Program-made: the position numbers and the translations under genes
Shown: in pieces, positions 1-37,127 of the stretch
How the letters are laid out: every line of letters begins with the position of its first letter
How positions within the stretch are numbered: the first letter of the stretch is position 1
Virus record (IMG/VR): IMGVR_UViG_3300035698_010721
Location: 1 to 37,127 of that record
DNA from: a virus
Strand: one strand, 5' to 3'
Length of the DNA stretch: 37,127 bases
Notes under the pieces: model-generated
What the model was told of the DNA's origin: nothing
What the model saw: only the letters and a program-made list of their open reading frames with translations
Databases searched by the model: none

Positions 1-2
1 TA

Positions 3-167
3 GAATACGATACTTATACCTTTAAACATTATTTTTTTGAGTTCAATAATGAGCATAAAATATTTATTTATCATGTAAAAAATAGATTAACAAGTATTTT
101 ATTTGTAGGTACAGTAAAAAATAAATCAGAATTAAAAGTTTTAATGCGACAATTATCTATAAAATAA
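3..167 (+). CDS. Hypothetical small protein, C-terminal part (5' end outside window)
   Basis: The frame is open from the first bases and ends at TAA 165-167, giving 54 residues with no internal start needed. The visible part is rich in aromatic and basic residues and ends in a strand-then-helix pattern, GTVKNKSELKVLMRQLSI. This ending resembles that of the 129-aa protein at 1124-1513 (GTIRNKLELENELKRIGL), so the two may be paralogues. Function is not recognised. It sits 16 nt before the next gene on the same strand and is probably cotranscribed with it. It is too short and incomplete to place in a family; the reading frame itself is fairly convincing. Confidence 0.55.
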   Translation, partial: EYDTYTFKHYFFEFNNEHKIFIYHVKNRLTSILFVGTVKNKSELKVLMRQLSIK

Positions 168-183
168 TATTTAAATTTAACAA

Positions 184-483
184 ATGGCATCAGGAATTAT
201 TGATAATACTAAAAGTAAGCAAGTAGAAAGGGGCAAAAGGGAAGACTATTTAAAGACCTTAGAAAAAAACCCTTTACTTAAAGACGAATTGAATACTAAA
301 TTTCCTCCACCTACTAAAGCTCAGAAAGAACGTATGGAGAAGTCTGATAGATACGGTAACTTATTATCAGAATACAAAAAATGCGAACATCCTCCTCACA
401 AAAGAAGGTATAAAATAGATAAAAGTTTTGACTGTGAAAGTTGTGGTAACCAAATTAAAGAAAATGGAAAAGAAGATAACTAA
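184..483 (+). CDS. Hypothetical protein with possible zinc-binding C-terminus
   Basis: This 99-aa protein is highly charged. Residues 1-65 look helical (many K, E, R). The C-terminal part holds C67, H69 and H72, then C84 and C87 in a CxxC pair (DCESCGN), an arrangement that could bind one zinc ion as a small ribbon. The protein family is not recognised; zinc binding is inferred from residue spacing only. The upstream region is A/T-rich without a Shine-Dalgarno sequence, usual for Bacteroidetes and their phages. Its end overlaps the likely start of the next gene (ATG 464) by 20 nt, which argues for translational coupling in one small-gene operon. Confidence 0.65.
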   Translation: MASGIIDNTKSKQVERGKREDYLKTLEKNPLLKDELNTKFPPPTKAQKERMEKSDRYGNLLSEYKKCEHPPHKRRYKIDKSFDCESCGNQIKENGKEDN

Positions 484-931
484 AAAAGAAGAAGTAGCAC
501 TTAACGCTACTAAAGTAGGAAAAGATAATCAAAAGTTATTAGAAGAAGATGTAATAGCAGCAGCTAAAGACGAGATTATTAATAAAATAGGTTTATGGGA
601 TTTTTACGATGAAGAGATTAGAAATTTTTTAGCAAGGTATGGTGCTATGCACAATGCAAAGTTAAAAGATGATATTATTGACTTTCGTTTAAATCTGTGG
701 AAAAAAAGATCAGACAAGAGCGGTCTTATAGCAGATGTAGGTTTACGCCTTGAGATTAAAAGAAAAGGACTGTGGAGCACAGTTATTAATAAAACTACTA
801 AATTTAGACATGTTAAGGAAATAAGAGAAACAAGTATATGGAAAACGGGATTATACAAGGAACTGTGGTACGAACTTACAGCTATGGGGATTTACACGAT
901 GCTGATTCAACACAACCTAAAGTCGCATTAA
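464..931 (+). CDS. Hypothetical protein (155 aa)
   Basis: No family is recognised. The N-terminal 40 residues are charged and helical; the middle (LWDFYDEEIRNFLARYGAMH) is aromatic-rich and looks folded; the C-terminal half is basic. ATG 464 is chosen rather than ATG 428 in the same frame because it overlaps the upstream gene by 20 nt rather than 56 nt. The 3' end overlaps the next ORF by 94 nt (838-931), unusually long for this compact genome. Either both frames are real, or one ORF is shortened or frame-shifted relative to its ancestor. Its position among small genes upstream of the packaging genes gives no functional clue. Confidence 0.6.
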   Translation: MEKKITKKEEVALNATKVGKDNQKLLEEDVIAAAKDEIINKIGLWDFYDEEIRNFLARYGAMHNAKLKDDIIDFRLNLWKKRSDKSGLIADVGLRLEIKRKGLWSTVINKTTKFRHVKEIRETSIWKTGLYKELWYELTAMGIYTMLIQHNLKSH

Positions 932-1131
932 AAAAAGAAAAGCTTTTTGTAGTAGGTTATTGGCAGGTTGAAAAAAAGTTTGAAATATTTGTTTATAGTA
1001 AACTTTTACAGCGTATTGTTTGGAGATGTATAAGCAAACAGAAAAAGCCTGTATACAGTTATATTAAAAATCAGTTCGGTAAAACTGATTGTGTTTGTCC
1101 TAAACTATTAAATCCTAAATATTATGAATAA
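838..1131 (+). CDS. Hypothetical protein (97 aa), long overlap with upstream gene
   Basis: The C-terminal two thirds have a plausible folded pattern (KLFVVGYWQVEKKFEIFVYSK) with alternating hydrophobic and charged residues, followed by a segment with three cysteines. The family is unknown. ATG 838 gives a 94-nt overlap with the preceding gene; GTG 865 in the same frame would reduce it to 67 nt. The frame is open only from 817, so it cannot start much earlier. Its 3' end overlaps the next gene by 8 nt (1124-1131), the coupling seen elsewhere in this operon. A -1 frameshift joining it to the upstream ORF is possible but not shown. Confidence 0.55.
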   Translation: MENGIIQGTVVRTYSYGDLHDADSTQPKVALKKEKLFVVGYWQVEKKFEIFVYSKLLQRIVWRCISKQKKPVYSYIKNQFGKTDCVCPKLLNPKYYE

Positions 1132-1513
1132 TAACCATCATTATGAAGCTATAGCCAATGATTTAAAAATTGGAGTAAAGTTTGAGGGTATGTCTAAAGA
1201 GCATCATAGGCTTTATTCTGATATTTGGACAGGGGATCAAGCTCCTAACTCTTATTTAAAAGCTTATACTGTTTGGATAAAAAGGTTAGATAAAGAAGAC
1301 ATAGAGAGTTTAGGTTTTGTTAATATAAGTAAAGAAGAACCTGCTACACGTTTCGTGTCTTTTGATAGTACTAAAGAGGTTAAAACTAGACTGATACTAA
1401 GTAGTGAGAATATTATAACTCTACAAGACGGGCAGTGTTATACTAAAAGTGCAGGAACTATAAGGAACAAGCTAGAATTAGAAAATGAACTTAAACGGAT
1501 TGGGTTATTTTAA
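1124..1513 (+). CDS. Hypothetical protein (129 aa)
   Basis: A 129-aa protein of unknown function. It contains an aromatic segment (HHRLYSDIWTGDQAP), a central alpha/beta-looking region, and a C-terminal strand-helix unit, GTIRNKLELENELKRIGL, that resembles the end of the partial protein at 3-167. The start overlaps the preceding gene by 8 nt. The stop at 1511-1513 lies inside another small ORF (1485-1649) in a different frame. No catalytic motif or membrane segment is visible. It is probably a real gene because of its length, its coupling and its codon use (TTA, AAA, GAA, AGA dominant), which is like that of its neighbours. Confidence 0.65.
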   Translation: MNNNHHYEAIANDLKIGVKFEGMSKEHHRLYSDIWTGDQAPNSYLKAYTVWIKRLDKEDIESLGFVNISKEEPATRFVSFDSTKEVKTRLILSSENIITLQDGQCYTKSAGTIRNKLELENELKRIGLF

Positions 1514-1649
1514 TGCCCCTTATTATACTCGAATTTATGAAAACACAGTTAAGGGTATTTCTCAAATTTATAGTATAGTAGGAGCGGTAGTTACAATAAA
1601 TTACAGTAAAGAAGGAACAATTTTAAACATAAATATAAAGGAATTATGA
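1485..1649 (+). CDS. Small hypothetical protein (54 aa)
   Basis: A short frame opens at ATG 1485, inside the end of the preceding gene, and closes at TGA 1647-1649. The stop overlaps the start of the next gene in an ATGA arrangement (1646-1649), a classical sign of translational coupling. It fills an otherwise unexplained 132-nt gap between 1513 and 1646. The product is tyrosine- and isoleucine-rich (for example YNAPYYTRIYENTV-like composition near residues 9-23) with alternating hydrophobic residues suggesting beta strands. No family is recognised. A start later in the same frame is not available, so the 29-nt overlap with the upstream gene must be accepted if it is real. Confidence 0.5.
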   Translation: MNLNGLGYFNAPYYTRIYENTVKGISQIYSIVGAVVTINYSKEGTILNINIKEL

Positions 1650-2272
1650 AAACAAATGACAGTAAAGAATTGGAAAATTTAGAAAAAGATTCGACAGATA
1701 AAGAAGCTTTCTCAGAACAGCCTGAGTCTGTTTTAGAATTAAAAGAAGACAGTCTAACCGAAGAAGAGATTAAAACTCTTAAAGAAGAAGAAGAAATTGA
1801 AGAAAAGGAAGTTGTAGGTAAAGTTGATATGCCTGAAAGTGTTTTAAGTAAAACAGAAGATATAGACAACTTGCAGCAAAAGCAACCTAGTCTTGTAAAA
1901 AAGCCTTCAGAAGAAAAAGTAGAAGATGAAGAGGCAGAAGAGGAAGAAGACCTTGCAGAAGTTACTACTGATAGAGCAGCAGAAAAAGAGTATGACTTTG
2001 ATGATATGATTATACCTTTACTTGGAGTTAATATTAAATTTTTGGAAGGAGTTTACGAAACTAAAGTAGAGATGCCTACACAGGAAAAACTTTTAGAAGA
2101 AGCTGCGGACTTAAGAGCCGATCCTGCTAAAAAAGTATCTTGGTTAATAGACGGTAGAAAAAAACTAGGCATGTATAAAGAAGGAGTATCAGAAATAGAT
2201 ATTAAAGCTTTACACATGTTTACAGCTTTAATACATTATTTAAGGGGTATTTTACCTCAAGAATTAGGTTAA
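1646..2272 (+). CDS. Acidic protein with folded C-terminal domain, unknown function
   Basis: The 208-aa product has two parts. Residues 1-115 are extremely acidic and low in complexity (runs of E, D and K), probably disordered. Residues about 118-208 look folded, with a tryptophan (KKVSWLIDGRKKLGMYKEG) and a C-terminal helix (ALHMFTALIHYLRGILPQ). The family is not recognised. An acidic disordered arm could mimic DNA or bind basic partners, but this is speculation. It is the last gene of the first operon: a hairpin terminator follows 23 nt after the stop. The start is fixed by ATGA overlap with the small upstream ORF. Confidence 0.7.
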   Translation: MKTNDSKELENLEKDSTDKEAFSEQPESVLELKEDSLTEEEIKTLKEEEEIEEKEVVGKVDMPESVLSKTEDIDNLQQKQPSLVKKPSEEKVEDEEAEEEEDLAEVTTDRAAEKEYDFDDMIIPLLGVNIKFLEGVYETKVEMPTQEKLLEEAADLRADPAKKVSWLIDGRKKLGMYKEGVSEIDIKALHMFTALIHYLRGILPQELG

Positions 2273-2295
2273 ATTTTAGTTTAACTTTAATTAAG

Positions 2296-2326
2296 GGAAG
2301 TAATCTTAGGATTGCTTCCTTTTTTT
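2296..2326 (+). terminator. Rho-independent terminator after the small-gene operon
   Basis: A 10-bp stem, GGAAGTAATC (2296-2305) with GATTGCTTCC (2310-2319), contains one G-U wobble and a 4-nt loop. It is followed by a run of seven T (2320-2326). It lies between the 208-aa gene and a promoter-like motif, so it separates the upstream small-gene operon from the packaging genes. Confidence 0.8.
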
Positions 2327-2338
2327 ATTATATCTTTG
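2312..2338 (+). promoter_or_regulatory. Candidate Bacteroidetes-type promoter
   Basis: TATCTTTG at 2331-2338 fits the TAnnTTTG -7 element of Bacteroidetes promoters. A TTG at 2312-2314, in the terminator stem, is 16 nt upstream, just under the 17-23 nt spacing described for Flavobacterium. The motif follows a terminator directly and precedes the IHF-like/TerL/portal genes. Transcription would begin close to 2343-2346, leaving almost no leader before ATG 2346, or about 147 nt before ATG 2492. Confidence 0.55.
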
Positions 2339-2345
2339 GTTTCAC

Positions 2346-2534
2346 ATGAAAGAGATTAGACTAAAAGAAACATTTGATACTTTTACTGAATTATACTTGT
2401 ATTTAAATAAAGTAGAACAAATACACGGACATAGTAATACCTATCAATACGAGATTTCAATATCCTCCTCTTTTTCTATAAGCTTATATTTATGTCTGAG
2501 AAAAGGAAACCCACAAAACTTGCCAATTACTTAG
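2346..2534 (+). CDS. Doubtful small ORF (62 aa) before the IHF-like gene
   Basis: ATG 2346 begins 8 nt after the promoter-like TATCTTTG. The first 38 residues (EIRLKETFDTFTELYLYLNK and following) have codon use like the neighbours and could fold as a helix plus strands. The last 14 residues overlap the start of the IHF-like gene by 43 nt and look like shadow sequence. Two readings are possible: a real small protein made from a nearly leaderless mRNA, or a 147-nt untranslated leader of the IHF-like gene that happens to be open. The leader also holds a short palindrome, ATAAGCTTAT, just before ATG 2492. No homologous family is recognised. Confidence 0.4.
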   Translation: MKEIRLKETFDTFTELYLYLNKVEQIHGHSNTYQYEISISSSFSISLYLCLRKGNPQNLPIT

Positions 2535-2734
2535 CAGTAGAAAAAACTGTAGAAGAGCTAGGTGTATCTGAAAATTTAGTTAAAGAAATTGCATTAGTTC
2601 AAAGCAACTTTGTTAAAAAAACTATTATGTCAGGTAACTTAGAAGCTGTTAATATTTTTGGCTTAGGTAAAATTAAACCTCAGTTTCGTAAAATAAGATA
2701 TATTAACGAAATAAAAGGAAATGTCAAAAATTAA
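2492..2734 (+). CDS. IHF/HU-like small DNA-binding protein
   Basis: The 80-aa product has the HU/IHF pattern: two N-terminal helices (VSENLVKEIALVQSNFVKKTI), then a turn and strands with the signature VNIFGLGKIKPQF, corresponding to the family's 'v.i.GfG.F'. Most HU/IHF proteins are about 90-100 aa with a DNA-wrapping beta arm; here the sequence ends soon after the first strands, so the arm is missing or very short. IHF-like genes are known in the crAss-like structural module, and the position just upstream of the packaging genes fits a role in DNA organisation or terminase site recognition (inference). It overlaps the next gene by 14 nt. Confidence 0.65.
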   Translation: MSEKRKPTKLANYLAVEKTVEELGVSENLVKEIALVQSNFVKKTIMSGNLEAVNIFGLGKIKPQFRKIRYINEIKGNVKN

Positions 2735-3431
2735 ATTATTTGAAATAAACTCCGAAACTCGTCTTGCTGAAATTAATTTAAATTGGATTACTACTATTAA
2801 ACAATTTAAAAAATTAGTTAAAAGAGATAAAGGTAGTGAAGGGGATTCAGATGGTAGAAAAAAACTTAAAGCTACTAGAGAGTTTACTTTTATCTACCAT
2901 TATTGTGATTACGGCTCTAAGTTTATTAATTACGAAGAAAAAGAAAAGTTAAAAGCCTCGTTATCTAATGCCGAACTTCCTGAAGACTTGGATATACAGG
3001 CGGACGAGGAGTTAATGGAAGCTCTTATAATTTATAAAAATTTACAAATTACCCCTTCTTTAAAAACATTAGAAGAAGTTAAAGCTACACTTTATAGTGC
3101 TTATAAAGTTTCTAAAAAAATTAGAGAATACTTAGAACAAAAATTAGAAGATTTAGATATAGACCAATATGTAGAAAAATCAGTAAATGGTAGAATGATT
3201 AAAGTTAGTGCTTTAGAAGGAGTGAAAGATAGTTTAGATTATGTTATGAACTTATCAGTTAAGCTACCTAAAAATATAGAAGCTTTAGAGAACTTAGAAG
3301 AAAAGCTTAAAAAAGAAATGACAGATGAAGGTTCTATGCGAGGGGGCAAAGAAAAGGGAATTAGAGAAGATGGCACAAAAAGTAATAATGTTGATCAAGC
3401 TAATCTAGCTAAGGACTTAATGACTTGGTAG
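2721..3431 (+). CDS. Conserved crAss-like protein upstream of TerL; possible small terminase
   Basis: The 236-aa protein has a conserved-looking N-terminal block (residues about 20-75: WITTIKQFKKLVKRDKGSEG, then ATREFTFIYHYCDYGSKF) and a long helical, coiled-coil-like C-terminal half (LEDLDIDQ, LENLEEKLKKEM). Proteins with a similar N-terminal block directly before TerL are a recurring feature of crAss-like phages as I recall them. The location (14-nt overlap with the IHF-like gene, 1 nt before TerL) and helical oligomer-like build make a small terminase subunit or packaging cofactor possible. No helix-turn-helix is obvious, so this is only an inference. The C-terminal 35 residues are polar and probably disordered. 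Confidence 0.7.
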   Translation: MSKIKLFEINSETRLAEINLNWITTIKQFKKLVKRDKGSEGDSDGRKKLKATREFTFIYHYCDYGSKFINYEEKEKLKASLSNAELPEDLDIQADEELMEALIIYKNLQITPSLKTLEEVKATLYSAYKVSKKIREYLEQKLEDLDIDQYVEKSVNGRMIKVSALEGVKDSLDYVMNLSVKLPKNIEALENLEEKLKKEMTDEGSMRGGKEKGIREDGTKSNNVDQANLAKDLMTW

Positions 3432-3432
3432 T

Positions 3433-5538
3433 ATGATATTTAGTAATACTCAATATTTTAGGGAAGCTGCTCTACATTTTAAGAAGTATAAAAGATATAC
3501 TTTAGAGCCTATAGGCAGTAAGAACTGGTACGAGTACTGGGAATTACAAGAAAGAAGATGTATGAACGGTTATAAGGTAGGAGAAACCAAAATAACTGGA
3601 AGACATTATTTTTATATGAATTTCTTTCCAATTAAAAGAGTATTAAATCCCGGAGCTAAGGTAGAAAGAAAGGTAGCAGATTTTGCTGCTTTTTGGGAAA
3701 TAGATTACAATTGGTGGTGGTATAAAGAAATAGCTTGGTACGGTACTACTAAAGACTTTTTAGCAAAGTTAGGATTATTACACGATCCTATTAACTTAGA
3801 TGGAGGTTTTCACTTAAGTTGTTTAAAAACTCGTAGAGCTGGCTTTTCTTATAAAGAGGCTGCGGACGCTGTTTATAATTATATTTTTGTTGATGGTAGT
3901 AAGAGTTATTTTTTTGCAGCACTTTCTGCTTACTTAGATGAAGATGGTATTTTAAATAAAGTAGAAGACGGCTTAAACTGGTTAAATCAAAAAACAGATA
4001 ACTGGTTTAAGCGTAGTCGAATGAAGCATAATACTTTATACCACTATAGGTCTAGTTATATAGATAAACAAGGAGAACATCAAGGGACTTTTAGTGAAAT
4101 TTTTGGTAGAATTATAGATGATCCCAATAAAGCTAGAGGTAAAGATGCTCTTAAAATTACTTTTGAAGAAGCGGGTTCTTTTAAAAATTTAAAAGCTGCG
4201 TTACAGATATGTTTTCCTTCTTTAAAAGATGGTGGTGTTATGACAGGACAAGCTAGTGTGTTTGGTACTGGCGGGGAAGAGGGGGAAGATATAGAAGGCT
4301 TAGAAGAAGTTTTTGAAGACCCTATTACTTGGGATATGTTAGCTTTTACAAACGAATGGGAAGAAGGTTATCACGGTACAGAATGTGGTTTTTTTGTTCC
4401 TTGTTATATGGCAAACATGTCAGTACAAGATGAACAAGGTAATGTTAACATAAAAGAAGGCTTAATATTAGAAGATGCTGAAAGGACAAAAAAGAAAAGA
4501 AGTAAAGACCCTAAAGCTTTAGATAAAAGAATAGCGGAATACCCTAAAGTTCCTACAGAAGCTTTACAACGTATAAGTTTAAATTTGTTTCCAGTTTCCG
4601 AAGCTAGAGCACAAAAAAATAGAATAGTAAGAAGTAAAAGTTTACAAGGTAGTATACAGTACGGGGAATTAGTACGAGAAGATAAAGGTTTAAGATTTAA
4701 AATTAAGTCAAAAGAGGATGCAGTGCCTTTAGACTTTTATCCCCATAAAGAAAAAGACGACTTGTCTGGTTGTATTACTATTTATGATAAACCTTTTTAT
4801 GTTAATGGTGAAATACCAGAAGATTTATACGTAATTATAGTTGATCCTTTTTATAACGATCAAGCAGAATCAAAAGTTTCTTTAGGTGTAGTATATGTAA
4901 TGAAAAGTCAAAGTAACGTTACGCCTTTTATGAACGAACAAATAGTGGCAAGTTATATAGGAAGACCTTTAAGTTTAGACACTTTTTATGAAAATATCTT
5001 TAAACTAGCGGATTACTATAGAACAAAAATACAATCTGAAATAGCAGGAGGGGGTAAAGGTATTATAGATTATGCAAAAACTAATAAGAAATTAGATCAA
5101 TTAATGTATAGACCTGTATATATTAATAACAAAGAGACTCAGACTATTTCACATAATAGAGATTATTTTTTAAATACAAGTACAGATGATGTTAATTTAG
5201 GTTTAACTTATTTTGCAGATTGGCTTAAAAAAGTTATAGGATTTACTGAAGAAGGTGAGGAAATTTGGAATATTCATTATATATTTGATTTAGGTTTACT
5301 AGAAGAGATCATAAAATACCATCCTAAGAAAAATACTGACCGTATTTCTGCTCAAATAGTAGGTAGATATACCCTTAAAGAGATGAAATATGAAGCTGAA
5401 CATCGTAGACAAGACGATGAAAATGAAAATAAAGCCAGTCGAGTTTTTGGTAAAAGGGTGCTTTTTTCAAAAAATAATGATAACAATACAGTAAACACCG
5501 CTTTTATAAATCTTACACATGATGGACAAATGTTATAA
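3433..5538 (+). CDS. terL: Terminase large subunit (TerL)
   Basis: This is the DNA-packaging motor ATPase and genome-cutting nuclease, acting at the portal vertex. The 701-aa length suits crAss-like TerL. The ATPase domain shows a Walker A-like loop LKTRRAGFSYKE (131-142), which is the crAss-like form rather than GxxxxGK(T/S), and a Walker B/catalytic segment ALKITFEEAGSF (239-250, E245/E246). A coupling segment, GQASVFGTGGEEGED (about 272-286), follows. The RNase H-like nuclease has D471 in VIIVDPFYND, E536 in QSEIAGGGKGI and D636 in NTDRISAQIVG as likely metal ligands. The ATG lies 1 nt after the preceding TAG stop, and the portal gene starts 2 nt after its end, so packaging genes are coupled. 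Confidence 0.93.
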   Translation: MIFSNTQYFREAALHFKKYKRYTLEPIGSKNWYEYWELQERRCMNGYKVGETKITGRHYFYMNFFPIKRVLNPGAKVERKVADFAAFWEIDYNWWWYKEIAWYGTTKDFLAKLGLLHDPINLDGGFHLSCLKTRRAGFSYKEAADAVYNYIFVDGSKSYFFAALSAYLDEDGILNKVEDGLNWLNQKTDNWFKRSRMKHNTLYHYRSSYIDKQGEHQGTFSEIFGRIIDDPNKARGKDALKITFEEAGSFKNLKAALQICFPSLKDGGVMTGQASVFGTGGEEGEDIEGLEEVFEDPITWDMLAFTNEWEEGYHGTECGFFVPCYMANMSVQDEQGNVNIKEGLILEDAERTKKKRSKDPKALDKRIAEYPKVPTEALQRISLNLFPVSEARAQKNRIVRSKSLQGSIQYGELVREDKGLRFKIKSKEDAVPLDFYPHKEKDDLSGCITIYDKPFYVNGEIPEDLYVIIVDPFYNDQAESKVSLGVVYVMKSQSNVTPFMNEQIVASYIGRPLSLDTFYENIFKLADYYRTKIQSEIAGGGKGIIDYAKTNKKLDQLMYRPVYINNKETQTISHNRDYFLNTSTDDVNLGLTYFADWLKKVIGFTEEGEEIWNIHYIFDLGLLEEIIKYHPKKNTDRISAQIVGRYTLKEMKYEAEHRRQDDENENKASRVFGKRVLFSKNNDNNTVNTAFINLTHDGQML

Positions 5539-5540
5539 CT

Positions 5541-7919
5541 ATGGCAGAGGCAAAGACTACTAAAAACGAACACCATGATGAAAGCGTTACTACAGAACCT
5601 TTACAGGCTACCTCTTATGCAGAAAAATCTAAAGATAAGTTTAAGCTTATAAGACAAACTGCTGATTATTATTTACATCTTTCTAATTTTGGTATAACTG
5701 ATCCTATCAATAAGACTATACAGAAATATTATAAAGCTTATAATGGTGAATATGACGCTATTGAAGAAGATGTTTCTTATGTATCTAATCCTTTAGGTAC
5801 TGAAAACGAAGCTTATAAAAGTTTTCCTGCTAAAATTAGAGCTTATCCTACTATACTTCGATCTAGTGTAGACCTATTACAAGGGGAATTTAATAAAAAA
5901 CCTTTTTTATATGATGTTTTAAACGTTAATGGCGGTGAAGCTTATAATAGTTTTTTAGATTACAAGTTTGAACAAATGAAAAGTAATCTTATTCAAAACT
6001 TTTCTAACAATATTTCAAAAATGACTGAAGAGTTTCAGTTAGACCCTAAAAAAGTACCTACACCCGAATCTAAAATAGATCAAATCAATTTAACTTATAG
6101 AGATGCTAAAGCTTTAAGGGGTTATAGGACTCTTAAGTTAATTGAACATGAAGAAAAACTTTGGGAAAAGTGGAGAAAAATATTTAAAGATTTTGTTATT
6201 TCAGGTAGAGTAAGGTCTATGAAAACTCCTATGGACGGAAAAATAGACTATAGAGCTTTATCTGTATTAGAAGTAGATTACGACAAGTCTCCTAACGTTA
6301 CTTATATAGAAGACGGTAAATGGGCAACAGCTAGAATAGCTATGACTCTTTCTGATTTTGTAGACACTTTTAAAGAAGAGTTAGTAAAATCAGAAATAGA
6401 TTATTTTCAAAAAGAAAATGCAGATGTTAGTCCTTCAGGTATACTTCAATATTTTAGAAGCTCTATGGGAGAAAGGGGTAAAGATTATGCAGGTAATAAA
6501 ATAGAAGTTTATTATACTTGTTTTAAATCTTTAACTAAATTAGGTTTATTAAGTTATCCCGATCCTGTTACAGGAGAAATACAAGAAAAAGAAGTTAATG
6601 AAGATTATCCTGTAGATAAAGAAGCGGGAGAAGTTATTGAATGGATATGGGTTAATGAAGTTTGGCAGGTTTGGAAAGCGGGACAAAAACATTATTTTTC
6701 AATAAAACCCGTTGATGCTCAACGTAGTCCTCAAAATCAATTTGCTAAATGTAAACTACCTATTAATGGTAAAAATTTCAGTGATACGGAATCAAGAGAA
6801 GCTAGTATAGTTTCTTTAATTTATTCTCATTGGATTTTATATATTATATTAAGTTATAGAATTGAATTAGCTATAGCTAAATCTAAAGGTAAAATGGTTC
6901 TTATAGATCAAAATGTTATACCTGATGATCAAGAGCAATTTCTTTATTACGGTGAAGCTTTAGGTTGGGCAATGATTGATAGAAATAAAAAAGGCGTAGA
7001 TAAAACTTGGAACCAGTATCAAGTTCTTGATCTCGATCTTTTTAAATCTATAAGCTCTTTAATAGCGTTAAAAGAAAATGTTCAAAAAGAAGCAGAAGAT
7101 ATTATAGGTATCACTGATTCTAGAAAAGGTTCTTCTTCTCCTAGTGCAGGTAAAGCAGTAACAGAAAGGGCAATTTTTCAAGGTAGTGTAATTTCTGATA
7201 TAGTTTTTACAGGTTTTGAGGAGTTTTTAGAATCGGAACTTCAAGGACTTTTAGATGTTTCTCAGTTTGCGTATGCGGGAGGTAAAACTGGTTATTACCA
7301 AAATGACGAAGGGATATTAGAGTTTCTTAAAATTTCTCCAGAAGAGGCAGTTAATTCCGATTTTAATATTTATGCTAAGAATATGGCGCAAGAGGTTGAC
7401 AAGCTTAACCTAATGAAGCAGCAAATTAACGCTTTAGCGCAAAGAAAAGATATCAAAGTTTCTACTATGGTAGATACTATTTTTAAAGATAGTTATATAG
7501 AGTTAAAAACTATTCTTAAAAAAGCAGAAGCGGAGGCTGAAGCTATAGATGTGGCAATGGCTACTAATCAACAAGAAGCAGAAAAAGCTAAAATTAATAT
7601 ACAAAACGAGTTTAAAGCTTATGAAAGTCAGTTAGCTATTAAAGAAATTAATGCCGAATGGGATAGAAAAGATAACAACACAATTCTTGACCGAAGTTTA
7701 GATGGTCAGGGGGAAGACGTGTCTATTGTTGATGCCCAAAAATACTCTTCAGAACGTCTTAAAACTATGCAAGAGGACAGCCGTGAACGGGAAAAGCTAT
7801 CTTTAGAACGTGAGAAAAATCAAATTAAACGTGAGGAAATTGCCGCTAAAGAGAGAATGAATAAAGACAACAATAAGACTAAATTAAAAAATCCTGTAGC
7901 AGGCGAAAGAAAAAAGTAA
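5541..7919 (+). CDS. Portal protein
   Basis: The portal is the ring at one capsid vertex through which DNA enters and leaves. The 792-aa product follows TerL directly, the fixed position of the crAss-like portal. Diagnostic stretches are the N-terminal helical segment around residues 35-75 (KYYKAYNGEYDAIEE), the conserved 'IRAYPTILRSSVDLLQGEFN' block near residues 95-115 (family pattern: p.l...v..l.GEe.krpf) and the KGSSSPSAGKAVTERAIFQG region near 530. The C-terminal 150 residues form a charged coiled coil (AEAEAEAIDVAMATNQQEAEK, SREREKLSLEREKNQIKREE), as in the barrel/crown of other portals. Its end is 42 nt before the next gene. Confidence 0.88.
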   Translation: MAEAKTTKNEHHDESVTTEPLQATSYAEKSKDKFKLIRQTADYYLHLSNFGITDPINKTIQKYYKAYNGEYDAIEEDVSYVSNPLGTENEAYKSFPAKIRAYPTILRSSVDLLQGEFNKKPFLYDVLNVNGGEAYNSFLDYKFEQMKSNLIQNFSNNISKMTEEFQLDPKKVPTPESKIDQINLTYRDAKALRGYRTLKLIEHEEKLWEKWRKIFKDFVISGRVRSMKTPMDGKIDYRALSVLEVDYDKSPNVTYIEDGKWATARIAMTLSDFVDTFKEELVKSEIDYFQKENADVSPSGILQYFRSSMGERGKDYAGNKIEVYYTCFKSLTKLGLLSYPDPVTGEIQEKEVNEDYPVDKEAGEVIEWIWVNEVWQVWKAGQKHYFSIKPVDAQRSPQNQFAKCKLPINGKNFSDTESREASIVSLIYSHWILYIILSYRIELAIAKSKGKMVLIDQNVIPDDQEQFLYYGEALGWAMIDRNKKGVDKTWNQYQVLDLDLFKSISSLIALKENVQKEAEDIIGITDSRKGSSSPSAGKAVTERAIFQGSVISDIVFTGFEEFLESELQGLLDVSQFAYAGGKTGYYQNDEGILEFLKISPEEAVNSDFNIYAKNMAQEVDKLNLMKQQINALAQRKDIKVSTMVDTIFKDSYIELKTILKKAEAEAEAIDVAMATNQQEAEKAKINIQNEFKAYESQLAIKEINAEWDRKDNNTILDRSLDGQGEDVSIVDAQKYSSERLKTMQEDSREREKLSLEREKNQIKREEIAAKERMNKDNNKTKLKNPVAGERKK

Positions 7920-7950
7920 CAACTAATAATTATAAATTCCAAAATTTAAC

Positions 7951-7958
7951 TATATTTG
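7951..7958 (+). promoter_or_regulatory. Candidate Bacteroidetes -7 promoter element before scaffold/MCP genes
   Basis: TATATTTG fits TAnnTTTG exactly and lies in the 42-nt gap between portal and the 432-aa gene. Its last G is 4 nt from ATG 7962, so a transcript starting at the usual distance would have no leader. No TTG -33 element is visible in the AT-rich upstream sequence. It would allow extra transcription of the scaffold and capsid genes. Confidence 0.45.
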
Positions 7959-7961
7959 ATT

Positions 7962-9260
7962 ATGTTCATAAAGAAACCATATTTTAATCAAGGAGCAGCG
8001 GGTGATAGTGGTGGGGGTGCAACAATTGATCCTCCCCTTAAACCTAGAACAACTTTAAAAGATTTAGAAGACGAGGCTGTTCCCCCCGAAGTTGTACCTA
8101 AGGTAGAAGGTGCTGCAAAGTCTGGAACGGATTTAGAAGTAGAAAAAGTTAAAAAAGAAACAGAACAAAAAGAGTTAGAAGCTTTACACCTCAATACGAC
8201 AAAAACTGATGCCGAGACTGCTAGATATAAAGAACTAGCTAGTCAATATCAACTTACGTATGTAGGAGAAGACGGTAAAACTTTAAGTAGAGAACAAGTA
8301 GAAGTTTTACAGGCAACTGAAATAAAAATTAATAAACTTCTTGAAAAAGACGAAAAAGACTTAACTCCTGAAGAAAAAGTATTTTTAGAAGCTAATACAG
8401 AAGAAGAGGAAGTATTATCTGTTAATGCGCCAAAAGACATTTACACTCAAGCTAGTGAGATTTCAGGTATTGAAGTTAGTCTTAATTACGGAGATACTGA
8501 TCCTAATAGTGCTGAAGGTATAGCAATGAGAGATGTTGCGGTTACGCAACAAGGAGCTGATACTTATGCACAACAATTTAAACAAAAAGTTCCTAGAGCT
8601 TACGCTTTTATGGAGCATTTACAAAAAGGTCTTCCTGAAGAAGATTTTTTTAAATCAAACAATAAAGATTTTTTATCAATTAATTTAAAAAAAGGTGATC
8701 TTTCTCAGTCAGAAAACATCTTAAGAACTGCATTAGAATTAAAAGGTAACAAGCCTGCTCAAATTAACGCTATACTAACTTCTGCTAAAGATGAAGGAAC
8801 GTTAGAAAATGACGCTAAAGAAGAATTAGAGGCACTACAATCTAAGCAGAAAACAGATGATACTACTAAGCAAAACCAAATCGCTGCTGCTAGGCAGACA
8901 CAAACCAAAGCTATTGAAACTTTTAAAAATATTGTAAATGATACAGTATTAGTAAAAGGTTCATTAGGAAAAGCTGTTATACCTGCAAAGGATAGACAAG
9001 CTTTTCATGACTATCTTTTAGAAGATATTCGTTATATTGATGGTACATTTTATTCAGTGTCTGCGGTAAATGACGAGAACTTAGACAAAGCTTTAAAAAC
9101 TTCCTACTTTAGATTTAAAGGAGGAGACTTAGAAGGGTTAGCCGAAAGAGTGGCAGAAACTCAAAAAGTCAGAAAGTTTAAAAATGCAGCAAAGTTTCAA
9201 ATCATACCTACAGGGGGATCAGGAGACAGAGGCGGAAGACAAAGCTTAGGAGATTTGTAA
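7962..9260 (+). CDS. Probable capsid scaffolding protein
   Basis: The 432-aa protein sits between portal and MCP, the usual place of a scaffold. It is acidic and largely helical, with low-complexity E/K-rich stretches (residues about 45-150 and 280-325) and a polar, glycine-rich start and end; there is no enzyme motif. Scaffolds guide procapsid assembly and are often removed later, and such composition is typical. Gene order and composition are the evidence; sequence homology was not tested. ATG 7962 is preferred over an in-frame TTG at 7956, which lies inside the promoter-like TATATTTG. The MCP gene begins 36 nt downstream without an intervening terminator. Confidence 0.6.
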   Translation: MFIKKPYFNQGAAGDSGGGATIDPPLKPRTTLKDLEDEAVPPEVVPKVEGAAKSGTDLEVEKVKKETEQKELEALHLNTTKTDAETARYKELASQYQLTYVGEDGKTLSREQVEVLQATEIKINKLLEKDEKDLTPEEKVFLEANTEEEEVLSVNAPKDIYTQASEISGIEVSLNYGDTDPNSAEGIAMRDVAVTQQGADTYAQQFKQKVPRAYAFMEHLQKGLPEEDFFKSNNKDFLSINLKKGDLSQSENILRTALELKGNKPAQINAILTSAKDEGTLENDAKEELEALQSKQKTDDTTKQNQIAAARQTQTKAIETFKNIVNDTVLVKGSLGKAVIPAKDRQAFHDYLLEDIRYIDGTFYSVSAVNDENLDKALKTSYFRFKGGDLEGLAERVAETQKVRKFKNAAKFQIIPTGGSGDRGGRQSLGDL

Positions 9261-9296
9261 AAGAAAACAAATTTTTAATTTTAAAGATAAAAAACA

Positions 9297-10787
9297 ATGG
9301 AAGAATTTAAGTACAAAGTGAGAGATACTATTTATGATAGTAAATCCATGTTGGACGAGATGAATTTTTATCATCAAGACCAAGGGAAAACCTCTCAGTT
9401 GACTAAGAAGTTAACATACATCTTAGGAGATTATAATCAAAACTATCCTGTATCAATGATGACTGTAGGTAATATCTACAATCCCGGAGCTACAGTAGAG
9501 TTAGATGATGTGCAATTCACTTACCCTATTATGGGTAGAGATGATAAAGCTAGTGTTGTTTCAAGTACTACGTTTAGTGCGGGAGATAAGCCTGGTATAG
9601 GTAACAGTTTGTTTAAAGTAAGATTTACTCATAACTGGATGAAGCGTTTTTATATTATAGAATCTGCTTTAGGTATTCAAGCGTACATTACTGCTGACCC
9701 TGAACCTGTTGGAGACGAATGGGAGTACACTTTGCAGTTAGACCCTGCGGACGAGGATGATTATTGTCCTTTATCGGAGTTACAAGGTGGAGTTCTTTGG
9801 GCTGATTTAAATGCACAAGTTGCAGAAAGTGAGTCTTTTGGAACTAGAAGCAAAATGGCTTCAGCAGGTAAGTATAAAAATCAAATGGGTTTTATACGTG
9901 CAAGCTTAGAGTGGGCAGGTAATTCTGCAAATAAAGTAATGGACATCAACGTTAAAACCGAAAAAGGGGAAACTGACGTTTGGATGGATTTTGCCATGTG
10001 GCAGTTTGAGAAAAAATGGTTAGGGGAATGTGAAAATTCTTACTGGTATTCTCGTTATAACCGTCAAGCTAATGGTAATATACCTTTAAAGGATTTACTT
10101 TCTCAAAAAGTTATTCCTAGAGGTTCGGGCATTTTAGAACAAATTCAGCATAAGAGTACATTTTCTACTCTTACTTACAATTCTTTAGTTAATAAGATAG
10201 GAGATGCTTTGTTTGGACAAACTGATGCAGGTAACAAAGTTATTACTTTGTATACTGGATTAGGGGGTAAGGCTGACTTTGATTCCGCTATGAAAAAAGA
10301 GGGTATCAGCCAGTTGGGTAATTTTGGTGATGTTTCTGATAAATTTGTTATAGGTAGTGGAAGAAGTCTTGCACTTACAGGTTTCTTTGATAGCTTTTAT
10401 CATGTAGATGGTTATCTTATTAAGGTTAAGCATCATCCTTTGTTTGATTACGGTAAAATGGCGTTAAAGTCACCTAGACATCCAATCTCTAATAAGCCCT
10501 TAGAGTCTCACCGTTTGGTATTTGTGGATGATAATGACTATGACGGTCAGCCTAACATACAACACGTAGCACAAAAAGGACGTTCTTTTATGCACGGTAT
10601 TGTTGCAGGTTTAACTCCTATGCCTAAATCTTTACAGATTATGGGAGGGTTTAATATTACAGGAGATCAGGCACAGTTGTTGAGTTCTGAAACTGATAAG
10701 AGTTCTTATCACCGTTTCAAATCAGCGGGTATTCAATTATTGCGATCAAACATGTGTTTTGATTTGCAATGTATTGCAGGTTTATAA
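9297..10787 (+). CDS. Major capsid protein (HK97-fold, crAss-like)
   Basis: The 496-aa product forms the icosahedral shell. It is recognised by position after portal and scaffold and by crAss-like MCP blocks: the N-terminal region with FTHNWMKRFYIIESALG (near residues 110-125), the E-loop/P-domain segment with WMDFAMWQFEKKWLGECENS and YWYSRYNRQANG (about 228-258), and VIPRGSGILEQI (about 270-281), matching the family's 'iprGaGlleqi'. The gene is followed within 12 nt by a strong hairpin terminator, fitting its need for high, separate expression. Codon use is somewhat less AT-biased (CAC, GAC, TTG, GGT more frequent) than in the flanking genes, as expected for an abundant protein. No N-terminal propeptide is evident. 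Confidence 0.9.
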   Translation: MEEFKYKVRDTIYDSKSMLDEMNFYHQDQGKTSQLTKKLTYILGDYNQNYPVSMMTVGNIYNPGATVELDDVQFTYPIMGRDDKASVVSSTTFSAGDKPGIGNSLFKVRFTHNWMKRFYIIESALGIQAYITADPEPVGDEWEYTLQLDPADEDDYCPLSELQGGVLWADLNAQVAESESFGTRSKMASAGKYKNQMGFIRASLEWAGNSANKVMDINVKTEKGETDVWMDFAMWQFEKKWLGECENSYWYSRYNRQANGNIPLKDLLSQKVIPRGSGILEQIQHKSTFSTLTYNSLVNKIGDALFGQTDAGNKVITLYTGLGGKADFDSAMKKEGISQLGNFGDVSDKFVIGSGRSLALTGFFDSFYHVDGYLIKVKHHPLFDYGKMALKSPRHPISNKPLESHRLVFVDDNDYDGQPNIQHVAQKGRSFMHGIVAGLTPMPKSLQIMGGFNITGDQAQLLSSETDKSSYHRFKSAGIQLLRSNMCFDLQCIAGL

Positions 10788-10798
10788 TATTTCATTAG

Positions 10799-10839
10799 AA
10801 GTAGAAGCTATTTTAATGTAGCTTCTACTTTTTTATTTT
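10799..10839 (+). terminator. Rho-independent terminator after the MCP gene
   Basis: A perfect 12-bp stem, AAGTAGAAGCTA (10799-10810) with TAGCTTCTACTT (10819-10830), encloses an 8-nt loop and is followed by a T-rich tract (10831-10839). It lies between MCP and the next virion gene, so it probably caps the abundant MCP mRNA and lowers transcription of downstream genes. Confidence 0.88.
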
Positions 10840-10853
10840 AACTATAAAACACA

Positions 10854-11831
10854 ATGTTAGACAATTCAATAAAAATATTAATTAAAAGAGCAAAGCCTCA
10901 CCATCCTGAAGGTAAGGACGATCCTGTTTTTTTAGAAGCTATGTCTTATGCAAGAAAAAGTATAAGTTCTTTTTTTAAAAGTAAAGATAGTCAAAAAAAG
11001 GGTTCTGGTTTATCATTTGACGAAGAGAAGTATCTACTACCAGAGGTAATAGATGTACCAAACGATGATAAAGAGTTTCGTAATAAAGTTGACTTATACT
11101 ATACTGAAATAGATACTTTAGTTCCCGCAGGAGAAAACGGACAAGCTTTAGAAGTAGGTTTAGAAGATAACAATAAGCCTTTACTCATTCCTATTTACGG
11201 TGTAACCGAGAAAGGAACAGTTACTGATCAAGTTGTAAGTTTTAAACTTAATAGACCGCTTAATCCCGATCATTATATTAAGTTTAAACACGCTCAAGCG
11301 CATCCTCATGTTGCAATAAATCCCGAACAAGCTCAAGGTAATAGGCTTTATGAGTTTATTATTGTAGACCCTACTAAAGAATTAGAAAAAGAGTTAGAAG
11401 ATTATGCAGTAAGAGATAAAGGGAGAGCTGCTTACTTACGAATTAAAGACGATAAAAAGAAAATTCGTATGGTACTTACTCTTTTAGAAGGTTATATACC
11501 TAAAGAGGTAGGTAAGCCTCCTTTTATTCTTTCTCAAGCTACAGAAAACTCTTGTACGAAAGCTTTAAATAGGTTAGTGGACAGACATCCAGAAAAACTG
11601 GTAGAAATTTTACTAGATGAAGGGGCTGCAAACAAGTACAAAGTTAAACTTTTACAAAGTGCAGGTTTAATTAAAAGAGAAAATGATATATTTTTAGTTC
11701 CTGCATTTGATCATAAGCCTATAGGTAATACATTAGACGCTGCTACAAGATATTTATTTAATCCCGCTAATAGCGAAATGTTACAAACGTTAAAAGCTAA
11801 AATGACAGCAACTAAAGAAATAGAAGTATAG
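10854..11831 (+). CDS. Putative virion protein downstream of MCP
   Basis: The 325-aa protein is not recognised by catalytic motif. The N-terminal 55 residues are basic and polar; residues about 60-170 look beta-rich (for example PLLIPIYGVTEKGTVTDQ, RLYEFIIVDPTKELEKE); the second half is helical (AAYLRIKDDKKKIRMVLTLL; KALNRLVDRHPEKLVEILLD). It has no signal peptide or membrane segment. A protein of this type follows the MCP gene in crAss-like phages, so a structural or head-assembly role is likely by position only. It lies 14 nt after the MCP terminator and 20 nt before the next gene, so transcription either reads through the hairpin or starts from an unrecognised promoter. Confidence 0.65.
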   Translation: MLDNSIKILIKRAKPHHPEGKDDPVFLEAMSYARKSISSFFKSKDSQKKGSGLSFDEEKYLLPEVIDVPNDDKEFRNKVDLYYTEIDTLVPAGENGQALEVGLEDNNKPLLIPIYGVTEKGTVTDQVVSFKLNRPLNPDHYIKFKHAQAHPHVAINPEQAQGNRLYEFIIVDPTKELEKELEDYAVRDKGRAAYLRIKDDKKKIRMVLTLLEGYIPKEVGKPPFILSQATENSCTKALNRLVDRHPEKLVEILLDEGAANKYKVKLLQSAGLIKRENDIFLVPAFDHKPIGNTLDAATRYLFNPANSEMLQTLKAKMTATKEIEV

Positions 11832-11851
11832 ACACTTTAAATTAATTAGGT

Positions 11852-12940
11852 ATGGCAGGCTCAAAATCTGTAGTAGAGTTGCATATAGACGTTCAACAAG
11901 GTCTTAAAAGACAAGACGCAAATCGAAGGAATAAAATCTATTCTGAAGAAATTGATTGGACGTTGAATAAGATGGTAGAGCGTAAAATTAAAGACAGTAT
12001 AAATTCTGACCCTGCCGTACCTTATAAATTTCAAGTAGACACAAAGGCTGTATCTGATATACAGCCTATTATAGTTACAGGAAGGTCTTTAACAGTTCAA
12101 AAAGAAGAAAACGAAAGCAACCTTTATTCTGCTGTAGTTCCTAATGACTTTGATTATCTTTTAGATATACGAGGTAAATCTTTACAAGACTGTGATGCAG
12201 CTTATGCAAATGCGGTTATAACAGACACTCGAACAATAAGTAAAATTAAATTTTCTTTTTCTAAAAAAGCATCTCCTCCCTTTTATGATAATTTAATTTT
12301 TTCTCAAAATTCAGAAAGTCTTTTTAATATAAAAGATTATGAAATAACTAAAGGTTTAACTTCTACAAATGAACAGTATGTAGTTAGAAATTTACTATTA
12401 GAAACTATTAGAAATTTAGTACAAGGAGTGGAGTTTTACTGGGAAACGTATGCAGATAATTATTCAGCACAAACTCTTTATATAGTAGACAGTAACGCTG
12501 TTGCAAGTAGTTTTAGTTTAAGTGTAGATGCGGAGATTTATAATTCGTCAGTTTTGACTACAGCAGATAATGCTTTAAAAATTATAAATAATTCAATAGG
12601 AACAAAGCTTATAGACAATAGAGGAAGGCTTGTTAAGCAAGATACTGTTTCTGACGCTTTAGCTAGTAGCTATCTTAATCCTAAAATTAATGCCCCGTTG
12701 TGCTATTTAGCTAATAATAAGGTATATATTCAAACAACAGGAAGTTACCTAGCACATACAGTATTGATTGATTATATTAGGAAACCTAGACAGATTAATT
12801 TAGCTTTAAATCAGTCAAGCGATATAGGGAGTTCGGCACAATTTGAAATTTCCGATCTAGCCATAGAGTACATTAAAAATGTAAATAATGACCCTAGTTA
12901 TGCTAGTAAATTGCAAGACAATCAACTGAGAATGCAATAA
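11852..12940 (+). CDS. Putative head-tail connector/ring protein
   Basis: The 362-aa protein begins with a helical segment (residues about 8-50, GLKRQDANRRNKIYSEEIDW) followed by an extended beta-rich body. The C-terminal part carries HTVLIDYIRKPRQINLALNQ and then FEISDLAIEYIKNVNND. This resembles the 'Yi.kP..i.l....... ei.dlAv..i.en' pattern common in portal-vertex ring proteins of crAss-like and other phages. That makes a connector or ring component likely; the exact ring is not determinable here. It is located 20 nt after one virion gene and 21 nt before another, in a group bounded by terminators. Assignment is by motif resemblance and order. Confidence 0.6.
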   Translation: MAGSKSVVELHIDVQQGLKRQDANRRNKIYSEEIDWTLNKMVERKIKDSINSDPAVPYKFQVDTKAVSDIQPIIVTGRSLTVQKEENESNLYSAVVPNDFDYLLDIRGKSLQDCDAAYANAVITDTRTISKIKFSFSKKASPPFYDNLIFSQNSESLFNIKDYEITKGLTSTNEQYVVRNLLLETIRNLVQGVEFYWETYADNYSAQTLYIVDSNAVASSFSLSVDAEIYNSSVLTTADNALKIINNSIGTKLIDNRGRLVKQDTVSDALASSYLNPKINAPLCYLANNKVYIQTTGSYLAHTVLIDYIRKPRQINLALNQSSDIGSSAQFEISDLAIEYIKNVNNDPSYASKLQDNQLRMQ

Positions 12941-12961
12941 TTAATCTAAAATATTACAATA

Positions 12962-14197
12962 ATGAAAAGAAGATCATCAAGAAATACAAGAGGCTTAAAT
13001 GCTGCTGTATTTGTAGCAAAAGGTATTAATGTTAGTACTGATGCTACTTTAAAGGAATTTATTGATAACGCTCCCGTAGGAGAATTTGGCATTTATGACG
13101 GTGCTGCTGATCCTGCTAGACACACTGATGCTATAACAGCCGCAGAGCAATTGGTTTTTGTTATGAAACTTACAGACGGTATTAAAACAATACCGTTAAT
13201 GAGTAGGGGAGATTTAACTCCACATAAAAATGCTTATGTTGCTCCTGTTAAGCAACTTAGTCATTTAGGATTTTTTGGCACAGGTGGAAGTTTAAATGCT
13301 ACAGTAGCAGTAAACAACCAATTCTCAATTAATGTAATTGATACAAGTTCTTTAAACGAACCTTTTGACAATTGGAATTACGAGTATACTGCAAAAGCTT
13401 CTGATACAGCCTTAGAAGTTATTCAAGCTTTTGCCAATCAGATTAGTAATTATGATGGACAAGCTTTTAAAAGAAATGCTCCTATGGTATCAGCTAAAGT
13501 TATAGCTAACGGTACTTATGCAAATTTTGCTATGACAGGCACTACTCCTACTTTAACCTTTTCTAAAGGTTCTGCGGTAGTTGCACTTGGAGGAGGTTCA
13601 CCTACAATTAATGCTGCTGTAAATGATGTACTTGCTTTTAATTCTGGTGCAACGCCTACTGCTATTAATTCTAGTGATGTTTATAAAGTTATTGCAATTT
13701 CTGCAAGTAATTCTATTACATTAAATAGACCTTTTACAGGAGCTACACAAGTTTTATCTGAAGCTGAAGGGGAAGGCACAAGATTGAAAAAAGTAACTTC
13801 TTCTACAGAGTTTGGACTTGAAATTACAGCTTTAGCTTTTGGAGAGCACTTTAGACTTGGTAAGAGGGAAGGTTTTATTGATGCGGATATTACTTATACC
13901 ACTTCTTATAAAAAAGGAAATGGTACTTTCTTAGACGCACAAGCTGCCGAAAATGAAGGAGCTACTTTTAATGGAGAGACTACACAAAATAATCAATTTC
14001 CAGAAAGTTATGGTTCTATTGATAGGTTTGCCCTGTTAGCAGAAACTTATGATGTGTACACTATCAACAAAACAACTAGAAGAGCTAGTGCAGGAGCACC
14101 TAGAGCTGAAGATGTGGGAATGAGTACTGTATTAATTTATGCTGCTAAATCAGGAGGCAATGTAGCTTCAACTTTAGATACTTTATTAGGATTGTAA
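12962..14197 (+). CDS. Putative abundant virion protein (capsid-auxiliary or fibre type)
   Basis: The 411-aa product starts with a short basic stretch (KRRSSRNTRG), then becomes rich in A, G, T, S and N with few cysteines. It has a beta-rich middle region (residues about 178-265: KVIANGTYANFAMTGTTPTL, NSSDVYKVIAISASNSITLN) that could be an Ig-like or fibre-like insertion, and a C-terminal region near RFALLAETYDVYTINKTTRR. Such composition is typical of virion surface or sheath-like proteins. No enzyme motif is visible. The gene is followed by its own hairpin, like MCP, which hints at high expression. The specific role (auxiliary capsid protein, head fibre) is inference. Confidence 0.6.
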   Translation: MKRRSSRNTRGLNAAVFVAKGINVSTDATLKEFIDNAPVGEFGIYDGAADPARHTDAITAAEQLVFVMKLTDGIKTIPLMSRGDLTPHKNAYVAPVKQLSHLGFFGTGGSLNATVAVNNQFSINVIDTSSLNEPFDNWNYEYTAKASDTALEVIQAFANQISNYDGQAFKRNAPMVSAKVIANGTYANFAMTGTTPTLTFSKGSAVVALGGGSPTINAAVNDVLAFNSGATPTAINSSDVYKVIAISASNSITLNRPFTGATQVLSEAEGEGTRLKKVTSSTEFGLEITALAFGEHFRLGKREGFIDADITYTTSYKKGNGTFLDAQAAENEGATFNGETTQNNQFPESYGSIDRFALLAETYDVYTINKTTRRASAGAPRAEDVGMSTVLIYAAKSGGNVASTLDTLLGL

Positions 14198-14229
14198 GAT
14201 TCTAGTAACGCAATAAAGACAAAGTAATT

Positions 14230-14252
14230 AAGAGGGGAAAGTGTCCCCTCTT
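14230..14252 (+). terminator. Hairpin, probable terminator
   Basis: A perfect 9-bp G/C-rich stem, AAGAGGGGA (14230-14238) with TCCCCTCTT (14244-14252), has a 5-nt loop. It can be lengthened by AAGTA (14222-14226) pairing with TACTT (14253-14257) if three bases (ATT) bulge out. The downstream T-tract is weak (TTTACTTATAAC), so termination may be partial, or the hairpin may protect the upstream mRNA 3' end. Confidence 0.7.
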
Positions 14253-14279
14253 TACTTATAACATTTTAATATTTTTTCT

Positions 14280-14951
14280 ATGACTTTACCAAAAGCAGCA
14301 GAACTTTTAGCAGAAAGAGCGGGAAGACAAACTGATTTACCTTTTAGGTTAGAACTTCAGGATATGCTTGTTTATTGGAGAGCTAGACTTTTAGCAAACA
14401 CTTTAGAAAGAAAGTCTTATCAACAAAAATTCTTTTTACAACGTATAGTAGTTCCTTTAATTAAAGTTGCTAAAAATCCTTGCAGTGTTACCCCTGTAGC
14501 GGATTTAGATTCTTGTGAACTTAAACTAGTTTCTGCGTCTACTATACCTAATACTATTAGAGTAGGAGCTTTACCTTTAAAAACTGTAGGAGGTTTATTA
14601 GGGGAAACCGCCTTCGCTTACAGTCCCCCTAATACTGAAAGTTGGACAATGAAACATAGAGGAAGAGTAAAACAAACTCGCTATGGTTTAATTGATCGTA
14701 AACTTGAAATCTATAATAACTTAGGTTTAACTAAAGTTGCTATAGTAGATATTTTTGCTGATCCTAGAGAAGTAGCAAAATTCACATGTGCTGCTGCTGA
14801 GGGAGAAGTTTCCTGTTATAATGAGGAGTTAGACGAATTTCCTATAGATGAACAGACTTTGCAGTTATGTATACAGGCTATACTTACAACAGAATTAAGA
14901 TTACAGCCTGTAGAAGAGAAAGAAGAGATTAAAACTGATCAAAATGTCTAA
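14280..14951 (+). CDS. Conserved virion protein, probable ring/tail component
   Basis: The 223-aa protein has a helical start (residues 1-55, LELQDMLVYWRARLLANTLE) followed by a beta-rich domain and an acidic C-terminus. The segment RYGLIDRKLEIYNNLGLTKVAIVDIFADPREV (residues about 138-169), then a cysteine-containing CYNEELDEFPIDEQTLQLCI, matches a pattern I recall from a protein found before the tail tubular gene in crAss-like phages. A portal-vertex ring or tail role is inferred from this place in the order. It overlaps the next gene by 8 nt. No catalytic residues are evident. Confidence 0.65.
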   Translation: MTLPKAAELLAERAGRQTDLPFRLELQDMLVYWRARLLANTLERKSYQQKFFLQRIVVPLIKVAKNPCSVTPVADLDSCELKLVSASTIPNTIRVGALPLKTVGGLLGETAFAYSPPNTESWTMKHRGRVKQTRYGLIDRKLEIYNNLGLTKVAIVDIFADPREVAKFTCAAAEGEVSCYNEELDEFPIDEQTLQLCIQAILTTELRLQPVEEKEEIKTDQNV

Positions 14952-15528
14952 TACTAAAAACAAATTAGTAGTACATTCTGTAGTAGCTATGTGGAAAAGT
15001 TATGTAAAAACTTTACTTGCAAGAGACTCAACTTTGATTACAGTTACAACTCAACGTGGTGCGGACACTATTGTTAAATTAGAAAAAGACGGATCAAAAA
15101 CCCCTTTCTTCTCTTATAAGCAATTCAAAGAAATTTTAGCTGCTTATAATAAAAACTGTGGAGAAGTTTTATGTGACGGTTATCAAATTGATTTATTAGG
15201 AGGTTTAGGTTACTTAGAACTTCTTATCAAAGAAAGAACACCTGATAATTTAAGACTTAATATAGGAGCTAGTCTTAAAAGAAGAAAAGAATTAGAAACT
15301 AAAAAAGAACTAACTAAAACTAATTGGAGAATTTTTTATACTGATGATGATTACCTTTCTCTTAGGTGGGTTAAAAGGTTTATTACTAGTAATATAACTG
15401 TTTACCAATTTAAAGCTAACGGAGGAGTTAACGGATTTAGAACTAGATATAGTCAATTTTTTAACAAGTTTCCCGAAAAAAAAGCTTTACTAACTTATCA
15501 ACCTAGATTTCAAAAAAATGTCGTCTAA
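14944..15528 (+). CDS. Conserved crAss-like hypothetical virion protein (194 aa)
   Basis: The protein shows a helical N-terminus (residues about 8-28), then YKQFKEILAAYNKNCGEVLCDGYQIDLLGGLGYLELLIKE (residues about 59-98). This pairing of a 'FY.lI...N' helix with a 'lGyl.I.k' strand is a recurring crAss-like feature. A second block, YTDDDYLSLRWVKRF, follows near 137-151, and the C-terminus is basic. Function is unknown. It is translationally coupled to both neighbours (8-nt overlap upstream, 11-nt downstream) and so probably made with the tail tubular protein. A structural or tail-assembly role is inference from position. Confidence 0.65.
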   Translation: MSNTKNKLVVHSVVAMWKSYVKTLLARDSTLITVTTQRGADTIVKLEKDGSKTPFFSYKQFKEILAAYNKNCGEVLCDGYQIDLLGGLGYLELLIKERTPDNLRLNIGASLKRRKELETKKELTKTNWRIFYTDDDYLSLRWVKRFITSNITVYQFKANGGVNGFRTRYSQFFNKFPEKKALLTYQPRFQKNVV

Positions 15529-16318
15529 TTTATTAAGCGTTTCCGTAGAAGAGATTATAAGTAGAATCTTTAGTAGATTAAAGGCTATAGATATATCGTA
15601 TGCTGATGATTTTTTAGTATGGATGCCTGAAGCTATGGACGAGTTAAAAACTCAATACATTTTAAAGCCCGACTTTCAGGATATAAAAATTGAAGATAAT
15701 GCAGGTAAGCTACCGTGTGATCTGTATGATATCGTAGGCGTTCTCTATAAAGGGATGCGCCTACGTTATGGTGCTAATAATATTGACCCTAGAGTTAGTC
15801 CTCAATCTTATGTTAATAAGGTTAAAAATCAAACAATATTTAAAACTGACGTAACTTCTGAAGCTCATACGAATCAAGCAAATTACAATTTAATTAGAGG
15901 TTTAGATTTAGTAGGAACTGTTAAAGAAACCCAATCAGATTATTATATACTGAGTTTAAATAACATTCAAACTTCTTTTGAAGAAGGTACAATTAGGATT
16001 TTTTACATGAAAAGACCTGTAGATGATCAAGGTTACGCTTTAATTCCTGATAACGAAAATTACAAAAAATCCTTAGAGTGGTATTGTTATGCTCAAATGG
16101 TTTTTAGTGGTTTTGTTATGCCCGTAGCTAAAATGGATTATGATTACTGTAATGATAAATTTGATACATATCAAGTTAGAGCAGTTAATGAAATAAACTA
16201 CCCAACTACAGACAAGTGGGAAAGGCTTTTACGTTCTAGTGTAAGTTTGATTCCTCCACAAAGTTATTATAATAACTTTTTTGTTGGTTCAGAAAACCCT
16301 AATTATGTAAACAGATAA
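15518..16318 (+). CDS. Tail tubular protein, P22 gp4-like (portal-tail adaptor)
   Basis: The 266-aa protein forms the ring that joins portal to tail in P22-like and crAss-like virions. Supporting features are the helical N-terminal block (SVEEIISRIFSRLKAIDISYADDFLVWMPEAMDELKT, residues about 7-44), the strand DLYDIVGVLYKGMRLRYG, and the later segment GTIRIFYMKRPVDDQGYALIPDN (about 155-177) with EWYCYAQMVFSG. 'tirifYmk.P.D..G...IPd.e....al' is a recognisable gp4-like and crAss Ttub pattern. It lies immediately upstream (5 nt) of the tail stabilization gene, the conserved pairing of this module. It overlaps the preceding gene by 11 nt. Confidence 0.8.
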   Translation: MSSNLLSVSVEEIISRIFSRLKAIDISYADDFLVWMPEAMDELKTQYILKPDFQDIKIEDNAGKLPCDLYDIVGVLYKGMRLRYGANNIDPRVSPQSYVNKVKNQTIFKTDVTSEAHTNQANYNLIRGLDLVGTVKETQSDYYILSLNNIQTSFEEGTIRIFYMKRPVDDQGYALIPDNENYKKSLEWYCYAQMVFSGFVMPVAKMDYDYCNDKFDTYQVRAVNEINYPTTDKWERLLRSSVSLIPPQSYYNNFFVGSENPNYVNR

Positions 16319-16323
16319 TTTTA

Positions 16324-19300
16324 ATGAAAATTAAAGGTTCTAATATAGATATAAATCCCGCTAATCTTAAAGGTGAAGAATATGCTGCTTTTTTATATAA
16401 TGCTTTAATTGATGAACAATTAGATATTATTAAAAATGAAAAAGGTTTAGAAGCTTTACCTAACGGCACGTTACCTGCAAGTAGTATTATAGTAGGTATA
16501 ACTACACTGACTAAATACATAATCGTACTATACTTAACTTCAGAGGGAAATAATATTATAGCTACATATGATACAGATACAGACTCCTTAGAACAAAGAG
16601 TAAATAGAACTGATTTAGAGTTTTCGTCCTCTTCTACAAATGCTATTATAGCTAAATTTAACAATCAAGAAGAAATTATTATAGTTTTTGCAGCAGATAA
16701 CAGTTTTCCTAAACATATTAACTTAAACTTAGCCTTAACTTCAGACAGTTTATCTTCTTATAACTTGTTTCCACAAGTAAGTTTTCCTAGATTTTCAAAT
16801 ATTACTGTTCAAGATTTTGGAGGAAGTTTACGTACTGGTACTTATTTTGTAGCAGTACAAGGCGTAACTAATGAAGGTACTCAAACTAATTATTCCCAAT
16901 TATCTAGAGCTATTAGAGTAGTTACAGGGGGAGCAGGAGATAATTTTTATAGTTTTGTAGGTGGAGCTAAAGATTCTTCTACCTCTAAATCTATTAGTAT
17001 AGTTTTAAGTAACCTTGATACTACTTATAGTAACTTGAGAGTTAGTATAGTTAAAGTTATTAATGGTGTGGTTAGTGCTCAATTTATAAAAACTGTAGAA
17101 GTTCGAGAAGCTAATACTACTTTAATTATTACAGGAAGTGAAGCGGGAGTAGAAGATATACCTTTAGAAGATATTGTAATTAAGACTCCTACTTATAAAA
17201 GAGTTAAAAGACTTACACAACTTAATGATCAATTATTAGGAGCAGATGTTGAATCAGAATTAGAAATAGATTTCCAAAGTGCTATTAATACTCATATAAG
17301 TTTACAATGGACAAGTAGAAAATTAGAAATAGTTAAATCGGATTTAGGTATTAATAATAATTATAAAAAATTTGATATACCTAGAGGTTTTGCTCATTTT
17401 GAAATATATGCTTTTTATATACAGTTAGAATTATTAGGAGGTAGCTTTAGTCAAGCTTTTGTTATTCCTGCACGAATAGTAACTTCAGCCGAAAAAATAA
17501 CATCAACAGCAGCTACAACAGAAGGTATGACAATTGATGGTTCAGTTGCCCCTTTAGCTTTTCAAGTAGAAGACACTAGTTCTAATATAGGAAGTTGGTT
17601 TGATTCTGCTATAGGAGAATCTAGAGCTTTTGGTAATTTTGGGGCATGGGAAAATGCTAATGAAACTTATCCTACTAATTTTCCTAATTATGGAGGTGAT
17701 GCTGTTAGGCATCACAGGTTTCCCTCTTTACGTAGTATGCAAATTTATTACGGTTCAACGTATGGAACAAAGCATTTAGATGCATTAGGTATAAAAGCTA
17801 ATGGCGTTCAAAATGCTATTGCTTCTTTAACCTTAGAAGAACAAGCACAAGTAGTAGGTTATAGAATTTCTTATGCTAAACGAGACAGTGCAAATAAAAC
17901 AGTTATAGGTACTTCTATTTTACAGGCTGCACACGGACAAGCTTCTGAATCTAATAGTATTTTTTCTGGCGGAGGTAATTGGGGGGTAGTTAATGCAGGA
18001 TCACAGTCTGATCCTTTAATTCCAAGAAAAAATTGGGTAAGAACTATGTCTTTTGATATGCTTTTAGATGAACCAAGTTTAGATGGTTTGTATATGAGAA
18101 ATGAAATGTTGTTAACTGTAGCTAAATTAGATGAAGTAACTAAATCTGTTCCACCTACAGGACAAGAAGGGCAAATTTCTACTTCTGACGAACGATATAA
18201 CGGTTGGTTCTATTGGAATCAAAGTTCTTTTGATTTTGGTACAGGTGATATTACAGATTTAGATAATCAATGGGGTAAAATAAGTAATTTTGCTTCTAGA
18301 CATGCTGATATTGCAACTTCCGCATTAGCTGCTAATCCTGATGTACTTAGAAGAGTGATTAAAGGTTATTATATGCCTAAAAATTCTGAACTACTAGATG
18401 GAGCTATTACTATTCAAAATAAATTTGCAGAAAAGGCTGTACTATTTAATATACATCAAACTGATAGAGGCTTTCCTGAATTAACTTGGGAGGCTTCTGG
18501 TAATCGTTTCTTTTATGATAACAATAATGCTAATTATTTAAATACAACAAATACTGTAGAAAAAACGTACTTAACAGCAATTATGCGTTTAGCTACTAAT
18601 ATGTATTTAGGTTTTGAAAGTCAAACACTTGTACCTGTTGGAGATACTCAAATAGCTACAGACGATGGTGAACTTATAAACGGAGGAGATGTTTATGTTT
18701 CTTTAATGAGTTATATAACCAATGGACAAAGAAGCAAAGCAGAAGGAGAAGATATTGACGGTATAAGAAATATTAAAATGTTCTTAACTGAGGGAGAACA
18801 TAATGCGAATTATAGGTATTCTGATCCTTCTGATATTGAAACTTTTTTCTTTCCTAATAAAGTTGACTTTGCAGACGATTCTTGGCTTGCAGCATTAACA
18901 GGACAGGAAGAGCCTAATAAATTATTATATAATAAAGATTTAAGTGAAGTTAATCTTTACGAATCTATACCAATTTATAATAGGCAAAAAACTTATTTAA
19001 CTAAATTTCCTTTTAGAATAATTAGAGGGGGTAAGGCTAACAGAAGTGTAGATGTAGAAAACTCTTGGAGAACTTTTTTAGCTAATGATTTTTATGACAC
19101 TGTAAAAAATAAAGGAAAAATAACAAACTTACAAGGTTGGGGTAATGATAGATTGCTTATACATCACGAAGATGCTTTATTTATAACTAGAGATAAAGCT
19201 AAATTACAAACAGACGTACTAGCAGTAACATTAGGTAGTGGAGATTTATTTGAATTTGAACCCGCTGAAAGAAATTCCAGTAAATCAGGTTATGCGGGTA

Positions 19301-20208
19301 CACAACACTTTTATTCTTGTATTTTAACTGAATTTGGTTATTTATTTTTAGATAGCAAAAGAGAAGATGTTTTTCTTTTACCTACTCCTGACGGTATTAT
19401 ACAGTCTCTAAGAGCAGGATGGAGTACTTTTTTTAAAAACCATATAGGAAATATAGGAGATAACCCTTTTATAGGAAACGGTTTGTATGCAGGTTACGAT
19501 CAAGAGCATAAAAGAATGTTTTTTGGAAAAAACACAAATAGTGTAGGAAAGTCGTGGTCGCTTTCTTTTAGTTTTTTAACAAAATCGTGGATAGGTTTAC
19601 ATTCCGTACAACCTCAGATAATGATAGATACAAATAATAAATTGTACTCTTTTCCACCAAATTCCCTTTCTCTTTATAAGCATAATAAAGAAATAGGCAC
19701 AAGTACAACAGAAGGTAGAGGTACGGGTTATAACGGTATTAAACATCCTTTATATATAGATTTAGTAATTGCTAAGGGAAGTAAACTGGAATTATTATTA
19801 AATACATTAGGTTGGGAATCTCATATAGTAGACATAGCAAATAATGAGCTTTACGATAAAACTTTCACAAGTGTTACAGTTCGTTCTACTTACTCTACTA
19901 CAGGTAGAGTTTTACTTACTAAAAATACTAGTATAGGAGATTTAAATAACACTGTTAGAATTATAGATGGTGTTTGGTTTTTTGATGAATTAAGAGATAC
20001 TGTAATTGATCCTAATATAAAAATAGTTAATTCTCTTATTGATCTTTATGAGTTAAATAACACTAATATAGAAAATAGGTCTTGGATGGACAAATCCCCT
20101 ATACGTGGAAAATATTTTATAGTTCGTTTGGAATATGATAACGAAGATGGTAATTTAATATATCTCAGAGAATTTCTTTCTGATGTCGAACAGTCTCAAT
20201 TTTTATAA
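16324..20208 (+). CDS. Tail stabilization protein, P22 gp10-like (tail hub/muzzle component)
   Basis: The 1,294-aa, beta-rich protein belongs to the crAss-like tail stabilization family, which caps the tail tube. Landmarks are the N-terminal block EGLEALPNGTLP-like segment, RVKRLTQLNDQLLGADVESELEIDFQ (near residues 295-320), GYRISYAKRDSANKTVIGTSILQ (near 512-535, family 'GY.i.yakR...n..iig'), the segment QGWGNDRLLIHHEDALFITR (about 938-957), and AGYDQEHKRMFFGKNTNSVGKSWSLSFSFLTKSWIG (near 1057-1092), where repeated beta hairpins with W and G are typical of a propeller-like fold. There is no membrane segment. Much longer than P22 gp10 (about 470 aa), as usual in crAss-like phages. The start is 5 nt after the Ttub stop. 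Confidence 0.82.
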   Translation: MKIKGSNIDINPANLKGEEYAAFLYNALIDEQLDIIKNEKGLEALPNGTLPASSIIVGITTLTKYIIVLYLTSEGNNIIATYDTDTDSLEQRVNRTDLEFSSSSTNAIIAKFNNQEEIIIVFAADNSFPKHINLNLALTSDSLSSYNLFPQVSFPRFSNITVQDFGGSLRTGTYFVAVQGVTNEGTQTNYSQLSRAIRVVTGGAGDNFYSFVGGAKDSSTSKSISIVLSNLDTTYSNLRVSIVKVINGVVSAQFIKTVEVREANTTLIITGSEAGVEDIPLEDIVIKTPTYKRVKRLTQLNDQLLGADVESELEIDFQSAINTHISLQWTSRKLEIVKSDLGINNNYKKFDIPRGFAHFEIYAFYIQLELLGGSFSQAFVIPARIVTSAEKITSTAATTEGMTIDGSVAPLAFQVEDTSSNIGSWFDSAIGESRAFGNFGAWENANETYPTNFPNYGGDAVRHHRFPSLRSMQIYYGSTYGTKHLDALGIKANGVQNAIASLTLEEQAQVVGYRISYAKRDSANKTVIGTSILQAAHGQASESNSIFSGGGNWGVVNAGSQSDPLIPRKNWVRTMSFDMLLDEPSLDGLYMRNEMLLTVAKLDEVTKSVPPTGQEGQISTSDERYNGWFYWNQSSFDFGTGDITDLDNQWGKISNFASRHADIATSALAANPDVLRRVIKGYYMPKNSELLDGAITIQNKFAEKAVLFNIHQTDRGFPELTWEASGNRFFYDNNNANYLNTTNTVEKTYLTAIMRLATNMYLGFESQTLVPVGDTQIATDDGELINGGDVYVSLMSYITNGQRSKAEGEDIDGIRNIKMFLTEGEHNANYRYSDPSDIETFFFPNKVDFADDSWLAALTGQEEPNKLLYNKDLSEVNLYESIPIYNRQKTYLTKFPFRIIRGGKANRSVDVENSWRTFLANDFYDTVKNKGKITNLQGWGNDRLLIHHEDALFITRDKAKLQTDVLAVTLGSGDLFEFEPAERNSSKSGYAGTQHFYSCILTEFGYLFLDSKREDVFLLPTPDGIIQSLRAGWSTFFKNHIGNIGDNPFIGNGLYAGYDQEHKRMFFGKNTNSVGKSWSLSFSFLTKSWIGLHSVQPQIMIDTNNKLYSFPPNSLSLYKHNKEIGTSTTEGRGTGYNGIKHPLYIDLVIAKGSKLELLLNTLGWESHIVDIANNELYDKTFTSVTVRSTYSTTGRVLLTKNTSIGDLNNTVRIIDGVWFFDELRDTVIDPNIKIVNSLIDLYELNNTNIENRSWMDKSPIRGKYFIVRLEYDNEDGNLIYLREFLSDVEQSQFL

Positions 20209-20209
20209 T

Positions 20210-21787
20210 ATGAAAACTAATAAAAGAAAATTATTAAAATTAAGTAATGGTATTGGTAAATTAGCTATTGACCCTAAGACGGGGTTAGCTTTTACTCCTG
20301 AACAGATGGCTCAAATGCAAGCTATACAGGCTGAAGGTGATGCAGGCGGTGCAGGATTAGGACAAAGTATAGGAGCTGCTGCAAGTGGAGTTGAGGCTAT
20401 TGCAGGCGCAGGAGATACTGAAGATAAAGTTTTAGGGGGAGTTAAAGCTGCTACAGGTGTAGTTACTGCAATTAACCCTATAGCAGGAGGAGTTATGGCT
20501 TTAGGTACTAGTATTTATAGTGGTGTAAAACAAAGACAAGAGGCTAAGACTGCGGAAGCAGATGCTCTAGCTTTAAAAAACACGCAACAACAACAGCAAC
20601 GAGTAGCTGCACTGGATGGAGTTGACTTGCAAGGAGGTTTTGGTAAGTATGGAGGAAAATTAAATTCTATGAAAGAAGGAGGTAGTATAAAACAATTATC
20701 TTCTGAAAATTTTGAAGTTGATGGAGCTACTCACGAAGAGGGAGGAGTTAAAGTTCCTGCATTAGGTGTAGAATTAGAAGATGATGAAACTATAAGTGGT
20801 GATTTTGTTTTTTCTGAAGAATTAGGTTTTGCTGATCAACATAAACCTATAGCTACCGCTTTAGGTAAATTAGAAAAAAAAGCTCCTACAAAATCTGTTA
20901 AAAATACTATAAAGCTTCTACAAGAAAAGGAGGAGGGTTTAAAAGTAGAACAAGAAAATTATAAAGCTGAAAGGGGTATCACTAATTCTCTTACAGAAAT
21001 GGAATTAGGTGGAGGGTTGTTTGATGCTTTAGATACAGTAAAGAATCTTAAAACTGGAGAAATTGAAAAATTTCAAAGAAGATTTGGAACAATTAATAAA
21101 GTAAAAGATCAAACAGTAGGTAGAACTACAAATAAAGCTTTAGGAGAAAATCTAAAAAGCGTAACTGAAGATATTGTACCTTACGCTGATAATGTTGTTA
21201 ATGCTTTTACTGACCTTCCTGACCCTATTGCGCCTTTACAAGAAAGAAATATAAGTTTGAATAAAGTAAATTTTGACGCACAAAGAACAGAAGCTGATAG
21301 ACAACGTGTAGGTTTTAATAGAGGTGTAGATGCGGGAACCTCTGATGCAGGAGTGGCTAACTCTAATAAAGCGGCAGTCTTAACTCAAACAATTAGAGCT
21401 AAAAATTCTATTAATGAAGCAGAATCTAATAGAAATTCTGAAATAGAAAATAAAGAAAAACTTATTAATAGTACTATAGCAACCAGAAACGTTAATAGAA
21501 ATAATGAATTTAATAATCTTAATACAGCTAGAGATATTAAAGAACAATCTTTAGATTCTGATAATTTAGCAAATGCTGTTAATAAATTACAATTAGCTAG
21601 AAGGGATGGGGATTTAATGGACTTAGAAAGTAGAAAAATTGATACTATTCTTAAAAAATACAACGATACAGGAGTAGCTGATAGAAATTTACTAGAAGAA
21701 ATTAAAACGCAATTAGCCTCCTTAACTACAAAAAAATACGGAGGTAAAATCACTTCAAAAAAATTGGGTATTTCTTTAAAAACTTAA
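20210..21787 (+). CDS. Virion cargo protein (crAss-like, ejected-protein candidate)
   Basis: ATG 20210, 1 nt after the previous stop, is preferred to an in-frame ATG 20183 that would overlap the upstream gene by 26 nt; the product is then 525 aa. Near residues 45-100 a glycine/alanine-rich hydrophobic region (LGQSIGAAASGVEAIAG; AINPIAGGVMALGTSIYSGV) could insert in a membrane. Next come GGK/GG loops and the crAss-like block HEEGGVKVPALGVELEDDET...FVFSEELGFADQHKP (about 172-217). The C-terminal half is a long charged coiled coil. Proteins with this block precede the virion RNA polymerase in crAss-like genomes and are thought to be capsid cargo; the exact role is unknown. Confidence 0.7.
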   Translation: MKTNKRKLLKLSNGIGKLAIDPKTGLAFTPEQMAQMQAIQAEGDAGGAGLGQSIGAAASGVEAIAGAGDTEDKVLGGVKAATGVVTAINPIAGGVMALGTSIYSGVKQRQEAKTAEADALALKNTQQQQQRVAALDGVDLQGGFGKYGGKLNSMKEGGSIKQLSSENFEVDGATHEEGGVKVPALGVELEDDETISGDFVFSEELGFADQHKPIATALGKLEKKAPTKSVKNTIKLLQEKEEGLKVEQENYKAERGITNSLTEMELGGGLFDALDTVKNLKTGEIEKFQRRFGTINKVKDQTVGRTTNKALGENLKSVTEDIVPYADNVVNAFTDLPDPIAPLQERNISLNKVNFDAQRTEADRQRVGFNRGVDAGTSDAGVANSNKAAVLTQTIRAKNSINEAESNRNSEIENKEKLINSTIATRNVNRNNEFNNLNTARDIKEQSLDSDNLANAVNKLQLARRDGDLMDLESRKIDTILKKYNDTGVADRNLLEEIKTQLASLTTKKYGGKITSKKLGISLKT

Positions 21788-21799
21788 ATTACAAATTCT

Positions 21800-21807
21800 T
21801 ATATTTG
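21800..21807 (+). promoter_or_regulatory. Candidate Bacteroidetes -7 promoter element before cargo/RNA polymerase genes
   Basis: TATATTTG, an exact TAnnTTTG match, lies in the 37-nt gap before ATG 21825. Transcription would start about 21811-21814, giving a leader of roughly 11-14 nt. The nearest upstream TTG is too far (33 nt) to be a -33 element. It could drive the 651-aa cargo gene and the giant RNA polymerase gene together. Confidence 0.5.
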
Positions 21808-21824
21808 ACTAAACCAGTTGTAAC

Positions 21825-23780
21825 ATGAGCGTAGATTTATTCAATAATAGTACACGAGCTAATTCACAGTATGTTTCTAAATTTGTAGGCTCTACTCTGA
21901 AAGAATTAGACGAAACTGCGGAGGTACTTGACGAACGTTATCGTCAAAATCTTTCTGATTTTACACAATTAGATTCTATTGCATCTCAGATGGATGTTCG
22001 AGATGCTGACAAAGACATCAAAGAAGGTTTGATGGAGAATATCAAATCCACTATTGATAACGTAGCAGGCAGTAAAGAGGGCAATTTTGAAAATGCTACA
22101 GGTACATTAAGCCAACTTACAAGAAATTTTTTAGGAGATGAAGCTAGACAAGCTGCTGTTTTTAATAGACAGGAAGAGCTTAGAGCTAATAAGTTAAAAG
22201 AAGAGTACGGAGCTAATGCTTTGGACTTTAATCCTGCACTAGCTAATGCTCCTACAATTGATCCTGAAACAGGAAAAATAAAAAGATATAATGCCGCAGT
22301 AGAAAAAAAATTAGAGTATCGTCCAGTAAAAGAAAAGATTTTTGATGATATGGTAGCAGACGCTTCTCAAGGTAAATTAGGAGCTTCAGGTATTGTAGGT
22401 CTGCTTTCCCAATCTACTTTTATGGGAATAAGTGATAATAAAGTTAAAGAGCAGTGGGAAAGGTCTTTTGAGGGTTATAAACAAACTGCTGAATATGATC
22501 AAGAGTTTAGAAAGCTCACGGAAATTGACGATTTTACTGATGAAATAGCAGAAGAGTCTATTAAAGATTCTATACTTGCTGTAGGTAGAGAAAAAGTTTT
22601 TAATAGAACAGGAGAAAACTATCAAACTGATGCTATGGGAATAGCTTTAGCTAAACAAGGTTTAGAGCAAGATAGAAATAATATATTACAAACTGTTAAC
22701 ACTCCCGCATTACGTAATCCTTTATTAGGAGAAAACCCCTTACAATCTTTTAAATTTGATGAAAATTCTGGTTTAGTTATACCTTCTTCAGTAGAGAGTT
22801 TTTCTTCTAACGAAAATGGAGAAAAACTATATACGGTTTATAAAGATAATAAAGGTAAAGTGGTAGATAAAGCTCTTGCTACTCACCCAAAACAAGGGGG
22901 AGTTAAAAAAGATTATACTCAAGAGGTAGTAACTGCAAATCAGTTAGAACAGCAAGTCGATAATCAAATAAAAGTTATAAGACAAGAACAACTTTCTTAT
23001 AATAACGATTTAAGCGGAATGACTGATGAAGAAGTTTATACTGCTTATAATAAAGCTTGGGAAAATCTTAAACTTGTAGATGGTCTTGCTCCAGTTTTAG
23101 GAAACGATGTATCTAAAGCTTTAACTAATCGTTTTTTTGGAGCTAACGGAGTTTCAGGAATTTCAGGAAGAAATGTTTTTGTTTTAGATAATCAAGGGGA
23201 AGGTATGCAAGGAGGAACACCTGAGCAACTAGCTGATGCTTTAAATTTAACAGCAGAAGAGTTAGAAGAAAAACTTAAAACTGCACAAATTGCTAACGCT
23301 GTTGGAGTTAATCCTTTAGGTGTTGCGGGTTATACAGCTACAATTTCTAATGATGATGGAAAACCTACTAACATTTTAATACAAGGTAGTAATGAGATGC
23401 AAGAAGTATTTAAACGTTCTCAAGATTTAGCAAAAGCTGCTTATACAGGAAAAAGAGCTACGCATTTAGGTATAGTTGATGGAATGTATGTAAAGTATGA
23501 AGCTCTCCCTATACTTAATCCTAGAACTCAAAAATTTGAAGTTAACATAACCGCTAAAGAGGTACAAATAGATCAGGAGGGAAGAATTATGTACGATTCT
23601 GAAACACAAGAAGCTCTTACACAAGGGGAGCAAGTTCCTTTAGGTATGAGAGGGCAAAATTTAATTTATGAAAAAAGCTTAGAAAATTTACAACGTGAAG
23701 ACCTTGCTACTTTTATTAATGCAGGTTTAGTTGGAGGTAATGTAGGTGCTACTAAAAATTCTTCAGTAGAAGCGAAATAA
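21825..23780 (+). CDS. Virion cargo protein upstream of the virion RNA polymerase
   Basis: The 651-aa protein is acidic, mostly helical in its first half (residues about 20-260, with EVLDERYRQNLSDFTQLDSI and DIKEGLMENIKSTIDN), and more mixed beyond residue 300 (VESFSSNENGEKLYTVYKDN, VEVNITAKEVQIDQEGRIMY-like strands). It has no signal peptide. A protein with this layout lies directly upstream of the RNA polymerase in crAss-like phages and is found in virions, so co-packaging and co-ejection with the polymerase is the likely role. The stop is 4 nt before the ATG of the giant gene, supporting coupled synthesis. The identity is from gene order and general architecture; no motif of known function is seen. 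Confidence 0.68.
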   Translation: MSVDLFNNSTRANSQYVSKFVGSTLKELDETAEVLDERYRQNLSDFTQLDSIASQMDVRDADKDIKEGLMENIKSTIDNVAGSKEGNFENATGTLSQLTRNFLGDEARQAAVFNRQEELRANKLKEEYGANALDFNPALANAPTIDPETGKIKRYNAAVEKKLEYRPVKEKIFDDMVADASQGKLGASGIVGLLSQSTFMGISDNKVKEQWERSFEGYKQTAEYDQEFRKLTEIDDFTDEIAEESIKDSILAVGREKVFNRTGENYQTDAMGIALAKQGLEQDRNNILQTVNTPALRNPLLGENPLQSFKFDENSGLVIPSSVESFSSNENGEKLYTVYKDNKGKVVDKALATHPKQGGVKKDYTQEVVTANQLEQQVDNQIKVIRQEQLSYNNDLSGMTDEEVYTAYNKAWENLKLVDGLAPVLGNDVSKALTNRFFGANGVSGISGRNVFVLDNQGEGMQGGTPEQLADALNLTAEELEEKLKTAQIANAVGVNPLGVAGYTATISNDDGKPTNILIQGSNEMQEVFKRSQDLAKAAYTGKRATHLGIVDGMYVKYEALPILNPRTQKFEVNITAKEVQIDQEGRIMYDSETQEALTQGEQVPLGMRGQNLIYEKSLENLQREDLATFINAGLVGGNVGATKNSSVEAK

Positions 23781-23784
23781 AGCT

Positions 23785-26700
23785 ATGGGAAAACGACAAA
23801 AAATTAATCCTATTATATATGATACTAAACAACACGGATTTACAAGCGGTGAATCACAAGATGGAGGTTTAGGTAATATAGAATTAGGCTCTTACGACTT
23901 TGGAGTTAATAGGAACAATATTGATAATTTAGAAACTATAAGAGCTTTTAATCAATCTTCCTTAAGTAAATTTGGTAATCAAGCAGCTAAAACTTTACCT
24001 GCTATTGGGTTAGGTATTGTGGAAAATGCAGGTTATTTAGGTGAATTATTATTTGATTGGGGCGATAAAAAAGATTATACAAACGCTTTAACCGAATTTG
24101 CAAAAGATAAAAGAGAAAAATTAGATGAAGCTTTACCTGTAAATAGGAAAGATAGGGGTGCGGTTTTTGATTTAGATGATCCTGCATGGTGGATAGAACA
24201 TGGTGGAGGTTTAGTAGAGTCTATTGGAGAATTTTTAGTTACGGGTGCAGGAGTAGGTTCAGCTTTAGGTAAAGTCGCTACAGGCACAGCTAAAACTCTT
24301 AGAGCAGGCTTAATAGCAGAAAAAATGTTACAAGGTACTGCTGCTGTAGGCACTTCAGCTTCTCTAGCATACGTTGAAGGGGCTATGAGCGGTTCTCAAG
24401 TCTATAAAGAAGTTTTTGCTGATCAGATGCGAATACACGGTAATAAAGATACCGCAAATCAATTAGCTTCTGAAGCTGCTTCTACTACAGTTAAAACAAA
24501 CACCTTAATCAATACTGCTTTAAATTTAACTTCTGTAATGCCTTTATTTAAAAGTAAAGGGTTTTTAAAAAATAATACGGCATTAAATAGAGGGAATTTA
24601 AAAAAAGAAGAGTATTTAAAAAAATTAACAAATTTACCTGTAGATAATCCTAATAAAGCTTTACGTAGGATTTTAGCTTTTGAGGCTTTACAAGAGGGTG
24701 CGGAAGAACAAGTTAATTTATTTGCAGAAGGTGAAGGTAGAATAGTAGGAGGACTTAAGAAAAAAGAAGGTTCTGCTATGGATAGATTTTTAGATGCAGC
24801 TTTATCGGAAGAGGGCGCATTAAATTTTATTTTGGGTGCAGTAGGGGGTGTAGGTCAAACTTTAGGTACACAATTTGCACCTATTAAAAAAACTACAGAT
24901 AAAGACGGTAAAAGAGAGTTTATTTCTATTAGAGAACAAACAAAAAGAAATAAAGAAGTAGGAGTAGCTAATTATATAGACAGTGTTAAAAAAGATTTTG
25001 CAACTTTAGATACTCTACAAAAAGAGCTAAACGCTGCTGTTTTAGAAGGTGACGAAAGTAAAATTGCTTTAACAAAAGAAAAATTATTTAATATAGGTAC
25101 AATTAATAGTATTAGACAAGGTTTTGGTGAAGCTTTTATACAAGATTTTGAAGAAATTGCAGCTACAGATAACACTATTCAGTCTTTAGAAAAAGACGGT
25201 AGAACTGAAGCAATGCGAAAAGGTTATACTGACTCTATAACAGAAAATTCTTATAAAAATGAAGCTTCTGATAGGGCAAGAACACTTGCACAACTTACTA
25301 GAGAGTATAAAAATATAGAAGAGCAGTTTTCTGATTTAAATTCCATATTTGCTCAAGAAGGTTTTAGAAAACACTTAGCTGCTGAAAGTTATAAAAAATC
25401 TACAGAAGAGATAAATAAGATTATTGAAGAAATAAGACCGCAATTTGAAGGTAATTTTTCTTTATATGAAAGCAGAGTATTAGAACTTGAAGCTAAAAAA
25501 AGAGGACTAAAAAACGCTTTAAGTACTATTAATGATGAAAATTATAAAGATGTTGCTAATACTCTTACGGGAGTAACTTCTGCTGAAGGTCAAGCTAAGT
25601 TAACTAAAAGTATTACACAACAGCTTCTTGCGGTTCAAGAGGAAATTAAAGCAGAAAAAGAAGTTTATAAAAATAAACCTACTAGTGAGGCGGATTTATC
25701 TATTAGTGATTTATTTAAAGAAGCTACTTTCTATTTTGAAACAATTACTCCTTTGGAAGGACAAAGGGCTTTATTTGCCGAAATGGGTAAAGAAATAGGT
25801 AAAGATTATAGAAAACTTTACACTAGAGAAGGTAAAAAAGCTTTTACAGACAGTGTAGGTAAAGAAGTCGAAAAAGTAAATAAGGATTTTCAAAAAAAAT
25901 TGGAAGATAAGTTAGCTAAAGATGCTAAAAAAGAAGAAAAAGTAGCTAAAACTTTAGCTAAAGCAAAATTAGAAGCTGAAAAGAAACAAAAAGATACCGA
26001 AACAGCAGTTAAAACTTTAGAAAAAGAAGCTCCTTCCAGTAATTTTGGTAAAACTAAAGTAGAAGAAGTAGAAGAAGAAGAAAATGTTAGTAATTTTGGT
26101 AAAACTAAAGATCAAATTGAGGCAGACAACGCTAAAAAAGATTCTGATCCCAAGACTAATTCTTCTTCTCTAGAAGCTGATTTAAATAATGAAGACCCTA
26201 AGTTAGATACAGGATTAGAAGGCTATCAAGGTCTTACTAACAAAGAAAGAGAAGAAGAGAAAGAAGCCTTAGATACTCTTATAGAAGAAAATAATAACAC
26301 TAATGAAGGTTTACTTATTAATGCCGCTCCTTCTATTGCTTATTTAGCTCAAGACTATGAAGAAGATGAAGATGGTATAAGAAGTACTTCTAATACAATT
26401 AATGATAATACTAATTTAGATGTATTTAGACCTAATGGTATAATAGTAGGAGATAAAATAACACTTGCTATTGATACGGAAAATGAAGCTTACGAAGAGT
26501 TTAAAGAGGATGCAGAACGTGTACCTATTGTTATTAAAAAGGGTGATAAGATTATAGGTTACGTACATACTATAGATTATATAAACAGAAATAGAGTTGT
26601 TGAGGTAACTTATGACTCTGAAGGCAATCCTACGGATAATTTAGAATTACAAAAAACAAATCTTAAAAAATTAAGAGAATTTTTATACACTTCTAAAACT

Positions 26701-29700
26701 TTTGATAGTATAATAACTAAAAAAACTTTAGGTGTTTTAAATAGAGATTTTAAAGGAGGACGTTATAACGTTAATGAAGCTATGCCTTCGGGAGTTAGTT
26801 TTGCTTTAGGTAAAAACGGAAACCTTTATGTTAACAAAGATGATAGTTATCCTAACCCTTTAGTTAATAAACAAGAGTTTTTAAATGGTCGTTTATATGC
26901 TATACTTCCAACTCCTGTAGAGGGAAAAGAAATGGGCGTACCTTTAGACATTAAAACTTTATCTAAATCTTATGTAGATTCTATGAAAGCAGGTTTAATG
27001 TTATTTTTAGCTGAAGACGATCAAATAAGCGAATCTGGTCAAATAGCTATAAATACTTTAAATACTAAATTTGAAATAGACATTAGGACTTTTGCGGGTT
27101 TAAGAAGTTTCTTTAACAACTTTGTTTACTCTGATGGAAGATTAAATGATACAGAATTTTTAACTGAAGTCTCGGAAAACGTTAAACCTGATGATAAAAA
27201 ATATTTAGAAGTTTTAGGTAATGGTATATTAATAGCTGAAACAAGCAAAAAACCCCTTTCTATTACTAAAAATTCACCTCCTGCACAAGCAGAAGCTTTA
27301 TTAGCTGCTTTAGAAAAACATCTAGCGGGAATGTATATGAATATTGACTTAAATCAAATTAAAAACAATAGACCTATTAAACTTCCTTTATTAAAAGTAG
27401 ATACTGAAACAGGTGAATACGTTACAGAGGAAGAAAGTTACGAATCTTATAATGACTTTATAGCTGCACATAGTTTAACTAATATTATAGCTGCTCCTTT
27501 AAATGATACAGAAGTAACTTACTTCGTACAGCCTACAATGGAGTTTGCTACACCTCAAGATGGTACAGCTCCTGAAATACAACCTAAAATAGTAATTGCT
27601 AAAGAAAATAAGCCTGAAAGTAAAATAACTTTATCAGGCTCTTTAACTAACAGTAAAGTAACAGGAAAAAATAGTGATACTGTAGAAAGTGACGATCTTG
27701 CTGAAAATTTATTAGGTAAACAAAATCAAGTTCAATATAATCTTAAATCAATTACTCTATTAGCTTCTGCTAAAGCGGAACAAGTGTTTATTAAGGGAGA
27801 AAAAGCAGGTTGGGATTTAAATAAAATTTTAACAGAACTTCAAATACCTAAAGAACAAAAGCAAATTATACTAGATAAAAATATTACTGATAGAGAAGAA
27901 ATAATTACATCTTTATTAGCTGATAATAGTTTTGTTGTTGAGGTTAATACTGCTAAAGAAAAACTTAAAACTGGTAATTTGTTATTTGGAGATGATATTA
28001 GAGATGAAAATTTTAAATATGATAGTTATGATAATGATACTTTTTGGAAAGAAAACATAGAAACTGGTGAAATTATTGACTTAACTAAAGAGGAATATGA
28101 AAAGGGTTTACAAAGCATAAATGACAACCTTAATGATAACCCAACCCAGCATTACTCTAACCTAACAGTTTCAGGTGGTACTAACTATACAGAAAATGAA
28201 ATAGCTACACCTGCTATTATACCTAATATTAAAGGTCATGCAGAATTTAGTACTGATAATGGTATAGGTTGGTTCAGAAGTGATGAAGTACAAGGTAAAA
28301 ATTTAAGAGATGAAGATACTTCTATAGAAGGTATATTTGGTAAAGATAATTTTGAAGGAACCAAAACTCGTAGAGTACTAGAAGTACAATCTGATTTATT
28401 TCAAAAAGGTAGGGATAAAAAAGATTTAATATCTTCTGAAAATAAAAAACTTACAATTGGACAGTCTAGTGAAACAGAATTTACTGTTGAAACTTATGAA
28501 GGAGAAAGACTATCGTTCCACGCATCTAAAGAAGACGCTAATAAAGAATTAGCTAGGTTACAATCTTTACCTAATCCAACTAACAACTTTCTACAACTAT
28601 TAAACAAAAAAGGTAATTGGGTTAATTTCTTTATACAATCTATAGTACAAGATAGTGCTAAGAAAGGTTATGAAAAAGTATTATTTCCTACAGGTGAAAC
28701 TGCTGCTAAAGTAGAAGGGCATCAAACTATTGCTGATGAAATTAAAAGTTTAGATACTGAAATAAATGAATTAAAGAAAGGTATAAAAAGTTTTAAACTT
28801 AATGATATAACACACTACTATCTACAAAAAGATAAAAGTGTAGAACCGGGAGAACAACCTAGCATAGAGAAAGACGGTTGGTACGCAGATCCAAAAGATG
28901 TAGGAGTAGACATTTTTCAATTTGAAACAATTCCAGACAATTTAAAAAATTCTATAACAGAAATTGATAGTGCTGTTAAGGGTAAGTTACAAAAGTTAGA
29001 AGCCCAAAAACAAGAGATGAAATCTCAAGGTATTGAAAAACTTAAACCTATTGAAGCTTTCTATTCTAATAGAGTAACTAATATACTTAATAAATTATAT
29101 GACGTTAATGAAGTTACTGATGAATTTGGTAATACTTGGAATGAAATAAATATAGAAGCCTCTTCTATAAGTGCAATAAGTTTAGATTTGCCTGAAGCTT
29201 TACGTTTTGAAAACATACTAGTTACGGGTTATAGTTCTTATACTCAAAATGAGGTTATAGACACTATTAATAGTTACATTCTTAGTAAAATAAGAGATAA
29301 AGGAGAGGCGGGATATCTTGTAGAATTTAATAATTTTATTAATGAAATAAAAGGTATAGACTTAGCAAGATTTCAAAACATTGTAAAAAATCAAAAAGAC
29401 TTTAGAAGGTTAGCTCAAGAAAAATTACAAAGATTAGGTATAGTTAAGAAAAGAAGACTTAATGAAAGAGAAGTAGATTCTGCTATATTATCTTTATCGG
29501 AATTAGATATTTCTGACAATCTACAATGGGAAGACGAGTGGGTATTTAAATTAAATCCAAAAAATACAGCAGGCACACAATTAAAACAATTTTTTGCTTT
29601 TATTGCTGATACTGAATATGATCCTACTAAAGGTACATATTTAGTAAAAGGTACGCATTTAGGTATAGAAAATATACCTAAATATATGTCTTTAGATACT

Positions 29701-32700
29701 GTTTGGGAAGGTGTACTTTCTGTTACTACTGATACTGCCCCTGTATGGGAAGATATTAGAAAAAAACTAGAAGAAGCTTCTCCTTCTAAACCTTATTTAC
29801 ATAGTATCTTAAATGAAATTGATAATTATACAGGAAAAGATAAACAAAGACTTATTAATCAATTTGTAGTTGCTGCCACTAAAACACATAATGGTTATGA
29901 GTTTCTTAAAGTTAGAAAAAATAAAAATGGTACAGTTAACTTTTTTCCTTCAGACTCAAATAGAGGTAATTTAACTAAAACTATTCAAGAGTTTTGGTTA
30001 CAAAATTTTAAACAAACTTTTTTAGTTACAGTTAATAATGAAGGCGATCTTATCATAAATAAAAAAGAAGCAACTAAAATGATAGCTAGAATTAATAATT
30101 CTGATTTATCATTAGACTCTTCTTTAAAAATTTTAGAAAAACTTGGTATTGATGTTAGTCCTGAAGTACATAAAAGTCTTTTTAGGATTAATAAAAAAGA
30201 AAGCTTAAGAAGACAGTACGAAGATAAAGATGGTTTATTCTTTTTAATTAAAGACGGTTTAAGTAATTTAAAAGAAAATGATCTTTTAGAAATTAATCAC
30301 CCTTTAGCAAATAATAGCGGTTTTAAAGCTTTAGCTAGATTGGAAGCTAAATATAATACAAGTACACATTCTAATTCTTTAAGAAATATAAACAATGATT
30401 TAGTTTATGCTTATGGACTAAATAAATTTTTAACTTCCAGAACAAGAGAACTTCTTACTACTAATAAAGCTAAAGAGTTATCTTTAGTTTCTTTTAATAG
30501 TACTTATTTTCAAGACGAGGAAGGTAAAATTCCTTTATACGAAAACTGGTTATACTCTTTACAAAATGATACCTACTTTAAAGAACATTTTAAAGTTTCT
30601 CCTATAGACGGTATGAGAGAAGGTAGAAAAAAAGGAGTATCTATGACAGATATGTACGAAAAAGATCAAGAAGTTTTTAGACTTGCTGCTTATCATAATA
30701 ATTTAAACGGTAGAAAGACTTCTCGTTTAAGTAAATTTGTATACAGTATACCAGGAAAAGCTACTTCTTATCTAGTAACTGCACCTAGACATGACACTTC
30801 TATTGTTATAGATAAAGTTTCATCTAAAGTAACTTTTAATAAATCAAGTTTAGACGCTTTATTTAGTGTAGCTAATTCGGAATTTAAAAGAATTAGAAGA
30901 TTTCAAGAATTACAAGATCAAGGAACTGCCCCTACTACTAAAGGTTACAAAGACGGAGCAAATAAATTTTTCTTTTATGATTTTTTAAATAAAGACTCTT
31001 CTCCTGAAATTTGGAAAGGAGGAAGACTTTTAAGTTACACCTCTACAGTAGAAATAGAAGGTAAACAAGTAGCTGTAGGAAGTATTATAAGAGAAAAAAT
31101 AGCAGAAAATTTTAATCAAGAAATTAAAAGTAAAATAGAGCATTGGAATAAGCTTAATATTATAGGTAAAGACGCTAAAAATAAAAACATATTTAATAAT
31201 GTAGATTCTAATTTTCTTTCAGGAATGGTAGTTGCAAAAACTTCTGCTGCCGATTTTCAAAAGCAATCAATATGGATGGCTACAGATTTTGTAGTAAATA
31301 CTTATTTAGCTAATTTTAATATGCATCAAGCTTTTATTGGCGATCCTGCATTATTTTATAAAAAAGATATTCAAAACACTTGGAGTAACGTAGGTAAACG
31401 TTTGGCTAAAGATATTGCATCAGGCGAAGATTTAGCTCTTTCCAACATTAACGAAGAATTTGTAAGAGTTTATGCTTCTGATAGATTAGTAAATGCTTTA
31501 AATATAGCGGAATTAAGAAACAGAATAAAAGATTTAGCTAGTGATTATGAAGCTATAGAAGGTACGGATGCTGTAGAGTTAACAACATTAAAAGAACATT
31601 TAACCGTTCTTTATCAACAGGGTAGACTTGATACAGATGTATACAATAGAATACTAAATAAGATTAAAACAGAAGAAAACAGTTTAAAGTTAGATCAAAA
31701 AGATTTAGGTATTATTTTACAACCTATGAAACCCGTATATTCTGATAGTGTAGTAGACACCGAAGAAGATATGGTTAGAGTAGAATATATAAAATCTGCA
31801 AGTTTTCCTTTAATTCCCGAACTTACTAAAGGTACAGATTTAGATAATATTAGAATAGCTATGGAAACTTTAGAAAAAACTAAAGAACTTCCAGTAAGAT
31901 TAGCTTTTACTTCTGCTACAAAATTAGGAGGTAGAGAATTTGCTACACTTTTTAATAAAGACGGTAAAACTTCTAAAGATTTAGACCTTACTCCTTTTAG
32001 TATTAATGTACCTCGAAGAGGTTTAAGAATACAACAAGATATTCCATACGATCCAAGTAAAGATAATATATTAAGAGGTTCTCAAATATCTAAACTTTTG
32101 TTTGATAGTATTTTAAATTTAGATGGGTTTTCTTTTGATGGTAAAAAAATTACAGCTAAAGCCTTAAAAGAAAAGTTTTTAGAAGCTAATTATGATCTTT
32201 CTGCTAAAGCGTTAAATGAGCTTAATGAAGATATCACAACAAACGGAGATTTAGACATAAAAAAACTTCGTGGCATTTTACAAGAAGAAGCTATAGATAG
32301 GGATTATAATATTAATGATTTATTAATGCTCTCTTTAGATAGAGCTACAGGTAAATTTGTTATGCCTTTTTGGAGTAGTCCTAGTTCTGATAAATATGAA
32401 TCTTTAGTTACTTCATTGTATACAAATAGAGTAATTAAACAAAAACTTTCAGGTAGAAGTCTAGTATTGGTAAGTGAAGAAGGTTTTGGGGGAAAAAGTG
32501 AAGGTATAGTTTATACTAGTTCTTACGATTCTGAAATAGGATTAAAGCCTATGAGAGTGGAAGACGGTGAAGTCAAAGCTGCACAAGTTATAGTACCACA
32601 AAGGTTTAAAGATAGTCAAGGTGCTCTTTTGGATATAAAGAAATATATTGATAAAACAACTGGTTTATTGGATGTCAATAAAGTTCCAAAAAAGATGTTA

Positions 32701-35700
32701 GAAGCCATAGGGTTTAGGATTCCTACACAGGGTCATAACTCTATGGCTTACCTTGAAATAGTAGGTTTTTTGCCTGAAATTTATCAAAATACAATTATTA
32801 CTCCTAGAAATTTTATTATTCAAATGGGGTCAGATTTTGATGTAGATAAATTATATATTTATGAGCCTGAATATACTGTAGATAATGAAACAGTATTAAA
32901 AGCTAAATCAACTAATAACGACATTATAGATATGCATAAAAGCGTATTAACTAATGAATCCGTTTTTAACAAAATAATTAGACCTTTAGGTTTTGGTTTA
33001 TTGGAAGGAGGTAAAGGTAAAACTAATCTTGCTATAGAAATAGATAATGCTCGAAAAGCTAGATTAGGTGGAGTTAAACCTCTTAACGGTTCTCAAACTT
33101 TTTGGACTCAAAAATATTTAGAATCTTTAGAAGGTAGAGCGGGTATAGGTGTTAAATCTTTAGATTCTACATTTAATTCTATACTACAGGGTACAGAACT
33201 TAGTTTAAAAGGTAATAACTTTATTTCCCCTTTTCTTGTATTTGGAGAAGATAATGGTAATGCTATAAAATTAACAGATTTAGGTAAAGGGGAGACTTGG
33301 GACGGAATTAGAACTATAAATGAAGTTATAGCAGCTTACCAATCTGCTGCTGTAGATAATGAAAAAAATCCTATATTAGGTAAAATTAATTCCAATTCTG
33401 TAACTTTTCCAGTAGAAAGAATACTAGTTCAATTAGGTTTTACTGAAGATTTTGTAGCTTATTTTACTAGTCAAGATATATTAGTAGAATACGCTAAAGA
33501 AGTTAATAATTTAAGAGGCAGTAGTGCTGAAAAAGGAGTAACAGAAGAAACTATTTATAATAAGTTAAAATCTAAATATGTTAATCTTCTTAGAGATAAA
33601 GTTTCCAAAGAAGCTTTTAAATCCGCACAACTTAAAGATGCTGATTTTCCTTTAACTAGGGAGCAAATGAAAGGTAGTATACAAAAAGGAGTAGAATATA
33701 GAAACAAAAAAATAACTTATGAAGAAATACAATTATTAGCTTTAGAAAAATTTAGAAAAGCTGAAATGTATGGCAAAGCTTTAGGTAAAATACAAAGAGC
33801 AGTAAACAGTGATAGTAAGGGTTTAGGTAAAAATTTCTTTGAAGTTGCTGATAAGGTAGTAGATATTCAAAAAGTTATTTATAATAATAAATTAATAGAT
33901 AATGCTTCTGAATTATTGTCAGGTGTTGAAGGGGATTCCTTTTTCTCTAAAAGCATGAATGATATTGCCACCCAATTAGGGCTTATGTCGGCTTACACTA
34001 CCTTTTTGTCAGAAGAGGATAGTTTGTTTCCTTACGAAAAAAGAACAGTGCAGGAGAGTTTAGAACAACTTGAATGGGTATTTGGTAGAGAGCTTTCAAC
34101 TGACAATAAAAAACAAATATGGAACAGTTTAAAATCTTATGTATTTTCTCAAAATAATAATGGGTTATTTGAAGATGCTTCTAAGGAAAGAAGAAAATTG
34201 TTTTTTGATACTAAAGATAATCAATCTCTAGCTACTAGAATTAAAAATTTTGCTAAAACTGTACAAGGTAAAAATAATCCTTTTATAAAAAGACTTAGTT
34301 TTGAGTTTAATCCTAAAAACAGCAATAAACCTGCATTAATTAAATACAATTCTTCGGCAGGAGAAAATTTAGACGAAATTCCAATATATCAAGGATTTAA
34401 AGATTTGTTTAGAGACAGTGCTACTAAACAATTGGGTTTAGATTTAGTTAAATATACTTATCTAAATGGGGGACAGCAACAAGCTAATGAATTTACTAAG
34501 TATGTACCTTTTGAAGAATTAGTTAATTTAGGATTTACTGCAAGCTTAAATAAAGTTAATTTTAATAATCCCGCTTTAGTGGAAACTGTAGTTAATGCAG
34601 ATTTAAATAAATTTACATTACAGTATGTGCAACATAATCCTTATTTAACACAAGAAGTAAATAGTAAATTTACTAAAAAAATAGGAAATTCTTATATCTT
34701 ACCTTCTCCTATGGCTAATGATAAGAATTTTTCAACTATTACAGAAGATCAAGTTGCAAACGGTACGGCTTCTCCTGAATATCCTCCTATAATTAGATTA
34801 ACTTCTCCTGAAGGTGAGATTTTAGTAATGTACAATGAAACTTTAGAAGACGATAGTAGAGTTTATAAACTTATAAGTACACTTAATGAAAGATTTTTTA
34901 ATCAATATGATGCTAATTTAGCTATTGACGCAGTGGCTACTAACCTAACTGCACCTCAAAATTTAACTACACCTAAATCAGAAAAGGTAGTTGAAAAGAT
35001 AACAGTTAAGGTAGCAACAAAATTACCACAAGCTAAAACCACTCCTATAGTTAATAAAACAGTAGATGAAGAAAAAAATCTTTTAGTAGATACTAATGTT
35101 GCTACTACTATTGACAACATTTTAGCTACAAGTATTATACCTCAACATGTAGAATTAGCTAAATTTTTAAAAGCTACAAATTTATTAACTAACTGGACTA
35201 TATCTGAAGATCAGAATATAACAGGTAAGGGTAAAGCTTATACGACTTTAGGCAAAGCGGGTAGAATATCATATAATACTTTAAAATTTAAAAATCCTAC
35301 TGATATTCAGGAATTAGAGCGTTTAATTTTACACGAATCTTTACACGCTGTTACTGTAGGTTCTTTACTTAATCCTCAGAATGCTAAACAAGAACAGGCT
35401 ATAGAATCTCTTAAGAATCTTAGAACTAATATTAGAACTAAGGTAATTAACGGAGAAGTAGCGGGAATGAATGCAGCAGAACTTCAAGAGTTTGAGCAAC
35501 TTTTTGCTAAAAACTTTAAAAGTATGGAAGATATTGCAAGGCTTTCAGAACTTAAAAGTAAGTATTATGGTATAGCCGATCTTAAAGGAATAAATAATAC
35601 TAATTTAGTAATTTCTGAATTTATTACAGGAATACTAACAGAAAAAGGTTTACAGGAAGCAATGAACACTATTCCTTACGATTCTACTAAATCCGTATTA

Positions 35701-37127
35701 GAACGTTTTAAAGAGATTTTAAATAATATTTTAGAAGTGTTAGGAGTTACACCTAATACAAGTTTAAGTAAAGCAATTGAAGATATTCTTTTCTTAGTAG
35801 ACAATGCAGAAGTCGATCCTACTACGATAAGTCAAGAGACAATTAATAGTATAGTACAAGCACAAAATGAAGATTTATCTGAAGCTCAAAGGGAAGAAGA
35901 AAAGTATAAAAAAGTAACTCAAATACTTAAAAGTAGAATAAGTATTGTAGAAAATGCTATCAATAAAGCTAAATTAAATAAAGATTTAGTTAAAGTAAGG
36001 CAATTGGAAGCTAGAAAAGAAGAGCTTGAAAATGATGTTAAAGCTTTAGACGATGAATCTGTACTATCTACCGTATTACAAATAGGAAAAAACGAATTAA
36101 ATAGAGTTAGAAACATTTTAGCAAAACCTCAAGTAAGTACTTCTGATTTAGATTTTGTACTAAGAACTTTAACTTCATGGAAAGATGCTTCTGAGTTTTT
36201 ACTATCTGATTTAGATTTAGATCAAGGGGGTAAAGCGGTTGAATTAATTGCAGCTTTAGAAACTGAAGCCAAGCAATTAAGACGTAAATGGGAAACTATC
36301 ACTAAAGATCATTTATTTGAAATAACTAAAAAAGAATCCTCTGCTAGTGATTTAATTAAAGAAGAAGTGGTAGGTGCTCAAGAGGATATAAGTAGTTTTA
36401 CTTCTTTAATGCTAGATTTATCTAGATCAGATAATGTTATATTAGGAGTTGTAGATAAGTTTATAAGAAAAGCAAACAATTCCGCAAATGCCGAGGCTCA
36501 AATTGTTCAAAAACAAGTAGAAGAGTATGTAGTAAGGTTAAACACTAAAGAGGCTTTTAAAAAAGATAAATTTTATGTTTTTGCTCAAGAAGATCAAGAT
36601 GGAAAATTAACTGGAAATTTAGTAAGTGAATATAATCAAGATTACTATGATACTAGAAAAAAACTATTAAATACCGCTAGAAAAGCAAAAAATAGTAAAA
36701 GTTGGACTAATTTTTTTAATTGGAAAAAAGAAAATCACACTATTGTAGATATACGTAAATTATATAAAGAAACTACTGAAGGTACATTAGAGTTTGTAAA
36801 TAATTCTTCTTATATATTAGAGTTAGAAAAAGAAATAGGAGCAGCAAAAGTTGTTAAAGAGTTAGAAAAACAAGAACAAAAAATAGCTAACTATAATGCA
36901 GATTTATTATCTAAAGAGGATTCAGTAAAAGACGAACCTGACGGTTTTCGGACTTTTGAAGAATGGAAAGTTAAACATAATCCTGTATTTTATATGCAAA
37001 ACATTTTAGACAACAATTACGTTTCTACTAAAATAAACGGAAAATTTGTTAAAAATGAAGGGTACAATTATTCTATAGAAGTTCCTAAATCTAAATGGAA
37101 CGATTCTAAGTATAGTAAAATTCAAGA
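23785..37127 (+). CDS. Giant virion RNA polymerase polyprotein (partial, 3' end outside window)
   Basis: One frame runs from ATG 23785 to the window end: 13,343 nt, 4,447 codons, no stop (translated by hand). Order: residues 1-365, glycine-rich with hydrophobic stretches; 380-775, charged coiled coil and acidic linker; 776-1450, unrecognised mixed region; 1453-1791, polyvalent-protein module; 1792-2480, unrecognised; about 2480-3760, RNA polymerase core with DFDVD (3017-3021); about 3800-3960, zincin-like domain with HESLH (3850-3854); 3960-4447, helical region with further crAss-like blocks. crAss-like virion RNA polymerases (phage phi14:2 gp66, about 2,180 aa) are ejected into the host to transcribe early genes. 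Here the polymerase is part of a much larger chain. The true length is unknown. Confidence 0.9.
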   Translation, partial: MGKRQKINPIIYDTKQHGFTSGESQDGGLGNIELGSYDFGVNRNNIDNLETIRAFNQSSLSKFGNQAAKTLPAIGLGIVENAGYLGELLFDWGDKKDYTNALTEFAKDKREKLDEALPVNRKDRGAVFDLDDPAWWIEHGGGLVESIGEFLVTGAGVGSALGKVATGTAKTLRAGLIAEKMLQGTAAVGTSASLAYVEGAMSGSQVYKEVFADQMRIHGNKDTANQLASEAASTTVKTNTLINTALNLTSVMPLFKSKGFLKNNTALNRGNLKKEEYLKKLTNLPVDNPNKALRRILAFEALQEGAEEQVNLFAEGEGRIVGGLKKKEGSAMDRFLDAALSEEGALNFILGAVGGVGQTLGTQFAPIKKTTDKDGKREFISIREQTKRNKEVGVANYIDSVKKDFATLDTLQKELNAAVLEGDESKIALTKEKLFNIGTINSIRQGFGEAFIQDFEEIAATDNTIQSLEKDGRTEAMRKGYTDSITENSYKNEASDRARTLAQLTREYKNIEEQFSDLNSIFAQEGFRKHLAAESYKKSTEEINKIIEEIRPQFEGNFSLYESRVLELEAKKRGLKNALSTINDENYKDVANTLTGVTSAEGQAKLTKSITQQLLAVQEEIKAEKEVYKNKPTSEADLSISDLFKEATFYFETITPLEGQRALFAEMGKEIGKDYRKLYTREGKKAFTDSVGKEVEKVNKDFQKKLEDKLAKDAKKEEKVAKTLAKAKLEAEKKQKDTETAVKTLEKEAPSSNFGKTKVEEVEEEENVSNFGKTKDQIEADNAKKDSDPKTNSSSLEADLNNEDPKLDTGLEGYQGLTNKEREEEKEALDTLIEENNNTNEGLLINAAPSIAYLAQDYEEDEDGIRSTSNTINDNTNLDVFRPNGIIVGDKITLAIDTENEAYEEFKEDAERVPIVIKKGDKIIGYVHTIDYINRNRVVEVTYDSEGNPTDNLELQKTNLKKLREFLYTSKTFDSIITKKTLGVLNRDFKGGRYNVNEAMPSGVSFALGKNGNLYVNKDDSYPNPLVNKQEFLNGRLYAILPTPVEGKEMGVPLDIKTLSKSYVDSMKAGLMLFLAEDDQISESGQIAINTLNTKFEIDIRTFAGLRSFFNNFVYSDGRLNDTEFLTEVSENVKPDDKKYLEVLGNGILIAETSKKPLSITKNSPPAQAEALLAALEKHLAGMYMNIDLNQIKNNRPIKLPLLKVDTETGEYVTEEESYESYNDFIAAHSLTNIIAAPLNDTEVTYFVQPTMEFATPQDGTAPEIQPKIVIAKENKPESKITLSGSLTNSKVTGKNSDTVESDDLAENLLGKQNQVQYNLKSITLLASAKAEQVFIKGEKAGWDLNKILTELQIPKEQKQIILDKNITDREEIITSLLADNSFVVEVNTAKEKLKTGNLLFGDDIRDENFKYDSYDNDTFWKENIETGEIIDLTKEEYEKGLQSINDNLNDNPTQHYSNLTVSGGTNYTENEIATPAIIPNIKGHAEFSTDNGIGWFRSDEVQGKNLRDEDTSIEGIFGKDNFEGTKTRRVLEVQSDLFQKGRDKKDLISSENKKLTIGQSSETEFTVETYEGERLSFHASKEDANKELARLQSLPNPTNNFLQLLNKKGNWVNFFIQSIVQDSAKKGYEKVLFPTGETAAKVEGHQTIADEIKSLDTEINELKKGIKSFKLNDITHYYLQKDKSVEPGEQPSIEKDGWYADPKDVGVDIFQFETIPDNLKNSITEIDSAVKGKLQKLEAQKQEMKSQGIEKLKPIEAFYSNRVTNILNKLYDVNEVTDEFGNTWNEINIEASSISAISLDLPEALRFENILVTGYSSYTQNEVIDTINSYILSKIRDKGEAGYLVEFNNFINEIKGIDLARFQNIVKNQKDFRRLAQEKLQRLGIVKKRRLNEREVDSAILSLSELDISDNLQWEDEWVFKLNPKNTAGTQLKQFFAFIADTEYDPTKGTYLVKGTHLGIENIPKYMSLDTVWEGVLSVTTDTAPVWEDIRKKLEEASPSKPYLHSILNEIDNYTGKDKQRLINQFVVAATKTHNGYEFLKVRKNKNGTVNFFPSDSNRGNLTKTIQEFWLQNFKQTFLVTVNNEGDLIINKKEATKMIARINNSDLSLDSSLKILEKLGIDVSPEVHKSLFRINKKESLRRQYEDKDGLFFLIKDGLSNLKENDLLEINHPLANNSGFKALARLEAKYNTSTHSNSLRNINNDLVYAYGLNKFLTSRTRELLTTNKAKELSLVSFNSTYFQDEEGKIPLYENWLYSLQNDTYFKEHFKVSPIDGMREGRKKGVSMTDMYEKDQEVFRLAAYHNNLNGRKTSRLSKFVYSIPGKATSYLVTAPRHDTSIVIDKVSSKVTFNKSSLDALFSVANSEFKRIRRFQELQDQGTAPTTKGYKDGANKFFFYDFLNKDSSPEIWKGGRLLSYTSTVEIEGKQVAVGSIIREKIAENFNQEIKSKIEHWNKLNIIGKDAKNKNIFNNVDSNFLSGMVVAKTSAADFQKQSIWMATDFVVNTYLANFNMHQAFIGDPALFYKKDIQNTWSNVGKRLAKDIASGEDLALSNINEEFVRVYASDRLVNALNIAELRNRIKDLASDYEAIEGTDAVELTTLKEHLTVLYQQGRLDTDVYNRILNKIKTEENSLKLDQKDLGIILQPMKPVYSDSVVDTEEDMVRVEYIKSASFPLIPELTKGTDLDNIRIAMETLEKTKELPVRLAFTSATKLGGREFATLFNKDGKTSKDLDLTPFSINVPRRGLRIQQDIPYDPSKDNILRGSQISKLLFDSILNLDGFSFDGKKITAKALKEKFLEANYDLSAKALNELNEDITTNGDLDIKKLRGILQEEAIDRDYNINDLLMLSLDRATGKFVMPFWSSPSSDKYESLVTSLYTNRVIKQKLSGRSLVLVSEEGFGGKSEGIVYTSSYDSEIGLKPMRVEDGEVKAAQVIVPQRFKDSQGALLDIKKYIDKTTGLLDVNKVPKKMLEAIGFRIPTQGHNSMAYLEIVGFLPEIYQNTIITPRNFIIQMGSDFDVDKLYIYEPEYTVDNETVLKAKSTNNDIIDMHKSVLTNESVFNKIIRPLGFGLLEGGKGKTNLAIEIDNARKARLGGVKPLNGSQTFWTQKYLESLEGRAGIGVKSLDSTFNSILQGTELSLKGNNFISPFLVFGEDNGNAIKLTDLGKGETWDGIRTINEVIAAYQSAAVDNEKNPILGKINSNSVTFPVERILVQLGFTEDFVAYFTSQDILVEYAKEVNNLRGSSAEKGVTEETIYNKLKSKYVNLLRDKVSKEAFKSAQLKDADFPLTREQMKGSIQKGVEYRNKKITYEEIQLLALEKFRKAEMYGKALGKIQRAVNSDSKGLGKNFFEVADKVVDIQKVIYNNKLIDNASELLSGVEGDSFFSKSMNDIATQLGLMSAYTTFLSEEDSLFPYEKRTVQESLEQLEWVFGRELSTDNKKQIWNSLKSYVFSQNNNGLFEDASKERRKLFFDTKDNQSLATRIKNFAKTVQGKNNPFIKRLSFEFNPKNSNKPALIKYNSSAGENLDEIPIYQGFKDLFRDSATKQLGLDLVKYTYLNGGQQQANEFTKYVPFEELVNLGFTASLNKVNFNNPALVETVVNADLNKFTLQYVQHNPYLTQEVNSKFTKKIGNSYILPSPMANDKNFSTITEDQVANGTASPEYPPIIRLTSPEGEILVMYNETLEDDSRVYKLISTLNERFFNQYDANLAIDAVATNLTAPQNLTTPKSEKVVEKITVKVATKLPQAKTTPIVNKTVDEEKNLLVDTNVATTIDNILATSIIPQHVELAKFLKATNLLTNWTISEDQNITGKGKAYTTLGKAGRISYNTLKFKNPTDIQELERLILHESLHAVTVGSLLNPQNAKQEQAIESLKNLRTNIRTKVINGEVAGMNAAELQEFEQLFAKNFKSMEDIARLSELKSKYYGIADLKGINNTNLVISEFITGILTEKGLQEAMNTIPYDSTKSVLERFKEILNNILEVLGVTPNTSLSKAIEDILFLVDNAEVDPTTISQETINSIVQAQNEDLSEAQREEEKYKKVTQILKSRISIVENAINKAKLNKDLVKVRQLEARKEELENDVKALDDESVLSTVLQIGKNELNRVRNILAKPQVSTSDLDFVLRTLTSWKDASEFLLSDLDLDQGGKAVELIAALETEAKQLRRKWETITKDHLFEITKKESSASDLIKEEVVGAQEDISSFTSLMLDLSRSDNVILGVVDKFIRKANNSANAEAQIVQKQVEEYVVRLNTKEAFKKDKFYVFAQEDQDGKLTGNLVSEYNQDYYDTRKKLLNTARKAKNSKSWTNFFNWKKENHTIVDIRKLYKETTEGTLEFVNNSSYILELEKEIGAAKVVKELEKQEQKIANYNADLLSKEDSVKDEPDGFRTFEEWKVKHNPVFYMQNILDNNYVSTKINGKFVKNEGYNYSIEVPKSKWNDSKYSKIQ
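28141..29160 (+). other. Polyvalent-protein module inside the giant protein (residues about 1453-1791)
   Basis: The segment begins PTQHYSNLTVSGGTNYTENE (GG-x-NY at 1465-1469), continues with LEVQSDLFQKGR (E1533, Q1535, D1537), then WVNFFIQSIVQDSAKKGYEKVLFPTGET (near 1620-1640), a coiled coil, and FYSNRVTNILNKLYDVNEV plus a W1785 strand. This succession matches the 'PGGxNYxE ... EIQSDxxQ ... A...GyDki.w.tG ... fYd..l' module I know from very large phage and mobile-element polyvalent proteins. Its biochemical activity is not established to my knowledge. Proline codons differ from the flanks (5 of 10 are CCA/CCG inside 28141-28980). Confidence 0.7.
31222..35064 (+). other. Virion RNA polymerase core (residues about 2480-3760)
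   Basis: Conserved crAss-like RNA polymerase blocks appear in order: YLANFNMHQAFIGDPALFYK (ending near 2525), QPMKPVY (2646-2652), SFPLIPELTKG, GFRIPTQGHNSM (2976-2987), the metal-binding GSDFDVDKLYIY with D3017, D3019 and D3021, GRAGIGVKSLDSTF (from 3117), SAAVDNEKNP, and NSDSKGLGKNFF (from 3341). In phi14:2 gp66 the corresponding catalytic triad is DFDID in a single chain carrying both double-psi barrels, related to cellular polymerases and to QDE-1-like RNA-dependent polymerases. All three aspartates are present, so the enzyme is expected to be active. Domain limits are approximate. Confidence 0.88.
35182..35760 (+). other. Zincin-like metallopeptidase domain in the giant protein (residues about 3800-3992)
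   Basis: ERLILHESLHAVT places the HExxH motif at 3850-3854 (H3850, E3851, H3854) in a predicted helix. A downstream helix, LVISEFITGILT, offers E3945 as a third zinc ligand, about 90 residues later, which fits the gluzincin-like HExxH...E layout. It follows the polymerase core directly. Zincin-like domains occur in some phage virion and polyvalent proteins; possible roles are self-processing of the giant chain or cutting of a host or scaffold protein. Activity and substrate are inference. Confidence 0.65.

Follow-up and report, generated by a model that had tools for sequence, protein, structure and literature searches.

A giant gene in a fragment of a crAss-like phage relative probably joins the virion RNA polymerase to its neighboring proteins and a GNAT-like domain

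The giant gene at the 3' end of the analyzed DNA is best explained, with a probability of about 85%, as a fusion of the transcription block that phage phi14:2 encodes as gp67, gp66, and gp65, with a GNAT-like insert between the first and second parts, and its product as an ejected polymerase chain. The modules follow in the order N module, GNAT-like domain, two-barrel RNA polymerase, zincin, and helical C module. At least four modules accompany the virion-type polymerase (N module, GNAT-like domain, zincin, and C module), where the original prediction had called for at least three; the N, zincin, and C modules correspond to neighbors encoded separately in phi14:2 as gp67 and gp65.

Giant fused crAss-like polymerases were already known (PMC7886860, PMC10136315, PMC10770324), and the headline of a giant fusion is therefore not new. 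They are described as a hallmark of crAss-like phages, reaching up to about 6,000 aa (PMC10136315; also PMC10770324), and many relatives carry complete giant ORFs, so the rarity that the prediction implied was not upheld. Beyond the literature found, the original phi14:2 paper lying outside the search, are above all the relocating GNAT-like domain, and also the three-gene fusion of this clade, the counts of junction switches, and the zincin shared with phage N4.

Genomic context and extent of the giant gene

The window, that is, the whole IMG/VR fragment of 37,127 bases, has about 30% G+C, and no tRNA genes were found in it. Its structural block is of the crAss-like type, with every gene on the plus strand in the order terminase, portal, head, ring-like, muzzle-like, and polymerase. 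The terminase large subunit, portal, a 434-aa protein, and the major head protein are encoded at 3433..10787, and the muzzle-like tail protein of 1,294 aa (16324..20208) matched phi14:2 gp71 in blastp (E 7e-13) and was assigned by PHROG as a virion structural protein. Two genes for proteins of 534 and 651 aa (20183..23780, plus strand) lie between muzzle and polymerase, in the position of the crAss001 cargo proteins; blastp gave no significant sequence similarity for either, and they are cargo-like by position only. The Crassvirales-like markers TerL, portal, major head protein, and muzzle were all present (PHROG, tblastn/blastp), and the closest TerL matches include Fipvunavirus, which is placed outside Crassvirales in the taxonomy of the record. 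Judged by these sequence markers, the source is a bacterial virus related to crAss-like phages.

The giant ORF starts with ATG and occupies 23785..37125 on the plus strand, where the 3' end of the contig cuts the gene. It runs without a stop for 4,447 codons, the minimum that had been predicted, and an open run of this length has a chance of about 10^-185 at the base composition of the window. Relatives with a fused C module extend 617 to 717 residues past the equivalent of window residue 4447, so the full chain probably has about 5,060 to 5,160 aa, and about 620 to 720 residues are probably absent from its C-terminal end. No classical transmembrane stretches were found in the chain above the hydropathy cut. 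A 25-base stretch of a ring-like protein gene (15113-15137) was matched at 92% on the opposite strand in the giant gene, within window positions 33000-34000, which is probably a chance match in A+T-rich DNA.

Polymerase core and collinearity with phi14:2

The two-barrel RNA polymerase core, related to phi14:2 gp66 and crAss001 gp50, covers about residues 1812-3637 (29218..34695, plus strand), with sub-blocks CA at residues 2431-3042 and CB at residues 3117-3637. In phmmer, residues 2434-3048 and 3039-3354 matched 6VR4, the structure of phi14:2 gp66, with a whole-sequence E value of 2.3e-35, and the core alignment spans solved gp66 residues 808-1404 and 1486-1771. The catalytic DFDVD is located at residues 3017-3021 (32833..32847, plus strand), as the prediction had placed it, and aligns with DFDID of gp66. 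The comparison made there with phi14:2 was accurate as well: gp66 has 2,180 aa with DFDID at 1361, and both the approximately 1,650 extra residues upstream of the catalytic motif and the more than 650 residues after the core hold. The length of gp67 and the catalytic position in gp66 add up to 3158 (1797 + 1361), close to 3017.

By homology and the DxDxD motif, the core is a crAss-like virion RNA polymerase of the phi14:2 gp66 family, and two double-psi barrels are predicted in it from the alignment to solved gp66. There was no sign of a T7-like single-subunit RNA polymerase: N4 vRNAP was absent from the whole-chain matches, and the two-barrel 6VR4 alone matched the core. A tblastn search returned 138 phage records, Fpv1-type Flavobacterium phages at the top followed by crAss001-like polymerases; a Pfam search with the whole chain gave no match.

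Hold-out profiles were built with the window and uncultured relatives as sole input, all GenBank phages being excluded. Those for the core (CA, E 2.6e-137; CB, E 4e-66) recovered phi14:2 gp66, crAss001 gp50, cr11_1 gp66, and Fpv1 gp33. Over all modules, the profiles recovered gp67/gp47, gp66/gp50, the zincins of gp65 and Fpv1, and gp49/gp34, which argues that a three-gene block became one gene with its order kept. The collinearity with phi14:2 and the place of the giant gene directly after the muzzle and the cargo-position genes also count for the fused block.

N modules, linkers, and C module

The N1 module (residues 46-402; 23920..24990, plus strand) is homologous to the N-terminal part of phi14:2 gp67, crAss001 gp47, and cr11_1 gp65, which its hold-out profile recovered with E values of 1.4e-32, 5e-27, and 4e-54, respectively. 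It contains conserved glycine-rich segments, e.g., ESIGEFLVTG at 145 and LNFILGAVGG at 346. The N2 module (residues 872-1256; 26398..27552, plus strand), to which no known fold was assigned, was found in relatives and shares an ORF with N1 there, also in those whose N protein has its own gene.

Between modules, the chain has low-complexity linkers at about residues 661-811, 3711-3800, and 4021-4110. The first (25765..26217, plus strand) is composed of charged residues to about half and has the lowest entropy in the chain, and the last (35845..36114, plus strand) marks the site where most relatives divide into two genes. The incomplete C module, CT (residues 4048-4447; 35926..37125, plus strand), is mostly helical and related to crAss001 gp49 and Fpv1 gp34, both recovered by the hold-out profile of window residues 4048-4438. 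Unlike the zincin profile, this profile did not reach phi14:2 gp65. Searches of solved structures gave no significant match for the N and C modules, and Pfam and NCBIfam gave none above cut-off for the N, GNAT-like, zincin, and C modules.

Relocating GNAT-like domain

Residues 1303-1805 (27691..29199, plus strand), designated MOB, are conserved in relatives and, judging from a structural model, probably form a GNAT-like domain. The AlphaFold2 model (pLDDT 77.7, pTM 0.69) aligned best in the PDB mainly with GNAT acetyltransferases over model residues 84-498 (Z 7.6-8.6, rmsd 3.5-7.4), a Z near 8 being middling by the structure-comparison tool's own note. Foldseek of the same model against the PDB gave no significant match (E > 0.2). 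Because of the middling Z and the Foldseek result, which on its own is not significant, the assignment is likely, though unproven. Sequence searches of Pfam, NCBIfam, and the PDB yielded no match carrying a function and no significant acetyltransferase match. The best viral structure matches were large uncharacterized phage proteins, some labelled (large) polyvalent protein associated.

MOB occupies at least four different places of the polymerase block among relatives. Segments at the start of a separate C protein (L022, L089-L092, and L101) were 50-58% identical to it, and less close copies were located after the zincin (L015), immediately before the core (L093/L117, L102, L107, and L136), and within the polymerase, after DFDVD and ahead of the next block (L097). 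In viral contigs, 144 copies were confirmed, and the polymerase modules were on the same stretch as MOB in 80 of the 93 fetched loci, the remainder being mostly cut by contig ends. The position of MOB changed at least 8 to 9 times on the polymerase tree. MOB and core identities correlated weakly (Spearman 0.23), which would fit exchange and also unequal rates. An intein was considered and set aside, since MOB is retained at several sites that are not equivalent as well as at the ends of genes.

A structural spacer or packaging tag only, neither enzyme nor injected effector, is a reading of MOB with a chance somewhat below even. It agrees with the sequence searches and Foldseek, both without a significant match, and with a GNAT assignment drawn from one AlphaFold2 model with a middling Z of 8.6. 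Across 66 copies, however, MOB keeps 37 invariant and many near-invariant residues in an otherwise fast-changing chain, and it was retained while it shifted between positions, both of which argue against this reading. A more tentative proposal is that MOB is an acetyltransferase-like effector delivered by the virion, a hitchhiker in the crAss-like polymerase block that was repeatedly moved between slots, since any position in an ejected cargo chain would deliver it with the polymerase. MOB is a candidate, open to experimental test, for a protein-modifying activity that is injected.

Zincin shared with ejected virion proteins

Residues 3825-4006 (35257..35802, plus strand) are a zincin metallopeptidase domain by HExxH and the downstream Glu, with HESLH at 3850-3854 and E3945 as the third ligand, and proteolysis is predicted. 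The ligands were retained in most of the 102 homologous domains (H in 91, E in 100, H in 100, and the third-ligand E in 97). The hold-out profile of the zincin recovered phi14:2 gp65 and Fpv1 gp33.

A zincin profile of 47 copies, searched against solved structures, matched the internal virion protein 9sfn (E 1.5e-13), the tetrameric ejection protein gp48 (8vb2, E 3e-6), and N4 vRNAP (E 2.5e-5). The name and number of gp48 agree with those of the PhiM1 phage ejectosome protein (PMC11440229). These matches place the zincin among the domains that ejected virion proteins of several phage groups carry. It ties crAss-like polymerases to N4 vRNAP and to internal and ejection virion proteins of other short-tailed phages, a link that holds although the crAss-like and N4 polymerase cores differ in fold. 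An alignment of the zincin/C model with N4 gp50 (9pnr, Z 7.8) was not counted; it covered residues 2380-2593 of the N4 chain, whereas the HExxH region lies at 2224-2318 by sequence. The other structure matches of this model were helical bundles with background Z.

In L006 (crAss001 gp47), L073, L075, L078, L083, and L102, a zincin motif (GTxYHEAFH or other HExxH) was located upstream of the polymerase, so the metallopeptidase, too, seems to relocate or to be replaced. A second HExxH, DT[IL]PHE[YF]AHHYI[AS], was present close after the GNAT-like domain in several chains, at 2673 aa in L097, 2179 aa in L102, and 3727 aa in L150.

Comparison with known virion polymerases

In phi14:2, gp67 (1,797 aa), gp66, and gp65 (1,421 aa) are neighboring genes that run in the same direction, and MS/MS recorded the product of each in virions. 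Module order is the same as in the giant chain, and core, DxDxD, zincin, and N module are homologous; phi14:2 differs in having three separate genes and no GNAT-like domain. The closest annotated relative of the core belongs to Flavobacterium phage Fpv1 (Fipvunavirus), whose gp33 (4,401 aa), annotated as virion structural protein only, joins a long N part, polymerase (DYDID 3222), and zincin (HEVIH 4179) in one chain. In contrast to the giant chain, its C module is encoded separately as gp34 (1,596 aa) and the GNAT-like domain is missing; N1 and N2 were not detected in Fpv1 by profile. The opposite fusion, with C joined and N apart, occurs in crAss cr11_1 (Intestiviridae), where gp66 (4,388 aa) combines the polymerase with a gp65/gp49-like C-terminal part and gp65 is a separate N protein with its own zincin.

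N4 vRNAP gp50 (3,500 aa) is likewise a giant ejected chain and shares the zincin with the window chain. Its layout is membrane N-terminal domain, low-complexity linker, RNA polymerase, HExxH domain, and helical C-terminal domain, the last of which autoinhibits, and beads-on-a-string passage through a 35 Å channel was proposed for it (PMC12633501). The N4 core, however, is a T7-like single-subunit RNA polymerase, in contrast to the two-barrel core of the giant chain. Sequence similarity between the N and C modules of N4 and those of the giant chain was undetectable, so the shared layout may be convergent except for the zincin. Thermus phage P23-45 gp96 (5,002 aa) carries a two-barrel virion RNA polymerase in a giant virion protein like the window chain, but there the polymerase is joined to the tape measure of a long-tailed phage (PMC10770324).

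Polyvalent proteins of phages and conjugative elements are chains of many domains, zincin and GNAT among them, that are injected (PMC5512222). The survey that described them is without crAss-like polymerases, and the GNAT-like domain of the giant chain is without a family-library match. Of the polyvalent features, the chain has RNA polymerase and zincin by sequence and the GNAT-like domain by fold only, and its injection is presumed.

Delivery of the chain and possible processing

By analogy, the giant chain is most likely an ejected beads-on-a-string polymerase like N4 vRNAP. Several copies may be packed in the capsid as cargo, as suggested by crAss001, whose three polymerase-associated proteins are carried as virion cargo and have to unfold in part to pass the tail (PMC10172136). 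The chain would leave with its N end leading, passing the tail in a partly unfolded state as beads on flexible linkers, and the N module may anchor it to the ejection channel or the membrane. The polymerase would then refold in the host and transcribe early genes without the host polymerase. The helical C part may regulate the polymerase, as the N4 C-terminal domain does, and once injected, the zincin may act on the chain itself or on a host target.

It is rather unlikely that the chain is instead a polyprotein cut at its linkers by the built-in zincin or a prohead protease, with virions holding separate proteins like those of phi14:2. With its ligands intact and conserved across the 102 domains, the zincin is a candidate cleavage agent for the giant chain, the three linkers would offer places for the cuts, and relatives split near the one at 4021-4110; self-processing by such zincins was proposed for polyvalent proteins, and P1 DdrB is processed before packaging (PMC5512222). 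N4 vRNAP, however, whose zincin is related, is packaged unprocessed (PMC5512222) and provides a precedent for ejection of an uncleaved giant chain (PMC12633501, PMC5512222). The zincin was also retained in phi14:2 gp65, where the proteins are already separate, so cutting the giant chain cannot be its only role. Whole ejection versus processing of giant virion polymerases becomes a comparison between fused and split relatives.

Fusion and separation among relatives

Scanning viral contigs with a single sequence, the C half of the chain, gave no hits, whereas an alignment-based scan around DxDxD gave at least 510 related places, 80 loci of which were fetched. Many of the fetched loci had complete ORFs of 4,000-5,600 aa, and N module, core, zincin, and C module were present in one complete ORF in L016 (5,065 aa), L040 (4,933 aa), L041 (4,799 aa), and L048 (5,005 aa). 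In other relatives, one or both of the N and C junctions were split and the modules stayed adjacent, with gaps of at most 30 nt in 21 of 26 N junctions and 57 of 66 C junctions. The nearest kin of the window, L009 and L011, have the N junction split and the C junction fused.

On a tree of the core region with 105 rows, at least 14 changes of the N junction and at least 7 of the C junction were counted, or at least 11 and at least 3, respectively, at forks with support ≥95 only. L093 was scored as split, since a longer locus of the same contig places the N gene separately upstream. The junctions were gained or lost many times with gene order constant, which makes covalent linkage look optional. 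The fusion is best understood as a nearly neutral covalent linkage of proteins that travel together anyway: one phi14:2 polymerase protein is reported to be active alone in vitro (PMC10136315), and fused forms alternate with split ones among relatives. The crAss-like transcription block appears as beads repeatedly joined and separated by evolution in unchanged order.

An assembly or sequencing artefact that removed a stop between modules, conceivable for a lone metagenome contig when many relatives have a stop at the C junction, is improbable in the extreme given the chance of 4,447 open codons, the complete N-core-zincin-C fusion in four other uncultured relatives, and the agreement of identical or near-identical contig pairs (L038/L039 and L022/L023); a missed stop or frameshift in the window contig is very unlikely because the same architecture appears as complete ORFs in independent assemblies.

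Several relatives showed further irregularities in the giant gene. In L010, the C-module ORF begins in frame right after the stop of a 5,209-aa ORF (boundary at 16654-16655), so that changing a single base, or reading through the stop, would join the two. The giant ORF was broken for about 480-506 nt, about 200 codons before DFDVD, in L014 (9349-9833), L024 (9330-9812), L034 (9379-9872), and L046 (9180-9686); no Rfam family at threshold and no intron was found in these breaks. In L019, the polymerase gene is broken at its DxDxD region by a group I intron (10873-11159; Rfam RF00028, E 1e-22). L150 (296-19441) encodes a 6,381-aa ORF with two polymerase cores, DFDGD at 2334 and DFDID at 5680, which are 27% identical over 493 residues and have the GNAT-like domain between them.

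What the first reader, a model, noticed from the sequence alone, without database searches (positions are those of the whole stretch)
28120..29165. Polyvalent-protein module with foreign codon use inserted upstream of the RNA polymerase core
Residues about 1453-1791 match the GGxNYxE/EVQSDxxQ/fY module of phage polyvalent proteins. By hand count, proline codons other than CCT are 5 of 10 in 28141-28980, against 0 of 9 in 27301-28140 and 1 of 8 in 29161-30000; CTA, TAC and CAC also seem enriched. This suggests a recent horizontal gain of a domain that would be delivered into the host with the polymerase, perhaps a host-directed effector.
Basis: partly seen in the sequence, partly recalled or inferred. 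Interest (0 to 1): 0.72.

Follow-up and report, generated by a model that had tools for sequence, protein, structure and literature searches.

The report
Relocatable acetyltransferase-fold domain in phage polymerase
A giant phage protein that carries an RNA polymerase likely to be injected into bacteria also carries a domain predicted to fold like acetyltransferase enzymes; related phages keep the same domain in different places on or next to the polymerase or lack it, which suggests interchangeable cargo, but nothing shows that it arrived recently.

Summary
The motifs are real and correctly placed (EVQSD at residue 1533, FY at 1759-1760). The module is larger than reported, about residues 1313-1797. 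The proline counts are exactly right, but the codon argument fails: whole-region codon test p=0.08, no outlier in a scan, and runs of prolines this odd arise in 56% of shuffles.

The protein is a crAss-type virion RNA polymerase (homologue of phi14:2 gp66, 6vr4, E=1.4e-73). The module has no Pfam or PHROG family. A model of a compact relative (pLDDT 75) matches almost only GNAT-fold proteins, but none of 23 modules has the canonical acetyl-CoA loop in the right place.

Of 80 contigs picked by their polymerase, 6 carry the module. Carriers hold it upstream of the polymerase (window, L034, L096, L007, L018), in a loop just after DFDxD (L009), at the C-terminus (L042) or in a nearby gene. Module and polymerase trees conflict: horizontal exchange and relocation. 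In the window it is not shown to be recent: L034 has it at the same junction, although L035 lacks it. Other phages hold a Nudix domain, or possibly an ADP-ribosyltransferase, in that slot. Best reading: an exchangeable, probably injected effector; catalysis and target unproven.

The parts
23785..37127 (+). Giant ORF (4447 aa in the window, no stop before the window end) that carries the crAss-type virion RNA polymerase
   Evidence: RNAP profile vs 6vr4_A E=1.4e-73; PHROG 16227 virion structural protein E=2.8e-63
23785..27546 (+). N-terminal region (residues 1-1254); a separate gene in some relatives, where a crAss record annotates it 'putative RNAP associated protein fused to zincin protease'
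   Evidence: tblastn to crAss phages cr11_1/cr110_1; separate upstream ORFs in L012, L014 and L007
27721..27978 (+). Helical N-terminal part of the module (residues ~1313-1398, YNLKSI...LQIPKEQKQ...FVVEVNTA)
   Evidence: conserved with the core in most carriers; a second copy of 1313-1365 in L007, and a foreign insertion at 1365/1366 in L007 and L009
28141..29175 (+). GNAT-fold core of the module (residues ~1453-1797)
   Evidence: A1/A2/A4 alignments; models; fold matches
28174..28194 (+). GGTNYTE motif
   Evidence: G, G, N, Y invariant in A4
28381..28413 (+). EVQSDLFQKGR motif at the end of a core strand (GNAT beta-4 equivalent)
   Evidence: E, Q, S, L, F, Q, R invariant; strand in the models
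28603..28620 (+). NKKGNW at the start of the long core helix, where GNATs have the acetyl-CoA P-loop; not the canonical [RQ]xxGx[GA]
28693..29040 (+). Variable coiled-coil hairpin inserted in the core between KVLFPTG and EAFY
   Evidence: helices in models; length-variable in alignment
29053..29076 (+). EAFYSNRV at the start of the alpha-4 equivalent; Phe and Tyr invariant
29176..35250 (+). RNA polymerase proper, beginning with a helical bundle (VTGYSSYTQNEV...) at which the RNAP gene starts in L010 and L035; downstream limit approximate
32833..32847 (+). DFDVD polymerase catalytic motif; the loop just after it is the slot used by the module in L009
35332..35346 (+). HESLH, a zincin-like HExxH motif (residues 3850-3854); the module sits after the equivalent region in L042, or in the next ORF in most other carriers
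   Evidence: motif only, function not tested

Best explanation
The module (residues ~1313-1797) is an exchangeable effector domain of crAss-type phages carried by proteins of the virion RNA-polymerase block. It has a GNAT (acetyltransferase-type) fold with a coiled-coil hairpin inserted before the last core helix. It occupies the junction between the upstream RNAP-associated region and the polymerase proper, one of several length-variable slots in these giant proteins; other phages put the same module in the loop after DFDxD, at the C-terminus or in a nearby gene, or put another domain (Nudix; probably an ADP-ribosyltransferase) in the same junction. Most likely it is packaged with the polymerase, ejected into the cell, perhaps released by a zincin peptidase, and transfers an acyl-type group to a host target in the first minutes of infection, working like T4 Alt but with a different chemistry. 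Shown here: the module and its boundaries, predicted GNAT fold, conserved polar residues, patchy distribution, relocation, horizontal exchange among relatives. Inferred: packaging and ejection (from crAss001 and phi14:2), catalysis, target, peptidase release. It is not shown to be a recent gain in this phage.
For: Fold: second model (pLDDT 74.8) has GNAT strand/helix order; of the top 50 VIA rows nearly all are GNATs (best Z 8.7, 124 residues, 3.9 A, 1y9k; AAC(6')-Ib, GCN5, AtaT, TacT), the rest being ICL2 C-terminal domains, Rv1916 and LasI; Foldseek agrees in kind (best E=0.011), and viral hits are large polyvalent proteins. Conservation: 42 invariant positions over 22 modules. Relocation. 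Horizontal exchange: module mean identity 50% against 26% for RNAP over 11 contigs; module clade L031+L042+L044+L096 (100/99), while the RNAP data reject L042+L044+L096 (p=2e-61); presence/absence needs >=12 changes on well-supported branches. Slot: N-region to RNAP-start distance 172-616 aa in relatives that lack the module there, 650 in the window, i.e. about 160 plus the ~490-aa module; Nudix in the L083 slot (E=5e-15; 2e-15), weak ART-PolyVal in L036 (E=8e-4, below cut-off). Delivery by homology: crAss001 gp47/49/50 found in virions (PMC10172136), phi14:2 RNAP translocated with DNA (PMC7886860).
Against: The canonical acetyl-CoA loop [RQ]xxGx[GA] is absent between beta-4 and alpha-3 in all 23 modules (the two regex hits, in L031 and L044, lie elsewhere), so acyl transfer is not established. 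Foldseek E-values against PDB are weak (best 0.011) and VIA Z is 7.7-8.7, near the range that common arrangements reach; coordinates could not be inspected for an active site. The modelled compact relative (L034) is the most divergent module (45% to the window); the window's own model is poor (pLDDT 60). The polymerase tree is a quick tree with long branches. No assay or virion proteomics is known to me for these phages.
Confidence: 0.55

Rival explanations
1. The module is a non-catalytic GNAT-fold domain: a structural, docking or ejection-handling part of the cargo proteins (for example binding DNA, the portal or other cargo), which explains why it stays near the polymerase block but needs no fixed place.
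For: No canonical acetyl-CoA loop; long variable coiled-coil insert; in all 12 distinct module-selected contigs with enough sequence the polymerase is in the same or the adjacent ORF.
Against: Patchy absence from most polymerase relatives argues against an essential structural part; enzyme-like invariant polar residues (Glu, Gln, Ser, Arg, Asp, Tyr); slot alternatives include an enzyme (Nudix).
Confidence: 0.27
2. The module spreads as a passenger of homing-endonuclease-driven gene conversion and has little function of its own.
For: In L028 the module is split by a GIY-YIG ORF (1240-1977) and preceded by a second one.
Against: GIY-YIG genes lie by the module only in L028; in the other carriers searched there is none, or it is far away (about 5 kb or more). 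Other endonuclease families were not searched systematically. Strong conservation at ~50% identity across contigs implies selection.
Confidence: 0.08
3. One reading: a recent horizontal gain of the module by this phage lineage, visible as foreign codons.
For: Pro and CTA codon excess nominally p=0.03 and 0.006; L035, sister of L034 in the RNAP tree, lacks the module; window and L034 modules only 45% identical, less than window-L018 (64.5%) or window-L001 (66.5%).
Against: Whole codon usage not unusual (p=0.077), proline run expected by chance (56%); L034 has it at the same junction, and module data do not reject window+L034 (p=0.44).
Confidence: 0.1

Closest known systems
Polyvalent proteins of phages and conjugative elements (Iyer et al. 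2017, PMC5512222)
   Same: Very large multi-domain phage protein with polymerase, probable peptidase and protein-modifying-type domains; same GGxNYxE / ExQSDxxQxGR / FY string as a Dolichospermum phage polyvalent protein; that paper proposes coeval delivery and release by peptidase domains.
   Different: That paper names the N4-like virion polymerase among phage-type domains and does not mention crAss; here the polymerase is the crAss DFDxD type. Its two GNAT families are RimI-like; this module has no sequence match to Pfam GNAT families.
GNAT acetyltransferases (GCN5, AAC(6')-Ib, AtaT/TacT)
   Same: Predicted fold and order of core strands and helices.
   Different: No canonical acetyl-CoA loop; long hairpin between beta-5 and alpha-4; N-terminal helical part; at most 12% identity in the VIA structural alignments.
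crAss-like phage virion RNA polymerase (phi14:2 gp66, 6vr4; crAss001 gp47/49/50)
   Same: Polymerase core, E=1.4e-73.
   Different: The window fuses the RNAP-associated region, module, polymerase and following region in one ORF; a GNAT-fold module in the crAss polymerase was not found in the two crAss papers searched (PMC7886860, PMC10172136) or by a literature search.
T4 Alt (head-packaged ADP-ribosyltransferase)
   Same: Proposed way of working: enzyme packaged with DNA and acting at once on the host (described in PMC5512222).
   Different: Different fold; here fused to the polymerase; activity unproven.

Membership tests
crAss-type virion RNA polymerase | Homology to phi14:2 gp66 across the DFDxD core | tested here: met
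   6vr4_A E=1.4e-73, 251.7 bits; DFDVD at 3017
crAss-type virion RNA polymerase | Packaged in the virion and ejected | not testable with these tools
   Inferred from homologues (PMC10172136, PMC7886860)
Phage polyvalent-protein GGxNYxE/ExQSDxxQ/FY domain | Ordered motif string GGxNYxE ... ExQSDxxQxGR ... FY in a very large phage protein | tested here: met
Catalogued Pfam/PHROG/NCBIfam domain family (including LPD families) | Match above cut-off to a curated model | tested here: not met
   No match over cut-off: Pfam, NCBIfam; only E>=0.001 single-member hits in PHROGs
GNAT superfamily (fold) | beta-strands 2-4, alpha-3, beta-5, alpha-4, beta-6/7 core | tested here: met
   Model of a relative; matches (prediction only, Z 7.7-8.7)
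GNAT acetyltransferases (enzymes) | Acetyl-CoA pyrophosphate loop [RQ]xxGx[GA] between beta-4 and alpha-3 | tested here: not met
   Absent there in all 23 modules; hence filed as GNAT-fold, not as a GNAT acetyltransferase
GNAT acetyltransferases (enzymes) | Acyl-CoA-dependent transfer activity | not testable with these tools
   -
Intein | Recognisable Hint-type domain or splice-junction residues | tested here: not met
   No Hint family in Pfam for the window ORF; no terminal HN-[CST] junction seen by eye at the L009 insertion

The most novel reading that the evidence does not exclude
crAss-type virion RNA polymerases act as an injection chassis with several defined slots (junction before the polymerase, loop after DFDxD, C-terminal junction) that phages refill with different effector domains (GNAT-fold, Nudix, ADP-ribosyltransferase), and the GNAT-fold module is a new transferase type without the usual acetyl-CoA loop.
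Probability: 0.4. Interest if true: 0.75.

Novelty: new variant of a known kind. Interest (0 to 1): 0.55.

Why it matters
If right, the giant virion polymerases of the crAss-like group are also delivery vehicles for exchangeable effectors, which gives concrete residues and slots to test in culturable crAss-like phages, and names a phage domain family that present libraries miss.

Tried and rejected
Foreign codon use: rejected. Intein: rejected. Group I/II intron or known RNA in the window or L028: none in Rfam. Homing endonuclease as the general vehicle: GIY-YIG lies by the module only in L028; other endonuclease families not searched. First fold search was swamped by coiled-coil matches; GNAT toxins appeared only at ranks 46, 47 and 50, so a compact relative was modelled instead. 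One search used wrong coordinates (outside the L031 module), so its blank in plasmids says nothing. tblastn of the L034 and L031 modules in phage records: nothing. L033 as a bridge to more viral contigs: nothing. ART in the L036 slot by PDB sequence search: nothing. L050 slot: no family. Direct and inverted repeats around the module: only imperfect short ones (at most 29 nt, at most 93%), none at its two edges, so no insertion footprint. Search for LPD38 in the window: uninformative, nothing rang even in controls.

Full report
Setting. The window is a 37.1-kb viral contig with TerL, portal, major head protein and virion proteins, followed by one ORF open from 23785 to the end. A polymerase profile made from it and relatives hits phi14:2 virion RNA polymerase 6vr4 with E=1.4e-73, and its N-terminal region matches crAss records annotated as RNAP-associated protein fused to a zincin.

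Observation. Motifs and coordinates are right. The codon claim does not hold: counts are exact, but total codon usage is ordinary (p=0.077, no outlier in the scan), and a run of ten prolines with five non-CCT codons occurs elsewhere in the gene and in 56% of shuffles. CTA (p=0.006) and TTC (p=0.01) are nominally enriched, without correction and picked after the fact.

What the module is. Relatives show the unit begins near residue 1307-1313, with a helical part that ends in a strand, and runs to ~1797. Forty-two positions are invariant in 22 modules. No Pfam, PHROG or NCBIfam family recognises it. The window model was poor (pLDDT 60). Its fold search was led by coiled coils, with GNAT toxins at ranks 46, 47 and 50. 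A compact relative, L034, gave pLDDT 75; its matches in PDB were almost only GNATs in both searches. Z is 7.7-8.7 and Foldseek E at best 0.011, so the fold is likely, not certain. The canonical acetyl-CoA loop is missing between the corresponding strand and helix in all 23 modules. I therefore call it GNAT-fold and do not file it as a GNAT acetyltransferase.

Distribution and place. Among 80 contigs fetched by their polymerase, the module lies in or near the polymerase in L034, L042, L096 and the two contigs of L001/L005, and elsewhere on the L044 contig: six of 80. L099 has a 28-residue end-fragment match. Many contigs are fragments, so absence is not proof. Places: upstream of the polymerase in the same ORF (window, L034, L096, L007, L018); in the loop directly after DFDxD (L009), a loop that varies by up to ~360 residues in relatives without the module there; C-terminal (L042); in the next ORF (L001, L003, L004, L006, L016, L017, L024, L025, L027, L029); further downstream (L044). 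In the window the distance from the N region to the polymerase start is 650 residues, against 172-616 in relatives without the module there; 650 minus the ~490-residue module is close to the shortest natural slot. Other slots hold a Nudix domain (L083, E=5e-15; confirmed) or a probable ADP-ribosyltransferase (L036, ART-PolyVal E=8e-4, below cut-off).

History. Module identity averages 50% where polymerase identity averages 26%. The module tree joins L031, L042, L044 and L096 (100/99), while polymerase data reject L042+L044+L096 (p=2e-61); presence needs at least 12 gains or losses on well-supported branches. That is horizontal exchange in the family. For the window itself the picture is open. 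L034, the nearest polymerase, has the module at the same junction, and window+L034 is not rejected by the module (p=0.44). But L035, which groups with L034 in the polymerase tree (96*), lacks it, the L034 module is the most distant from the window's (45%), and in polymerase data window+L034 without L035 is rejected (p=0.0015). One ancestral gain with loss in L035, or separate gains, both fit. Nothing shows recency.

How it works. Homologues of these proteins are found in crAss001 virions (PMC10172136), and the phi14:2 polymerase enters the cell with the DNA (PMC7886860). Polyvalent proteins are thought to bring several activities at once and to be cut by peptidase domains (PMC5512222). The window ORF has one HExxH motif (3850), and in L009 and L044 an HEYAHH stretch directly follows the module. 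The likely mechanism is an injected protein- or small-molecule-modifying enzyme; the rival is a non-catalytic cargo part. Neither is tested.

Literature. No paper in the held library contained 'crass', 'GNAT' and 'virion RNA polymerase' together, and none was found for domain insertion in crAss-like polymerases. That is a limited search of open-access papers.

Noticed in passing
L028:162-827 and 1240-1977: The module is split by a GIY-YIG endonuclease ORF at a variable loop, and a second GIY-YIG ORF precedes it. Both module fragments restart with a similar leader, M(A/S)CKY(K/T)Y.NK.Y(S/T).EE.
   Followed up: partly
L053:9349-9822: The crAss-type polymerase is split in two ORFs with a ferritin-like gene between them (PF00210 E=2.7e-12). 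L058, L069, L076 and L083 show the same split with a gap of similar length, but their middle genes were not scanned. In all five the second half restarts with a leader resembling that in L028.
   Followed up: partly
L009:9281-10000 (ORF residues ~3094-3333): A second, ordinary GNAT domain (Acetyltransf_7 E=4e-5, just under its cut-off) is nested within the module, between the parts equivalent to window residues 1365 and 1366.
   Followed up: partly
L009 residues ~3750-3850 and the L044 contig just after the module: A zincin-like HEYAHH stretch directly follows the module in two phages with different module positions, so the two may travel together.
   Followed up: no
L083:4198-6045: A Nudix domain sits in the junction slot between the N region and the polymerase.
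   Followed up: yes
L030, L031: The module occurs on small contigs binned as a Woesearchaeota and a Patescibacteria genome; possibly misbinned phage DNA, not checked.
   Followed up: no
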